From a virus, in IMG/VR virus record IMGVR_UViG_3300020457_000019, positions 1-48,221 of that record: a stretch of 48,221 nt of DNA; one strand, written 5' to 3'. The translations under genes and the position numbers were made by a program. Below the pieces are notes generated by a model. The model had not been told where the DNA came from. It did no database searches and saw only the letters and a program-made list of their open reading frames with translations. How positions within the stretch are numbered: the first letter of the stretch is position 1; each line of letters opens with the position of its first letter. Positions 1 through 48,221 of the stretch are shown here, one piece after another.

Positions 1-122
1 TAACTTAATGGGCACAATGAAACAAAGCTGGCCGAAGACATGGGGCTGGATACCAGATAATATGGCAACTTTGGATGACGATAGTCCAGATGTTAAACGT
101 ATTAAAAATATTAATGAAGGTG
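1..122. repeat. Terminal overlap of the circular assembly (left copy)
   Basis: The first 122 bases recur at 48100-48221 with two differences: C at 28 against T at 48127, and C at 79 against T at 48178. Both fall in third codon positions (Ser AGC/AGT and Asp GAC/GAT) of the gp16-like gene, so they are silent. The overlap lies in the middle of a reading frame that continues across it. It is therefore a circularisation overlap, not the physical terminal repeat of the virion DNA. The unique genome is about 48,099 bp. Confidence 0.95.
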
Positions 123-3100
123 TAGGTCTATCCTTTGCTAGTGATTTTATTTTAGGTGCTAACAAACTAATCAAATCTATAAAAGGAGTTGATGAAGCAA
201 CACAATGGATACCTAAAAGTGAACAAGCTAAGAATTGGGTAAAGAGTCAGGACCTTAAATTTGGAAATCTCTCCGATAATGTAGGAGAGGATGCAATGAT
301 GGTAAATGACGCAAGACGTGTTGCAGAGCTAGATGATATTGGTAGATACAACATAAGCCAAGGTGCTGACCTAAATAAACCTGTTAAGGGAGTACATGAT
401 ATTTATGACGATTACGAAATAGGTTACAGATCAGCTGATTCAGGAGGATTACTTGGAGCTGAGTTTGATTCATATCGTATGGCTAATAATATTGATTCAG
501 TACATGGAAGAGTTGGAAGTGTATTCACTCCCGGAGCGATGAAGAATAGCTTAGATCTAGATGATCTAGGAATGAAAAAGTTAAGTGCTATCAGTAAACG
601 TATTAAAGATGTAGATATAGATTGGAAAGGTTCTAAAGGTCAATATATTAAAAAAGCTGATGTTGTAAAACATGGAGAAGATCTTGCAGCTGCTCTTTAT
701 GATTTCGATAGTGTCGATCAAATGAAGAGAGTTCTAGATAAGAAATTCTTTAAAGGTATAGATGCTGATACACAAATTAGGACATTAAGTTCTGAAGGAG
801 TTGTTGGAGTTGTTAAAGCTATTGGAAAGTATTTTGATGATTATCTAAATATGGACTTAGCTAAAGCTCAAGCTTATGTACGAGAATCTCTATCTGGTCA
901 AGTATCTGATATGGCTGAAGCTATGAGATATATGGATGGAACAGCTGCTGTTAAACAAGCAAAAGCTAATATTTTAGATAGGTTAGAGTACTTGATGAGA
1001 ATGCAAGCCATGACGAAGTACGTCAGAGGTAGAGCATTATCAATGTTAAATTGGCAGCAAAAGATTGGTGCAGTATTCAGCAGTAAAGGAAAGAAGAATC
1101 AATTATTTGACGAAGCAATCACTCTTATAAATAAAGAAAAAGATATAACAGCTGATCAATTAAAACTAATTAAGGAAGATACTCGTAGAACAATTAATTT
1201 AATAAAAGAGTTAGATCAAACAAAACCACATATGCTCGAGCCACTTATGTTGGCTTATGAAACAGCTGATGGAAATGTTAAAACTATTTCTCAATTAAAT
1301 ACTTGGTTTAAAGGTTCTACATCTGATTTCACAAGACTTATATACGATAGATCTCCAAATATGCCATCAGTATTAACTCAAGCTATATGGGGTAATATCT
1401 ATAACTCTGTTCTTTCGGCTTTCGGTACACCTATTAAAGCTGGTTTCTCGAACATGGTTCTAATGATTGAACGACCTCTAGCAACTATGGCTGGAGCTAT
1501 TGGTAATCCAGAGCTAATGAGACGTGCTCAATATATGTACACAGTAGGAATGGTGGATACTCTCCAACAAGCTACTAAACATATGAAAGTGGTATTTAGA
1601 CAAGCTTGGAAAGACCCTAGTTCTGTGAACTACATTATGAGATCTGATATAGCAGTAAAGAACGATAGAACTATGAAAGCTCTACGCTCTTTTGCTGATG
1701 CCAAGATGATGGAAGGATATGAAGGACCTTCAATGATGCTTCATAGAATTGAAGCTTTGAATGATTTAGCTGAACATCCTGCACTAAGATTTAGTGCTAA
1801 CGCTATGACAGCGTTTGACGGATTTGTAAGATCATTTATTGGTTCAGTCGAAGCTCGTGGTCAAGCATACGATTTACTTAAGAAAGGAAAAGGTCAAATA
1901 ACTGAGAGACAACTTAAGTCGATTAGTAAAGGTATATACGATGAGATGTTTGATGAGACAGGAATGATATCAGACAAAGCAGTCCAGCACGCAAGTAAAG
2001 AAATCGCGATGAACATGGATATGCCAGTTGTTGATGGAATGAATGAACTACTAAGACATGTCCCAGCTCTTAAACCTTTTATGATGTTCCCTCGTACCGC
2101 AGCCAACATGATTGCGTACACAGGAAGTCATAACCCCCTTGGTTTATTTGTTAGAAGTTGGAATGATTTTAAGTATGCTTTTGATGACCCTAGAACCAGT
2201 ACAGCAAACGTCCAGAAACTGTTAGCTGCTAGAGATATTGATGTAAACAAAGTAGATATGCGAGCTGCATATGACACTATCAGAGCTGAAATGCTTGGAA
2301 GAAAAGCTATCGGTACTCTTAGTGTTATGTCTGCTGTCGGAATGATGACTACAGATCGGCTACATGGAAACGGACATTACGATAAAACTACACAGAGAAC
2401 AAGAAGGGACCTTGGTTGGGCACCTAGAAGTTTCAAAGGTTGGGATGGTAAATGGTATAGCTATGACGGATTAGGAGCTATTAGTGATTGGATTGCTTTA
2501 ACAGCAGACATCATGGATAACGTCGATACTCTTGAAAACTTTAATGATGTAGAAATCTGGTTAAATAAAGCTGGATTCTTATTAAGTGCAAACCTTACTA
2601 ACAAAACTTTCTTAGCTGGACTAGAACCTATGTTTGATATCTTTGCAGGAAACCCTGCGGCTTTAGGTCGTTGGACTTCTAGTTTTGGTAGTGGACTTGT
2701 TCCCGGTTCTGGACTAAGAAATGAACTTAGTAGATTGCTTACTCCTCAATTAAAAGAAGTAGAACAAGAGTTTAGTCAACTTATGGCTAACAGAAATGTC
2801 ATCGCTAAAGACATGCTTCCAGACAAATACGACTGGGTAGATGGTGGAATTGTTAGAGAACCTGACAGTTTCCTTGGCAGATTATGGAACACATATATGC
2901 CAGCTTTCAAATCTAGTGGTGCTATTAGTCCAGAAAAACAATTCTTAATTGATATTGGTTTTGATGCTCGTCCTCAGTTGAACACTAATGGTAAAGGTAT
3001 CGAATACTCTCCAAAAGAAAGATCAGCTATTACCGACATGTTAGGTAAAGATGGAATCTTTAAACGTGAAGTAGCCAGAATCATGAAGACTCAAGCTGGT

Positions 3101-3349
3101 AGAGAATTTATTAAAGATCTCAAGAAAGCAAGAAGTACTGGAGTTGAAGTAGATAGAAAGAAATTTAATAGGATTCATACTTTGATCACTAATGCCTTAC
3201 GTAGAGCACAAAATATTGCTGCCAGCCGTATTGAGCAGAGGGGACAAATAGAACAGAAAACAAGTCTGAATAAACAACTAAATGATGCCCATTTACGTGG
3301 CGACGTAGACGAAATTATAAGACTTCAAAAAATTCGCAATAGTCTCTAA
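1..3349 (+). CDS. Internal virion protein (T7 gp16-like), C-terminal part
   Basis: This is the continuation of the gene that starts at 47489. Read across the circular junction the product is about 1319 residues, in the size range of T7 gp16 (internal core protein D). In T7 that protein is ejected with the genome and forms part of the channel across the cell envelope. The frame is open from base 2. The segment is mostly helical and charged, with scattered hydrophobic stretches, and ends in a basic, glutamine-rich tail. Assignment rests on position (after the gp15-like gene, before the tail fibre) and length, which match the T7 order 14-15-16-17. I see no transglycosylase domain like the one at the N-terminus of T7 gp16. 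The start of the tail-fibre gene follows after 6 bases. Confidence 0.85.
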   Translation, partial: NLMGTMKQSWPKTWGWIPDNMATLDDDSPDVKRIKNINEGVGLSFASDFILGANKLIKSIKGVDEATQWIPKSEQAKNWVKSQDLKFGNLSDNVGEDAMMVNDARRVAELDDIGRYNISQGADLNKPVKGVHDIYDDYEIGYRSADSGGLLGAEFDSYRMANNIDSVHGRVGSVFTPGAMKNSLDLDDLGMKKLSAISKRIKDVDIDWKGSKGQYIKKADVVKHGEDLAAALYDFDSVDQMKRVLDKKFFKGIDADTQIRTLSSEGVVGVVKAIGKYFDDYLNMDLAKAQAYVRESLSGQVSDMAEAMRYMDGTAAVKQAKANILDRLEYLMRMQAMTKYVRGRALSMLNWQQKIGAVFSSKGKKNQLFDEAITLINKEKDITADQLKLIKEDTRRTINLIKELDQTKPHMLEPLMLAYETADGNVKTISQLNTWFKGSTSDFTRLIYDRSPNMPSVLTQAIWGNIYNSVLSAFGTPIKAGFSNMVLMIERPLATMAGAIGNPELMRRAQYMYTVGMVDTLQQATKHMKVVFRQAWKDPSSVNYIMRSDIAVKNDRTMKALRSFADAKMMEGYEGPSMMLHRIEALNDLAEHPALRFSANAMTAFDGFVRSFIGSVEARGQAYDLLKKGKGQITERQLKSISKGIYDEMFDETGMISDKAVQHASKEIAMNMDMPVVDGMNELLRHVPALKPFMMFPRTAANMIAYTGSHNPLGLFVRSWNDFKYAFDDPRTSTANVQKLLAARDIDVNKVDMRAAYDTIRAEMLGRKAIGTLSVMSAVGMMTTDRLHGNGHYDKTTQRTRRDLGWAPRSFKGWDGKWYSYDGLGAISDWIALTADIMDNVDTLENFNDVEIWLNKAGFLLSANLTNKTFLAGLEPMFDIFAGNPAALGRWTSSFGSGLVPGSGLRNELSRLLTPQLKEVEQEFSQLMANRNVIAKDMLPDKYDWVDGGIVREPDSFLGRLWNTYMPAFKSSGAISPEKQFLIDIGFDARPQLNTNGKGIEYSPKERSAITDMLGKDGIFKREVARIMKTQAGREFIKDLKKARSTGVEVDRKKFNRIHTLITNALRRAQNIAASRIEQRGQIEQKTSLNKQLNDAHLRGDVDEIIRLQKIRNSL

Positions 3350-3355
3350 AGACAA

Positions 3356-5311
3356 ATGACAACTACATATACCGATAACGGGACTAATACTCCTAATGGA
3401 ACCCATTTGGATTTCACCTTTACTTTTCCCGTTTTACAAACTGAAGATGTGAAAGTTGCTCTTAATGGAGTAACACAAACTACAACTAAATATTCCGTAT
3501 CCACCTCGCCCACCGCAAAAATAACTTTTAATAACACCAGCGTTGATAGCTCTGTACAAGAAAGTACAGGTGCTCCTAAGACTGGTGTTCTAGTAAGAGT
3601 TTATAGAGAGACAGTAGTCCACAAAAACAATGGTGACTCTGACCCTAAAGCTGTATTTTCAGTTGGGTCAGCTATTCGTGCAGGAGATCTTAATAACAAC
3701 GTAGATCAAGCTTTGTTCGGTATAGCTGAGTTACAAGAGAGAAAAACCCAAACTGAGAATATTCAAGATGGGGCAGTAACAAGTAATAAGATTCTTGATG
3801 GAACTATTGTTGATGCTGATATTAGTGGAAGTGCTGCTATAGCACAAAGCAAGATTGCTACAGGAAACTTACCTAGTGGCATAACCGTTAATTCAGGAAA
3901 CATCGTAGATGGTTCTATTGTTATTGGAGATCTTCAACCGGGAACTCTTGACAGTAGATACTATTCAGAAACTGAACTAGATGCTGGGCAACTAGACAAT
4001 AGATACTACACAGAAACTGAGCTTAATGCTGGACAATTAGATAATAGATATTTTACAGAGACCGAGTTAAGTGGAGGTCAATTAGATAACAGATACTTCA
4101 CAGAGACAGAATTAAATGCTGGTCAATTAGATACTAGATATTTCACAGAGACTGAATCTGACGCTAGATTCTTACGTCAAGATTCAACTGACGTTATAGA
4201 TACTGCGGCTACTTGGACTATAGGAAATACTCACGTTGCAACAACTGGAGCTATCGAAGCTCGTATTGTTGACCTTATTGATGACGTTGGTGGCTTTGAT
4301 GCGATAGCTAATGAAACCAGTTTCCCGGCGACAAACCCACAAGGTACTGCTGGACAATCTGCAATCCTTAGTATTGCTGCTGTGTCTACAACTTTAACTC
4401 CAACCGCTAATGTAATTACTATTGCTAACGGAGCTGGAACTGGAAATACAGTCACAATTAATAACGTAACTGCAAGTTCAATTCCTAGTGGATTTGGATT
4501 ATTAGTTGAATCTACTGCGACTACTCATACATATAATTTCCATAGATTAATTCCTAAAGCTTTAGACGTTAATACCGTTGCAACCAACGTTACTAACATT
4601 GCAGCTGCTGGTGCGAACGTAGTTGATATCAATAACTTTGCTGATAAATATATTATTAGCAGTTCAGCTCCTACTCAAAGGAATGATGGCTCGTCATTGC
4701 AGAATGGCGATCTTTGGTACGACAGTTCCAACCTTGTGATGATGGTTTATGACGGAACCGCAGGAGATGGTTTCTCCCCTATCACACCTAGTCAATCAAC
4801 TATTACAGCTATTAATAGTGTTTCTGGTCACGTTACTTTTACAGAGGATTTAGGAAGCATTGCTGATGCTATAAATACTGGCTCAGGAAATAACTCTATC
4901 AATACTGTTGGAGCTGCAATTACAAATGTCAATACGACTGCGACAAACATTGCAAACGTAAATACAGTTGCAGGAGCAATAGCAAACGTTAATACGACTG
5001 CTGGAAGTATTGCAAACGTTAATACTGTTGGAGCTGCAATAGCTGATGTTAATAGATATGCAAATGAATATCTCATTCAAAGTGGAACTCCATCATCTCC
5101 CAGCGGAGGAGATCTTTGGTTCAACTCCACAGCTAATCAACTTAACTATTACAACGGAACTGCATGGGTAGCTATAGCTCCCGGTATTGCTGGATTAATA
5201 AACGACGCTAACCCTGCGTTAGCAAATCATCTGGACTGCAACGATAAGAACCTTACTGAGGTAGGGACAGTTTCTGGAGACAATTTACAAATAGATTTCG
5301 GTACTCTTTAA
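3356..5311 (+). CDS. Tail fibre protein (T7 gp17-like N-terminus)
   Basis: The 651-residue product begins with a domain of about 150 residues of the T7 gp17 N-terminal type (an early TYTDNGTNTPNGTHLDF stretch, then VYRET and a DLNNNVDQALFGIAEL-like helix). In T7 this domain anchors the fibre to the tail. Behind it lie five 15-residue repeats of the type LDNRYFTETELNAGQ (about residues 198-272). Further on are a repeated NVNT-T/V-IA motif (about 520-565) and two copies of a GDLWY/GDLWF module (about 440-490 and 565-610). The repetitive shaft suggests a trimeric fibre that contacts the cyanobacterial surface. It abuts the S74-terminated protein at 5312 with no gap, so the two probably form one fibre assembly. 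The distal part differs from T7, as expected for host-range genes. Confidence 0.9.
   Translation: MTTTYTDNGTNTPNGTHLDFTFTFPVLQTEDVKVALNGVTQTTTKYSVSTSPTAKITFNNTSVDSSVQESTGAPKTGVLVRVYRETVVHKNNGDSDPKAVFSVGSAIRAGDLNNNVDQALFGIAELQERKTQTENIQDGAVTSNKILDGTIVDADISGSAAIAQSKIATGNLPSGITVNSGNIVDGSIVIGDLQPGTLDSRYYSETELDAGQLDNRYYTETELNAGQLDNRYFTETELSGGQLDNRYFTETELNAGQLDTRYFTETESDARFLRQDSTDVIDTAATWTIGNTHVATTGAIEARIVDLIDDVGGFDAIANETSFPATNPQGTAGQSAILSIAAVSTTLTPTANVITIANGAGTGNTVTINNVTASSIPSGFGLLVESTATTHTYNFHRLIPKALDVNTVATNVTNIAAAGANVVDINNFADKYIISSSAPTQRNDGSSLQNGDLWYDSSNLVMMVYDGTAGDGFSPITPSQSTITAINSVSGHVTFTEDLGSIADAINTGSGNNSINTVGAAITNVNTTATNIANVNTVAGAIANVNTTAGSIANVNTVGAAIADVNRYANEYLIQSGTPSSPSGGDLWFNSTANQLNYYNGTAWVAIAPGIAGLINDANPALANHLDCNDKNLTEVGTVSGDNLQIDFGTL
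3947..4171 (+). repeat. Five tandem 45-bp (15-residue) repeats in the tail fibre
   Basis: Five consecutive in-frame units encode LD-[ST/N]-RY-[YF]-[ST]-ETE-[LS]-xAGQ-like repeats; the last unit diverges into DARF. The DNA copies differ mainly by synonymous changes, so the repeat is maintained at protein level. Units of this kind form shaft segments in phage fibres, and their number can change by recombination. Confidence 0.9.
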
Positions 5312-6442
5312 ATGGCAAAATTATTAAAATTAAGACGTGGTACTACAACTCAGCACGGGTCATTTACTGGTGCTGAAGGCGAAGTAACAATAGATACTAC
5401 AAAAGATACAGCTGTCGTACATGACGGCTCACAAGCTGGTGGAAGACCTCTTCTTAGAGAAGACTTATCTAACCTTCCAGCAGGAACAATAGATAACGCA
5501 GACATTAACGCATCTGCTGCAATAGCTGGAACTAAGATTTCTCCAAACTTTGGAACTCAAGATATAACTACTGAAGGTAAGATCTTATTTTCAAACTTAT
5601 ATCCTACTGAAGCTTCCTTACCTAATGCCAGTACTTATCATGGTATGTTCGCTCATGTTCATGGGACAGGAGCTGCTTACTTTGCTCATGGTGGAAACTG
5701 GATAAAATTAGCACAAGTTGATGGGTCTGATAACCTTGCTGTCGCTGGAAACATTACAGTTACAGGAACAGTTGATGGTAGAGACGTAGCCGCTGACGGT
5801 ACTAAATTAGACGGTGTGGAATCTTCAGCCACCGCAGATCAAACTGCTGCTGAGATAAGAACACTTGTTGAGTCAGCTACTGACAGTAACGTTTTTACTG
5901 ACGCTGACCATACAAAATTGAACGGCATTGAAGCGTCAGCGACTGCCGATCAGACAGCTGCTGAAATAGCATCTGCACTTAATGGGCAAGATGTGTTAAC
6001 AACAGGAATTATAGGAAGAGATAGTACTGATTATTTTTCTTTTACAGACAATACACAATGCGATCTTTATATAAACGGTAGCAACGAGTTTAGATTTGAA
6101 GCTGATGGCGATTTTCATGCAGATGGAGACGTTATAGCTCAATCAACAACTACAGCATCTGATAGAAGACTAAAAGAAAATATTGAAGTAATACCTAATT
6201 CTTTAGAAAAAGTACAAGCATTAAATGGTGTGTCCTTTGACTGGAAGAAGACTGGAGAAAAGAGTGCTGGTGTTATAGCTCAGGAAGTACAAGAAGTACT
6301 ACCAGAAGCTGTGAAGGAAGTAACTCCAGTAGGAGGTGGAGATAGTCACTTAACAGTTAACTATCATGCTTTAACTTCAATTCTTATTGAATCAATCAAA
6401 GAACTAAAAGCAGAAATAGAAGAATTAAAAGGAGGTAAATAA
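5312..6442 (+). CDS. Fibre/tail spike protein with C-terminal S74 chaperone domain
   Basis: The 376-residue product ends in an intramolecular chaperone (peptidase S74) domain, about residues 285-376. Its hallmarks are SDRRLKENI, then ALNGVSFDWK, then GVIAQEVQEVLPEAV, closing with a helical ELKAEIEELK coiled coil. In this family the domain drives trimerisation of a beta-helical fibre and then cuts itself off at the Ser in the SDRRLK motif. The middle carries two copies of a repeat containing LDGVESSATADQTAAEI / LNGIEASATADQTAAEI, common in marine phage fibres. Its ATG follows the stop of the gp17-like gene directly. It is probably a distal fibre or a second adhesin. The S74 assignment is secure; the exact place in the virion is inferred. 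Confidence 0.88.
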   Translation: MAKLLKLRRGTTTQHGSFTGAEGEVTIDTTKDTAVVHDGSQAGGRPLLREDLSNLPAGTIDNADINASAAIAGTKISPNFGTQDITTEGKILFSNLYPTEASLPNASTYHGMFAHVHGTGAAYFAHGGNWIKLAQVDGSDNLAVAGNITVTGTVDGRDVAADGTKLDGVESSATADQTAAEIRTLVESATDSNVFTDADHTKLNGIEASATADQTAAEIASALNGQDVLTTGIIGRDSTDYFSFTDNTQCDLYINGSNEFRFEADGDFHADGDVIAQSTTTASDRRLKENIEVIPNSLEKVQALNGVSFDWKKTGEKSAGVIAQEVQEVLPEAVKEVTPVGGGDSHLTVNYHALTSILIESIKELKAEIEELKGGK

Positions 6443-7647
6443 TGGCTTGCCCAGATAGCGGTCCAATTAAAATCTCTGATTTAGTAGCTGAATTTGGTGG
6501 TAATGCTCCTCATGCTTTGAGTGAGTACTATCGTGATGGAGGTGAAGTTCCCGGGAACAATACAAGTGTCCCAACTTCTGGACAGATATCTTTAACTCAG
6601 TTCTATTCAGCTGTTAATGAAATACAACACATAATAAGCACCAATACAAATCACTTCAATGCACAAACTGCATTCAGTTCCCATTGGAATACAACAGTCC
6701 CAAAGAGAGTTATTATCAACTCCGGAGTAACTGTTGGTGCTACAACAGGTAATGATGCTTTCCATATCCCTTCAGGAATGGCAGGCACATTAGTCATTGA
6801 TAACAATGGAAATATCCACGGGCATGGTGGAGCTGGTAGCTCTTCAGGTGCTGGTTCAGGCGGTGGCGATGCAATGCAATGCGACCAATCTACTGGAGTA
6901 ACTGTTAACAATAACGGACAAATCTACGCCGGAGGTGGCGGAGGTGGAATCGGTGGTAGCGGTGGCTCTGGCGGAACTGGCGGCGGAGGAGGTACCGGAG
7001 GAAACGGTCATATTAACCGTAAATACTACGGTCCCGGTAGATATCAATATATCAACGGACGACTTGACGGTACCAACTCTTGTTGGTTCTACGCGGCTAG
7101 TCATACCTATGCAGTTTGGGGTGGCTATACCAACCAATGTTATGACTCAGGTTGTGACGCTTATTGGTGGTGTTATGAAAACGTCTATACCAACGGAGGT
7201 TCCGGAGGTTCAGGTGGTGGCGGTGGAAATGGCGGTGCCGGAGGTGCCGGCGGAAACGGTCAAGGTCATAACCAAGCTCAAGCTAATGGTTCAGCTGGTG
7301 CAGCTGGTACATCTGGCTCAGGTGGTTCATCTGGAGCTAACCCCGGAAATAATGCCGGACAAGGTGGTACTGGAGGAACCGGTGGAACCGGAGGACAAGG
7401 TGGAACTGGCGGAAACGGTGGTACATGGGGTACTGCTGGAGGTGCTGGAGCTACAGGAAATACTGGAGACACAGGAGCTACTGGAGCTACTGGAAACAAC
7501 GGAAACCAAACTAATGGTGGAAGTGGTTCTGGAGGTAGTTCAGGTTCTGGAGGTTCCGGTGGTTCTGGAGGAGGTTCAGCTGGATACTACATAAAAAATA
7601 GAAGTTACGTAACACTAAATCAAAACGGCAACGTTGCCGGTCAATAA
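6442..7647 (+). CDS. Glycine-rich tail-associated protein
   Basis: The 401-residue product has a short N-terminal domain of about 55 residues (GPIKISDLVAEFGG through ISLTQFYSAV) of a type common in cyanophage structural genes, then a domain up to about residue 150. After that come two very long Gly/Ser/Thr/Ala-rich tracts (GGSGGSGG, GATGNTGDTGATGATG), separated by an aromatic and Cys-containing insert (about residues 190-250, rich in Tyr, Trp and Cys). The C-terminus returns to a non-repetitive YYIKNRSYVTLNQNG. Glycine-rich arrays of this kind occur in phage adhesins as bundles of polyglycine helices that bind receptors. The start overlaps the stop of the preceding gene by one base, so the proteins are probably made together. 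The repeats create long spurious open frames on both strands. Confidence 0.75.
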   Translation: MACPDSGPIKISDLVAEFGGNAPHALSEYYRDGGEVPGNNTSVPTSGQISLTQFYSAVNEIQHIISTNTNHFNAQTAFSSHWNTTVPKRVIINSGVTVGATTGNDAFHIPSGMAGTLVIDNNGNIHGHGGAGSSSGAGSGGGDAMQCDQSTGVTVNNNGQIYAGGGGGGIGGSGGSGGTGGGGGTGGNGHINRKYYGPGRYQYINGRLDGTNSCWFYAASHTYAVWGGYTNQCYDSGCDAYWWCYENVYTNGGSGGSGGGGGNGGAGGAGGNGQGHNQAQANGSAGAAGTSGSGGSSGANPGNNAGQGGTGGTGGTGGQGGTGGNGGTWGTAGGAGATGNTGDTGATGATGNNGNQTNGGSGSGGSSGSGGSGGSGGGSAGYYIKNRSYVTLNQNGNVAGQ

Positions 7648-7649
7648 CT

Positions 7650-8075
7650 ATGGCAAATTTAAAATTTAAAATTAAAGATGTGACTGTCAACACCGTCGGA
7701 GTTGAATACGAAGATGGGTCAGTCGCTACAGTTCCTATTACGAAAGGAATGAATCAAGAACAAATTTATGATGTTGTAAAAGCTTATAACTATAAATTTG
7801 ATGAGTTTGAAAAACAGAGTGACGTTCCAGTTACTGCATCAGAGGATTGGATTCAATTAACCCCTGAAGAAGAGAGAAAGTTTACATATAAAGAAGCAAG
7901 ACAGTTTGCAGCACCCCAGCTGTGGGAAGTTGTCTATGCAGACTACTTAGCAAGAAAAGGGGATACTTCTTATCAAGTAAAGATTGATGAAAAGATAGAC
8001 GCATTACTTGCTGCGTTCCCTAAAGACGACAAAACTTATACCCTAGAAGAGATCAGGAAATGGGATGAAAGTTAA
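7650..8075 (+). CDS. Hypothetical protein, late tail region
   Basis: I do not recognise this 141-residue acidic protein. It contains a small beta-rich N-terminal part (KFKIKDVTVNTVGVEYEDGS) and a charged helical C-terminal half. It lies 2 bases after the glycine-rich protein gene and its end overlaps the next start by 11 bases, so it is part of the fibre/late operon. A role as fibre accessory or assembly protein is possible from position only. Confidence 0.7.
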   Translation: MANLKFKIKDVTVNTVGVEYEDGSVATVPITKGMNQEQIYDVVKAYNYKFDEFEKQSDVPVTASEDWIQLTPEEERKFTYKEARQFAAPQLWEVVYADYLARKGDTSYQVKIDEKIDALLAAFPKDDKTYTLEEIRKWDES

Positions 8076-8439
8076 TCATTCTCCATTTATAAATGAGACA
8101 GCAATAAATCCTTTAAACGGAAGATTATATTTTCTACAGGATTGGTATGAAGTCTGCAATGGAAATAACTTAGCAATCATTAGATTCGATGATATTGAAC
8201 TAGAGGAACCTAAACACCGGGATAGAGTACTTAATTGTGAAATCCGATATCCCGGGATTCTTTATAGGGAAGATGGTAAGAGAAAACTTAAGTTAATAGA
8301 CGGTAGACATAGAATCAAACGTCTACAAATACTTGGTGCAAAAGAAGGAATGTTTTATGTACTAAGACATAAGCACTTGTGGAAACTTACTCATAGACCT
8401 TTAAAAGAAGACTACCCAAAACCCACCATGATTAGATGA
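8065..8439 (+). CDS. Small ParB/sulfiredoxin-like domain protein
   Basis: The 124-residue product contains KLIDGRHRIKRLQILGAK (about residues 73-90), close to the D-G-x-H-R-x-x-A/L-x-x-x-x-G nucleotide-binding motif of the ParB N-terminal/sulfiredoxin fold. The rest has few recognisable features. Small single-domain proteins of this fold are frequent in phages, with nuclease, CTPase or regulatory roles, so no specific function can be given. The start overlaps the gene upstream, and the stop codon overlaps the ATG of the oxygenase downstream, which suggests co-translation with the latter. Confidence 0.6.
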   Translation: MKVNHSPFINETAINPLNGRLYFLQDWYEVCNGNNLAIIRFDDIELEEPKHRDRVLNCEIRYPGILYREDGKRKLKLIDGRHRIKRLQILGAKEGMFYVLRHKHLWKLTHRPLKEDYPKPTMIR

Positions 8440-8957
8440 GAATACTCGATGATTTTTTAAGTAATGAGGATTTTTATAAATTAAGAGATAAAGTTTTAAG
8501 TCCAGACTTTCCATGGTTTTTCCAAGAAGGTAAAGTTGAACCTAACGATGGTTTTAGATACGGACACTCTGTATGGATGCCACTTAATGCACTCGTTACA
8601 CCTTTAAGTTTTGAGCTTTATAATCTGATTGCTCCGATAATAAATAAATTAGAAGCGAAAGCAATTACAAGAATAAAGCTAAATTCTGACATAATTACTG
8701 AAGAACCTCACGTTAGTAAGTACCATGTCGATAATGATTGGTGTAACGATAAATATGCGTGGACAGGTATCTATTACCTAAATACTAATAATGGTTATAC
8801 AGAGTTTGAATTTGGAGGGAAAGTTGGCTCTGTCGAAAATAGATTGCTTCTATTTAGGGCAGACCAAAACCATCGAGGAGTAGGACAGACAGATATAACT
8901 AGAAGAGTAGTTCTCAATATAAATATGATGTTGAGCGATGGAAATCCCTATACTTGA
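8436..8957 (+). CDS. 2-oxoglutarate/Fe(II) oxygenase-like protein (copy 1 of 5)
   Basis: The 173-residue product has the core of the 2OG-Fe(II) dioxygenase fold. Metal ligands are H97-x-D99 (in KYHVDND) and distal H146 (in QNHRG), followed by the co-substrate Arg in TRRVVLN (R156/R157). Strand motifs WTGIYYLN and NRLLLF flank these residues as in the prolyl-hydroxylase-like family. Such enzymes use O2 and 2-oxoglutarate to hydroxylate proteins or small molecules; the substrate here is unknown. The gene overlaps its neighbours on both sides by 4 and 20 bases. It resembles the copy at 10536 closely enough to be a paralogue. Confidence 0.8.
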   Translation: MRILDDFLSNEDFYKLRDKVLSPDFPWFFQEGKVEPNDGFRYGHSVWMPLNALVTPLSFELYNLIAPIINKLEAKAITRIKLNSDIITEEPHVSKYHVDNDWCNDKYAWTGIYYLNTNNGYTEFEFGGKVGSVENRLLLFRADQNHRGVGQTDITRRVVLNINMMLSDGNPYT

Positions 8958-9309
8958 ACTTCCGGGTCCATTCTTTATAGACACAGTATCAATACCTTTA
9001 CCTACAGGTAAGGTTCCTTTTTATAAACCTTTAGTTATACCTCCGAGTCAATTGCAGGCACCTGAAGGTGTAGAAGCGGAAGCAACTGAAGAACCAGAAA
9101 CTGGAATAAGGAGAGTTGATGTCCCATTTACGGATTTCAAAATGCCTCTCCCGGAAAACGAAATATTAGTAACGGCTGGAACAACTGCGGTTGTTTCTGT
9201 AGCAGCCACCCTTACGGCTACAGCAGCTTTTAAATGGGCGGTTACTGCACTAAAACCAATACTTAAAACAGCATGGAAGAAGATAAGCCAATCAAAGAAA
9301 AAGGTTTAA
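8938..9309 (+). CDS. Predicted single-pass membrane protein
   Basis: The 123-residue product has a proline-rich N-terminal half (PIPLPTGK, PFYKPLVIPPSQLQAPEG) and an Ala/Val/Thr-rich hydrophobic segment at about 77-106 that should span the membrane. A strongly basic tail follows (KKISQSKKKV). It overlaps the next gene, a two-pass membrane protein, by 37 bases. Proteins of this type sit between fibre and lysis genes in other marine cyanophages as far as I recall. A role in lysis or envelope contact is a guess from the neighbours. Confidence 0.7.
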   Translation: MEIPILELPGPFFIDTVSIPLPTGKVPFYKPLVIPPSQLQAPEGVEAEATEEPETGIRRVDVPFTDFKMPLPENEILVTAGTTAVVSVAATLTATAAFKWAVTALKPILKTAWKKISQSKKKV

Positions 9310-9584
9310 TCGGAAAATTAAAAGACATTGGCGAAGAGAAAGAACATACAATGGAAATCCTTGGATCTCTGGTCCGATTGGGTGTAGTTGTATGGTCTGG
9401 TTTCATTATTACGATGAACTACATCGAAATACCAATGGTTAAGAAGTCTGGGAATAGCGATATCACTTTCGTAGCCAGCGTTTTTACGGGAGCCCTAGCC
9501 ACATTCGGTTTGACTACCGGAAAGAACGGTAATGGCAAACCACCGATATGCCCTATGGCAAAGAAAACAACACCAAAAGCATGA
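9273..9584 (+). CDS. Two-pass small membrane protein, holin candidate
   Basis: The 103-residue product has a charged N-terminus, two hydrophobic segments (about 30-50, GSLVRLGVVVWSGFIITMNY, and about 63-82, DITFVASVFTGALATFGL) and a basic C-terminus. This is the layout of class II holins such as T7 gp17.5, and the gene sits between the fibre genes and the small terminase gene, where T7 keeps its holin. No conserved holin signature can be verified by eye, so the function is inferred from topology and position. The stop codon overlaps the start of the exported protein downstream (ATGA). Confidence 0.6.
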   Translation: MEEDKPIKEKGLIGKLKDIGEEKEHTMEILGSLVRLGVVVWSGFIITMNYIEIPMVKKSGNSDITFVASVFTGALATFGLTTGKNGNGKPPICPMAKKTTPKA

Positions 9585-9937
9585 AGAAATTAATTCTGCT
9601 TTTAGCTCTGTGTGCACCCAGCATGGCTAGAGCCAATACTGTCACTCCCCAGTTCACAACAGGGAGTATGAATAGTACGACTACTACAACTCAGACCATT
9701 ACAGAAACGGAGCAGCGTCAGGTCTTCGGGGCTGCTGTGAACACGTGGTCTGGTACAAACATAACTCCATCAGCAGATATCACAGGAACTGGTACAACAT
9801 TTTCTGTGACTAATGCAGGCAGCCCATGGACATTAGAAACAACAACGAGGTCAGCTGGCTTAGTAGAACAGATCGACTTTACAAGAACATACAACATAAA
9901 CTCTACTACTACTTCGCTGTCTGTATTCTCTCAGTAA
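9581..9937 (+). CDS. Exported Thr/Ser-rich protein
   Basis: I chose the ATG at 9581 over one at 9548. It overlaps the upstream stop as ATGA and starts a clean signal peptide (MKKLILLLALCAPSMARA, cleavage after about residue 18). The mature part of about 100 residues is rich in Thr, Ser and Asn and looks like a beta-structured exported or surface protein. I do not recognise a family with certainty. Signal-peptide proteins in this place could act in the periplasm during lysis or be attached to the fibres. Confidence 0.65.
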   Translation: MKKLILLLALCAPSMARANTVTPQFTTGSMNSTTTTTQTITETEQRQVFGAAVNTWSGTNITPSADITGTGTTFSVTNAGSPWTLETTTRSAGLVEQIDFTRTYNINSTTTSLSVFSQ

Positions 9938-10419
9938 GTCCAGTACTAGCTGAGAATGACAACGTAAGTAACCCCGTGGCAGCCGCGACTGGAAATGTGA
10001 CCAATCAAGCTGTGCAATTTCAAAATAATGGAGCACCAAGCCGACAATCCTTTGGTAGCAACGTTTCTTGTAATGGCAGCACGATGACGTTTAGTCCATT
10101 TTATATGGGCAACGATACGCAACCAGAGACAGAAGATGGTTACGTCATATCTGAGAACTGGGGGTTTCAACTAAACTTCTCAGTTCCTTTAAATCGAGAC
10201 TTGACTAAGCAATGCGAACGTATGGCTGAATCAAAGATACAAAAAGATCGTCTCGATTATGAGCTGGTACGTGCTCTCAAATGTGCCGAACTACAACAAA
10301 AGGGATTCACGATTCTCCCGGGTACACGTGTCTATGGCATGTGCTCGGATATCGTCCCTATTCAATCATTATTAAATCAAAAAAATGTTAGCAATTCTAA
10401 AACCACTCGTTCTAAGTAG
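9826..10419 (+). CDS. Exported protein, function unknown
   Basis: The product contains a hydrophobic signal-like stretch (YYYFAVCILSVSPVLAEND, about residues 27-45) followed by a mature part of about 150 residues with several Cys (SNVSCNGSTMTF, KQCERMAES, LKCAELQQ, YGMCSD) that could form disulfides in the periplasm. The only ATG before the signal stretch is at 9826, which overlaps the upstream gene by 112 bases and gives an unusually long N-region, so the true start may be a non-ATG codon further in. It probably works together with the exported protein encoded just upstream. Confidence 0.65.
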   Translation: MDIRNNNEVSWLSRTDRLYKNIQHKLYYYFAVCILSVSPVLAENDNVSNPVAAATGNVTNQAVQFQNNGAPSRQSFGSNVSCNGSTMTFSPFYMGNDTQPETEDGYVISENWGFQLNFSVPLNRDLTKQCERMAESKIQKDRLDYELVRALKCAELQQKGFTILPGTRVYGMCSDIVPIQSLLNQKNVSNSKTTRSK

Positions 10420-10543
10420 TTTAAAAAGTGAAAAGTTTAAGAGATTTGTCGTGGACTTACTTGAGAAACTCGTAGAACAGACTGATAACGACTTAGACGA
10501 CAAAGCACTAGAAGTTGTAAAGAGAGGTTTAAAGCTTGACTGA
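10385..10543 (+). CDS. Small protein of 52 residues
   Basis: A short gene overlapping the preceding gene by 35 bases and the next by 8. The product (MLAILKPLVLSSLKSEKF at the start, then a helical FVVDLLEKLVEQ segment and a basic end) looks like a small amphipathic helical protein. Compact, overlapping and with normal codon use, it fits the gene array. No function can be given. Confidence 0.55.
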   Translation: MLAILKPLVLSSLKSEKFKRFVVDLLEKLVEQTDNDLDDKALEVVKRGLKLD

Positions 10544-11159
10544 TACAGCCGAAAGGTTGATATACAACGAGTTTCTACCCAGCCATGACTTCAATATTCT
10601 AAAGAAACATTTTCAATCCCCCAATATGTATTGGCGTATTGTGGAAGCTAGGAAGTCAGATTTAAAACGTAGATATACTCACGATAAAAATAACGTCGAA
10701 GATTGGAGAGTCTATAAGGACGAAAACTTCGGACATGACCCGTTTGAGTGGATGATGGTGCATACCTTCTACCACTTCAACGAAGGTATAGTTACTCCGG
10801 TAGATGGTTATTGGGATATGATGTACGACACTCTGTTAGGCAAAGTCCAACCAGATTGTCTTATTCATCTCCAAGCTAATTGTGATGCTGCTATTAAAGA
10901 CAAGCCATTAGCACAATGGCATGTCAATCATGATATTGGCGCGGATTGCTGGACTGGAGTTTTATGGTTAAACGAATGCGATGGATATGTGGAGTTACTA
11001 GATAATAGGGCTCCAGTTAAATCTAAAGAAAACAGATTTGTAGTATTCAAGTCAAATCTTTGGCATAGATTTATACCATCAACCAATCTAGCGAGAAATC
11101 AGTATATCACTCTTAATTTTTTCAAAAGCGAATTACCCGAGAATGGAGCCCCATTTTGA
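10536..11159 (+). CDS. 2OG-Fe(II) oxygenase-like protein with altered metal motif (copy 2 of 5)
   Basis: The 207-residue product aligns by eye with the copy at 8436: WTGVLWLN matches WTGIYYLN, ENRFVVFKSNLWHRF matches ENRLLLFRADQNHRG, and ARNQYITLNFF matches TRRVVLNINMM. However, the metal motif reads H129-V-N131 instead of H-x-D. Distal H177 and Arg187 are kept. An Asp-to-Asn change removes the carboxylate ligand and may weaken or change the activity; D133 two residues on might compensate. The start codon is TTG, supported by an AGAGAGG ribosome-binding site 8-10 bases upstream and by overlap with the preceding stop. Confidence 0.72.
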   Translation: MTDTAERLIYNEFLPSHDFNILKKHFQSPNMYWRIVEARKSDLKRRYTHDKNNVEDWRVYKDENFGHDPFEWMMVHTFYHFNEGIVTPVDGYWDMMYDTLLGKVQPDCLIHLQANCDAAIKDKPLAQWHVNHDIGADCWTGVLWLNECDGYVELLDNRAPVKSKENRFVVFKSNLWHRFIPSTNLARNQYITLNFFKSELPENGAPF

Positions 11160-11367
11160 AGGTACAAACATACCCAGACAAAATTACAAGCCCCTTACAG
11201 GCGATTCTGAGAGGACCAAAATGGCAGCAAACAACATTTTAAAGATAAAAACCACTAGATTTCCTGATTACATCTATAATCTTGACCCTGAGAGATATAA
11301 GGACCAAAAGAATAAAATCTTAAAAATTAGGAAAGCAAAGAAGAAAAGTAAAAAGAAAAACGCATGA
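11143..11367 (+). CDS. Small basic protein
   Basis: The 74-residue product ends in a lysine run (KILKIRKAKKKSKKKNA) that suggests nucleic-acid binding. It overlaps the oxygenase gene by 17 bases and the small terminase gene by 4. I do not recognise the family; from its place beside the packaging genes a DNA-binding accessory role is possible. Confidence 0.6.
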   Translation: MEPHFEGTNIPRQNYKPLTGDSERTKMAANNILKIKTTRFPDYIYNLDPERYKDQKNKILKIRKAKKKSKKKNA

Positions 11368-11609
11368 AGAAAGCAACTGAAGAACAGTTCAATGAACTAC
11401 ATCAGTTGGTCACACAAGAATTTCTAGACAGAGTTAAAAGCGGAGAAGCTACAACTCAAGACTTAAAAGCAGCATGTGATTGGCTGAAGTCAAACGATAT
11501 TAGTGGAGTTGCTTATGACGGCAGCCCACTATCAAAGCTGGCAAGCGTATTGCCTGAAATAGACCCAGATTTAGTAAAGGCAAAACTCTATGGCAAAGTC
11601 AGGAGCTAA
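11364..11609 (+). CDS. Terminase small subunit (T7 gp18-like)
   Basis: The 81-residue product has the helical layout of T7-type small terminases: an N-terminal helix (EEQFNELHQLVTQEFLDRV), then ATTQDLKAACDWLKSNDISG, the region most similar to the QDLxAAxxWLKxNxI stretch of gp18 proteins, and a short variable tail. Small terminases recognise the concatemeric DNA and regulate the large subunit (here at 13281). ATG overlaps the upstream stop (ATGA). Unlike in T7, an HNH nuclease gene and a 350-residue gene separate it from the large subunit. Confidence 0.75.
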   Translation: MKKATEEQFNELHQLVTQEFLDRVKSGEATTQDLKAACDWLKSNDISGVAYDGSPLSKLASVLPEIDPDLVKAKLYGKVRS

Positions 11610-11844
11610 GTATGCCAATGGCAACTATAAAGCTCAACAAAAAGCATACAACAGAACAGAAAAGGGATTAAAACTACGTGTCAACGCGAATGCTATTAAC
11701 AGAGCCAAAGGTACTTATGGCAATGGTGACGGGAAAGATGTCGCCCATAAACCGGGAAAACAAAACAGTAAAAACCCGAAAGACGCAACCTTGCAGTCTC
11801 CATCTAAAAACAGAAAAAGCAGACTCAAAATACGTAAAGCATGA
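11590..11844 (+). CDS. Small basic protein near the terminase genes
   Basis: The 84-residue product is strongly basic (KSGAKYANGNYKAQQKAYN at the start, SPSKNRKSRLKIRKA at the end) with a Gly/Asn-rich centre (GTYGNGDGKDVAHKPGKQN). It overlaps the small terminase gene by 20 bases and the HNH gene by 4. The composition suggests binding to DNA or packaging into the virion. No family is recognised with certainty. Confidence 0.6.
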   Translation: MAKSGAKYANGNYKAQQKAYNRTEKGLKLRVNANAINRAKGTYGNGDGKDVAHKPGKQNSKNPKDATLQSPSKNRKSRLKIRKA

Positions 11845-12173
11845 CCCCTCTACTACCAAGTCCTAAACATTACTTACACAATTTAATAACCATGACAAGT
11901 TCAGATTCAAAACGGCTCTGGAGAAGAGCTGTGAAACAGCACTTCAATTGTCAATGTGTTTATTGCGGAAAAACTTATGAAGAAAACGAACTCACACTCG
12001 ATCATGTCAAACCTCTTAGCAGAGGTGGAGAAACTCTTACGAAGAATATCGTATGTGCCTGCAAGAAGTGCAATCAGGATAAAGGTAGTAGAAACTGGCT
12101 CCAATGGATGAGACATCGTTGGGGACCTAGACCAATACGAGAAAAAATGATAAGCGACCACCTCGCTGCATAG
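11841..12173 (+). CDS. HNH endonuclease
   Basis: The 110-residue product contains a zinc-bound HNH domain at about residues 34-78: C-x2-C (CVYCGK), LTLDHVKPLSRGG with the catalytic His, and C-x2-C (CACKKCNQDKG). Free-standing HNH nucleases next to terminases help cut DNA during packaging in several phages; others are homing nucleases. The start at 11841 overlaps the upstream stop; an internal ATG at 11892 would remove a leader without recognisable features and is an alternative. A rho-independent terminator follows at 12184. Confidence 0.85.
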   Translation: MTPLLPSPKHYLHNLITMTSSDSKRLWRRAVKQHFNCQCVYCGKTYEENELTLDHVKPLSRGGETLTKNIVCACKKCNQDKGSRNWLQWMRHRWGPRPIREKMISDHLAA

Positions 12174-12183
12174 ATAATTTACC

Positions 12184-12203
12184 GCCCCGCAAGGGGCTTT
12201 TTT
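12184..12203 (+). terminator. Rho-independent terminator after the HNH gene
   Basis: Stem GCCCC/GGGGC with a GCAA loop followed by six T. The next gene starts only 2 bases after the T-run, and AAGGGG in the 3' side of the stem could double as its ribosome-binding site. Folding of the stem would then hide that site. Confidence 0.85.
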
Positions 12204-12204
12204 A

Positions 12205-13257
12205 ATGGCTAATAAATTTATAGATGAGTTAGGTCGAACGACACTATCACAAGAAGACTATTTTAAAAAAGCAAAAATAATATGGGATAAAATGCCAAGA
12301 GGTAGTCATAAGTGGCCGGCTATTAGAGAAGCTCTTGGTATTGGCTATTGGGTTCCTAGAGGTGGGACCGAAAAAGTCGAATGGATGATTAAACCTAATC
12401 CTAATAGTAAAAAATGGGGATTTCAAAGATCACAAATTAACCCGGGTCCGGGTAGTACAGGAAGAACTGGTCAAATGGACCTTACCCGTGCGAACAGAGC
12501 AGTCAATGCAGCACCTACCAAGGGTAGAGAAGGAGAATCAGCAAAATGGGTTAAGAAACATATTACTGACTGGAACAATGGACAAAATCCTTGGAACACA
12601 AAACTTACCAGTCTTGACCCTGAATTTCGTCAATGGGAACACAGGATTAAAGTGTCTGACCCATTTTGGAAATCAGCTGATAATGACCTTCCTTATAAAG
12701 CTGGAGATGTAGAAAACTTTACTTGGACTAATCCAAAGCAAGTAGATTTAAAAAATACAGGAGAAATGAGGTTTGGTAAGGACTTTATTTTTGATGTAGA
12801 TGAATTTACAGGGGACGTAATCTATACACCTAGGCAGGGATTCAATCCACATAGCTCAAAGTTTAAAACATTTACAGGTCATGTAGACGAAACAGTCAAA
12901 GCTGCTAAGAAGCTTAAACCGGCTGTTAAAGGTGCAAAATTGGTTGGAAAAGCAATACCTTATGTTGGCGCAGCAGTTTCACTAGCTAGTTTTGCTGATG
13001 GAGCTAATGCAGCAATGAGAAACCCATCTGCGAAAAACTTCCAGAAACTAGGATTAAGAACTCTTGATGTAGGTTTAGAAGCTGTAGATTTCTTTACTGT
13101 AGGTCTATCTACACCATTAACCCTGTCAGCTCAAGCTGGTCTAATGGCTACAGAAGAATTTATTGATGGCAATATAGGAGGTCTGTCTAAAGCTGCACGT
13201 AAGGAAGAAGTCAGAAGACAGACAGAAGGGGGCTACTATGACTTCACAACGATGTAA
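12205..13257 (+). CDS. Unknown 350-residue protein between the terminase subunit genes
   Basis: I do not recognise this protein. The N-terminal third contains WDKMPRGSHKWPAIREALGI and is polar. The middle has a WEHRIKVSDPFW segment and many aromatic residues. The C-terminal third (about 235-325) is basic and then Ala/Gly/Val-rich (AKLVGKAIPYVGAAVSLASF) and could insert into or lie on a membrane. It starts right after a terminator and ends 7 bases before a TTATACAC motif, so it forms its own transcription unit or relies on read-through. Candidates are a virion-associated protein or a lysis/effector protein. Confidence 0.7.
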   Translation: MANKFIDELGRTTLSQEDYFKKAKIIWDKMPRGSHKWPAIREALGIGYWVPRGGTEKVEWMIKPNPNSKKWGFQRSQINPGPGSTGRTGQMDLTRANRAVNAAPTKGREGESAKWVKKHITDWNNGQNPWNTKLTSLDPEFRQWEHRIKVSDPFWKSADNDLPYKAGDVENFTWTNPKQVDLKNTGEMRFGKDFIFDVDEFTGDVIYTPRQGFNPHSSKFKTFTGHVDETVKAAKKLKPAVKGAKLVGKAIPYVGAAVSLASFADGANAAMRNPSAKNFQKLGLRTLDVGLEAVDFFTVGLSTPLTLSAQAGLMATEEFIDGNIGGLSKAARKEEVRRQTEGGYYDFTTM

Positions 13258-13264
13258 ACCCTAT

Positions 13265-13280
13265 TTATACACATTCGTAT
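13265..13280 (+). promoter_or_regulatory. TTATACAC-type motif directly before the terminase start
   Basis: TTATACACATTCGTAT is one of four copies of the same 16-base motif in the window (others at 16603, 17754, 21277). This copy ends exactly one base before the ATG of the large terminase gene, and CATTC/GAATG around it can form a small hairpin. It may be a promoter, operator or processing site; if a promoter, the transcript would be nearly leaderless. Confidence 0.5.
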
Positions 13281-15014
13281 ATGAATGACAATTTAACCGC
13301 CTTACAGGGCGATTTCAAGCTGTTTCTGCAAGCTTTATGGAACCAGCTTGATCTACCTTCACCTACTAGAGCACAATATGCGATTGCAGACTATTTACAA
13401 AACGGTCCGAAGAGACTCCAGATTCAAGCGTTTCGTGGGGTTGGCAAGTCTTGGATTACTGGGGCTTTCGTCCTTTGGACTCTATTTAACGACGTTGAAA
13501 AGAAAATAATGATAATTTCGGCTTCTAAGGAGAGAGCCGACAATATGAGTATCTTCTTACAGAAACTAATTATCGAAACACCATGGCTTTCTCATTTACG
13601 CCCGAAGTCCGACGATGCAAGGTGGTCAAGGATAAGCTTCGATGTGTTGTGCTCGCCCCACCAAGCTCCAAGCGTCAAATCGGTAGGTATAACTGGTCAG
13701 CTAACCGGAAGCCGCGCCGATTTAATGATTCTGGACGATATCGAAGTCCCCGGTAACAGTATGACTGAGCTTATGAGGGAGAAACTCCTTCAGCTCTGTA
13801 CTGAAGCCGAATCAATTCTTACACCGAAAGATGACAGCAGAATTATGTATCTGGGTACACCTCAGACTACCTTTACAGTTTATAGAAAACTATCTGAACG
13901 TAATTATCGCCCTTTCGTCTGGCCGAGTAGGTATCCCGTAGATACTACAGCTTATGAAGGACGAATTGCACCTCAACTACAGGAAGACATAGATAATGGT
14001 GCAGAAAAAGGACAACCTACTGACCCAGACAGATTTGATAACGAAGATCTTCTGGAAAGGGAATCAGCTATGGGAAGGAGCAACTTTATGCTCCAATTCC
14101 AGCTGGACACCACGCTTAGTGATGCTGAGAAGTTTCCTCTTAAAGCTGCTGACCTTATTATTACTAGCGTTAATCCTACTAAAGCACCCGAGAATGTCGT
14201 ATGGTGCTCCGACCCCCGAAACATTATTAAAGACCTACCAACAGTTGGACTCCCGGGAGACTATTTCTATTCACCTATGCAATTGCAAGGGGAGTGGAGT
14301 GAGTATTCCGAGACGATTTGTAGTGTCGACCCTTCAGGACGGGGTTCCGACGAAACGGCAGCTTGCTATCTATCCCAGAAAAACGGATTCCTCTATCTGC
14401 ATGAAGTGCGTGCGTATAGAGACGGGTACAGCGATGATACCTTGCTCGATATCCTTAAAGGATGCAAAAAATATAATGCTAGAACATTGGTTGTCGAAAC
14501 AAACTTTGGAGACGGAATCGTAAGTGAACTATTTAAAAAACATATTCAAGTTACCAAGCAAGCAATCTTCGTGGATGAAGTACGGGCAAACGTTCGTAAA
14601 GAAGACAGAATCATTGACTCGCTTGAACCCGTTCTTAACCAGCATCGTCTTATTGTGGACCGTGGTGTTATTGAGTGGGATTACAACTCAAACAAAGACA
14701 GTCCCCCAGAATCCAGACTACTCTATATGCTCTTTTACCAAATGAGCAGGATGTGTCGGATGAAGTTCGCTCTTAAGCACGACGACAGATTAGATTGTCT
14801 AGCTCAAGGCGTTAAATACTTTACAGATGCACTATCTATTTCAGCTGAAGCACAGATCAAGATGAGGAAAGACGATGAGTTCCTAGATCTGCTGGAAGCT
14901 TTCATAGACAATCCCCAACAAGCCACTAACCATCTGGTGTTAGGGATGAATAAAGACCAAAGACAACAAGCTAGAGGGAAAGCTGGTGGAAAGTCAGCTC
15001 CCACTTGGATGTAG
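13281..15014 (+). CDS. Terminase large subunit (T7 gp19-like)
   Basis: The 577-residue product is the DNA-packaging motor ATPase and nuclease. Walker A is FRGVGKSW (about 51-58) and Walker B is LMILDDIE (about 150-157). The C-terminal nuclease domain shows the acidic residues of the RNase H-like fold: CSVDPSGRGSDE (about 350), VVETNFGDG (about 400) and HDDRLDCLAQG (about 500). Length matches gp19 proteins of cyanopodoviruses and T7. It would act with the small subunit at 11364 and the portal at 32655. The stop codon is the first part of the 27-bp repeat at 15014. Confidence 0.95.
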   Translation: MNDNLTALQGDFKLFLQALWNQLDLPSPTRAQYAIADYLQNGPKRLQIQAFRGVGKSWITGAFVLWTLFNDVEKKIMIISASKERADNMSIFLQKLIIETPWLSHLRPKSDDARWSRISFDVLCSPHQAPSVKSVGITGQLTGSRADLMILDDIEVPGNSMTELMREKLLQLCTEAESILTPKDDSRIMYLGTPQTTFTVYRKLSERNYRPFVWPSRYPVDTTAYEGRIAPQLQEDIDNGAEKGQPTDPDRFDNEDLLERESAMGRSNFMLQFQLDTTLSDAEKFPLKAADLIITSVNPTKAPENVVWCSDPRNIIKDLPTVGLPGDYFYSPMQLQGEWSEYSETICSVDPSGRGSDETAACYLSQKNGFLYLHEVRAYRDGYSDDTLLDILKGCKKYNARTLVVETNFGDGIVSELFKKHIQVTKQAIFVDEVRANVRKEDRIIDSLEPVLNQHRLIVDRGVIEWDYNSNKDSPPESRLLYMLFYQMSRMCRMKFALKHDDRLDCLAQGVKYFTDALSISAEAQIKMRKDDEFLDLLEAFIDNPQQATNHLVLGMNKDQRQQARGKAGGKSAPTWM

Positions 15015-15040
15015 GGGGTACCCTGACCTATACAGGGGAA
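15014..15040 (+). repeat. 27-bp repeat, copy 1 (candidate phage promoter)
   Basis: This 27-base sequence recurs at 22134-22160 inside the RNA polymerase gene with one difference (G at 15025, T at 22145). Its core reads ACCTATACAGGGGAA, preceded by GGGTACCCT. The order of an ACCCT-like part, a TATA part and a G-run resembles T3/T7-type promoters. Here it starts at the last base of the terminase stop codon and lies 104 bases upstream of the next gene. Confidence 0.55.
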
Positions 15041-15054
15041 GGGTGGACCCTTGT

Positions 15055-15074
15055 AGGGGACCTTCGGGTCTCCT
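15055..15074 (+). terminator. Hairpin after the terminase gene, possible terminator
   Basis: Eight-base-pair stem (AGGGGACC/GGTCTCCT, one G-T pair) with a TTCG tetraloop. The same GGACC-TTCG-GGTC core forms the strong terminator after the capsid gene at 40130. Only two T plus an A/T-rich stretch follow, so termination here may be weak. It could also be an RNA-processing or stabilising structure. Confidence 0.5.
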
Positions 15075-15144
15075 TAACTAATATCCGTGAAAGATATTAA
15101 TAAAACAACTCCCCCTAACTACTTAAACAGTAATAACAGTATAT

Positions 15145-15411
15145 ATGCCAAAGCTTAAGCTAGAACGTTTTAGAAAGCTATACAAGAGTCTGAAAACTCC
15201 TTGGAAACCACTCAATTGGCTAATTCTTGGATACTTAATTGGAATCGAGAATAGATATATAGAGATAAAGTCGGCTCATGCTGTCGATGTAGCTGTCCGC
15301 AAGTTTAAAGCGGAATACGAGCATGCAACCACACCACCCGAAATAAAAATGAAGAAAACAGAAGACGGTTGGGAAATGTCTATCGGAGAAGTAGATGAAG
15401 ATATTTCTTGA
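15145..15411 (+). CDS. Hypothetical protein with one hydrophobic segment
   Basis: The 88-residue product has a basic N-terminus (MPKLKLERFRKLYKSLKTPWK), a short hydrophobic stretch (NWLILGYLIGI, about 24-34), then a charged helical and acidic C-terminus. It overlaps talC by 17 bases and may be translated with it. I do not recognise the family. Confidence 0.65.
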   Translation: MPKLKLERFRKLYKSLKTPWKPLNWLILGYLIGIENRYIEIKSAHAVDVAVRKFKAEYEHATTPPEIKMKKTEDGWEMSIGEVDEDIS

Positions 15412-16039
15412 TACTGCAATCGTTGGTGAGATCGAAGAGAGACTACCAACCGGGATAATTAAAGGTATAACCACTAATCCCACACTTATAAAGAGATCTG
15501 GTAAAGACCCTGACGAGACTTATGAAAAGATCTTCAATGCTGGAGTGAATGACTTGAGTATTGAGGTTAAAGGGGAAGATGCAGACACCTTAATAGCTAA
15601 TGGCATCATGTATAGCCGGAGGTTTGGAGATAAAGCAACTATTAAGCTACCTTGTACCGTTGAAGGTATAAAAGCGTGCAAAACGTTGTCTATATTACAG
15701 ATCAAAGTGAATATGACTCTGGTATTTAGTGTGAGTCAAGCAATTCTCTGCTCATTAGCCGGGGCAACCTACGTATCTCCGTTTGTTGGTCGATTTGACG
15801 ACAGAGGAGACGATGGTATTGGACTTATCCGGGATATAGTCGGAGTATATTGTAGTCATGGAAGTAAAACACAGGTATTAGCAGCTTCACTTCGCAATGC
15901 TCGCTCTGCTGCTAAAGCATTTCAAGCAGGAGCCGACATATGCACCTTGCCTGTCAAAGTATTCGACGATATGTTCAAACATGAGCTTACAGATATTGGT
16001 CTTGAGCAATTCCGGTTGGATTTTGGCGTAAATGTCTGA
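15395..16039 (+). CDS. talC: Transaldolase (TalC/FSA type)
   Basis: The 214-residue product belongs to the short transaldolase family. Motifs are FLDTA at the start, GITTNPTLI (about 24-32), the Schiff-base lysine in ATIKLPCT (K84), and C-terminal ADICTLP. Transaldolase moves a dihydroxyacetone unit between sugar phosphates in the pentose phosphate pathway. Cyanophage copies are thought to steer host carbon toward NADPH and nucleotide precursors during infection. It is a well-known auxiliary gene of cyanophages and in related podoviruses lies near one genome end. Here it is the last late gene before the non-coding G+C-rich stretch, consistent with the physical ends lying just downstream. Start: ATGAAGATATTTCTTG overlapping the upstream gene. 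Confidence 0.92.
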   Translation: MKIFLDTAIVGEIEERLPTGIIKGITTNPTLIKRSGKDPDETYEKIFNAGVNDLSIEVKGEDADTLIANGIMYSRRFGDKATIKLPCTVEGIKACKTLSILQIKVNMTLVFSVSQAILCSLAGATYVSPFVGRFDDRGDDGIGLIRDIVGVYCSHGSKTQVLAASLRNARSAAKAFQAGADICTLPVKVFDDMFKHELTDIGLEQFRLDFGVNV

Positions 16040-16099
16040 AGTGGTATAACGACTCCACAGGGCGCGGAAAAACCCCCATGGGGGGTGGCAAAAACGGTC

Positions 16100-16120
16100 C
16101 GTCGGATCTATGATCCGGCG
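16100..16120. repeat. Strong hairpin downstream of talC
   Basis: Nine-base-pair stem with a three-base TAT loop (CGTCGGATC / GATCCGGCG, one T-G pair). No T-run follows on either strand close by, so it is not a standard terminator. It could be a DNA-end, packaging or transcript-stabilising structure. Confidence 0.6.
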
Positions 16121-16373
16121 AAGTCCGCTGGTATGACTGGGATTTTGCAAGGATTATCACGCGCGATCAATTAACGCGGGCGGGCGCGGGAACAATTAAC
16201 GCAGGCATGCACACGCGCACGCGGTTTACTTGTCGCTCTCACTCTCTCGCGATCTGTTGCCCAACGAATTTTCCCAGTCAGCGACAGGGATGAACATCGA
16301 GTTGTATCATTTGTTCAGGGCTAACCGATACACCATGGTATACTGAGAACAGAGAGAGTTGTTTTATGTTTAC

Positions 16374-16414
16374 TTTATTTATCTCATCCCTTTAGGGTGA
16401 GAGAGATAAATAAA
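16374..16414. repeat. Long A/T-rich inverted repeat
   Basis: TTTATTTATCTC (16374-16385) and GAGATAAATAAA (16403-16414) are perfect inverted copies. The loop itself contains CCCT/AGGG and CTCA/TGAG complements, so a hairpin of about 17-18 paired positions is possible. It lies about 190 bases upstream of the first TTATACAC motif in the early control region. It could be an origin element, regulator site or RNA structure. Confidence 0.6.
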
Positions 16415-16465
16415 CTAAACAACAACTCCTCTCCACCGAAAAACAAACTCTGGGGACTGCTCGAC

Positions 16466-16615
16466 ATGACTGAGCAGCACAGCAAGCGACAGGTCCGGAA
16501 GATCCTAGCTAGCCCCACCGAAGGTCAGCCCCCGACTCGGGACCAGAGCGAATACACAGCCGAGAACATCCGGCACGTAGTGCATACAAAACAAGTGCTA
16601 ACTTATACACATTAG
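16466..16615 (+). CDS. Possible small early protein, 49 residues
   Basis: ATG at 16466 is preceded by GGGGA about 8 bases upstream. The product is polar and basic (MTEQHSKRQVRKILASPTEG at the start) and ends inside the TTATACAC motif at 16603. Its G+C-rich codons differ from neighbours. It may be only an open frame in the control region. Confidence 0.3.
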   Translation: MTEQHSKRQVRKILASPTEGQPPTRDQSEYTAENIRHVVHTKQVLTYTH

Positions 16616-16618
16616 TAT
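16603..16618 (+). promoter_or_regulatory. TTATACAC-type motif, early region copy 1
   Basis: TTATACACATTAGTAT, identical to the copy at 17754. It runs into a perfect inverted repeat TAGTATCT/AGATACTA (16613-16630), which in turn abuts the tRNA-like element at 16631. It sits upstream of the first clear early gene and may be the early promoter or a regulator site. Confidence 0.5.
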
Positions 16619-16630
16619 CTTTAGATACTA

Positions 16631-16701
16631 GATAGCCCAGTTAGTGGATGCGTAGTGGTGCCCCTTCAGCTACGCATGAACGGTGCAAATCCGTTGCTAT
16701 C
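16631..16701 (+). ncRNA. tRNA-like cloverleaf element upstream of the early genes
   Basis: Read as RNA, this 71-base stretch folds like a tRNA. The acceptor-like stem is GATAGC (16631-16636) with GCTATC (16696-16701). A D-arm-like hairpin CCA/TGG (16637-16647) follows. Then comes a 7-bp arm TGCGTAG/CTACGCA (16649-16655 with 16670-16676) with a 14-base loop. A T-arm of exactly tRNA geometry closes it: stem AACGG/CCGTT, 7-base loop TGCAAAT, stacked directly on the acceptor strand. The large middle loop and G in place of the second T-loop U argue against a working tRNA. It lies in the leader of the gene at 16749 and could be a processing site for RNase P/Z, a regulatory RNA or a tRNA mimic. Confidence 0.5.
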
Positions 16702-16748
16702 ACTTGGATATTTATATCCAAATTGTTAATTTAATTCGGAGAATTATT

Positions 16749-17063
16749 ATGTTTGGTTACACTATTGTGAATCGTAGATTCAGCAATGCTATTGAGTTTG
16801 CTGCTGTTAACGTCTTGCAGGGTCGCTGCATTATCAGATTCAAAGAATCTGGTGCTGAGTATCTTTACAAGAACGTTAGTCGTAGACGACTACTTAGCTT
16901 GTTAATAGATAACAACAAAAGCTTAGGGTTTTGGATTCAATACCTTAAAAAGAATGCTATTCAAGAGAATAGATATCGTCCAGCAACTGGTGCTATGACA
17001 TACAACCGCATCGGTTTTAGTTACTTCAATGAAGTACCTAAGTTATTAACAGCTGGTGCCTAG
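16749..17063 (+). CDS. Early protein with KTSC-like domain
   Basis: I chose the ATG at 16749 because TTCGGAGA, a good ribosome-binding site, precedes it by 6-8 bases; an in-frame ATG at 16683 lies inside the tRNA-like element. The 104-residue product contains IIRFKESGAEYLYKNVSRRR followed by LLSLLIDNNKSLGFWIQYLK, matching the pattern of KTSC domains (F-x-x-G-x-x-Y-x-Y-x-x-V then S-x-G-x-x-F/W). KTSC domains are small beta-barrel modules found in phage and bacterial proteins of unclear function, some linked to lysyl-tRNA synthetase. It is the first clear early gene and probably acts soon after DNA entry. Confidence 0.7.
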   Translation: MFGYTIVNRRFSNAIEFAAVNVLQGRCIIRFKESGAEYLYKNVSRRRLLSLLIDNNKSLGFWIQYLKKNAIQENRYRPATGAMTYNRIGFSYFNEVPKLLTAGA

Positions 17064-17065
17064 TC

Positions 17066-17752
17066 ATGACTAGAGTGCATATCTCAAAGAGATCATCCAA
17101 CTCTAAGGTAGGTAAAATCCCTGTCACTACAAGTGAACAGGGGACCTGCCCCACCACATGTCCAATGTGGGATGGATGCTACGCAAAGACCGGACCTCAA
17201 AGCTGGCATTGGCGCAAGGTCACAAACGGCGAGCGCGGCGGCACGTGGGATGACCTCGCTGCTTTTGTATCACAATTAAATGCCGGTCAACTATGGCGGC
17301 ACAATGTTTCTGGGGACCTCCCATATGTGACCGCACCTGATGGGCAAGAGCTTATCAACTTAGCACTATTAAAGCAGTTAATAGATGCTAATAAAGCTAG
17401 TGGTGCTAAGGGTTATACCTACTCCCACCACAAACTAAATACTCATAACCTTGAAGCTTTAAAGTATGCAAACAAGAACGGATTTACTATCAACGCCAGC
17501 TGCGAATCACTCGCGCAAGCTGATGATGCAAGAGCGCAGGGACTACCGGCTGTGTGTGTTGTTCCCTCAGATGCGGAAACTCCAACACATACACCAGCTG
17601 GGCATAAGGTAACAGTTTGCCCAGCGCAGTTACACGATAAAGTATCATGTTCAACGTGTAAACTTTGCAGTTATAGTAACCGTTCTCAAGTGGTCGCATT
17701 CCTTGCACATGGTGCCCGGGAAAAGAAAGTAAATGTTAATTTAAATGGTTAA
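17066..17752 (+). CDS. Cysteine-rich phage early protein (GP88/DUF7227-like)
   Basis: The 228-residue product opens with KRSSNSKVGKIPVTTSEQ, then TCPTTCPMWDGCYAKTGP. This IPVTTS-x-x-TCP-x-x-CP-x-x-x-x-GCYA-x-x-G pattern recurs in a family of phage proteins of unknown function. Towards the C-terminus is a second Cys cluster, VSCSTCKLCS (about 199-207), after VCPAQ. The two clusters and a barrel-like middle (TYSHHKLNTHNLEAL, INASCESLAQADDA) suggest a metal- or iron-sulfur-binding enzyme; a radical-SAM-like role has been proposed for similar architectures but is not shown here. It lies 2 bases after the KTSC gene, and its stop codon overlaps the next TTATACAC motif. Confidence 0.7.
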   Translation: MTRVHISKRSSNSKVGKIPVTTSEQGTCPTTCPMWDGCYAKTGPQSWHWRKVTNGERGGTWDDLAAFVSQLNAGQLWRHNVSGDLPYVTAPDGQELINLALLKQLIDANKASGAKGYTYSHHKLNTHNLEALKYANKNGFTINASCESLAQADDARAQGLPAVCVVPSDAETPTHTPAGHKVTVCPAQLHDKVSCSTCKLCSYSNRSQVVAFLAHGAREKKVNVNLNG

Positions 17753-17753
17753 C

Positions 17754-17769
17754 TTATACACATTAGTAT
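17754..17769 (+). promoter_or_regulatory. TTATACAC-type motif, early region copy 2
   Basis: TTATACACATTAGTAT, identical to the copy at 16603, beginning 1 base after a gene stop. Like that copy it is followed immediately by a hairpin. Confidence 0.5.
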
Positions 17770-17770
17770 A

Positions 17771-17809
17771 ATAATAGTGGTATTAATCATGCCACTATTA
17801 TATATTTTT
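17771..17809 (+). terminator. Rho-independent terminator in the early region
   Basis: Perfect 10-bp stem ATAATAGTGG (17771-17780) with CCACTATTAT (17792-17801), 11-base loop, then ATATTTTT. It ends the transcription unit of the two preceding early genes. It begins two bases after the TTATACAC motif. Confidence 0.75.
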
Positions 17810-17850
17810 CCACACTCATAGACGCACACTCATCTTATTTCCACACTCAC
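17808..17850. repeat. Three short direct repeats of a CCACACTCA type
   Basis: TTCCACACTCA at 17808-17818 and again at 17839-17849, with GCACACTCATC between (from 17824), followed by the palindrome CACACGTGTG. This looks like a cluster of protein-binding sites. A CTATACATAGGAGTATA stretch at 17864 follows, similar to part of the TTATACAC motif. Confidence 0.45.
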
Positions 17851-17898
17851 GCCACACGTGTGTCTATACATAGGAGTATATATTTTTTTATTTTGCTC

Positions 17899-17957
17899 AT
17901 GGTCGCCACGTCCACATGGACGCAGGGTCGCAGGGTCGCACATGGACGCATGGTCGC
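17899..17957. repeat. Short G+C-rich imperfect repeats
   Basis: CATGGTCGC (17899, 17949) and CATGGACGCA (17915, 17941) flank a tandem pair of GGGTCGCA (17925 and 17933). The block looks built by slippage or duplication in front of the tRNA-like T-arm at 17977. Confidence 0.7.
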
Positions 17958-18000
17958 GCTGACTCCGAACAGCATGGACGGTTCGATTCCGTCTACGTCC
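17944..18000 (+). ncRNA. Truncated tRNA-like element with intact T-arm
   Basis: A textbook T-arm, GACGG-TTCGATT-CCGTC (17977-17993), is followed directly by TACGTCC, which pairs with GGACGCA at 17944-17950 except for one mismatch. Between them is a hairpin GCTG-ACTCCGAA-CAGC whose loop resembles the anticodon loop CTCCGAA of a tRNA-Arg(CCG) with one T lost. There is no room for a D-arm (57 bases in all). An alternative 5' strand GGACGCA at 17918 would make it 83 bases. It may be a decayed host tRNA gene or a shortened tRNA mimic in the leader of the next gene. Confidence 0.5.
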
Positions 18001-18036
18001 TATTACTTCTCAATGAGAGAAGTTATTCGGAACATC

Positions 18037-18339
18037 ATGAAAGCATACAAAGTTCTCTACAAAGAGACCATGATTCACAAGTTTGTTGTACCAGCTAAGT
18101 CAAAAGCTGAAGCTGTACGACACATCAAAGACAGAATCTATTGGGATTTAGAGCCATTATCAGAATGTTCTGATGATGACTACTCAGTCAAGGACATACA
18201 AATCCTTGATGAAATGCCAACAGCTAGTCAATGGTGGAACAAGGTCCTTGAAAGTAGACAGAGCTGGCTCGAACAGCAAGCCAGAGACAAAGCAGCTAAA
18301 CAAGCAGCTGAGAACAACAATCTTAGAACTGATTTCTAA
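18037..18339 (+). CDS. Small early protein (YKV family A)
   Basis: I place the start at 18037, MKAYKVLYKE; an open frame continues upstream through the tRNA-like element but has no coding character. The 100-residue product has an N-terminal beta/alpha module (YKVLYKETMIHKFVVPAKSK, then AEAVRHIKDRIYW), an acidic middle and a helical charged C-terminus. The N-terminal module resembles that of the protein at 18866 (YKVIYR, WHLIKAKTDEDAAYEAL), so the two may be paralogues. Function unknown; probably host take-over. Confidence 0.6.
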   Translation: MKAYKVLYKETMIHKFVVPAKSKAEAVRHIKDRIYWDLEPLSECSDDDYSVKDIQILDEMPTASQWWNKVLESRQSWLEQQARDKAAKQAAENNNLRTDF

Positions 18340-18341
18340 TT

Positions 18342-18548
18342 ATGAATCAAACACAATTCGTTACCGAAGTGTACGAGGTTGCGTGGTCGTCTAATCCTGA
18401 CCTCGACCATTCCTCATCTTTTCAAGATGTACTCAAGGAACTAAGGGAGATGAAGGATAAAGCACTACGCATGGACATCCTCACTAGCACGCTCAAACCT
18501 GAGCCGGTACTACCCAACATCGCACAAAGGAGACAAGGACAGCTATGA
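18342..18548 (+). CDS. Small early protein, 68 residues
   Basis: Starts 2 bases after the preceding gene; its stop overlaps the next ATG (ATGA). The product is acidic and helical in the middle (FQDVLKELREMKDKALRMD) and ends basic. No family is recognised. Confidence 0.55.
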   Translation: MNQTQFVTEVYEVAWSSNPDLDHSSSFQDVLKELREMKDKALRMDILTSTLKPEPVLPNIAQRRQGQL

Positions 18549-18694
18549 AACACATTAATTGTCTAATGAACTCTCAACAGTACAGCAACTTGCAGACTCT
18601 GTTATGTGAAGCACTAGAGAGAGCCAATGATTCTATCCTTACTTGCTCACTTGAAGCAGACGAGATCGAAGATCTCATGAACGCTCTTAACTAA
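18545..18694 (+). CDS. Small early protein, 49 residues
   Basis: Overlaps the upstream stop by 4 bases and shares one base with the next start (TAATG). An AAGGAGA ribosome-binding site lies about 8-14 bases upstream. The product (MKHINCLMNSQQYSNLQTLL at the start) is helical, ends acidic (EADEIEDLMNALN), and has no recognised family. Confidence 0.5.
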   Translation: MKHINCLMNSQQYSNLQTLLCEALERANDSILTCSLEADEIEDLMNALN

Positions 18695-18828
18695 TGCAAG
18701 TACCAAATTACATACACCACTCAAATAAACCACAGAAAAGAACACTTAAACCTCAAGCTTTGAGGTCCGCTAAAAAGCGATTGAAGCACTTAAGACTACG
18801 CCTGACAGTCAGTAAACCCCCTAAGTAA
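18694..18828 (+). CDS. Small basic early protein, 44 residues
   Basis: Starts inside the upstream stop (TAATG). The product is very basic (KRTLKPQALRSAKKRLKHLR in the middle) and could bind nucleic acid or a host enzyme. Small basic or acidic peptides are typical of early regions in T7-like phages. Confidence 0.45.
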   Translation: MQVPNYIHHSNKPQKRTLKPQALRSAKKRLKHLRLRLTVSKPPK

Positions 18829-18865
18829 TTGGACAGGTACTAAATACACACTCATCAGGCACGCC

Positions 18866-19021
18866 ATGAATACCTACAAAGTCATATATCGACTCAAAGA
18901 GAGCGATATCTACAGGAGTTGGCACCTAATTAAAGCCAAAACAGACGAAGATGCAGCTTACGAAGCTCTTGACTTCGCAAAGTCGCACAAATATGTACTC
19001 TTAGACGTATTAAAGACATGA
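18866..19021 (+). CDS. Small early protein (YKV family B), 51 residues
   Basis: The product (MNTYKVIYRLKESDIYRSWH at the start, then LIKAKTDEDAAYEALDFAKS) shares a YKV-x-Y / hydrophobic strand / AK-[S/T]-x-x-E-A pattern with the N-terminus of the protein at 18037. Its stop overlaps the next start as ATGA. Function unknown. Confidence 0.55.
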   Translation: MNTYKVIYRLKESDIYRSWHLIKAKTDEDAAYEALDFAKSHKYVLLDVLKT

Positions 19022-19338
19022 AAAAGAAAGAATTTCCAAATAATTGGCGTGCAATCCAACAGTCTCCAGACGAGTTCTTCCCATCTATGCCCGTTAACCA
19101 GTTCATGGACTGGAAAATACATGGATATATGATTCCAGACTCAGTATCTTGCATGATTCGTGAGACACATGAGAACGGAAAAGTAACAGAACACACGTAT
19201 AACACCGTTGGACGTGGACAAAACAAGGTCCGCAAGCTGATACAAGAAAACAAAGAATTTATTCTATGCACCATGGAAGGCATGTGGCATTTAAAACCTG
19301 ACCAATCACAAGAAAATCATGAACCGAAGAACATTTGA
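19018..19338 (+). CDS. Hypothetical early protein, 106 residues
   Basis: Start overlaps the upstream stop (ATGA). The product has an N-terminal polar part, then a beta-rich segment with SCMIRETHENGKVTEHTYN, NKVRKLIQENKEFILCTMEG, and a polar tail. No family is recognised. It overlaps the next small gene by 20 bases. Confidence 0.6.
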   Translation: MKKKEFPNNWRAIQQSPDEFFPSMPVNQFMDWKIHGYMIPDSVSCMIRETHENGKVTEHTYNTVGRGQNKVRKLIQENKEFILCTMEGMWHLKPDQSQENHEPKNI

Positions 19339-19462
19339 AATTAGATACGCGGAATTATTACGCGATGTAAACAGACATCCAAATAGAGCAGAATTACTTA
19401 ACATTCTGCAACAACAAATGGCTGACGATACTGTTAAAGTTAATACATATACGAAGGTGTAA
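19319..19462 (+). CDS. Small early protein, 47 residues
   Basis: The product is helical and charged (FEIRYAELLRDVNRHPNRAE, then LLNILQQQMADDTVKVNTYTKV). It ends in TAA, after which the same frame stays open and encodes a ribbon-helix-helix protein (see 19466). Whether the two are separate or joined by read-through cannot be told from the sequence. Confidence 0.5.
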   Translation: MNRRTFEIRYAELLRDVNRHPNRAELLNILQQQMADDTVKVNTYTKV

Positions 19463-19465
19463 CCC

Positions 19466-19624
19466 ATCAAGCGATTAACCATTAAAGTTAACGATGAACT
19501 TCATATGAAGATCAAGATCTTAGCAGCAGCAAAGAATCTGACTTTAGATGCGTTGATGAATGATGCAGCAGAGACGTACATACAACACAACAGTAAAGAC
19601 ATCAGAGATGTATTTACAAATTAG
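19466..19624 (+). CDS. Ribbon-helix-helix (CopG/Arc-like) DNA-binding protein with ATC start
   Basis: The 52-residue product reads KRLTIKVNDELHMKIKILAA, then AKNLTLDALMNDAAETYI. This is the classic ribbon-helix-helix pattern: a DNA-contacting beta strand (LTIKV), helix A, a turn, and helix B. Such small dimers repress promoters. The only ATG (19511) would delete the beta strand and most of helix A's start. An AAGG ribosome-binding site lies 8 bases before ATC at 19466, so ATC is either a rare start codon, an assembly error for ATG, or the gene is reached by read-through of the TAA at 19460. It is the best candidate for a transcription regulator in the early region. Confidence 0.6.
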   Translation: MKRLTIKVNDELHMKIKILAAAKNLTLDALMNDAAETYIQHNSKDIRDVFTN

Positions 19625-19694
19625 GATACCAAAATGTACATTGCATATAACAACCTAATACCCTAGTTTATCCCCAACAACGATAACGATTTCC

Positions 19695-19895
19695 ATGGAA
19701 ATTTTCAGTAAAGGTGCCTTTTACTTAGGCATGGACAAGGAGAAGTTTTGCGACTTTGATATACACATTGGTAGATTAGTGGTACAATACACATGTCCAC
19801 ATACGGACAAGTTAACACCACCCAAGGACGATGGAACGAGCAACCGACCCATGGAAGGACCAACTGACAGACAGTCAGATGGAGAAGCTCTTTAA
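19695..19895 (+). CDS. Possible small protein, 66 residues
   Basis: An open frame with an ATG at 19695 and an internal one at 19731, overlapping the following gene by 65 bases. The first 40 residues look protein-like (FCDFDIHIGRLVVQYTCP) but the end is merely the next gene read in another frame. Support is weak. Confidence 0.35.
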   Translation: MEIFSKGAFYLGMDKEKFCDFDIHIGRLVVQYTCPHTDKLTPPKDDGTSNRPMEGPTDRQSDGEAL

Positions 19896-20199
19896 ATGTT
19901 TAAAGACATTTATGATCTTCGACCCTGAGATGCCATTGCAACTACAACTGACTTTCTTATACATCGCATCACATGACGGGTGTCATAAGCAAGCAATGGA
20001 AGCTGCATTGGGTTACTCAAATGCTGCTGGTAGCAGGAATACTGACTACCTAGCAGAGATACATCGTTACAAAAACAAGCCGGGGCTGAAACTGATTAGC
20101 AAGGAACGAGACCCTTCTAATCTAAGGAGGTATCAACTCGTCCTTACTAAATCTGGTAAGCAACTGGTAGATACTCTCAAGGAACAACTCTATGGCTAA
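19831..20199 (+). CDS. MarR-like winged-helix protein
   Basis: The 122-residue product has helices followed by a wing-like end: PLQLQLTFLYIASHDGCHKQ, AMEAALGYSNAAGSRNTDYL, then RRYQLVLTKSGKQLVDTLKE. The last part matches the strand-turn-strand-helix (R-x-x-x-L-T-x-x-G) typical of MarR-type winged helices. It probably binds DNA or sets a switch between early programmes or between lysis and integration, as it directly precedes and overlaps the integrase gene by 8 bases. A similar gene in the same place exists in P-SSP7-like phages as I recall. Confidence 0.65.
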   Translation: MERATDPWKDQLTDSQMEKLFKCLKTFMIFDPEMPLQLQLTFLYIASHDGCHKQAMEAALGYSNAAGSRNTDYLAEIHRYKNKPGLKLISKERDPSNLRRYQLVLTKSGKQLVDTLKEQLYG

Positions 20200-21061
20200 A
20201 TCACTTACTTGGGGCGATTGTTTAGATTACACGCTCCGTAATCTGGAGACTTGGCGTAATGGTGGTGGACGAGAATCCGCCATATTATATTCAGGTTACT
20301 TCACTAGATATCAAGGGCGTACATTCCCTGTTCATCGAATCTCGAAAGGTTTAATGACAGATATATGTACATCCCTCGAGGAAGAAGGTAAGAAGAATGC
20401 CACTATCAATAGGTTTATATCAGCAGTCTCAACAGTACTTAAATACTGTAAAGAGAATGAGATTATTACCTTTGATCTTCCTACTCCTTTCAAACGTAGA
20501 AAGGAAAGAGATAGAACTAATCGTAAGTATTACACTAAAGAACATGTCAAGGACATGCTACGCATAGCCAGAGACGTGATGTGTAATGACAACTTAGCTG
20601 ATCTCATACAAGCCGCTGCCCTTACTGGTATGCGCCTAGATGAATTACTTAAGTTACCAGTATGGAGAGTTGACCTCAACTTAAATGTTATTAATGTTGA
20701 GCATACTAAAAACGATGAAGCTAGATGTATTCCTATACACCCACAGCTGATGAACACACTCATCACGCGGTGCGAGGATGCTAACTCTAAGGACAAAGTA
20801 TTTGGTATTGATTGGACTAACTCCGACCAAGTTCGTTGGCAGTTCAAGAACCTACTCCATAGACACATGAACTTCCCTGAAAATGGACAGTATGTGTTTC
20901 ATTGCTTACGACATAGCTTTGCCACTTGGCACTTAGCTAATGGGACACCCCCGATTGAATTAATGTCTATGTTGGGACATTCAAATCTCACAACAACCCT
21001 GCTATATGCGAAAGCTACAGCAGCTGGACAGAGGAAGGCACAAGACGATCTACAATTCTAG
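20192..21061 (+). CDS. int: Tyrosine site-specific recombinase (integrase)
   Basis: The 289-residue product has an N-terminal SAM-like core-binding domain (about 1-105) and a catalytic domain with all expected residues: R148 (LTGMRLDEL), K173 (EHTKNDEA), H237-x-x-R240 (FHCLRHSF), H263 (LGHSN) and nucleophile Y272 (LLYAKA). It should recombine the phage attP with a host tRNA-Leu gene; a tRNA-Leu fragment lies 98 bases downstream, in the arrangement described for P-SSP7. Integration of marine cyanopodoviruses has rarely been seen, so the gene's role in nature is open. Confidence 0.95.
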   Translation: MAKSLTWGDCLDYTLRNLETWRNGGGRESAILYSGYFTRYQGRTFPVHRISKGLMTDICTSLEEEGKKNATINRFISAVSTVLKYCKENEIITFDLPTPFKRRKERDRTNRKYYTKEHVKDMLRIARDVMCNDNLADLIQAAALTGMRLDELLKLPVWRVDLNLNVINVEHTKNDEARCIPIHPQLMNTLITRCEDANSKDKVFGIDWTNSDQVRWQFKNLLHRHMNFPENGQYVFHCLRHSFATWHLANGTPPIELMSMLGHSNLTTTLLYAKATAAGQRKAQDDLQF

Positions 21062-21158
21062 TTCCGTCGAATCCGTTACCTCTAAATTATTTCCATTTCC
21101 TTGGATTTTAATGACATGTTAAGTGCGTCTGTTAGACTCAATTCGGCTCAAATGCCTT

Positions 21159-21197
21159 GGGAGTGTGGCGGAATTGGTAGACGCGCCGGACTTAAAA
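21159..21197 (+). other. attP: Putative attP: 5' part of a tRNA-Leu(UAA) gene
   Basis: This stretch (GTGTGGCGGAATTGGTAGAC at its core, then GCGCCGGACTTAAAA) is the acceptor strand, D-arm and anticodon-arm 5' side, including the UAA anticodon, of a bacterial tRNA-Leu. The homology stops right after the anticodon. No T-arm follows, so it is not a working tRNA. A tRNA fragment directly downstream of a tyrosine integrase gene is the usual sign of an attachment site. Confidence 0.88.
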
Positions 21198-21228
21198 ACC
21201 GCATAAGTTAATTTTCAGAATGGTATCC

Positions 21229-21258
21229 GACCTTGGCATGATCGCCGAGGTCTTTTTA
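21229..21258 (+). terminator. Rho-independent terminator between int/attP and the RNA polymerase gene
   Basis: Nine-base-pair stem GACCTTGGC/GCCGAGGTC (one T-G pair), six-base loop, five T. It ends the integrase transcript; the polymerase gene therefore needs its own promoter, and a TTATACAC-type motif lies at 21277. Confidence 0.88.
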
Positions 21259-21276
21259 TTTGCAAGGGTTTAGAAA

Positions 21277-21292
21277 TTATACACCTTAGTAT
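21277..21292 (+). promoter_or_regulatory. TTATACAC-type motif upstream of the RNA polymerase gene
   Basis: TTATACACCTTAGTAT, 19 bases after the terminator's T-run and 29 bases before the ATG. Since the terminator isolates the polymerase gene from upstream transcripts, this is the strongest argument that the motif is, or contains, a promoter. Confidence 0.6.
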
Positions 21293-21321
21293 CCGTCCAA
21301 TTAAAAAATCCATAGAACTAA

Positions 21322-23658
21322 ATGCTTCCTGCTGATCTAGAAAGACAGGAGAGATTCGAGCGAAGACAAATAAGCGGTGGACTAGAAAAGATCAGATCTA
21401 ATACCAAGAAATTACTTGAACAAGATTATGCTTCAGCCACGGTCTTCGGCTCGGCGAGTATTGATACTCTCCTCCCATTAATAATTGACCAAATAAAACT
21501 AAAAAAGGAGAAAAGAAAGAAAATAGCAGTCAAGGGTGCTGGTCATCTCATGGAGATACTGCCATACCTTGATGACATTGATAGTGAATCACAGTCAGCT
21601 ATCACATGTAAGATCACATTCGATAAAGTATTCAGCTACAAGAAAGAGAACTCAAAGATAGTCAAGATAGCTCAAGCTATTGGACAAGCTCTCGAAGCTG
21701 AGAGTCAGATGCGTTACTACGAGGACACCGCCCCGGGTCTATTTAAGGTCCTGAAAGATAACTACTGGCATCAAGCTAAGGGAACTGAATACAAGCGCAA
21801 GAGTATGCAAGTACTCTTCAACAAATCAGATGTAGAACCTTGGATACCTTGGAATACACAGCTCAAGATCAAGACCGGCACATGGTTCCTTGATTGTTTC
21901 TGTGAATCCTCTGGTTGGTTTGAAAAATTAAATATAAGAATAGGTAAGAGAACAGAATTATATTTAAAGACAACACCCGAGTTCGATGCACATAAAGCAG
22001 AGATCATAAGAATTACCGAATTGTTTTCCCCAATCAGCTGGCCGATGCTAATTGAGCCAAGAGATTGGAGCGATCTACACGACGGAGGTTACTACTTAAA
22101 TGACATAACCAAATGTCATGAAATGGTACGACGGGGGGTACCCTTACCTATACAGGGGAAAAAAACTTATGAGTTTTTAAACCTGATACAGAAGGTTAAA
22201 TACTGTTTAAATGATTTTACTGTAGAGGTAGCGAAGGAGTTAGAGAGAAGAGAGGTAACTGTAGGTAAATTCAGACCTGTACTTCATCATCCTGAACCAC
22301 CTAAACCTTTTGATATTGATATTAATAAAGAAGCACGCCAAGCTTGGAAGAAGAAAGCAGCGATAGCTAAGAATAAGAACGCCAACGAATGGCGTACCAG
22401 TTGTCGTACTCGTATGACTATGAACTGCGTACGTGAGTTTGAAGGCAAGGACTACTATATCCCATGGTCTTTCGACTACAGGGGTAGAGCATATCCTATA
22501 CCTAGCTTCCTTACACCACAAGATACTGACTTTGGTAAGAGTCTCATTAGGTTTTCTGATGAAGCTCCCATTACTGATGACGGTAAGAAGTGGTTAGCTT
22601 TCCAAGTAGCGACTACCTATGGGCTTGATAAAGCAACGCTAGAAGAAAGACTAGCGTGGCCGGAAGAGAATACCACACTCATCAAGCGCGTAGCTACTGA
22701 CCCCCTAAATCACATAGGGGACTGGGAGACAGTTGACGAACCTTGGCAATTTCTTGCTGCATGTGAAGAATACTATGCAGTAGTGATAGCTGAAACAAGG
22801 ACTACTACTGGTCTTCCTGTGGCAACCGACGCAACCTGTTCTGGCTTGCAAATACTTGCTGGTCTTGCTCGCGATAAGTCCACAGCTTCACTTGTTAATG
22901 TCATACCAAGTGAGAAACCTCAAGATGCTTATCAAGTAATAGCTAATAAGAGTCTACATAACATACCTGAAAGGTTACGTCCCTACTGGGATAGGAAGAA
23001 AACCAAGCGTTGCGTGATGACAATCCCTTACAACGCTAAACCTTTCAGCAATCGTCAATATATCAGAGACGCATTCAATGATATAGACATCGAGGTAGAG
23101 AACGAAGAACTAACTCAAATAGTTCACGCAGTCCGGACGGCAATGGAAGAGGTCGTCCCGGGACCAATGAAGGTAATGAGATGGATAGAAACTGAAGTAG
23201 CCAATGCAATCAAGAGAGGAACGGACCAATTGATATGGGTCACACCCTCCGGATTCAGGGTTACTCAACGTCTCATGAAAATGAATACCAAGATACTCGA
23301 ATTAAAACTACTAGGTCGAGTTCAGGTACGCATAGCTGATGGAGAGAAAGGAGTTGACCTCCAGCATCACAAGAATGCTACAGCTCCTAATCTTATTCAT
23401 TCATTAGATGCTTCATTGCTACACATATGCGCGACACAGTTTCACGCACCAATAAGTCTGATACATGATTCAGTCTTATGTAGAGCGACTGATATGAATT
23501 TGTTATCCCACCTAGTTAGAGATACATACATGCACCTATTTGCGGAGCATGACTTCCTAAGAGACTTTGCTCAAGCTATTGGAGCTGAGTCTGAACCACC
23601 GATTATTGGAGACCTTCAACCATCTTCAGTAATTGACTCACTATATTTCTTTTGTTGA
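21322..23658 (+). CDS. Single-subunit DNA-directed RNA polymerase (T7 gp1-like)
   Basis: The 778-residue product carries the T7-family signatures: motif A DATCSGLQ with catalytic D503, motif B-like KTKRCVMTIPYNAKPF (Lys and Tyr of the O-helix, about 555-570), NLIHSLDASLLH, and motif C LIHDSV with the second catalytic Asp (about 715). It is shorter than T7's 883 residues, mainly in the N-terminal promoter-binding part. It should transcribe middle and late genes from phage-specific promoters. Bases 22134-22160 (residues about 271-280, RGVPLPIQGK) are nearly identical to an intergenic sequence at 15014. The stop overlaps the SSB start. Confidence 0.95.
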   Translation: MLPADLERQERFERRQISGGLEKIRSNTKKLLEQDYASATVFGSASIDTLLPLIIDQIKLKKEKRKKIAVKGAGHLMEILPYLDDIDSESQSAITCKITFDKVFSYKKENSKIVKIAQAIGQALEAESQMRYYEDTAPGLFKVLKDNYWHQAKGTEYKRKSMQVLFNKSDVEPWIPWNTQLKIKTGTWFLDCFCESSGWFEKLNIRIGKRTELYLKTTPEFDAHKAEIIRITELFSPISWPMLIEPRDWSDLHDGGYYLNDITKCHEMVRRGVPLPIQGKKTYEFLNLIQKVKYCLNDFTVEVAKELERREVTVGKFRPVLHHPEPPKPFDIDINKEARQAWKKKAAIAKNKNANEWRTSCRTRMTMNCVREFEGKDYYIPWSFDYRGRAYPIPSFLTPQDTDFGKSLIRFSDEAPITDDGKKWLAFQVATTYGLDKATLEERLAWPEENTTLIKRVATDPLNHIGDWETVDEPWQFLAACEEYYAVVIAETRTTTGLPVATDATCSGLQILAGLARDKSTASLVNVIPSEKPQDAYQVIANKSLHNIPERLRPYWDRKKTKRCVMTIPYNAKPFSNRQYIRDAFNDIDIEVENEELTQIVHAVRTAMEEVVPGPMKVMRWIETEVANAIKRGTDQLIWVTPSGFRVTQRLMKMNTKILELKLLGRVQVRIADGEKGVDLQHHKNATAPNLIHSLDASLLHICATQFHAPISLIHDSVLCRATDMNLLSHLVRDTYMHLFAEHDFLRDFAQAIGAESEPPIIGDLQPSSVIDSLYFFC
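22134..22160 (+). repeat. 27-bp repeat, copy 2, inside the RNA polymerase gene
   Basis: 26 of 27 bases match 15014-15040. Here it encodes part of RRGVPLPIQG. An A-run and AAAACT/AGTTTT hairpin follow directly. A protein-coding origin cannot explain the match, because copy 1 is outside any gene. Confidence 0.6.
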
Positions 23659-24230
23659 TGAAAAACATACACATAACACCAAATCCTGTAACCCTTGAAG
23701 GTTATCAGGCGATATTAAAGCCAAGCAAGTTTGGCTATTCCTTAAAAGCCGTAGTAGGTCAGGATATAGTTGACAAGCTTGAGAGTGAAAGAGCTGATTG
23801 TCTTAAATGGGCAGAGTCAAAGCTCAAGAACCCAAAGAGATCTACTCTACGTCCCGAGCCGTGGGAGGAAGTTGAAAAAGGTAAGTTCGTTATAAAGTTC
23901 TCATGGGCTGAAGATAAGAGACCACCAGTAGTTGATACAGAAGGTACACCAATAACCAACATAGACACACCAGTATATGAAGGTTCCAAGGTTAAGCTCG
24001 GCTTCCATCAAAAACCCTATATTCTGAGAGATGGCGTGACATATGGCACCTCATTGAAATTGTCCGGAGTACAGATCGTTTCTATCCAGACGGGAGCCGG
24101 CATTGATAGTGGAGACCTAGACGAGGATGGAGTAGCAGAACTGTTTGGTAAGACACAGGGCTTCAAAGCTGATGACCCTAATGTCACAGTAGATACTACT
24201 CCTAGTTCAGTAGAAGACGACGACTTCTAA
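23658..24230 (+). CDS. Single-stranded DNA-binding protein (T7 gp2.5-like)
   Basis: The ATG at 23658 overlaps the polymerase stop (TGATG) and is preferred over two in-frame TTG codons just before it. The 190-residue product has an OB-fold-like core (FVIKFSWAEDKRPP, VKLGFHQKPYILRDG, GTSLKLSGVQIVSI) and the typical very acidic C-terminal tail ending in an aromatic residue (SSVEDDDF), which in T7 binds the polymerase and helicase. It protects single strands and organises the replisome. Its position between RNA polymerase and gp3 endonuclease is the T7 order. Confidence 0.9.
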   Translation: MKNIHITPNPVTLEGYQAILKPSKFGYSLKAVVGQDIVDKLESERADCLKWAESKLKNPKRSTLRPEPWEEVEKGKFVIKFSWAEDKRPPVVDTEGTPITNIDTPVYEGSKVKLGFHQKPYILRDGVTYGTSLKLSGVQIVSIQTGAGIDSGDLDEDGVAELFGKTQGFKADDPNVTVDTTPSSVEDDDF

Positions 24231-24580
24231 TGTTCAAGTCAGGATTAGAGGAGAAAGTCTCTGATCTCTTATGTGAACTCGGTGTGGACTATGAATACGA
24301 AGGTAAAAGTTTTACTTATACCATCGAGCACAAGTACACACCAGATTTCGTCTTACCTAATGGGGTAATCCTAGAAACGAAAGGTTATTGGGACCCTACC
24401 GATAGACGCAAAATAAGACAAGTTATAGCTGATAATCCTGAAATTGACCTCCGAATGATATTTCAGGACCCCTATAAAAAAATCAGCAAAAAATCAAAGA
24501 CTACCTACGCAAAGTGGTGCCAGCGATATGGCATCAAATGGTGTGCGTTTCACGCCATACCTGTGGATTGGTTGAAATGA
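24230..24580 (+). CDS. Endonuclease I (T7 gp3-like)
   Basis: The 116-residue product has the PD-(D/E)xK core HKYTPDFVLPNGVILETKGYW (D and E-T-K), preceded by an acidic helix with E residues, as in T7 gp3. This Holliday-junction resolvase debranches replicating DNA and helps degrade host DNA. Last base of the SSB stop is the first of its ATG; its own stop overlaps the next start. Confidence 0.9.
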   Translation: MFKSGLEEKVSDLLCELGVDYEYEGKSFTYTIEHKYTPDFVLPNGVILETKGYWDPTDRRKIRQVIADNPEIDLRMIFQDPYKKISKKSKTTYAKWCQRYGIKWCAFHAIPVDWLK

Positions 24581-25179
24581 ATACATTTCCAGCTTTTAGT
24601 ATCTTCTTTCATGTAACAACGATTGACTTTGACTTTACACAATTAAGAGAAGATCAAAGACACGCGAAACAGAAAGACGGTACTTACCTTGCTGGGCAAT
24701 ACAGAATACTGGAATCATATCCTGAGCTGAAAGATTTAATTGAATTAAAGTTCAATGATTTCTTTACTGACTTATATGGGGTCGATGCAAAGAATAAAGT
24801 AACGACCTCATGGATGACCAGTCTGACTAAAGGCGACTCAATACATATTCATAACCATAGAAATTGTCAATGGTCTGGGGTCTTGTACTACGGCGAATAT
24901 GACGACAACAGTTGTCCGCTTAAGTTTGAGAATCCTTTACTACCTTTATATAATTTCTATCATCGAACGATTGATAATTGCCCAGCCAGTAGTGACATAG
25001 CTATACCTCCACGAACAGGACAGATTATATTCTTTCCTGCATTTGTACCTCACTATAGTAACGAACACAAATCAGATATTACTAGACAGTCACTAGCTTT
25101 TAACCTAATACCCACAGCCCAGATGATATCTGGAGATTCAAGCTTAGATTATGGATGGATAACGAATCAGAATTTATAA
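24577..25179 (+). CDS. 2OG-Fe(II) oxygenase-like protein, TIGR02466 type (copy 3 of 5)
   Basis: The start at 24577 overlaps the gp3 stop (ATGA). The 200-residue product matches the TIGR02466/2OG-FeII_Oxy_5 pattern: SIHIHNHRN (ligands H92/H94), WSGVLYYGEY, then RTGQIIFFPAFVPHYS with the distal His, and DITRQSLAFNL with the co-substrate Arg. Members are common in marine phages and alphaproteobacteria; substrates are unknown. In T7 the lysozyme/amidase gene 3.5 occupies the place after gene 3, so here an oxygenase stands where the lysozyme is expected. The C-terminal frame overlaps the primase gene by 25 bases. Confidence 0.82.
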   Translation: MNTFPAFSIFFHVTTIDFDFTQLREDQRHAKQKDGTYLAGQYRILESYPELKDLIELKFNDFFTDLYGVDAKNKVTTSWMTSLTKGDSIHIHNHRNCQWSGVLYYGEYDDNSCPLKFENPLLPLYNFYHRTIDNCPASSDIAIPPRTGQIIFFPAFVPHYSNEHKSDITRQSLAFNLIPTAQMISGDSSLDYGWITNQNL

Positions 25180-26723
25180 GACACGAACCATGCAGCGTCT
25201 GTGGCTCGTCTGATGCGAATGGAATATACACAGACGGTCACAGCTACTGCTTTAGCTGCCAGACATACAAGTCTGGAGATCAAGAACACACTCATCAAAT
25301 GCCAACAAATGTACAATTCAAAGGTTCAGCCAGACGGCTGCAAAAAAGACGAATCAGCGAAAAGGTATGCGAATTTTACAAAATATACCAAGAAGAAGCA
25401 CACCTACGCTTCCCTTATTTCACTAGCAATGGACAGCTTAGAGGATTCAAGGTAAAGACCAAAGCTAAAGTTTTTAAATATGAAGGAGAAACTACAGACA
25501 CTCTTTTTGGTCAGCATTTATTCCCTAATAGTGGTAAGCGAATTGTTATTACCGAGGGCGAGTTAGATGCTGCGAGCTGCTATGAAGCGATGGAAAACTG
25601 GCCGATGGTTTCGCTACCACATGGGGCAGCGGGAGCCAAAAAGGACATTCAAAAACAAATACCTTTTTTACAAGGATATTCGGAAATCATCTTATTTTTC
25701 GACAAAGATGATGCCGGAAGAAAAGCCACAGAGCAAGTGGCAACCTTACTACCACAAGGTACGGTTAAAATTGCTCACTTGGCAGACCCTTACAAGGATG
25801 CTAGCGATGCTTTACAAGCGAACGATGCGGATGCGATACGTCGTGCGATATGGGATGCGAAACCTTATCAACCGGATGGAATTGTTGATGGAAAATCTCT
25901 TTTAGAAGCAGTCATAACCCCAAGTCCACCATGTGATCATAAATATCAATTAGAAGGATTACAACAGAAGACACACGGATTACGCTACGGCGAGCTTACT
26001 ACAATTACAGCTGGTACTGGTCAGGGTAAGTCAACGCTCACAAGGCAGTTGGCGACTGACTTATTACAAGCAGGAGAACGTGTCGGATACATTGCATTAG
26101 AGGAATCTAACAGGCGAACAGCTCTAGGACTTATGTCAGTAGCTGTGGGTAAAGCCCTGCATCTGGGAGAACACGAACAAGAAGTATTACAACAAGCATA
26201 CGATGCAACAATTTCTAATTGGAATCTTTATTTATATGATCATTTCGGCAGCTTATCACCAGATGTCATATACAACAGAATCGAATATATGGCTCTGGGA
26301 TTGGACATCAAGGTCATCTTCCTCGACCACCTGTCTATATTATTGTCCGGATTAGAGGGCGATGAGAGACGTATGATTGACACAACGATGACTAGATTAA
26401 GGTCATTAGTTGAAAGAACTGGGATAAAGCTATTTCTTGTATCACATTTAAGACGAGCGCAAAACGATAAAGCTCACGAAGACGGACAGCGAGTTTCCAT
26501 TGGACAACTTCGCGGGTCCGCAAGTATTAGTCAGCTCTCTGACACAGTTCTCGCCTTGGAGAGAGATCAACAAGCTGAGGATGATATGTCTACTCTCAGA
26601 GTTCTAAAGAATAGATATTCAGGAGAGACAGGAGTGGCTGCACAACTGAAATACGATAAATCTACCTGTAAATTCCATGAAACTGAGATCCCAATTTTCG
26701 GTGCCACAAACACCGATTTCTAA
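25155..26723 (+). CDS. Primase-helicase (T7 gp4-like)
   Basis: The 522-residue product combines an N-terminal zinc finger (CSVCGSS ... YCFSCQ, about 13-37), a TOPRIM primase core (VITEGELDAAS about 132; ILFFDKDDAGRKA about 178), and a hexameric RecA-like helicase. The helicase has Walker A GTGQGKST (about 287), Walker B VIFLDHLS (about 384), and an SHLRRAQNDKAHEDG region. It unwinds DNA ahead of the polymerase and lays primers. Length and order are typical for the group. Confidence 0.95.
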   Translation: MDNESEFIRHEPCSVCGSSDANGIYTDGHSYCFSCQTYKSGDQEHTHQMPTNVQFKGSARRLQKRRISEKVCEFYKIYQEEAHLRFPYFTSNGQLRGFKVKTKAKVFKYEGETTDTLFGQHLFPNSGKRIVITEGELDAASCYEAMENWPMVSLPHGAAGAKKDIQKQIPFLQGYSEIILFFDKDDAGRKATEQVATLLPQGTVKIAHLADPYKDASDALQANDADAIRRAIWDAKPYQPDGIVDGKSLLEAVITPSPPCDHKYQLEGLQQKTHGLRYGELTTITAGTGQGKSTLTRQLATDLLQAGERVGYIALEESNRRTALGLMSVAVGKALHLGEHEQEVLQQAYDATISNWNLYLYDHFGSLSPDVIYNRIEYMALGLDIKVIFLDHLSILLSGLEGDERRMIDTTMTRLRSLVERTGIKLFLVSHLRRAQNDKAHEDGQRVSIGQLRGSASISQLSDTVLALERDQQAEDDMSTLRVLKNRYSGETGVAAQLKYDKSTCKFHETEIPIFGATNTDF

Positions 26724-26779
26724 ACCAAATCCCCCAACTAAACAGCAGAAAAAGAAAGCTAAGTTTAAGGATAAAACTT

Positions 26780-27313
26780 ATGTCGGAAAGCCAAATGCTC
26801 GTATTTGACTGCGAAACTAACGGATTATTGCATGACGTTTCTACAATACATTGCATTGCCATATACGAAGCCGAAAAGAAAGAGACGTTCGTATTTAATA
26901 ATGAAGGTGGTAACTGCCCGCCGATCACGGAAGCTTTACATTGGCTATCCGGTGCTGATGTCATCGTTGGTCATAATATTATTGGCTACGATATACCTGT
27001 TCTTCGGAAAGTTTATTCTTGGTTTGACCCTTGTCGGAACGTTATTGACACTCTTACTTTATCTCGCCATTATCATCCAAATATGATGGACATTGATAAG
27101 AGAAGAAACGTCCCAAGAATGCCACTCCAACTGTATGGTAGACATTCTTTAGAAGCTTATGGATACCGATTAGGAGAATATAAAGGAGAGTTTGGAAAAA
27201 CAACTGACTGGAGCGACTGGTCACAAGAAATGCAGGACTACTGCGTACAAGATGTAAAAGTAACAACAAGATTATGCGAACACTTCCGCCCCTACCTGAC
27301 TCGTGTCGGTTAG
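26780..27313 (+). CDS. DNA polymerase, 3'-5' exonuclease part (split gene, N-terminal half)
   Basis: The 177-residue product is the proofreading domain of a T7-type family A polymerase: Exo I VFDCETNGL (D and E), Exo II GHNIIGYDIP (N and D), Exo III YCVQDVKVTT (Y and D). AAGGA precedes the ATG by 8 bases. The frame ends at 27313. The homology to T7 polymerase continues without a gap in the -1 frame (LEHRVAEIL at 27317 onward), so the polymerase is interrupted here. Either the two halves are made separately and associate, or a frameshift or indel is involved. Confidence 0.88.
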   Translation: MSESQMLVFDCETNGLLHDVSTIHCIAIYEAEKKETFVFNNEGGNCPPITEALHWLSGADVIVGHNIIGYDIPVLRKVYSWFDPCRNVIDTLTLSRHYHPNMMDIDKRRNVPRMPLQLYGRHSLEAYGYRLGEYKGEFGKTTDWSDWSQEMQDYCVQDVKVTTRLCEHFRPYLTRVG

Positions 27314-28545
27314 AGCACCGAGTCGCAGAGATACTAACAGAACAAGAAATACATGGATGGTACTTTGATGAATCAAAAGGTCAGCAACTTGAATCACATC
27401 TCAGAAGAGAGATGGAAGAAGTTACTGGAATACTTCAAGAACAATTCCCTCTCATTGGAGGAAAGATGTTCACTCCTAAACGAAATAACGCATCCCAAGG
27501 ATACGTCGAAGGAGCAGAATTTCAAAGATTAATAGAATTTAACCCCACCTCGAGAGATCACATAGCATGGATTCTGAAGAACAGACTGAAGATTACCTTG
27601 ACCCAGACTACCGAGACTGGGAAAGCAATTATAGACGAGATTACCTTGAAGGAGATGAACAATCCCTTCTCGACATTATGTGCGAGAGCTTTGGATCTGA
27701 AAAAGAAGCTCGGAATGATCTCGCAAGGCGTAAACGCTTGGCTAAAGCTATCTACGACCTCTAGCCGCATTCATCATCATTGTTCAGTTTCTACTAACAC
27801 TTTTAGATGCGCTCACAGAAAACCCAATTTAGCCCAAGTGCCAGCAGAGCCAAGGTTCCGAGAACTATTCACAGCTTCTCCCGGGAACGTAATGGTTGGA
27901 GCTGACTTAAGTGGTATCGAATTGAGAATGCTTGCCCACTACCTTGGAAGGTACGACGGTGGCAGATATGCAGATATTCTTCTTAATGATGATATACACC
28001 AAGTTAATGCTGACAAAATTGGTATTTCCAGAAGACAAGTTAAGACAGTCACATATGCCTTCTTGTATGGAGCTGGAAATTTAAAGCTAGGTCTAAGCTA
28101 TGACAATACACTTTCTCCTAACAAAGCATCCAAGAAAGGAGCTGAAATTAGGAAAGCTTATGTTGCAGCTATTGATGGATTAGCTGACCTTTTAGAAGCT
28201 GTTAAACGAAAGTCAACAGCGGGCTACATACTAGCCATTGATGGCAGAAGAGTACTGTGCGACAGTCCTCACAAGTCATTAAACTATCTTCTCCAATGTA
28301 GTGCTGGCGTAGTTGCCAAGAGATGGATGTGTATTGCTGATACATTTGAATGTACACAAGATGTCCACACTCATCAACTAGCGTTCGTGCACGACGAGCT
28401 GCAATACGAAACACTACCTAAATATGCAGTAATGCTTATGGAAGTACTCGAAAATTCAGCAAGATTGGCTGGAGAATACTACAACTTACGATGTCCAATC
28501 GCAGCAGAAGCAAAAACTGGAAACAATTGGGCAGAAGTACACTAA
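27274..28545 (+). CDS. DNA polymerase, polymerase part (split gene, C-terminal half)
   Basis: The 423-residue product holds the palm, fingers and thumb of a family A polymerase: RKPNLAQVPAEPRFRELF, motif A GADLSGIELRMLAHYL, motif B DKIGISRRQVKTVTYAFLYG, and motif C LAFVHDELQYE. The possible start ATGCGAACACTTCC at 27274 overlaps the exonuclease gene by 40 bases and has no clear ribosome-binding site. I see no standard -1 slippery heptamer in the overlap. Together the halves give about 590 residues, a normal size for a cyanopodovirus polymerase. The first residues before LEHRV have no counterpart in T7 and may not be translated this way. Confidence 0.88.
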   Translation: MRTLPPLPDSCRLEHRVAEILTEQEIHGWYFDESKGQQLESHLRREMEEVTGILQEQFPLIGGKMFTPKRNNASQGYVEGAEFQRLIEFNPTSRDHIAWILKNRLKITLTQTTETGKAIIDEITLKEMNNPFSTLCARALDLKKKLGMISQGVNAWLKLSTTSSRIHHHCSVSTNTFRCAHRKPNLAQVPAEPRFRELFTASPGNVMVGADLSGIELRMLAHYLGRYDGGRYADILLNDDIHQVNADKIGISRRQVKTVTYAFLYGAGNLKLGLSYDNTLSPNKASKKGAEIRKAYVAAIDGLADLLEAVKRKSTAGYILAIDGRRVLCDSPHKSLNYLLQCSAGVVAKRWMCIADTFECTQDVHTHQLAFVHDELQYETLPKYAVMLMEVLENSARLAGEYYNLRCPIAAEAKTGNNWAEVH

Positions 28546-28548
28546 TAT

Positions 28549-29280
28549 ATGAAATTACTAATAGACTGCGACTACATTGTCTATAAATGTTGTGCAGCAA
28601 CAGAAACAGAGATTGATTTTGGCGAAGACCTAATTGTCGTCACTTCTAACTTCTCAGAAGCTTATAAGAACGTAAAACGCGATATACAGAGAGTTCAAGA
28701 CGAATTTCTTTGTAATGACGTTATTTTGTTCTTTACAAGCCCTAATAATTTTAGGAAAAAAATTTTACCGGAATATAAAGGGCATCGACAGAGAAAAAAG
28801 CCCTGTGGATTCAAAAGGGTCATAAATAACTTAAAAAATGAATACAAGGTAGTAGTTAAAGATGGACTCGAAGCTGACGATGCTTTAGGTATCTTTGCTA
28901 CAAAGTATCCCGGAAACGTATTAGTCTCTCCCGATAAGGATATGAGACAGATTCCCGGAGAATTATATGACTTTAAAGATCAATCAACTATCACACCTGA
29001 AGAGGGTGCGAAGTGGCATCTGATACAGACTATGGCTGGCGATAATACTGATGGTTACTCAGGAGTTCCCGGGATAGGAGTTAAGAAAGCTGAAAAGATC
29101 TTTGAAGAAAAAGGTTACACGTGGAAAGCAGTAGTAGAAACCTTTGAAGAAAAGGATATGACTGAAGAGGATGCGCTTTGTAATGCCAGACTCGCAAGGA
29201 TATTAACTGCTGATGACTACAACTTTGAAACTAAAGAACCAATACTTTGGACACCCCCAAATGAATACGCAATTAAATAA
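28549..29280 (+). CDS. 5'-3' exonuclease (T7 gp6-like)
   Basis: The 243-residue product is of the FEN-like family: LLIDCDYIVYK at the start, FRKKILPEYKGHRQ, GLEADDALG with clustered metal-binding Asp, VLVSPDKDMRQI, and a helix-hairpin-helix-like MAGDNTDGYSGVPGIGVKKA. It removes primers and degrades host DNA. It starts 3 bases after the polymerase gene, as in the T7 5-6 order. Confidence 0.92.
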   Translation: MKLLIDCDYIVYKCCAATETEIDFGEDLIVVTSNFSEAYKNVKRDIQRVQDEFLCNDVILFFTSPNNFRKKILPEYKGHRQRKKPCGFKRVINNLKNEYKVVVKDGLEADDALGIFATKYPGNVLVSPDKDMRQIPGELYDFKDQSTITPEEGAKWHLIQTMAGDNTDGYSGVPGIGVKKAEKIFEEKGYTWKAVVETFEEKDMTEEDALCNARLARILTADDYNFETKEPILWTPPNEYAIK

Positions 29281-29521
29281 AGGTCCTGAATATTATCAAC
29301 GTGGAACCATAGAAGTATGGGATTTCATTAGAGATCAGGGACTGAACTACCACCTAGGAAACGTAGTCAAATACATATGTCGTGCCGGTTATAAAGATGA
29401 CGACGTAAAAGATTTAAAAAAAGCCATCCACTATTTAGAAAATGAAATCTACGCGAGAGAAAGAAGCGAAGCTTGCAATGGAAAGATTTCCAGCTCGAGA
29501 AATAATAGTTCCACCATGTAG
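29261..29521 (+). CDS. DUF3310-type small protein
   Basis: The ATG at 29261 lies inside the end of the exonuclease gene. The 86-residue product has the family pattern: PEYYQRGTIEVWDFIRDQ, then HLGNVVKYICRAGYKDDDVK and DLKKAIHYLENEI. DUF3310 proteins are common next to phage replication genes and are sometimes called nucleotide kinase-like; the biochemical role is unproven. The last 25 residues overlap the next gene. Confidence 0.82.
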   Translation: MNTQLNKGPEYYQRGTIEVWDFIRDQGLNYHLGNVVKYICRAGYKDDDVKDLKKAIHYLENEIYARERSEACNGKISSSRNNSSTM

Positions 29522-30146
29522 AACTGACTTTCAAAAGCTATCTGAAGAGGGAGTCCTAGTAATGGACAACCTCTTACCAGATGAGCACAATAAAAAGTTA
29601 GAACACATCCTCCTCCATCAATCGTTCCCTTGGAACTACTCGGAGGGTAAGGTACATGCTGGAGACAACGATCAATACTTTGTGCACATAGCTAAACGTG
29701 CACCCAATGTAAGTGTTGATAGAGAACATATTGATAAAGAGATTGAGACTGAATACTGGTCTTACATCTATAACTTCTACGATCAGTTAGCTATACATTG
29801 TGTTGCAAGAATGCAATTCAATTTAAACCTACCAACTACTGTTGTTAAACCAGACTGTTGGCATACTGACTTCACTTATTCTCTAGCTGAAGAGAATATG
29901 ATGACTGCTATTTATTACATCACAGATTCTGATGGACCAACCATGTTCAATCAGATTGGTGCTGTTGAATGTAAAAGAAACAGAGCTGTCATTTTTAAAA
30001 CAGGTCTACTACATGCTGGATGTACTCATACCACAAACAAACCAAGACTTGTACTAAACCTTAACTACTACCCTACTGCTCCACTCCCACAGTACAAAGA
30101 GTTGCAGAGAAAGAAACAAAATACCAAAAGGATATCCATAGCATGA
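29442..30146 (+). CDS. 2OG-Fe(II) oxygenase-like protein (copy 4 of 5)
   Basis: The product (234 residues from 29442, 222 from the alternative ATG at 29478) has H141-T-D143 (CWHTDF), distal H191 (LLHAG) and R202 (KPRLVLN), with MMTAIYYIT and RAVIFKTG strands. All catalytic residues of the 2OG-Fe(II) fold are therefore present. Neither start has a good ribosome-binding site; overlap with the DUF3310 gene is 80 or 44 bases. It sits between DNA metabolism genes and the ribonucleotide reductase pair, so a nucleotide or DNA substrate is conceivable but unproven. Confidence 0.8.
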   Translation: MKSTREKEAKLAMERFPAREIIVPPCRTDFQKLSEEGVLVMDNLLPDEHNKKLEHILLHQSFPWNYSEGKVHAGDNDQYFVHIAKRAPNVSVDREHIDKEIETEYWSYIYNFYDQLAIHCVARMQFNLNLPTTVVKPDCWHTDFTYSLAEENMMTAIYYITDSDGPTMFNQIGAVECKRNRAVIFKTGLLHAGCTHTTNKPRLVLNLNYYPTAPLPQYKELQRKKQNTKRISIA

Positions 30147-31531
30147 CAAATAAAATTGCCCGTACCGGCAGAGTCCAGCAATGGTTGGACAATCCATCCT
30201 CACGTCTACCCGTTAGTTGTACCGTCTTCGTTGTTGAAGACTCAATGGAGGGACCCAATGGAATCGAAAACAGCTGGAGATTTGTGTCGCATGCTCTCAG
30301 ATACGGAGCAGGCGTTGCGGTCCACCTGTCGAAACTTAGACCAAAAGGAACAAAAACAAATAAGGGACCTGATACTCTCGTTGCATCAGGACCCGTCTCA
30401 TTCGGAAAAATCTACTCAACATTAAATGAAATTCTCAGACGTGGTGGGACATACCGCAATGGCGCGTGTGTTCTTCATCTTGATATTACACATCCCGATA
30501 TTCTTGATTTCGTGCAAGCTCACAGGGAGGAACTCCCATGGGTCAAGCGATGTATTGACCTCTCCCCTGAACAATGGGCTGATACAGAAGCTGGAACAAA
30601 GGAAGCAATCCTACGAGGAATTGCTAGAGGGGACATTTGGCTCAACAAAATAAAACACGATAACAATGGAAAACGAATCTATAGCAACGTCTGTCTTGAG
30701 GTTTACTTGCCCTCACGTGGAACTTGCCTGCTCCAGCATATCAATCTCGGTGCCAATTCAGTCCGCGACATACGCCAGAGTTTCCGCGAGGGTATGTCCG
30801 AACTGTGCGACCTCCATGGCAGGACAGGTGTTGGAGAGTCTGGCGAGTATCTCGAACCTCAATACGACAGACAAGTAGGTCTAGGAATGCTTGGGTTAGC
30901 CAACTTCTTAAGACAGAACAACATAACATACGCTCAGTTCGGTAAGGAACTTGAGAAATTAAACAAGGGTGTGGACTTTGAGTTCTCCCCTGCCGGCTAT
31001 GCAGCGAGGGAATTATCGCTCGCAATCTCTGATGCAGCTGACATAGCCAGAAAGAATAATATGGTAAGAGCATTTGCCATAGCACCGACTGCATCATGTT
31101 CATATAGAAGTAAGGACCTCGAAGGTTTCACTTCTACTCCAGAGATAGCACCACCAATAAGTAGAACTGTTGATCGTGACTCTGGAGAATTTGGAGTTAA
31201 AAGATATGACTACGGAGACGTAGAAATTGCCAGCGAAGTTGGCTGGGAAGATTACAAACGAGTAGCTGATGGAATCATCACGTTACTTGACAAAACTGGC
31301 TTGCTTCATGGCTATAGCTTCAACTCTTGGAGCGACATGGTGACTTACGATGAAGCATTTATTAGAGACTGGCTTAACAGTCCACAAACAAGTCTCTATT
31401 ACTCGCTTCAGGTCATGGCAGATGTCCAAGATAAATCAGATGCTTACGCAGCTATTGATCAATCAGAAGTAGACGCTTACCTAGCGGGTGTATTAGGGAC
31501 AGGACCATCATCATGTGACTGTGCACAATGA
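30143..31531 (+). CDS. nrdA: Ribonucleotide reductase large subunit, compact class I type
   Basis: The 462-residue product lacks an ATP-cone and is much shorter than cellular NrdA. Residues visible: redox Cys pair C26 (PVSCTVF) and C195 (GTCLLQHINLG), the thiyl motif N182-V-C184-L-E186 in the class I form SNVCLE, a Tyr dyad Y419-Y420 (SLYYSLQ) equal to the radical-transfer tyrosines of class I enzymes, and a C-terminal C-x-C tail (C458, C460). It makes dNTPs for phage replication. Related phage genes were long called class II (B12-dependent); the Tyr dyad and the small-subunit gene next door support class I. Its start overlaps the oxygenase stop by 4 bases. Confidence 0.88.
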   Translation: MTNKIARTGRVQQWLDNPSSRLPVSCTVFVVEDSMEGPNGIENSWRFVSHALRYGAGVAVHLSKLRPKGTKTNKGPDTLVASGPVSFGKIYSTLNEILRRGGTYRNGACVLHLDITHPDILDFVQAHREELPWVKRCIDLSPEQWADTEAGTKEAILRGIARGDIWLNKIKHDNNGKRIYSNVCLEVYLPSRGTCLLQHINLGANSVRDIRQSFREGMSELCDLHGRTGVGESGEYLEPQYDRQVGLGMLGLANFLRQNNITYAQFGKELEKLNKGVDFEFSPAGYAARELSLAISDAADIARKNNMVRAFAIAPTASCSYRSKDLEGFTSTPEIAPPISRTVDRDSGEFGVKRYDYGDVEIASEVGWEDYKRVADGIITLLDKTGLLHGYSFNSWSDMVTYDEAFIRDWLNSPQTSLYYSLQVMADVQDKSDAYAAIDQSEVDAYLAGVLGTGPSSCDCAQ

Positions 31532-32241
31532 ACCCATACGAGAAATTATTAAAAAGAAAAAGAACTTGGACACCGGTCCAAACTACAAAAGGAAACTTTA
31601 AAAGTGGAGCAGAAGAAACCATCTACCGTGCTCTTGCAATACGCCACATGGAACTGCCGGTTGGCGACTTTATATCTGGAGCACTCTCTGAAATTCCTGA
31701 AAAGAGTAGAGAACTTTTGGAATCAAACGTAAAAGATGAGATCAAACATGACCTAGCCCTCGGATATATCACTAACGCTCATGGCGTTGATGATACTTCC
31801 GAAGCCGAAGCACTACGACTACGTGATGCTTGGATGGCTCATCCTGATCACACTATTACAAAGGCATTGGTAATCGAGAGAGCAATCTTCTTTGTTCTCC
31901 TACCATTCTTTAGATTCAACGGAGACGCTGGTCTGGCAACAGTATCAGCAGACATCTCCCGGGACGAACAAGTCCACGTGGCGACTAACTCTCTAGTCTG
32001 TGCAGAGCTAGGTCTAAAACCTAGTCAGTCACTAGACATGCTAAGGAAGGCAACAATTAACTGGATAATGCAACCTTTAAATCAAGTACATGACGATAAA
32101 TATTTGAGCAAAAAATTTTGGCTCGAATGTAGTGATCGACTTATGTATGAAGGTAAAGCACCGCAATTATCTGACACCAGAGCTGGAAGAATGCCAGCAT
32201 TTTTTGAACATGACAACAGAAATCTCCCTCAATACTCTTAG
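31528..32241 (+). CDS. nrdB: Ribonucleotide reductase small subunit without radical tyrosine
   Basis: The 237-residue product is a short ferritin-like protein with the R2 metal-ligand pattern: E42, E71-x-x-H74 (DEIKHD), E117 (VIERAI), E147-x-x-H150 (DEQVHV). In standard class Ia R2 the radical Tyr lies four residues after the first ligand His; here that residue is Leu78. The enzyme must store its oxidising equivalent otherwise, for example in a Mn/Fe or similar metal centre. The gene overlaps nrdA by 4 bases (ATGA) and belongs with it. Confidence 0.85.
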   Translation: MNPYEKLLKRKRTWTPVQTTKGNFKSGAEETIYRALAIRHMELPVGDFISGALSEIPEKSRELLESNVKDEIKHDLALGYITNAHGVDDTSEAEALRLRDAWMAHPDHTITKALVIERAIFFVLLPFFRFNGDAGLATVSADISRDEQVHVATNSLVCAELGLKPSQSLDMLRKATINWIMQPLNQVHDDKYLSKKFWLECSDRLMYEGKAPQLSDTRAGRMPAFFEHDNRNLPQYS

Positions 32242-32401
32242 ACTTCACAACGATAGGTTGGACAAGTTGATAGATAAACTTGAGGAAAATTTTGGTTGGA
32301 AACCAATCCATCCGAAGGAAGACATAAATACTATTATGTACCGCGCTGGACAAGCCAGCGTCATTGAATATATACGATCAATTATGGAGGAAGAAATCTA
32401 A
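32210..32401 (+). CDS. Small protein of 63 residues before the portal region
   Basis: The ATG at 32210 overlaps nrdB by 32 bases. The product has a helical N-terminus (LNTLRLHNDRLDKLIDKLEE), a central NFGWKPIHPKEDINTIMYRA, and an acidic end. It looks conserved in form but I cannot name a family with certainty. Confidence 0.6.
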   Translation: MTTEISLNTLRLHNDRLDKLIDKLEENFGWKPIHPKEDINTIMYRAGQASVIEYIRSIMEEEI

Positions 32402-32658
32402 TGTGTATTTTTGGAGGGGGAAACCCTGCACCGCCACCACCAGCTCCATTACCACCAGCACCTACTCCGCCACCAGCACCTCCAGCTCCATTACCTACAC
32501 CTGAACCAGTTCAGCAGGATGTAAATCCACAGGTAAGAAGAGCTAAGAGTAAGAAAGCTAAAGGGGAGTATGCAAGAGGTAGTTCACAGCTAAGAGTACC
32601 TCTTAAACCAAGTGTAAATACTGGACAGTCAGGTCCAGCTGGAGGACTTAATAAATGA
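32401..32658 (+). CDS. Proline-rich small virion-type protein (T7 gp7.3-like tail)
   Basis: The 85-residue product has MCIFGGG, then a long Pro/Ala tract (about 8-38), a Lys-rich segment and an end (SSQLRVPLKPSVNTGQSG, AGGLNK) similar to the C-terminus of T7 gp7.3, a tail-associated virion protein encoded just before the portal. The proline tract is probably extended and flexible. Start shares one base with the upstream stop. Confidence 0.65.
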   Translation: MCIFGGGNPAPPPPAPLPPAPTPPPAPPAPLPTPEPVQQDVNPQVRRAKSKKAKGEYARGSSQLRVPLKPSVNTGQSGPAGGLNK

Positions 32659-34244
32659 AGACAGCACGTGAGAGATACAATCATCTATCAAATGACAGGA
32701 GACAGTTCCTAGACAAAGCGATTGATTGTTCAGAACTCACGTTGCCATACCTTATACAGGACGATACATCGTCTAGACCAAACCACGAATCCTTAAGAGT
32801 ACCTTGGCAATCAGTAGGAGCTAAGTGTGTAGTGACTCTTGCAGCAAAATTAATGCTTGCAATTCTGCCACCACAGACTAGCTTCTTCAAGCTACAGGTT
32901 AAGGAAGATAAGCTAGGAGAAATATCTAACGACCCTAAGATAAAAGGAGAACTTGATTTGTCTTTCTCAAAGATTGAGAAGATGATCATGGATTACATTG
33001 CTGCTTCAAATGATCGAGTGACTATACATCAGGCACTCAAGCATCTAATAGTAGGGGGCAATGCTCTTTTATTTATGGGCAAGGATGGCTTAAAGTCTTT
33101 CCCACTCTCAAGGTATGTCGTTAACCGTGATGGTAATGGTAACGTTTTAGAGATAGTCACTAAAGAATTAATAAGTAGAAAGGTATTAGAGTTTGAGGTA
33201 CCTGAACCACAACCTAACCTCGTGCAAGATGAGAGTCAGCATAAGGAGAAGGATGACATTGAAGTTTATACACATGTCAAACTTAAAGATGGTAGATGGG
33301 AATGGTATCAAGAAGCTTTTGGAAAGATCTTACCTAAGAGTCGTAGTACTGCACCGAAGAGTGCAAGTCCTTGGCTGGTATTGAGATTCAATACGGTTGA
33401 TGGAGAAGACTACGGAAGAGGTAGGGTTGAAGAGTTCCTTGGAGACCTGAAAACATTAGAAGGATTATCTCAAGCCCTCGTTGAGGGAAGCGCAGCAGCA
33501 GCAAAAGTTATATTTCTTGTCTCTCCTTCCAGTACAACTAAACCCCAGACCATAGCTAAGGCGGGCTCTGGAGCTATCGTACAAGGAAGAGCAGAAGACG
33601 TACAGGTAGTTCAGGTTGGTAAGACAGCAGACTTCGCAACAGCTGCGAACATGGTACAGACAGTAGAGAAAAGATTACTTGAAGCTTTCCTTGTAATGAA
33701 TATAAGAAACGCTGAGAGAGTAACCGCTGAAGAAGTCAGACTTACACAGTTAGAACTAGAGCAACAGCTCGGCGGTATCTTCAGTTTATTAACTGTAGAA
33801 TTTCTACTACCTTATCTGAACAGAACCTTACTGGTACTACAGAGAAGTAATGAGATACCAAAGCTACCAAAAGATATAGTTAAACCTACTATCGTTGCTG
33901 GTATTAATGCTTTAGGTAGAGGTCAGGATAGAGAATCCTTGACTCAGTTTATTGGAACTATTGCTCAGACATTAGGTCCAGAAGCTTTGATGAAATATGT
34001 AGAACCACTTGAAGCAATTAAAAGATTAGCAGCAGCTCAAGGTATAGATGTATTGAATCTAATCAAGACTCAACAGCAACTAGATCAAGAGATGCAGCAA
34101 CAACAACAGATGGCACAACAGCAATCTCTACTAGATCAAGCTGGACAACTAGCTGGTACTCCATTGATGGACCCAACTAAGAATCCACAGATCATGGAAG
34201 AGGGCGGAGAGGTACCACCTGAAGAAGTACCACCTACAGAATAA
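32655..34244 (+). CDS. Portal (head-tail connector) protein, gp8-like
   Basis: The 529-residue product matches T7-type connectors in length and in the N-terminal part (RYNHLSNDRRQFLDKAIDCS, LTLPYLIQDD, LRVPWQSVGAKCVVTLAAKL, MLAILPPQTSFFKL). It forms the dodecameric ring at the head vertex through which DNA is packed and ejected. The C-terminus is Gln-rich (QQLDQEMQQQQQMAQQQ) and acidic. Overlaps the upstream gene by 4 bases; scaffold gene follows after 2 bases. Confidence 0.93.
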   Translation: MKTARERYNHLSNDRRQFLDKAIDCSELTLPYLIQDDTSSRPNHESLRVPWQSVGAKCVVTLAAKLMLAILPPQTSFFKLQVKEDKLGEISNDPKIKGELDLSFSKIEKMIMDYIAASNDRVTIHQALKHLIVGGNALLFMGKDGLKSFPLSRYVVNRDGNGNVLEIVTKELISRKVLEFEVPEPQPNLVQDESQHKEKDDIEVYTHVKLKDGRWEWYQEAFGKILPKSRSTAPKSASPWLVLRFNTVDGEDYGRGRVEEFLGDLKTLEGLSQALVEGSAAAAKVIFLVSPSSTTKPQTIAKAGSGAIVQGRAEDVQVVQVGKTADFATAANMVQTVEKRLLEAFLVMNIRNAERVTAEEVRLTQLELEQQLGGIFSLLTVEFLLPYLNRTLLVLQRSNEIPKLPKDIVKPTIVAGINALGRGQDRESLTQFIGTIAQTLGPEALMKYVEPLEAIKRLAAAQGIDVLNLIKTQQQLDQEMQQQQQMAQQQSLLDQAGQLAGTPLMDPTKNPQIMEEGGEVPPEEVPPTE

Positions 34245-34246
34245 TA

Positions 34247-35023
34247 ATGTCAGAAACATTAACTATGGATAACTCCCCAGAGAGTGAGGTCCTGACTCCA
34301 GAAGAGCAGGACTCTCTCAAGGTGGGAGAAGAGATGCAAGAAGCTGAAGATAATCTTCTTGCTGGTAAGTATAAAGATGCTAAAGATCTTGAGAGTGCTT
34401 ACCTCGAACTACAAAAAAAATTAGGAACACAAGAAGATGGCGTACAAGAAGATCAAGAAACCACCGAAGAAGTAAAAGAAGAATCTAATCCTCACATGGA
34501 TTTGATTTCAACAGCATCAGAAGAGTTCTATGCTAGTGAAGATCAGTCCCTATCTGAAGAGACTATAGAAAAGTTTTCTTCTATGAGTAGTAAGGAATTA
34601 GTTTCAGCATATCTACAGTCACTTAAGAATGCTCCAGCTCCAGAAGCAGCTGAGGTAGACATGAGTGATGCTGATATTAATGATGTGCAGAACTCTCTAG
34701 GTGGAGAGAAAGGATATAACGATGTAGTTTCATGGGCAGGCGAGAACCTACCTAAGGAACAGACTGATGCTTTCGATCAACTAATTAGTACTGGTAATAA
34801 GGAAGCAATCAAGCTGGCAGCTGCTGGTTTGAAAGCACAATTTGACAATGCTAATGGTTACGAAGGTAGAACATTGACAGGTAAGCCAGCGAAGACCAGT
34901 ACAGATACATTCCGTAGTCAAGCTGAGTTAGTAGCTGCAATGGCAGACCCTCGTTATGACAATGACCCAGCTTACCGGGAAGATATCATTCGCAAACTGG
35001 ACAGATCAAATGTCAACTTCTAA
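34247..35023 (+). CDS. Scaffolding protein (gp9-like)
   Basis: The 258-residue, strongly acidic, Glu/Ser-rich helical product lies between portal and the capsid-side genes, as T7 gp9 does. The C-terminal end is more basic (DPAYREDIIRKLDRSNVNF), suited to capsid binding. It directs procapsid assembly and leaves before maturation. The capsid gene lies 4 kb further on because auxiliary genes have been inserted between them. Confidence 0.85.
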   Translation: MSETLTMDNSPESEVLTPEEQDSLKVGEEMQEAEDNLLAGKYKDAKDLESAYLELQKKLGTQEDGVQEDQETTEEVKEESNPHMDLISTASEEFYASEDQSLSEETIEKFSSMSSKELVSAYLQSLKNAPAPEAAEVDMSDADINDVQNSLGGEKGYNDVVSWAGENLPKEQTDAFDQLISTGNKEAIKLAAAGLKAQFDNANGYEGRTLTGKPAKTSTDTFRSQAELVAAMADPRYDNDPAYREDIIRKLDRSNVNF

Positions 35024-35156
35024 GAAAAAGAAGAAGAATCCACTACTTAACGCAGCTGAAAAACTTCTTATAAATAAAAAAAATAAAGCACCAGCTGCTA
35101 AGTTTGTTCAAGCTCAAAAGAGAAAGCAAAAACTTATAGAAGAAATGTTGAAATGA
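35010..35156 (+). CDS. Small lysine-rich protein, 48 residues
   Basis: ATG at 35010 overlaps the scaffold end by 14 bases, and the stop overlaps the halogenase start (ATGA). The product is highly basic (MSTSKKKKKNPLLNAAEKLL, then AKFVQAQKRKQKLIEEMLK), suggesting DNA or RNA binding or a role in the capsid. No family recognised. Confidence 0.55.
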   Translation: MSTSKKKKKNPLLNAAEKLLINKKNKAPAAKFVQAQKRKQKLIEEMLK

Positions 35157-36592
35157 GACTCTGTATATTGGGCGGAGGTTTAGCAGGGTTTAGTACCGCT
35201 GCTATCCTCAGCAAATACAATAGTGATCTACAGATAAAGCTTATACATAATCCATCCAAGCAAGCACTTGCTGTAGGCGAGAGTACTCAACTACCTATAC
35301 GAAAGCTCTTTGAATTTCTTGAAATAAAAGAGACTGAATGGATGAAAGAATGCGATGCGACTTATAAACTTGGAGTTAGATTTCAGGACTTTAACTTTGG
35401 AACTTGTTACTTTAACCCATTCGGGAAATCTCATGTAGATACTAACGAATGGTTCATAGCTAAAGACTTATGTAATCTCACACCAGATCAATCAGCATTC
35501 TTTTTTAATCCAGACCAAGCAGCATTGCTTCACTACAACAAGATAAGAGATAATGTTATTCACTCGTATCATTTTAATGCTACTAAGTTAAGCAACTACC
35601 TTGAAAACTTCGCCAGAAAAAATGGAGTAGAGATAGTTAAAGATAACTGTAGAGATACTATTCAAGATGAACGAGGAACTATAAGAGCATTACTCTGCGA
35701 TGAGGGAACTCACTTCGCTGATTATTTTGTTGATTGCACAGGTTTCAAAGCGTTACTAATAGGTAATGCTATGGGAGCTGAATGGATTTCTTACGATAAA
35801 ACATTGCTAAATGATACTGTCTTTAAAGCAGAGATACCTTATACAAATAAGGATATTGAACTAAAGAATTACACAGACTCAATAGCATTAAAGAATGGTT
35901 GGTGTTTTGACATACCACTATGGTCCCACAGGTCTGTAGGTTATGTTCACTCCAGCAACTTCGACACAAGTAAGGTCATACAGGATGAGTTCTTCAAATT
36001 GTATGGCGAGCTTGACTATCAAGAGATCAGATTTAAAACCGGAAGATTTAAAGAAGGATGGATTAATAACGTGATCGCGGTAGGGGCAGCATATGGTTTT
36101 ACTGAACCCCTAGAAGCCACTAATATTTCAGTTACATTACACAGTATTTTTGCATTAGCCGAAGCACTATCTAAAAGAAACTTGAGAGTAACTCAGGTAG
36201 ACAGGGATATGTACAACGTGAGAAATGCTGAGACATTGGACAAGTTTAGGTTCTTTGTTGAACAGCATTACGTACTCTCACTTCGAGATGATAGTAACTA
36301 CTGGAGATATATAGCTGACAATATTAATTGGGACTACCAGACCGCATCCGATTTTAACTATCGAAACTTCTTGAAGGAAGTATATGAGGATAGAAGATAT
36401 GGACACGAAGATGTATCAGCTCTCTCTGTAGCAGCTGGTCAAGACTACTCCTGTTTATCTAAAGATCAAATTAAAAACTTTGATTTTAAAATAGATAACT
36501 TTTACAGGGACGTGAACAACTACATCGACCACGCTTCTAATCAATTAACTTCTTACGAATATTTAAACCAACATATTTACTATGAAAACTAA
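35153..36592 (+). CDS. Flavin-dependent tryptophan-halogenase-like protein
   Basis: The 479-residue product has an N-terminal FAD-binding GGGLAGFSTA motif, then VGEST and K72 in TYKLGVRF, corresponding to the catalytic Lys of tryptophan halogenases. GWCFDIPLWSH stands at the place of the family's W-x-W-x-I-P motif, with the second Trp replaced by Phe. GFTEPLEATNIS contains the conserved Glu region. It would use reduced flavin, O2 and halide to form a chlorinating or brominating agent; the substrate is unknown. Genes of this type occur in some cyanophages. It overlaps hli by 11 bases and forms one unit with hli and psbA, so it is probably expressed with them. Confidence 0.82.
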   Translation: MRLCILGGGLAGFSTAAILSKYNSDLQIKLIHNPSKQALAVGESTQLPIRKLFEFLEIKETEWMKECDATYKLGVRFQDFNFGTCYFNPFGKSHVDTNEWFIAKDLCNLTPDQSAFFFNPDQAALLHYNKIRDNVIHSYHFNATKLSNYLENFARKNGVEIVKDNCRDTIQDERGTIRALLCDEGTHFADYFVDCTGFKALLIGNAMGAEWISYDKTLLNDTVFKAEIPYTNKDIELKNYTDSIALKNGWCFDIPLWSHRSVGYVHSSNFDTSKVIQDEFFKLYGELDYQEIRFKTGRFKEGWINNVIAVGAAYGFTEPLEATNISVTLHSIFALAEALSKRNLRVTQVDRDMYNVRNAETLDKFRFFVEQHYVLSLRDDSNYWRYIADNINWDYQTASDFNYRNFLKEVYEDRRYGHEDVSALSVAAGQDYSCLSKDQIKNFDFKIDNFYRDVNNYIDHASNQLTSYEYLNQHIYYEN

Positions 36593-36773
36593 AGATTTAG
36601 ATACTTTACTTTATAACGAATACCCTTACGAACCTCCAATAGAGGTCTTACCAAAACAAAAACTAATGACACCAGAAGCAGAAAGATTTAATGGCTGGGC
36701 AGCAATGCTCGGATTCGTAGCAGCCGTCGGCGCATACGTAACAACTGGACAAATCGTTCCCGGTATATTCTAA
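36582..36773 (+). CDS. hli: High-light-inducible protein
   Basis: The 63-residue product has a variable N-terminus and the single chlorophyll-binding-like helix [20 protein letters not shown] followed by [10 protein letters not shown], the usual ending of phage and Prochlorococcus HLI proteins. HLI proteins protect photosystems from excess light by binding pigments in the thylakoid membrane. Its TAA shares one base with the ATG of psbA, so the two are translationally coupled. Confidence 0.95.
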
Positions 36774-37852
36774 TGGCAGCAATCTCAGTAACAAGAGAGA
36801 GCACAAGTAACTGGCAGAGGTTTTGCGAGTGGGTAACAAGTACAGAGAACCGCATTTATGTAGGTTGGTTCGGAGTACTTATGATTCCTTGCTTACTAGC
36901 TGCAACAACATGCTTTATACTCGCCTTCATCGCAGCACCGCCTGTAGATATAGATGGCATACGTGAGCCCGTTGCTGGCTCGTTTCTATACGGCAACAAT
37001 ATTATTTCAGGAGCAGTAGTCCCTAGCTCCAATGCAATTGGACTGCACTTTTACCCGATATGGGAAGCCGGCACTTTGGACGAGTGGCTATATAATGGCG
37101 GACCTTATCAACTCATTATCTTCCACTTCTTAATAGGAGTAGCAGCGTATGCAGGAAGACAATGGGAACTTTCATACAGACTAGGAATGAGACCATGGAT
37201 ATTTGTAGCATATACAGCACCACTATCAGCAGCTTTGGCTGTGTTTCTCGTGTACCCATTTGGGCAAGGGAGTTTTAGTGATGGTATGCCTCTTGGTATT
37301 TCTGGTACTTTTAACTTCATGTTCGTATTCCAAGCGGAACACAATATACTTATGCACCCATTCCATATGGCTGGTGTTGCTGGGGTATTCGGTGGATCTC
37401 TTTTCTCTGCTATGCACGGAAGTCTTGTTACTTCCTCACTTATTGCAGAAACATCAGAGGAGGTCTCACAGAACTATGGCTATAAGTTTGGGCAAGATGA
37501 AGAGACATATAATATTGTCGCTGCACACGGGTACTTTGGGAGATTAATTTTTCAATATGCGAGTTTCAATAATAGCCGTTCTCTACATTTCTTTCTTGCT
37601 ACTTGGCCGGTTGTTGGCATATGGCTAACCTCTATGGGCATTTGCACCATGGCGTTTAACCTAAATGGTTTCAACTTTAACCAGTCAGTAGTAGATGTTA
37701 ATGGCAAAGTTATCCCTACATGGGCTGACATTGTGAACAGACAGAACCTTGGCTTTGAAGTAATGCACGAGCGTAACGCTCACAACTTCCCACTTGACTT
37801 AGCTTCAGCTGAGTCTACTGAAGTAGCATTAACTGCACCACAAATTGGTTAA
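36773..37852 (+). CDS. psbA: Photosystem II reaction-centre protein D1
   Basis: The 359-residue product is a full-length D1 with five membrane helices. It includes [16 protein letters not shown], the [20 protein letters not shown] region, [20 protein letters not shown], and the [20 protein letters not shown] quinone-pocket region. The C-terminus [14 protein letters not shown] is the normal maturation site (cleavage after DLA). Phage D1 replaces the rapidly damaged host protein and keeps electron flow going during infection. Position between scaffold and capsid genes, with hli just upstream, is the usual cyanopodovirus insertion point. No separate promoter is evident. Confidence 0.98.
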
Positions 37853-37970
37853 TAAATTCTTAATCTACTTAACCTTATTAACAAACTGCTTTATCATTTC
37901 CGGTGTCGTCAGACATTGGAATGGTATAGCACCACCTACAACTAATGAATGTTCTATATTGTATAGATGA
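37845..37970 (+). CDS. Possible tiny membrane peptide after psbA
   Basis: A 41-residue open frame starting at TTG, overlapping the psbA end by 8 bases and the oxygenase start by 26. It would encode a hydrophobic N-terminus ([19 protein letters not shown]) and a polar tail. It fits the gene-end overlap style but may be chance. Confidence 0.25.
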
Positions 37971-38589
37971 TTTCATCTCGCCTTCAGAGTGTGATGAGTT
38001 ATCTAAGTTTATTTTAGAGAGTGAAGACTGGGTTAAATCAGTCGGCTCTGACACATATGAAGGGACAAGCGAGGATAGCTTGACTGGTAGGTGGGTTCAT
38101 TTTAATTACCTCTACTATCAGCCGGGAAGAATTTTAGTTCCAAAATTAAAAGAACTGTTTGGAGATTGTGTTGCTCAATGCTGGGCTAACACTTTCAGAA
38201 AAGGCGAAGGTATTACCGACCATGAACACGGACTCGGTTTCTATACTTGTAATTTATTCCTTGATGGGGACCCATTGATAGGAACGAATTACGACGGAGT
38301 ACTACTTGAAAGTAAGAGAGGTACTTTGATTATCAATGACAGTATGTTGACTCATCATGTCCGACCAAACCCAACAGATCGGATACGAATCAGCATGGCT
38401 TTGGATGTATTTGTAGATACACATAACAAGATACATCCTCATCCAAACAACTTACACAACGAAAACCCTAATAGATTTTATAAAATTGGCGCACCAGAAC
38501 GAAACAATGAGAGCTTCCGTCACAAGCTTTACCCCGGAACCCGAAAAGAAAAAGGAGTCCACAGACACGACAGAGTATCAATCTCTTGA
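37945..38589 (+). CDS. 2OG-Fe(II) oxygenase (prolyl-hydroxylase-like; copy 5 of 5)
   Basis: The 214-residue product shows H93-E-H95 (TDHEHGLGFY) at the metal position, distal His in LTHHVRP (H137/H138) and the Arg in DRIRISMALDV (R146/R148). [16 protein letters not shown] at the start is typical of this superfamily. The H-x-H variant of the first motif also occurs in the copy at 24577. It follows psbA by 92 bases. The C-terminal 80 residues are polar and rich in His/Asn/Pro and overlap a small gene. Confidence 0.78.
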   Translation: MNVLYCIDDFISPSECDELSKFILESEDWVKSVGSDTYEGTSEDSLTGRWVHFNYLYYQPGRILVPKLKELFGDCVAQCWANTFRKGEGITDHEHGLGFYTCNLFLDGDPLIGTNYDGVLLESKRGTLIINDSMLTHHVRPNPTDRIRISMALDVFVDTHNKIHPHPNNLHNENPNRFYKIGAPERNNESFRHKLYPGTRKEKGVHRHDRVSIS

Positions 38590-38635
38590 GGAAGCATTGA
38601 CTGGAAAAGAACCAGAGGGAGAGCCCTCCTATTAA
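38507..38635 (+). CDS. Small protein of 42 residues
   Basis: A short gene in another frame within the end of the oxygenase gene (83 bases overlap). The product is Glu/Pro/Lys-rich (FTPEPEKKKESTDTTEYQS, then LEEALTGKEPEGEPSY). Its TAA overlaps another ATG at 38635 that opens a 23-residue frame ending at 38706. Both are weakly supported. Confidence 0.4.
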   Translation: MRASVTSFTPEPEKKKESTDTTEYQSLEEALTGKEPEGEPSY

Positions 38636-38709
38636 TGCCACGTCCGTTCATCCCTAACGGGACGCATGACTCCAAAGCATGGAACGGGGCTTTGGTACTG
38701 GAGTGAATT

Positions 38710-38808
38710 ATGACTCAAGTAGAATTGCAAGCTCGACTCAAAGAGCAGAAAGATTTCAAAAGAGAAACTTTACTTAAGTATCGTGGCATCACATACACAA
38801 AAAGATAA
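38710..38808 (+). CDS. Small DUF4278-like protein, 32 residues
   Basis: The product (MTQVELQARLKEQKDFKRET, then LLKYRGITYTKR) ends in L-K-Y-R-G-I-x-Y, the core of short cyanobacterial and cyanophage proteins of the DUF4278 type. A cyanobacterial origin is likely; function unknown. Its stop codon lies within the 5' strand of the RNA element at 38804. Confidence 0.45.
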   Translation: MTQVELQARLKEQKDFKRETLLKYRGITYTKR

Positions 38809-38846
38809 TCGGTAAGCCGACTGGGAGGTGCAAGTCCTCCCTTATC
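38804..38846 (+). ncRNA. Small tRNA-like three-way junction upstream of the capsid gene
   Basis: GATAA (38804) pairs with TTATC (38842-38846). Inside lie TCGG-TAAG-CCGA (38809-38820) and a 6-bp hairpin GGGAGG-TGCAAGT-CCTCCC (38823-38841) stacked on the closing stem. The 7-base loop TGCAAGT is a T-loop and differs by one base from the TGCAAAT loop of the element at 16631; the outer stem also begins GATA in both. No anticodon arm is present. It lies about 145 bases upstream of the capsid ATG and could be a processing or stability element of the capsid mRNA. Confidence 0.5.
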
Positions 38847-38989
38847 AATCTGGCTTTTGACCCGTACGCGGATACTCATCAGCCGTCTAGACGGTGGGAT
38901 AGACCACAAATATCAATGAGTCCAACTAAGACTCACAACTTTTTACGTACGTGAACGATCAAATATACACTTAACTTTAAGCTAAATAA

Positions 38990-40114
38990 ATGGCACATCA
39001 GGATAGTACCCTAACGACCAATCTAACTCGTCAGGGACAAAATAATTCAGCTGGTGACGCACGCGCCCTTTACTTAAAGCTGTTTAGTGGAGAGATGTTT
39101 AAAGGATTCCAGCACGAGACAATCGCTCGTGACATGGTAATGAAGAGAACATTGAAAAACGGTAAGAGTTTACAGTTCATTTATACTGGTTCAACTACTG
39201 CCGAGTATCATACTCCCGGAAATAGCATATTAGGTAACAGCGACGGAGCACCTCCAGTTGCAGAGAAAACAATTACAGTTGACGATCTATTAATCAGTTC
39301 AGCTTTCGTATATGAGCTAGATGAAACACTAGCACACTTCGAGTTGAGAGGAGAGATCTCACGTAAGATTGGATATGCACTTGCAGAGAAGTATGACAAG
39401 CTCATCTTCAGAGCAATCACAAGAGGAGCAAGACAAGCTTCTCCAATCACGAAGACTAACTTCAAAGAACCCGGTGGAACACAGATCAGAGTTGGTTCAA
39501 CAACTAATGATTCTGACGCATTCAACGCAGGCAACTTAGTAACAGCATTCTATGATGCTGCTGCCGCCTTAGATGAAAAGGGCGTAAGTTCACAGGGAAG
39601 ATGTGCGGTTCTTAACCCTCGTCAGTACTACGCACTTATAACTGATATAGCATCTAACGGTCTTGTTAACAGAGACGTTCAAGGTTCTGCATTACAGAGT
39701 GGTAATGGCGTTGTAGAAATCGCTGGCATACACATTTACAAGTCTATGAACATTCCGTTCTTAGGTAAGTATGGTACTGCTTTCGGTGGAACAACAGGTA
39801 AGACCTCACCATCTAACATGGGAGACAGAATTGGTAAAACACTTGAGAACGCATCAGGTGCAACAGCTGGAATCAACAACGACTATGGTACTGCTACTGA
39901 AGTGGGCTCTAAGTCTTGTGGATTAATCTTCCAGAAGGAAGCCGCTGGTGTAGTAGAAGCAATCGGTCCTCAGGTACAAGTAACAAGCGGAGATATATCC
40001 GTTGTTTACCAAGGCGATGTTATCCTTGGCAGACTAGCTATGGGGGCAGACTACCTAAACCCAGCAGCTGCTGTAGAATTATATGTTGGCGCAACTGCAC
40101 CATCTGCATTCTAA
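38990..40114 (+). CDS. Major capsid protein (gp10-like)
   Basis: The 374-residue product matches T7-like marine capsid proteins: N-terminal QDSTLTTNLTRQGQNNSAGD and ALYLKLFSGEMFKGFQHETI, a central GRCAVLNPRQYYALITDI, and C-terminal AAGVVEAIGPQVQVT. It adopts the HK97 fold as the capsid shell. A strong terminator follows at 40130, and a separate leader of about 180 bases precedes it, suggesting high expression. Confidence 0.95.
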   Translation: MAHQDSTLTTNLTRQGQNNSAGDARALYLKLFSGEMFKGFQHETIARDMVMKRTLKNGKSLQFIYTGSTTAEYHTPGNSILGNSDGAPPVAEKTITVDDLLISSAFVYELDETLAHFELRGEISRKIGYALAEKYDKLIFRAITRGARQASPITKTNFKEPGGTQIRVGSTTNDSDAFNAGNLVTAFYDAAAALDEKGVSSQGRCAVLNPRQYYALITDIASNGLVNRDVQGSALQSGNGVVEIAGIHIYKSMNIPFLGKYGTAFGGTTGKTSPSNMGDRIGKTLENASGATAGINNDYGTATEVGSKSCGLIFQKEAAGVVEAIGPQVQVTSGDISVVYQGDVILGRLAMGADYLNPAAAVELYVGATAPSAF

Positions 40115-40129
40115 TTTATACATTTATAC

Positions 40130-40154
40130 GGGACCTTCGGGTCCCTTTTTTTTT
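40130..40154 (+). terminator. Strong terminator after the capsid gene
   Basis: Six-base-pair stem GGGACC/GGTCCC with a TTCG tetraloop followed by nine T. This corresponds in position to the T-phi terminator of T7 after gene 10. The next ATG is 5 bases after the T-run. Confidence 0.95.
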
Positions 40155-40158
40155 ATCT

Positions 40159-40788
40159 ATGACTACACCAATAGCAACCGATACCGAACTATCCGCAGTT
40201 AATTCTATCTTGGGTAGCATAGGGCAAGCCCCGATAACTGAACTAAAAAATTCTTCAGGAGTTTTAATAAATCCTAATCCTGAAATTTCATTTATCTATA
40301 ATATTCTGACTGAAGTCACAAAGGATATTTTAAATGAGGGATGGCATTTCAATACAGAAGAACATATTAAAGTTAGCCCAGATGCTAATGGGAACATAAC
40401 CATCCCAGTTAACTATCTTCGCTACGACCTGAATGACGGTCAAGCAGATAGGAATATGGACCTCGTTAAGAGGAATGGAAAACTATATGACTTAGTAACT
40501 CACACCGATGTCTTTGACCATGACTTGGAATTAGATGTGGTGTACCTTTATGCGTTTGAAGATATACCTTCTGTCTTTCAGAGATACATCATCGCAAGAG
40601 CATCTACCCGAGCAGCTACACAGTTAGTAGCCAATAGTGAATTAGTAAAACTATTACAAGGTCAAGAGGGATTAGCAAGAGCAGCTCTCATGGAGTACGA
40701 ATGCAACCAAGGCGATCACTCCTTCTTAGGTTGGCCGAAGAATAGTGTTTACAGATCATACCAACCTTACAAATCTCTTATTAGATAA
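40159..40788 (+). CDS. Tail tubular protein A (gp11-like)
   Basis: The 209-residue product begins with TDTELSAVNSILGSIGQAPI, a hallmark of T7 gp11 proteins, followed by LTEVTKDILNEGWHFNTEEH. It forms the upper tail ring (gatekeeper) between portal and gp12. I use the ATG at 40159, after the capsid terminator; the frame is open further upstream but only as a shadow of the capsid gene. Its stop shares a base with the next ATG. Confidence 0.92.
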   Translation: MTTPIATDTELSAVNSILGSIGQAPITELKNSSGVLINPNPEISFIYNILTEVTKDILNEGWHFNTEEHIKVSPDANGNITIPVNYLRYDLNDGQADRNMDLVKRNGKLYDLVTHTDVFDHDLELDVVYLYAFEDIPSVFQRYIIARASTRAATQLVANSELVKLLQGQEGLARAALMEYECNQGDHSFLGWPKNSVYRSYQPYKSLIR

Positions 40789-43703
40789 TGGCAAGTGTTA
40801 CACAATTAGTACCTACATTAACTGGTGGCGTTTCCCAACAGCCAGACGAATTAAAAGTTCCGGGACAAGTTAATGTTGCAGACAATGTTTTACCTGATGT
40901 AACACATGGTTTGATGAAGCGTCCCGGGGGAAAATATATAGACTCTTTGAGTGATGGAACTCTTAACTCACATACCACAGGTAAGTGGTTCCATTACTAC
41001 AGAGATGAGAACGAACAATATATAGGACAAGTCATAAGAAATACTGGTCAAGCTAATGACGGTCACGTCAGGATGTGGCGTTGTAGTGATGGTAATGAAA
41101 TGACTGTCAATGGTAATGGTAAAGCTTATCTTCAACATACAAGTGATGAAGATATACAAACCCTTACTGTCAATGACTTTACGTTTCTGACTAACAGAAC
41201 TAAGACAGTAGCTATGTCTAGTGCTGTTGAACCAACTAGACCACCTGAAGTTTATTTAGAGTTAGATCAAATTAAATATGCTAGTCAATATTCACTAAAT
41301 CTATTTGATCAAGATGGTAGTCAGAACTCACACTATACAGAGGTTTCTACAGCTACAAGACTTAGTGTTGAGCTAGTTAGATCTAGTAACAACTACTGTG
41401 ATGGTAGTGGAAACATGTCTTCTCATACTGCGAGAGTTAACAACACAAATAGATGTAGTGTTAATGATGCTAATGGAGATGACAGAGCACCTAATGTTGC
41501 GACAAGAATATTTGATATAACAAGTGGTGGAACTCTGGTAGATGACAATGCTGTATCTACTCAGGGTGGTACTGACTTTTCATATCAGGTAAACGTTTAC
41601 AATGCTGCTGGTCAGTCAGGTCAAACTGGTAGAGCTAATCTATATTTCCGTATTACATGTACTGGTCAATCAACTCCAGTTGGTTCTGGAAGTAACGTTG
41701 AATATAGAACTAGATACTCCGTCACTAATGACCTCTTATATGGAGGAGAAGGTTGGCTAGAAGGAGACCATGTTTATGTATATATGAAAGATGGTTACTA
41801 CAAAGTAACTGTAGAAGCTGTAAGCGTTTCCAGAATACAAGCTAACTTAGGATTGATTAGACCTAAACCTACTTCCTTTGATACTAAAACAGTAGTTACA
41901 GCTGAGTCTATTTTAGGTAGTCTTCGCACAGCTATTGTTGCTACTGGTAACTTCGCTGCCAACGATGTCAAGATAATTGGTAAAGGTATTTATATAACTA
42001 GACCATCTGGTAACTTCAACGCTACTACCACTAACTCACGTCTTATGAATGTCGTGTCTAATGAGGTATTAACTGTTGAGGATTTACCTAAGCAATGTAA
42101 GCATGGAATGGTTATACGAATAGCTAATAGTGCTTCGCAAGATGATGATTACTATTTGAAATTCTTTGGAAATAACGACAAAGATGGCGAAGGTGTATGG
42201 GAAGAATGTGTTCAACCCGGAGTTAATATTGAGTTTGACAACACAACTATGCCACTCCAACTTGTGAGAGATAGTAGTGGTAATTCATTTACTTTGTCAG
42301 AAGTTGCATGGGAAAACGCAGATGTAGGTAATACACATCCAACTGAAGGTACAAACCCAAGAGCTAGTTTTGTAGGAAAGGAAATAAATAAGATGGTTTT
42401 CTTTAGAAATCGTCTAGTTATGCTGAGTGATGAGAATATAATAATGTCTCGTCCCGGAAACTTCTTTAACTTCTGGGTTAAGACTGCTACTACATTCTCA
42501 AACATTGACCCTATAGATATATCCTGTAGTTCTACATATCCTGCAATCGTATATGACGCTATACAAGTAAACGCTGGACTTCTTATATTTACTAAAAATC
42601 AGCAATTCATGCTGACGACAGATAGTGATATTTTAAATCCAAGTACTGCTAAGTTAAATGCTTTAGCAAGTTATAACTTTAACTTTAAAACTAATCCAAT
42701 ATCTCTAGGAACTACTGTAGGTTTCCTCGATAATGCTAATAAATTTAGTCGTTTCTTTGAAATGTCTAGGATTTTAAGAGAAGGGGAACCGGATGTAGTG
42801 GAACAGAGCAAGGTTGTATCCCAGCTATTTGCTAAAGAGATCAAACTCATATCAAATTCAAGAGAAAATAATGTCATATTCTTCAGCGAAGAAGGTAATA
42901 CTAAGCTATATGGCTATAGGTATTTCGATTCGGGCAATGAAAGAGTACTACAATCGTGGTTCAGCTGGACGCTCACAGGAACAATTCAATACCATTGCAT
43001 GCTTGATGATTCTCTACATGTGGTTGTTAGGAATAATGCTAAAGATCAACTCCTTAAATTCCCTATCAAAATAGATGATTCAGGTAACTTTGTTTCCGGG
43101 ACGGATACAGTACCTATTCATTTAGATCATGCACAGGAAACAAGTGGCTGGACATATGCCAACGGTAAGTCCACTAAAGCCAAACCTGTAGGGTTAGAAA
43201 GTAGTAGTCAACTAGCTGCTTTCGATAATTCAGGAGCTACTAATTTAGGTAGATACGGAGAGATAACTATCAATGGTTCCAATATGGAACTAGATGGGGA
43301 CTGGTCAGGAGAGACATTTATTATTGGCTATCTATATGACATGAAAGTAGAGCTACCTACTATCTACTACACCTATCAATCAGGAGAGAATTGGAGATCA
43401 GATACTAGATCAGATCTTGTAGTACACAGAGTTAAGTTTAGTTTTGGAGATGTGGGAATATATAAAATTACTTTAGATAGAAATGGTAAAGATCAATATA
43501 ATGAAGTTCGTGAAGTTAATGAAGCTAACCTTTTAGCTGCTAACTCTTCTACTTTCTTATCACAAGATTTTGAGACTATACCAACCTACGAAAGAAATAA
43601 GAATTTAAAGATAACAGTATCTTCTAAACACCCATCGCCAGCAACATTGCTGTCTTATCAATGGGAAGGAGATTACAACAACAGATCATATAAGCGTGTC
43701 TAA
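40788..43703 (+). CDS. Tail tubular protein B (gp12-like)
   Basis: The 971-residue product starts with the typical VTQLVPTLTGGVSQQPDELK, then a KRPGGKYID segment, which recurs in gp12 proteins. It is longer than T7 gp12 (794 residues), with extra Asn/Thr-rich beta segments around residues 170-330. Later parts contain FRNRLVMLSDENIIMSRPGN, another gp12-like landmark. It forms the hexameric nozzle of the tail to which the fibres bind. Confidence 0.93.
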   Translation: MASVTQLVPTLTGGVSQQPDELKVPGQVNVADNVLPDVTHGLMKRPGGKYIDSLSDGTLNSHTTGKWFHYYRDENEQYIGQVIRNTGQANDGHVRMWRCSDGNEMTVNGNGKAYLQHTSDEDIQTLTVNDFTFLTNRTKTVAMSSAVEPTRPPEVYLELDQIKYASQYSLNLFDQDGSQNSHYTEVSTATRLSVELVRSSNNYCDGSGNMSSHTARVNNTNRCSVNDANGDDRAPNVATRIFDITSGGTLVDDNAVSTQGGTDFSYQVNVYNAAGQSGQTGRANLYFRITCTGQSTPVGSGSNVEYRTRYSVTNDLLYGGEGWLEGDHVYVYMKDGYYKVTVEAVSVSRIQANLGLIRPKPTSFDTKTVVTAESILGSLRTAIVATGNFAANDVKIIGKGIYITRPSGNFNATTTNSRLMNVVSNEVLTVEDLPKQCKHGMVIRIANSASQDDDYYLKFFGNNDKDGEGVWEECVQPGVNIEFDNTTMPLQLVRDSSGNSFTLSEVAWENADVGNTHPTEGTNPRASFVGKEINKMVFFRNRLVMLSDENIIMSRPGNFFNFWVKTATTFSNIDPIDISCSSTYPAIVYDAIQVNAGLLIFTKNQQFMLTTDSDILNPSTAKLNALASYNFNFKTNPISLGTTVGFLDNANKFSRFFEMSRILREGEPDVVEQSKVVSQLFAKEIKLISNSRENNVIFFSEEGNTKLYGYRYFDSGNERVLQSWFSWTLTGTIQYHCMLDDSLHVVVRNNAKDQLLKFPIKIDDSGNFVSGTDTVPIHLDHAQETSGWTYANGKSTKAKPVGLESSSQLAAFDNSGATNLGRYGEITINGSNMELDGDWSGETFIIGYLYDMKVELPTIYYTYQSGENWRSDTRSDLVVHRVKFSFGDVGIYKITLDRNGKDQYNEVREVNEANLLAANSSTFLSQDFETIPTYERNKNLKITVSSKHPSPATLLSYQWEGDYNNRSYKRV

Positions 43704-44148
43704 TTACATACACCCAGCAACGTTGGAAGCTGCCATAAAGGTGGCTTCTAATTTGTTAGACGAGGACCGTAAGGAGATTACTGAGGGGCATGGACATGAC
43801 CCTGAAAGTGCATTGATAGTTGGAATGAATAATTCTGACACAGTTTACTTTGAGGTACCAAACGGTGACATAGCTGGTATGGCAGGCGTAAGTCTAGATG
43901 GAAAGATCTGGATGTGCTGCACACCAGCTATTTATCAATACCCACATACATTCGCTCGAGAAGCGAAACGCTATGTGGAACGACAACCACACAAGTTGCT
44001 TTGGAACATCGTTGAAAAACGAAATAAAGTTCACATGAAGCTACTGAAATTCCTAGGGTTCAAGTTTCTAAGGGAAGTAAAATACGGACCCAATCAATTA
44101 TCCTTTATAGAGTTTTGCCGTGTTAGGAGCAATCTTCGGGGGGCTTAG
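43696..44148 (+). CDS. gp13-like protein (GNAT-like small virion/assembly protein)
   Basis: The 150-residue product starts with GTG at 43696 overlapping the gp12 end by 8 bases. It has a GNAT-like C-terminal half (LWNIVEKRNKVHMKLLKFLG, then FKFLREVKYGPNQLSFIEF), seen in gp13-type proteins between gp12 and gp14 in marine podoviruses. In T7, gp13 is needed for assembly of the internal core. No catalytic claim can be made. Confidence 0.72.
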   Translation: MSNYIHPATLEAAIKVASNLLDEDRKEITEGHGHDPESALIVGMNNSDTVYFEVPNGDIAGMAGVSLDGKIWMCCTPAIYQYPHTFAREAKRYVERQPHKLLWNIVEKRNKVHMKLLKFLGFKFLREVKYGPNQLSFIEFCRVRSNLRGA

Positions 44149-44875
44149 TAAAGTCGTTGGCGGTATAGCTGCGAGTAAAGCAGCCAAAGCCCGCAACAGA
44201 GCAGCTATAGAAAGATATGAAAGAGCAAAAGAGCAACGTAAGCGTACTCACTTTCAGAAACTTTCTATTTATTCTGCCAAGATAAATAAGTACCACACCG
44301 ATTTAACAGAAAACGACCTAGCAGCTAACAGAGGTTACGCCCAAGCCCAAGCTGCTTTAGGTGCAGCCCAATCAAGAGCATTAGCTGAGAGCGAGGGTTT
44401 ATTTATAAAATATGTCCAAGAAAAACTTGGAAAGAAAGCAGCCAGCGGAGCAACCGGAAGGTCTGCTGCCCGTATAGAAATGGTGGACTTTGCTGCGTTT
44501 AAAAGAGAGCAAGCAGATTTTGCTTACAAATTAACCAAATCTAGAGAAGCTTACGACTCCAACGTTGAAGCTATTAGAAATCAACAGAGATCTGCACGTA
44601 ATAAATTATATGGAAATGTCATGTGGCAACCAGTCGCTGACCTACCACCAATCGTACCCCAGATGGAGAATACTTCTCTTCCTGTATTACAAGGTATCTT
44701 AGGAGCTGCTGCTGGATTTGCCGGTGCTGGCGAGACAGATACTGGAGTTAATACTGGAGACGCACCACTTGGCGGTAGAGGTGGGTTTGGTACTGACTCT
44801 CAATTTAGAGATTTTAGTGCAGGAGATTACGGAGCTGGAAGTAATTACATTTATAGTCCGGAGGGCTGGGATTAA
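44120..44875 (+). CDS. Internal virion protein B (gp14-like)
   Basis: The 251-residue product starts with GTG at 44120, overlapping the upstream gene by 29 bases. An N-terminal hydrophobic, Gly/Ala-rich segment (MLGAIFGGLSKVVGGIAASK) is followed by long basic helices (about 20-170) and a glycine-rich tail. This layout matches T7 gp14, which is ejected first and forms a pore in the outer membrane. Its stop overlaps the gp15-like start. Confidence 0.82.
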   Translation: MLGAIFGGLSKVVGGIAASKAAKARNRAAIERYERAKEQRKRTHFQKLSIYSAKINKYHTDLTENDLAANRGYAQAQAALGAAQSRALAESEGLFIKYVQEKLGKKAASGATGRSAARIEMVDFAAFKREQADFAYKLTKSREAYDSNVEAIRNQQRSARNKLYGNVMWQPVADLPPIVPQMENTSLPVLQGILGAAAGFAGAGETDTGVNTGDAPLGGRGGFGTDSQFRDFSAGDYGAGSNYIYSPEGWD

Positions 44876-47496
44876 TGACTGATGCAAAGTTTGACCCTAT
44901 TGATTCAGCAGATTATATAGCTCCTCTACAAGAGGGCTATAAAGAAATCAATCAGGGCATGAATAATTTCTGGGACCAAAATGTTAATGAGTACCAGAGA
45001 AGAGCTGAAATAGCTGGAAAAGATTTACAATCTCTCGCCAATATGTCTGAAACTCTTGGAGAGTATTTCTCTAAGAAAGATGAAGAGAGGAGAGAAGCTG
45101 ATAGAGCTAAAGGTTATATGTGGATGCAAGAGAATGGTATTGGTCCTGATCAAGCCATGTCTTTTAAAGAAGCTGAAGCTAAAGCTAGAGAAGAGGGAAC
45201 AATAATAAACGAAGAGATTTATAACTGGGAAAGACAAGGAGGAGATATCTGGACTTCTGAAGCTTTCAGAGATATGAATGCTTCTGAAAAATTAGGAGCT
45301 GTAAATGCTTGGGCACAAATGAAAGCTTCTCAATACAATCCAAAGGCAGTTACAGAAGGTGCTACTTCCTACGAAGATTACAATGCTGCTTTAACTAAAT
45401 ATAGATTTGAGTTCTATAAACAGTTTGGCGATATTAACCCAGCTATCTTAAATGAATATGTTTTTGGTACTGTCAGACAGAAAGATCAGACAAACTATTC
45501 TGAGTGGTATTCAGTCCGGGAACAGGAAATACAAACTGCTAGAAATGAAAAGTATGGCACAGAGCTAGAAGCATGTATCAGAGGTGGTAATGGAACTTCT
45601 TGTATCTTCAACTATCAAGATAGTCAATCTATCCATGGTTGGAATAAGGGTAAGTCTACCCGGGAAGGATTCAAGATCATTAAGGAAATGGCTAAGAATG
45701 GAACTTTAACCAAAGATCTATACGTCGAAATGCTCGCTGAAAATGCTGAGTTTGAACATAAAGGTCGTAAAGGTAAGGTTAAGTTCAACGAAGAGTTCTT
45801 AGAAGATATGGAAGAAATATCTGACCTCATCGACAAGAAAGATATTGACGACTTCAATACTTCTGAAGCTAATAAAAAGATGACTAACTCTAGGGAGTAC
45901 ACAGATCTAATAAATTCTTTTGAGTGGACTGATTACGGATTACATAAAGATCAGATGAAAAAGCTGAAAGATCTTAAGAAGAAACAAGAAAGAAGATATG
46001 GTTTCTCACATCCTAAGATTGATACAGCTCTTACTGGTTTTGGTCATAAAGAAAATTACTATAAAGAAAGAAAGAAAGAGTTGAATGATGCCATAATCAA
46101 TGGCGAAGTTTGGACTCAAGAAGAAGCTGAAGCTCAGGGATATGAAATGCCAGTTCTTATGGATAAAGATATTCAGGATCTGATGAAAAACGTAGCTAAT
46201 GCTAGATATAACTATGGTAAATATGCTGAAAATATAGAGACCTTAGTTCTTTCTAAAGCTGGAGTTACTAACGATACTAAGAGTCTTGAAGTAGCAGAGA
46301 TAATTGACTTCTTACAACAAAACCTTAAGAAGAGTATGATTGCTGCTGCTATTGCAGACCCAGATGATAAGACTATTGGTAACACTATCTTCCAAACTAT
46401 AAAGAATGACTTTGAAGCTGATATAACTAAGCCAAATTTAAAAGATTCTATCTTCTTTAGGGATGGGAAATGGTCTTCTCCGCTGTCAATGAATGCAGAA
46501 TTAACCACAGTCCTTGATGGAGAGAATAAAGAAACACTTCAGAAACTAAATAAACTTATTGACAAAGGATTTCAAGAGTCTGTAATGGCTCCAAATACTT
46601 TCTTCTCGCCACAGCAGTTAATGGATTATGGCGAGCAGTACAATAAAGGTAATTTTGTAGTACCAGCCAGAGCTAATTACATAGCTAGAATGTTTAACTA
46701 TAGAGGTCCTGATGGAGAGTTACTTACTGGTTTAGATGTTATTAATCATCAGCGTGAAGCTATAGATTTAGAACCATTAGAAAAACCTAATGTATTAACT
46801 AATATTGAAAAGCTTGATAACTTATCTAAAGATCAACTTCTCTACAACAAAACTGATTCCTCAGTAAACAGAGTAGTAGGAGAGAACAAAGAGGTAGTAA
46901 AAGAGTTAAGTACATCGTTGATGCACCCTGTAATCGTAGAGTACTTAAAAGAAAACTCACACCAATCAGCTCAAAAGAATCCATCTCTTGAGGGTTTCTG
47001 GCAACGAGCTAGATTACTGGAAAACAAACTTAAGAAAGAATTTCCCGATCAGAAAACACATGGATTAATAAGTCAAATTAAAAAACAATCTACTGATCTT
47101 TATAGACAAGAGAGTAAAGAAGGTGGTGCTATCCACGGCTTCTCTCAAGTAGATAAAGAACAATGGAGAAGACAAAGATATCTAGACTTACTTGTTGAAA
47201 ACCTTGGTCCAGAAAAAATAACTGAATGGGTTAAGGAACTAGAAGCAGTAAAAACAGAAACAGAGGAAGGTACAGAAGAAGGTACAGAAGAAGGAGTTAG
47301 TGATATTGACTTAACGATATCTATGGATTTCCTACAAGTGTATGACTTTGACTTTACTAATGTTCCACTAGATCTTGATGGAGGGCTATCGCCTTTCGAT
47401 CAGAATCGTTGGTTCCAATTAGGTTACAAACATACAGGAGATTTGGAATTTTTAGAAAATCTAAAACGTCCTAGTTTTATGAAAACAAATGAATGA
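44875..47496 (+). CDS. Internal virion protein C (gp15-like)
   Basis: The 873-residue product is almost wholly helical and charged, with length and position as for T7 gp15 (747 residues), the second ejected core protein. A short EEGTEEGTEEG repeat lies near residue 800. ATG shares a base with the gp14-like stop (TAATG). The 3' end overlaps the gp16-like gene by 8 bases. Confidence 0.85.
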   Translation: MTDAKFDPIDSADYIAPLQEGYKEINQGMNNFWDQNVNEYQRRAEIAGKDLQSLANMSETLGEYFSKKDEERREADRAKGYMWMQENGIGPDQAMSFKEAEAKAREEGTIINEEIYNWERQGGDIWTSEAFRDMNASEKLGAVNAWAQMKASQYNPKAVTEGATSYEDYNAALTKYRFEFYKQFGDINPAILNEYVFGTVRQKDQTNYSEWYSVREQEIQTARNEKYGTELEACIRGGNGTSCIFNYQDSQSIHGWNKGKSTREGFKIIKEMAKNGTLTKDLYVEMLAENAEFEHKGRKGKVKFNEEFLEDMEEISDLIDKKDIDDFNTSEANKKMTNSREYTDLINSFEWTDYGLHKDQMKKLKDLKKKQERRYGFSHPKIDTALTGFGHKENYYKERKKELNDAIINGEVWTQEEAEAQGYEMPVLMDKDIQDLMKNVANARYNYGKYAENIETLVLSKAGVTNDTKSLEVAEIIDFLQQNLKKSMIAAAIADPDDKTIGNTIFQTIKNDFEADITKPNLKDSIFFRDGKWSSPLSMNAELTTVLDGENKETLQKLNKLIDKGFQESVMAPNTFFSPQQLMDYGEQYNKGNFVVPARANYIARMFNYRGPDGELLTGLDVINHQREAIDLEPLEKPNVLTNIEKLDNLSKDQLLYNKTDSSVNRVVGENKEVVKELSTSLMHPVIVEYLKENSHQSAQKNPSLEGFWQRARLLENKLKKEFPDQKTHGLISQIKKQSTDLYRQESKEGGAIHGFSQVDKEQWRRQRYLDLLVENLGPEKITEWVKELEAVKTETEEGTEEGTEEGVSDIDLTISMDFLQVYDFDFTNVPLDLDGGLSPFDQNRWFQLGYKHTGDLEFLENLKRPSFMKTNE

Positions 47497-48221
47497 AGAA
47501 AATGATGAGGTAGTTTATCCAGAGGTTACTGACGAAGCGAAAGCATATCAACAAGATTTGATGTCAGGTTTCGACGTGCGCGAAGGTATGCGTACTGGCG
47601 AAATACCACAACCTACTACGGAAGGGGAAACTGGAACAACTACTCCAACAGCAGACACCTCCACGGAGGAAGTCGAACAAGAAGTAAAACCACAGGAAGA
47701 AGAAGCTACATTATTTGGCGAAGGTTTTAAAGATTCTTGGCAGGAAATGAATAAGTTTGATGCTAAGAATCCTTTAACTTGGAGTTACATCCCATCAGCA
47801 ATGGGAGCTGGAGTTACAGACTTTGGAATTGATTTAGTTAATAAGATTCCAAATGTTGCAATACCTAAGCTTCCTAGATATGAAGATGAAACTCTTAACT
47901 TTGTAAGAGATGCGTCCGCATTTATTATTCCTCAGCTCTACCTTGCTAAATACTTTAAAGGTAAAGCAAACACGGCTCACGCCAAAGTTAAATGGAAACT
48001 AGGAGACGGTACGTTTGCTAGGTTCTTTGGTCCAGCTGGTATAGATGCTGGAGTTGGTGTCTTTGTAGACTCTGTGAACTCCAGAAATGAAACAGACCAT
48101 AACTTAATGGGCACAATGAAACAAAGTTGGCCGAAGACATGGGGCTGGATACCAGATAATATGGCAACTTTGGATGATGATAGTCCAGATGTTAAACGTA
48201 TTAAAAATATTAATGAAGGTG
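47489..48221 (+). CDS. Internal virion protein (T7 gp16-like), N-terminal part
   Basis: ATG at 47489 overlaps the gp15-like gene. The frame is open to the window end and continues at base 2 of the window (see the feature at 1-3349), giving about 1319 residues. Residues 1-75 are acidic and Thr-rich and probably disordered; a helical region with short hydrophobic parts follows (PLTWSYIPSAMGAGVTDFG, SAFIIPQLYLAKYF, FARFFGPAGIDAGVGVFVDS). No lytic transglycosylase motif is seen where T7 gp16 has one. Confidence 0.85.
   Translation, partial: MNEENDEVVYPEVTDEAKAYQQDLMSGFDVREGMRTGEIPQPTTEGETGTTTPTADTSTEEVEQEVKPQEEEATLFGEGFKDSWQEMNKFDAKNPLTWSYIPSAMGAGVTDFGIDLVNKIPNVAIPKLPRYEDETLNFVRDASAFIIPQLYLAKYFKGKANTAHAKVKWKLGDGTFARFFGPAGIDAGVGVFVDSVNSRNETDHNLMGTMKQSWPKTWGWIPDNMATLDDDSPDVKRIKNINEG
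48100..48221. repeat. Terminal overlap of the circular assembly (right copy)
   Basis: Matches bases 1-122 except at two silent third-codon positions (48127, 48178). See the left copy. Confidence 0.95.

Follow-up and report, generated by a model that had tools for sequence, protein, structure and literature searches.

The window analysed here is the whole stretch of 48,221 nucleotides, a circular genome cut at an arbitrary point (its ends overlap by 122 bp with 98% identity). Its polymerase and terminase are most similar to their counterparts in Prochlorococcus phage P-SSP7 and other T7-like cyanophages related to it, and the genome is that of a marine cyanophage of the T7-like group, close to P-SSP7. 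A 27-bp sequence is present at 15014-15040 (GGGGGTACCCTGACCTATACAGGGGAA) and at 22134-22160 (GGGGGTACCCTTACCTATACAGGGGAA), with 26 of 27 bases identical and one mismatch. No further site was found on either strand of the window with up to 3 mismatches allowed. The first copy overlaps the terminase stop codon TAG (15012-15014) by that codon's last base and is otherwise non-coding. The second copy runs from the third base of codon 271 into codon 280 of the RNA polymerase gene and encodes the peptide GVPLPIQGK. Sequence comparison and open reading frame coordinates thus confirmed what the preliminary description had claimed, namely the 26/27 identity and the location of one copy past the terminase stop and of the other in polymerase residues ~271-280. 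Its judgement that chance identity is very unlikely was also borne out, as 100 dinucleotide shuffles gave no second-site match to the 27-mer. The features of the locus, all on the plus strand, are as follows.

13281-15014, plus strand: terminase large subunit, T7 gp19 type
15014-15040, plus strand: 27-bp repeat, right-end (terminase) copy, from the sequence scan
15017-15031, plus strand: predicted phage RNA polymerase promoter, -15 to -1, GGTACCCTGACCTAT, +1 at 15032; syntenic with T7 phiOR
15032-15054, plus strand: SL1, hairpin from the predicted +1 with loop AAGGGUGGA; compensatory stem changes in relatives
15055-15074, plus strand: SL2, UUCG-loop hairpin; terminator-like in relatives, U tract weak here
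15079-15099, plus strand: SL3, hairpin AATATC..GATATT; recurs in relatives (judged by eye)
21322-23658, plus strand: single-subunit T7-type RNA polymerase
22134-22160, plus strand: 27-bp repeat inside the RNA polymerase gene, codons 271-280
22137-22151, plus strand: predicted phage RNA polymerase promoter, -15 to -1, GGTACCCTTACCTAT, +1 at 22152
23293-23331, plus strand: polymerase codons 658-670, equivalent to T7 residues 746-758, promoter specificity loop; its variation best tracks the promoter

The predicted promoter element of the window phage is also written GGTACCCTKACCTATACAGGGG.

Several other elements were observed in the genome. A left-end element at 16599-16705 consists of TTATACACATTAGTAT, a small hairpin and a tRNA-like cloverleaf (GATAGC...GGTGCAAATCC...GCTATC; fold z -3.36), and homologues with compensatory stem changes occur in several contigs as well as in P-SSP2 and P-SSP3. 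ARAGORN called no tRNA at this element, and no tRNA genes were called in the window. The repeat TTATACAC.TT.GTAT (13261-13280, 16599-16618, 17750-17769 and 21273-21292) sits just 5' of several genes, including 30 bp ahead of the polymerase start. It could be bound by a regulator or serve as an early promoter for the host RNA polymerase. A sigma-70 scan of 12000-24000 gave no matches in excess of shuffles. In addition, TTATACACA resembles a DnaA box, a glutamine-II riboswitch aptamer lies at 38642-38696 (E 1.4e-9), and a near-perfect inverted repeat by the predicted left genome end (16367-16421) is 85% identical in P-SSP7. A GGGACCTTCGGGTCCC hairpin with a T run (40124-40148) is located just 3' of ORF 38990-40114, which would be the capsid gene by the gene order in P-SSP7; the main terminator of T7 is in the equivalent place. 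A near copy of this hairpin lies at 15051-15075, 3' of the right-end promoter.

Paired sites in Syn5 and other T7-like cyanophages

The promoter of the Syn5 phage RNA polymerase, ATTGGGCACCCGTAA, was reportedly mapped in vitro by Zhu et al. in 2013. We found exactly two occurrences of it in the Syn5 genome. The first (ATTGGGCACCCGTAAGCAAG at 4929) lies at codon ~270 of the polymerase gene (4120-6459), and the second (ATTGGGCACCCGTAAGCAAG at 44797) lies 5 bases past the terminase stop (44791). In P-SSP7, AACCCCTACGTATACAGGGG occurs at 6853 and 43820, the places matching the Syn5 pair. The Syn5 genome has been described as having only two promoters, a single one of them within the polymerase gene, with the start immediately 3' of GTAA (PMC3950665). 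The window shares this arrangement: there are two copies only, one at polymerase codon ~270 and one directly 3' of the terminase near the right end, the common block spans 15 bases ahead of a purine start (+1), and a T7-type cognate polymerase is encoded in both phages. However, the window promoter agrees with ATTGGGCACCCGTAA at only 5 of 15 bases and so does not carry the Syn5 sequence. That sequence is not defining for the wider kind because each phage has its own, and the case therefore rests on place and covariation, not on sequence. Furthermore, the Syn5 promoters were tested, whereas promoter activity and start sites in the window phage are inferred by comparison.

A similar location is known in T7, where phiOR lies at 39229, 99 bp past gene 19; the right-end copy in the window also follows the terminase. 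The genome ends are predicted near 16055-16280 from homology to P-SSP7; this would place the second promoter ~1 kb short of the right end, a position like that of phiOR. The window element also resembles T7 and T3 promoters in having CTATA ahead of a G-rich start. However, some 15 promoters are distributed over the T7 genome (PMC3950665) as opposed to two in the window, and the sequences differ. A search of the window for a many-times repeated element like the T7 consensus TAATACGACTCACTATAG showed only the two sites, of another sequence.

In isolates and in metagenomic contigs with both genes, we compared the sequence at and near polymerase codon 271 with that immediately 3' of the terminase stop. 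In most of the isolates, the two segments matched well over random stretches of the same genomes. A promoter pair was found in 61 phages or contigs, and almost all relatives of the window phage have one at these two positions. The intergenic copy, whose lack of conservation in related genomes the preliminary description had named as evidence against its reading, is thus kept in them. The mean pair score was 19.7 within a phage vs 9.0 between phages (61 pairs), and the sum of own-pair scores was 1199 vs a permutation maximum of 665, with none of 20,000 permutations reaching the observed value; the independent cases are fewer than 61, as near duplicates and close relatives (e.g. P-SSP2/P-SSP3, L150/L151, L154/L254) are included.

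The element sequences diverge widely between phages, most of all at -15 to -4, yet match within each phage. With the start as the anchor of the alignment, identity between the two copies extends from -15 to ~+5 and falls off steeply at -16 to -18 and past +6. Mismatches within pairs were seen in 0-15% of phages per column at -15 to +1, and in about 50% at -16 to -18. This shared block corresponds to the published 15-base promoter of Syn5 together with its start, and the -8/-6 numbering is consistent with the PRSeq work on Syn5. Several phages, that of the window among them, have -7 as the only position of the promoter block at which their two copies differ. Exactly two sites (up to 2 mismatches) were present in 23 of 26 complete genomes, and the other 3 have three. 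The genomes with the third near-match are 7B11-B, S-B28 and S-CBP2 (e.g. at 16389 in S-CBP2). The pairs in a few clades (7B11-B, S-B28, DSL-LC07, L182 and L154) match over only ~9-14 bases.

These comparisons bear on the possibility that the polymerase copy merely encodes a conserved peptide and the intergenic copy is a coincidence. Part of the core indeed encodes an IQG peptide conserved in many polymerases, but the identity spans variable peptide positions and third codon positions as well. Chance is already refuted by the shuffles, from which none are expected, and by the pairing in the 61 phages and contigs with 0 of 20,000 permutations, leaving this explanation a negligible probability.

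Covariation with the polymerase and the promoter reading

A blind scan was performed over 9-residue segments of the polymerase in 48 non-redundant phages, taking the partial correlation of each with promoter distance while controlling for overall polymerase distance. The top segment was residues 658-666 (T7 746-754), with a partial correlation of 0.369 (mean of -0.005, sd of 0.099; 0 of 2000 permutations). In T7, residues 746-754 open the specificity loop, by which the promoter is read. The runner-up (0.312) was, trivially, the peptide encoded by the promoter itself, and the next segment reached only 0.203. Such covariation with the specificity loop is what would be expected of a polymerase and its cognate promoter.

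The repeats could also be conceived as recombination or attachment sites, i.e. direct repeats used by an integrase or in homologous exchange. A tyrosine integrase is encoded at 20192-21061, and the direct repeats flank about 7 kb. However, the repeat sequence varies between phages and stays paired within each, one copy always lies in frame inside the polymerase gene, which an exchange would cut, and the identity of the integrase would leave the covariation with the specificity loop unexplained. We consider this explanation extremely improbable. On the evidence of pairing, shuffles and covariation, the chance repeat, the attachment or recombination site and the coding constraint were all rejected.

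The preliminary description had also offered an operator or processing site, at which a regulator binds the repeat or its RNA is cleaved, without being a start site. The right-end copy does overlap a conserved RNA hairpin, a possible cleavage site in read-through late mRNA. However, the block common to both copies (-15 to +5) is mostly upstream of the hairpin, the polymerase gene copy has no hairpin, the block covaries best with the specificity loop of the polymerase, and its Syn5 equivalents are proven promoters. An operator or processing site is thus improbable, though somewhat less so than an attachment site.

The two copies very probably act as promoters for the single-subunit RNA polymerase that the phage encodes, and the pair belongs to the kind known from Syn5. 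The suggestion that these are promoters used by the phage polymerase, one of them within the gene for it, was therefore upheld by the Syn5 places, the 61 concerted pairs and the loop covariation. The proposed autoregulation did not receive such support. Transcripts from the inner start at codon ~277 would be missing the initial third of the message for the polymerase. Because of this start, the inner promoter would serve the genes downstream and not amplification of the polymerase, whose full-length message would not be remade from it. Each promoter would be read by the phage polymerase from -15 to ~+5, with starts at 15032 and 22152. In P-SSP7, the equivalent register would put the starts at 6866, within the polymerase gene, and at 43833, past the terminase. 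The promoter in the polymerase gene would give one very long transcript of ~40 kb, covering the replication and virion genes through the terminase; the Syn5 polymerase transcribes more than 37 kb from one promoter (PMC3950665). The promoter past the terminase would give an RNA that opens with SL1 and meets a terminator-like hairpin within about 60-95 nt in most relatives.

Predicted structured RNA at the right genome end

The account of the intergenic copy in the preliminary description had missed a predicted structured RNA that begins there. Among 132 non-redundant post-terminase regions, 126 matched the search pattern for the loop exactly, and in each of these the motif folds into a hairpin with 5 or more pairs. 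Of the other 6, several have a variant motif or a terminase end that looks truncated. Two loop types were found, type A (AAGGGUGGA, n=73) and type B (AGUGGUGC, n=53), the latter followed by a further conserved stretch. The window has type A, as opposed to type B in Syn5. In ungapped alignments, 97.7% of stem cells were paired in both types; the type A alignment was chosen for simple uninterrupted stems, which favours its pairing percentage, and the type B alignment was not selected for pairing except for the removal of one mis-anchored row. Changes on both sides of the stem occurred at 8 of 8 pairs in type B and 7 of 8 in type A. The SL1 covariation scores were 0.78 and 0.94 for the two types, compared to at most 0.34 and 0.38 in slid controls. 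Type B showed 60 G-U vs 1 A-C and type A 68 G-U vs 20 A-C, more than half of these A-C cells lying in the outermost, mostly unpaired column. This wobble excess favours conservation at the RNA level on the plus strand.

A terminator-like hairpin is present 3' of SL1 in 90 of 125 regions vs ~14 expected from shuffles, and also in the window, where the U tract is short. SL2 may not stop the phage polymerase, because the Syn5 polymerase ignored a T7 terminator in vitro (PMC3950665). An SL1-like hairpin was found 3' of the terminase copy only and is absent after the polymerase gene copy; the phiOR transcript of T7 also differs in having no hairpin at its start. Rfam showed no family match at 14950-15350 or at the Syn5 equivalent with gathering or permissive thresholds, and the freely accessible literature that was searched contained no description of the right-end RNA. 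A search with the type B pattern hit 37 viral contigs; one further hit, to a stretch in a bacterial MAG, is probably phage DNA.

A leader for the next gene is unlikely. The element is followed by the talC region in P-SSP7 and the window and by thymidylate synthase in Syn5 and P60; in S-TIP28, the record ends without another annotated gene. Its persistence whatever gene follows argues against a single-gene leader. The least certain part of our interpretation is that the SL1 RNA is either a small RNA made by the phage polymerase or a right-end processing or packaging element for concatemers. A hairpin at the predicted start would suit a stable 5' end, a terminator would release an RNA of 45-95 nt, and transcription from the right-end promoter could aid concatemer processing by analogy with T7. 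We tentatively propose, at somewhat less than even probability, that the right-end promoter makes a dedicated small RNA (~45-95 nt, with a 5' hairpin, a AAGGGUGGA or AGUGGUGC loop and a terminator) that all T7-like cyanophages share and require, either to process or package concatemers or to take over the host. The packaging RNA of phi29 is an example of a phage-encoded structured small RNA. It resembles the SL1 RNA in being compact, structured and encoded near a genome end, a likeness that implies no sequence or structural relation.

Earlier promoter assignments and significance

In a 2024 screen of phage polymerases, the promoter of P-SSP7 was taken as AAAATTCTTCAAGTTTACAA and that of S-CBP42 as CACTTCCACTCAACCAACCG; 8 of 26 enzymes were active, and wrong promoters were suspected behind the failures (PMC11475235). 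The elements found here, C[AT]AACCCCTACGTAT-A in P-SSP7 and ATCTGGCCCATGTAA-G in S-CBP42, are quite unlike those promoters. A repeat located within coding genes, at 35716 and 37196, resembles the string used for P-SSP7 and is apparently its source. The group-wide rule, the specificity-loop covariation and the right-end RNA are new as far as the literature searched shows.

These data provide a simple rule: for nearly every polymerase of the T7-like cyanophages, the promoter can be read from the genome by comparing polymerase codon ~270 with the bases past the terminase stop. The rule has practical value, since predicting the promoter is the limiting step with new phage polymerases. In addition, dozens of natural polymerase-promoter pairs become material on the evolution of specificity, and a conserved, unnamed RNA is indicated at the right end of very abundant viruses.

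What the first reader, a model, noticed from the sequence alone, without database searches (positions are those of the whole stretch)
16631..16701. tRNA-like cloverleaf in the early leader
Bases 16631-16701 fold into acceptor-, D-, anticodon- and T-like arms with a T-arm of exact tRNA geometry (5-bp stem, 7-base loop TGCAAAT, stacked on a perfect 6-bp closing stem). The 14-base middle loop makes a normal tRNA unlikely. It follows the TTATACAC motif and precedes the first clear early gene, so it would be in that gene's 5' leader. The idea that it is a tRNA mimic for RNase P/Z processing or for sensing is inference. T-loops also occur in riboswitches such as those for cobalamin, so a regulatory RNA is an alternative.
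Basis: partly seen in the sequence, partly recalled or inferred. Interest (0 to 1): 0.72.

Follow-up and report, generated by a model that had tools for sequence, protein, structure and literature searches.

The report
tRNA-like processing modules in cyanophage leaders
The flagged stretch is a real, conserved RNA that imitates the upper half of a transfer RNA in front of an early gene of a marine cyanobacterial virus, and related shapes (in one virus an actual tRNA) recur before other genes, suggesting these viruses use the host's tRNA-trimming enzymes to cut their messages.

Summary
Real, and part of something larger. Bases 16631-16701 fold as described (z = -2.7), and 12 relatives conserve the fold with strong compensation: 98% of cells paired and 19 of 35 pairs changed on both sides, which no shuffle reached. 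It is a three-way junction rather than a cloverleaf. The acceptor-like helix, middle arm and T-arm are conserved. The D stem is not; only an unpaired YAG remains. Rfam and ARAGORN see nothing.

The window holds two more such elements (17944-18000 and 38804-38846, the latter before the capsid gene). Most T7-like cyanophages examined carry one to three, usually 30-145 nt before start codons. Shared features are an acceptor/T-arm stack of about 11-13 bp, a T-loop, and a GG or AG that appears to dock on it: TTC loops go with GG, TGC loops with AG. The decoding arm varies or is missing. At the capsid site one phage carries a complete tRNA-Gly instead.

Best explanation, inferred and not shown: host RNase P/RNase Z cut at these modules ("tRNA punctuation"), leaving a defined mRNA 5' end with a hairpin. 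This would be a phage counterpart of plant mitochondrial t-elements. A cobalamin-type riboswitch is not supported.

The parts
16603..16618 (+). repeated motif TTATACACATTAGTAT just upstream; candidate promoter of the phage's own RNA polymerase (inference)
   Evidence: Exact copies at 16603 and 17754, one-mismatch copies at 13265 and 21277; 6 sites at up to 3 mismatches versus 1.1 expected, none of 100 shuffles reached 6. CAC.TTAG resembles T7 CACTATAG (own knowledge).
16613..16630 (+). 5' hairpin TAGTATC-TTTA-GATACTA at the presumed transcript start
   Evidence: z -3.5; 5 of 7 pairs compensated, 100% of cells paired.
16631..16636 (+). acceptor-like helix, 5' strand GATAGC (G1 invariant)
   Evidence: GATAGC/GCTATC, GCTGGT/ACCAGC and GACTGT/GCAGTC in relatives.
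16637..16647 (+). D-like linker; unpaired TAG (AG at 16643-16644) is the only conserved part; 3-bp D stem not conserved
   Evidence: Sequences; [TC]AG present in all relatives.
16648..16677 (+). middle (anticodon-position) arm: 9-bp stem, 12-nt loop GGTGCCCCTTCA
   Evidence: 6 of 10 pairs compensated; loop GGTG...CA conserved in most, lost in L012 and L013.
16679..16695 (+). T-arm: AACGG-TGCAAAT-CCGTT
   Evidence: 5-bp stem, 7-nt T-loop; one pair switches C-G to G-C in 5 of 13 sequences.
16696..16701 (+). acceptor-like helix, 3' strand GCTATC, continuous with the T-stem
16702..16721 (+). A (discriminator-like), C, then hairpin TTGGATA-TTTA-TATCCAA
   Evidence: z -3.35; 4 of 7 pairs compensated; A invariant in this family.
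16749..17063 (+). gene A, 104 aa, function unknown (phrog_7365); GGAG at 16738-16741
   Evidence: relatives in P-SSP7 709-966 (37% identity, E 4e-12), 9515-10a, S-RIP2 and S-TIP37, each with a tRNA-like element upstream (the S-TIP37 one by eye).
17944..18000 (+). second tRNA-like element: GGACG, linker with GG, arm GCTG-ACTCCGAA-CAGC, T-arm with loop TTCGATT, CGTCC
   Evidence: acceptor, middle stem, T-stem and following hairpin all vary together among Tritonvirus relatives. Folding energy alone is not significant (z -0.8).
18005..18023 (+). hairpin ACTTCTC-AATGA-GAGAAGT after the second element, 13 nt before ATG 18037
   Evidence: Relatives: CCTCGC-AATGA-GCGAGG, CTTCTC-ACTGA-GAGAAG, GCCCACGC-AATGA-GCGGGGC.
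38804..38846 (+). third tRNA-like element: GATAA, D-like hairpin TCGG-TAAG-CCGA, T-arm GGGAGG-TGCAAGT-CCTCCC, TTATC
   Evidence: z -2.7 (acceptor pairs open in the isolated MFE). Orthologous GAGTA...TACTC in P-SSP2, P-SSP3, P-SSP7, P-GSP1.
38990..40114 (+). major capsid protein gene downstream of the third element
   Evidence: phrog_27239, E 3e-85.

Best explanation
16631-16701 is one of three tRNA-like modules in this Tritonvirus-like T7-type cyanophage, and one of about two dozen distinct sites seen in T7-like cyanophages. Each reproduces what tRNA-processing enzymes grip: an acceptor/T-arm stack of about 11-13 bp, a T-loop, and a D-loop-like dinucleotide docked onto it. None needs an anticodon arm. 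Shown here: the conserved fold, the co-variation of T-loop and linker, placement before start codons on the sense strand, and exchange with a real tRNA-Gly at the orthologous capsid site. Inferred: in the infected cell, host RNase P cuts at the 5' side of the module (16630/16631) and host RNase Z just 3' of it (after about 16702). That separates messages and gives the downstream mRNA a fixed 5' end carrying a hairpin, which would protect it. This would do for these phages what RNase III sites do in T7.
For: Element 1: 98.4% of cells paired, 19 of 35 pairs compensated, 0/500 shuffles; covariance-model hits E 2e-27 to 6e-6 in all relatives, before one gene. Distribution: with a T[TG]C[AG]A loop, 21 of 34 seven-nt-loop hairpins on the gene strand are closed by a contiguous acceptor-like stem, versus 439 of 2661 with other loops (Fisher p 5e-9). 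Elements mostly lie 30-145 nt before start codons. Elbow rule: by eye every TTC loop comes with GG and every TGC loop with AG; an automatic version using single-linker folds gives p 0.002. Both partners differ together at two orthologous sites: gene-A leader (window versus P-SSP7) and capsid leader (window, P-SSP2, P-SSP7, P-GSP1 versus S-TIP37, S-RIP1, Syn5, P60). At the capsid site NATL1A-7 has a full tRNA-Gly(TCC), Rfam 70.5 bits. No CCA is encoded, and cyanobacterial RNase P prefers CCA-less substrates (PMC4264200). RNase P cleaves bare acceptor plus T-arm hairpins (PMC11143913) and appears to need the T-loop but not the D-loop (PMC4919913). RNase Z clamps the elbow and rejects CCA (PMC4919913). 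First base is usually a purine and A is the commonest following base.
Against: No transcript-end data. Twelve other phage records carry an unrelated hairpin (core GCACCTCAGAGTCGGAC) at the capsid site, so the shared function could be something other than tRNA-enzyme cleavage. The T-loop variant with G in place of U55 is untested with RNase P or Z. The search required at least 11 stacked pairs, so stack length is partly imposed. Element 1 lies only 18 nt after the presumed promoter, so RNase P would remove very little. Many sites are orthologous, so p-values overstate independence.
Confidence: 0.62

Rival explanations
1. The modules are structural 5' caps or roadblocks: the knotted tRNA-like elbow blocks RNase J/E or insulates the leader, without being cut by RNase P or Z.
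For: Stable structure near the transcript start, flanked by compensated hairpins; cyanobacteria have the 5'-3' exonuclease RNase J (PMC10989914). An unrelated hairpin occupies the same capsid site in other phages.
Against: Does not explain why the tRNA top half specifically is kept, why a real tRNA-Gly substitutes for it, or why no CCA is encoded.
Confidence: 0.17
2. Metabolite- or protein-sensing regulatory leader (riboswitch-like), with the T-loop used as a docking motif as in cobalamin riboswitches.
For: Three-way junction with docked T-loop and a conserved middle loop in element 1; it precedes a GGAG and start codon; the phage carries a Glutamine-II riboswitch elsewhere.
Against: No Rfam match up to E 5. 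A would-be ligand core is not conserved between modules; only tRNA-like features are. The same module type precedes unrelated genes (gene A, small ORFs, capsid). No alternative SD-sequestering fold was seen.
Confidence: 0.1
3. The modules recruit some other tRNA-binding host factor (CCA-adding enzyme, EF-Tu, T-loop modification enzymes or an aminoacyl-tRNA synthetase) to regulate translation of the downstream gene.
For: Several such factors also read the elbow or acceptor stem (PMC4810234).
Against: Anticodon-like arm is variable or missing, so most synthetases would not select it; internal 3' ends are not free unless cut first.
Confidence: 0.08
4. Decayed tRNA genes or integration (att) remnants with no RNA function.
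For: The phage has an integrase and a tRNA-Leu 5' half near 21160-21200 matching P-SSP7; real tRNAs occur in relatives and pelagiphages.
Against: Pervasive compensatory change, the T-loop/linker rule and repeated placement before start codons show selection on RNA structure.
Confidence: 0.03

Closest known systems
Plant mitochondrial t-elements (tRNA-like sequences at mRNA ends cut by RNase P and RNase Z; PMC11658184)
   Same: tRNA-like, not decoding, at mRNA ends, no encoded CCA, proposed to set mRNA ends through tRNA-processing enzymes
   Different: [quoted passage not shown] these are in phages, lack the D stem or the anticodon arm, and include a new T-loop/linker pair (TGC with AG)
Known phage RNase P substrates: M3 RNA (phi80) and C4 antisense RNA (P1/P7) (PMC11143913)
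   Same: Phage RNAs recognised by host RNase P
   Different: Single small RNAs in E. coli phages; here a repeated leader module in T7-like cyanophages, with cleavage not yet shown
T7 RNase III processing sites (own knowledge)
   Same: Processing signals between genes of T7-like phages, in the early region and among late genes
   Different: Double-stranded hairpins for RNase III rather than tRNA mimics
Viral tRNA-like structures such as TYMV TLS (PMC4810234)
   Same: Rebuild the D/T-loop elbow with a different topology
   Different: Those sit at the 3' end of RNA virus genomes; these are internal leaders in DNA phage mRNAs
Cobalamin riboswitch T-loop hairpin
   Same: 7-nt T-loop on a short stem (recalled, not tested)
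   Different: No match to the Rfam models; rest of the aptamer core absent

Membership tests
Functional tRNA gene | Detected by tRNA covariance model / ARAGORN | tested here: not met
   ARAGORN 0 genes in window; no Rfam tRNA match to element 1.
Functional tRNA gene | Four arms including a 7-nt anticodon loop and a conserved D stem | tested here: not met
   D stem not conserved; middle loop 12-14 nt or replaced.
Functional tRNA gene | Acceptor stem coaxial with 5-bp T-stem and 7-nt T-loop | tested here: met
   acceptor is 6 bp rather than 7.
Functional tRNA gene | D-loop/T-loop tertiary contact (18-55, 19-56) | tested here: inconclusive
   Sequence co-variation GG/TTC versus AG/TGC supports an equivalent contact; no 3D data.
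t-element-like processing signal | tRNA-like structure adjoining a coding sequence in the same transcript orientation | tested here: met
   Gene-strand bias and distances to start codons.
t-element-like processing signal | Cleaved by RNase P and/or RNase Z, defining mRNA ends | not testable with these tools
   Needs RNA-end mapping or in vitro cleavage.
t-element-like processing signal | Exchangeable with a real tRNA | tested here: met
   NATL1A-7 tRNA-Gly(TCC) at the orthologous capsid-leader site; shown for the capsid module, not for element 1.
t-element-like processing signal | Homology to a particular tRNA gene | tested here: not met
   No tRNA-model match to element 1; acceptor sequences differ with compensation.
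Cobalamin riboswitch (RF00174, RF01689) | Match to the Rfam covariance model | tested here: not met
   No family matched up to E 5 in 16500-16800.
RNase P substrate | About 12-bp acceptor/T stack capped by a T-loop; CCA not required in cyanobacteria | tested here: met
   11-13 bp stacks (at least 11 was a search requirement; element 1 itself has 11); CCA preference from PMC4264200. Cleavage itself not tested.

The most novel reading that the evidence does not exclude
T7-like cyanophages punctuate their mRNAs with minimal tRNA mimics: a set of interchangeable, fast-evolving 'top-half tRNAs', including a class with a redesigned elbow (T-loop TGCRA docked by AG instead of TTCRA docked by GG), cut by host RNase P and RNase Z to define the 5' ends of early and capsid messages in place of T7's RNase III sites.
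Probability: 0.5. Interest if true: 0.88.

Novelty: new variant of a known kind. Interest (0 to 1): 0.78.

Why it matters
It would show that a widespread group of ocean viruses outsources mRNA processing to the host's tRNA-maturation enzymes, as organelles do. It also supplies dozens of naturally evolved minimal tRNA mimics that show which parts of tRNA those enzymes need, including an elbow variant I found no report of. The elements are missed by ARAGORN and Rfam, so such leaders are probably unannotated in many marine phage genomes, and known laboratory phages (P-SSP7 on Prochlorococcus MED4, Syn5 on Synechococcus WH8109) make the idea directly testable.

Tried and rejected
Standard tRNA: rejected. 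Rfam families including cobalamin: no hit at E up to 5. att-site remnant: rejected for these elements because of covariation; the attP-like tRNA-Leu half lies elsewhere (near 21160-21200). First IMG/VR pattern scan had a spacing error and returned five chance hits (L016-L020), not used. Several hits of the corrected scan (L022, L025, L026, L028, L029, L031, L034-L037, L041, L042) were inspected and look like chance matches outside any such leader. Covariance model R1 finds element 1 only in Tritonvirus-type records, with nothing convincing in 14 other cyanophage genomes; comparable modules there were found only by a structural descriptor. Descriptor hits inside long ORFs or without the expected context (S-TIP37 32582, P-SSP10 32195, S-CBP4 41703, S28-C3 19531, P60 30868, SS120-1 20664, S-RIP2 41609, HTVC019P 1312) were treated as background; so was GGTTCAACTCC at window 5118, which lies inside a gene. 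T7 gave none; pelagiphages HTVC011P and HTVC019P gave apparently ordinary tRNAs. No paper on cyanophage tRNA-like leaders was found: the only cyanophage plus 'tRNA-like structure' paper is a general review. No mapped promoter paper for P-SSP7 was found.

Full report
What is in the window. The record (48,221 bases) is a T7-like cyanophage whose closest named relatives are P-SSP2 and P-SSP3 of genus Tritonvirus (about 78% DNA identity over part of the early region). Order around the finding: terminase large subunit (13281), transaldolase (15395), a long palindromic hairpin (about 16352-16430), the finding (16631-16701), gene A (16749), gene B (DUF7227, 17066), small ORFs, a transcriptional regulator (19831; P-SSP7 gp0.7/MarR-like by position), integrase (20192), RNA polymerase (21322).

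Checking the observation. The stated bases fold as described (-25.5 kcal/mol, z -2.7). ARAGORN and Rfam report nothing there. A search with the gene A protein brought in 13 IMG/VR loci, and a DNA pattern scan one more (L039). Nearly all carry the T-arm GGTGCAA[AC]TCC about 45-70 bases before the start codon. On a covariance-model alignment of 13 distinct sequences, 98.4% of cells pair; slid controls pair in 33-41%. Nineteen of 35 pairs show double changes, totalling 56 cells; shuffles average 9.5 pairs and 15 cells, and none of 500 reaches the observed values. This alignment was fitted to the model, which favours the structure, but the compensations can be read directly: acceptor GATAGC/GCTATC, GCTGGT/ACCAGC, GACTGT/GCAGTC; 5' hairpin TAGTATC/GATACTA versus TGGTATC/GATACCA; 3' hairpin TTGGATA/TATCCAA versus TTGAGTC/GACTCAA. 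The D stem is not kept. The middle arm varies from 4 to more than 10 bp, and in L013 its loop is replaced by a larger insertion. So it is a three-way junction with tRNA-like acceptor and T-arms, not a cloverleaf.

Following it outward. Downstream of a second copy of the TTATACACATTAGTAT motif (17754) lies another element with a canonical T-arm (loop TTCGATT), an acceptor-like helix and a middle arm with loop ACTCCGAA (17944-18000), then a hairpin and a start codon. Scanning whole records for the T-arm gave 25 matches in 18 of 26 records, many of them shortly before early genes. A third element sits in the capsid leader at 38804-38846. A descriptor (T-loop T[TG]C[AG]ANN, T-stem of at least 5 bp, acceptor-like stem directly contiguous or one base off, at least 11 bp in all) found the modules in the window, P-SSP2, P-SSP3, P-SSP7, P-GSP1, NATL1A-7, S-TIP37, P-SSP10, 9515-10a, NATL2A-133, S-RIP1, S-RIP2, Syn5 and all but one (G006/L012, a divergent copy) of the ten Tritonvirus-type contigs scanned. 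P60 has one by eye in its capsid leader. In 14 genomes of different genera, 21 of 34 gene-strand hairpins with such a T-loop are closed by an acceptor-like stem, against 439 of 2661 hairpins with other 7-base loops (p 5e-9) and 3 of 11 on the other strand. T7 gave none; two pelagiphages gave what look like ordinary tRNAs.

Anatomy. Constant parts: the acceptor/T-arm stack (5-7 plus 5-7 bp, contiguous on the 3' strand in nearly all), the T-loop, usually a purine as first base and A just after the acceptor, and a GG or AG in the linker. Variable parts: a D-like hairpin (P-SSP7 603, P-SSP10, the capsid elements), a middle arm (element 1, element 2, S-RIP1), or neither (S-TIP37 20516, P-GSP1 12610, NATL2A-133). 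The linker dinucleotide follows the T-loop: with TTCRA it is GG, as G18-G19 with psi55-C56 in tRNA; with TGCRA it is AG. By eye I found no exceptions in about 25 sites. A mechanical test on predicted unpaired bases of isolated linkers gives unpaired GG in 11 of 15 TTC elements versus 1 of 11 TGC elements (p 0.002); several misses arise because the fold of the isolated linker pairs those bases. The switch occurs at orthologous places: the gene A leader has TGC/AG in Tritonvirus but TTC/GG in P-SSP7, whose unannotated ORF 709-966 is a gene A relative (37% identity, E 4e-12); the capsid leader has TGC/AG in the window, P-SSP2, P-SSP7 and P-GSP1 but TTC/GG in S-TIP37, S-RIP1, Syn5 and P60. That is co-variation of a tertiary contact, and it argues that the elbow is really formed. 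Residue 19 pairing with 56 and residue 18 intercalating in the T-loop is the established tRNA geometry (PMC4810234).

The real tRNA. At the capsid-leader position, before the conserved sequence TTTGGC...GTCTAGACGGTGGGATAGACCACAA, NATL1A-7 has a complete tRNA-Gly(TCC) (Rfam 70.5 bits; ARAGORN), 3' of which the same leader and capsid gene follow. A tRNA and a tRNA-like piece that cannot decode share little except what tRNA-maturation enzymes see. In twelve other records the same place holds a different, compensated hairpin with core GCACCTCAGAGTCGGAC; Rfam gave no match to it in the five stretches searched. This is a caution: the common denominator could be wider than tRNA enzymes.

Mechanism. 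Host RNase P reads the acceptor/T stack and the T-loop and appears to do without the D-loop (PMC4919913). It cuts bare acceptor plus T-arm hairpins (PMC11143913), and in cyanobacteria works better on substrates without CCA (PMC4264200). RNase Z clamps the elbow and is blocked by CCA (PMC4919913); cyanobacteria encode both enzymes (PMC10989914). The modules fit both. Cutting would leave an mRNA starting one or a few bases before the compensated 3' hairpin, a plausible shield against 5'-end-dependent decay. Every step after 'the structure is conserved and tRNA-like' is inference.

Comparison and novelty. Function-wise the nearest known thing is the plant mitochondrial t-element (PMC11658184), but the t-element's homology to tRNA genes is not met here. 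Phage RNase P substrates are known (M3, C4; PMC11143913), as single small RNAs. A repeated, evolving leader module of this kind in phages was not found in the literature library, which lacks most subscription journals. I rate it a new variant of a known kind.

Noticed in passing
13265-13280, 16603-16618, 17754-17769, 21277-21292: Motif TTATACAC[AC]TT[AC]GTAT before the terminase gene, gene A leader, second leader and RNA polymerase gene; looks like a promoter of the phage RNA polymerase. Conserved in Tritonvirus relatives.
   Followed up: partly
17764-17812: Strong hairpin (z -6.2) followed by a T run directly after the second promoter-like motif, varying with compensation in relatives; could be a short transcript or terminator.
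   Followed up: partly
capsid leaders of 9515-10a, NATL2A-133, P-SSP10, S-B28, S28-C3, S-RIP2, S-CBP1, S-CBP4, S-SRP01, DSL-LC07, SS120-1, G008: Hairpin with invariant core GCACCTCAGAGTCGGAC in a compensated stem, at the place of the tRNA-like element; no Rfam match. Possible alternative processing signal or small ribozyme.
   Followed up: partly
38847-38990: Conserved structured capsid leader (TGGCTTTTGACCCGTACGCGGATAC...GCCGTCTAGACGGTGGGATAGACCACAA) shared by many cyanopodoviruses, downstream of the tRNA-like element.
   Followed up: no
38642-38696: Glutamine-II riboswitch (Rfam RF01704, 51.1 bits) upstream of the capsid-leader tRNA-like element; similar arrangement in several cyanophages.
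   Followed up: partly
about 21160-21200: 5' half of a tRNA-Leu gene between integrase and RNA polymerase, similar to P-SSP7; probable attP (own knowledge of P-SSP7).
   Followed up: no
16352-16430: Long near-palindrome (arms 16367-16385/16403-16421 and flanks), present also in P-SSP2, P-SSP3 and P-GSP1; likely late terminator or genome-end signal.
   Followed up: no
18005-18023 and equivalents in P-SSP7, P-SSP10, NATL2A-133: Hairpins after many tRNA-like elements share a pentaloop A[AC]TGA closed by C-G with quite different stems; possible protein site.
   Followed up: no
17815-17960: Arrays of CACACTCA and ATGGACGCA-type short repeats between the second promoter-like motif and the second tRNA-like element, also in relatives.
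   Followed up: no
L069 (P-SSP7) 709-966: Unannotated 85-aa ORF related to gene A, between two tRNA-like elements.
   Followed up: yes
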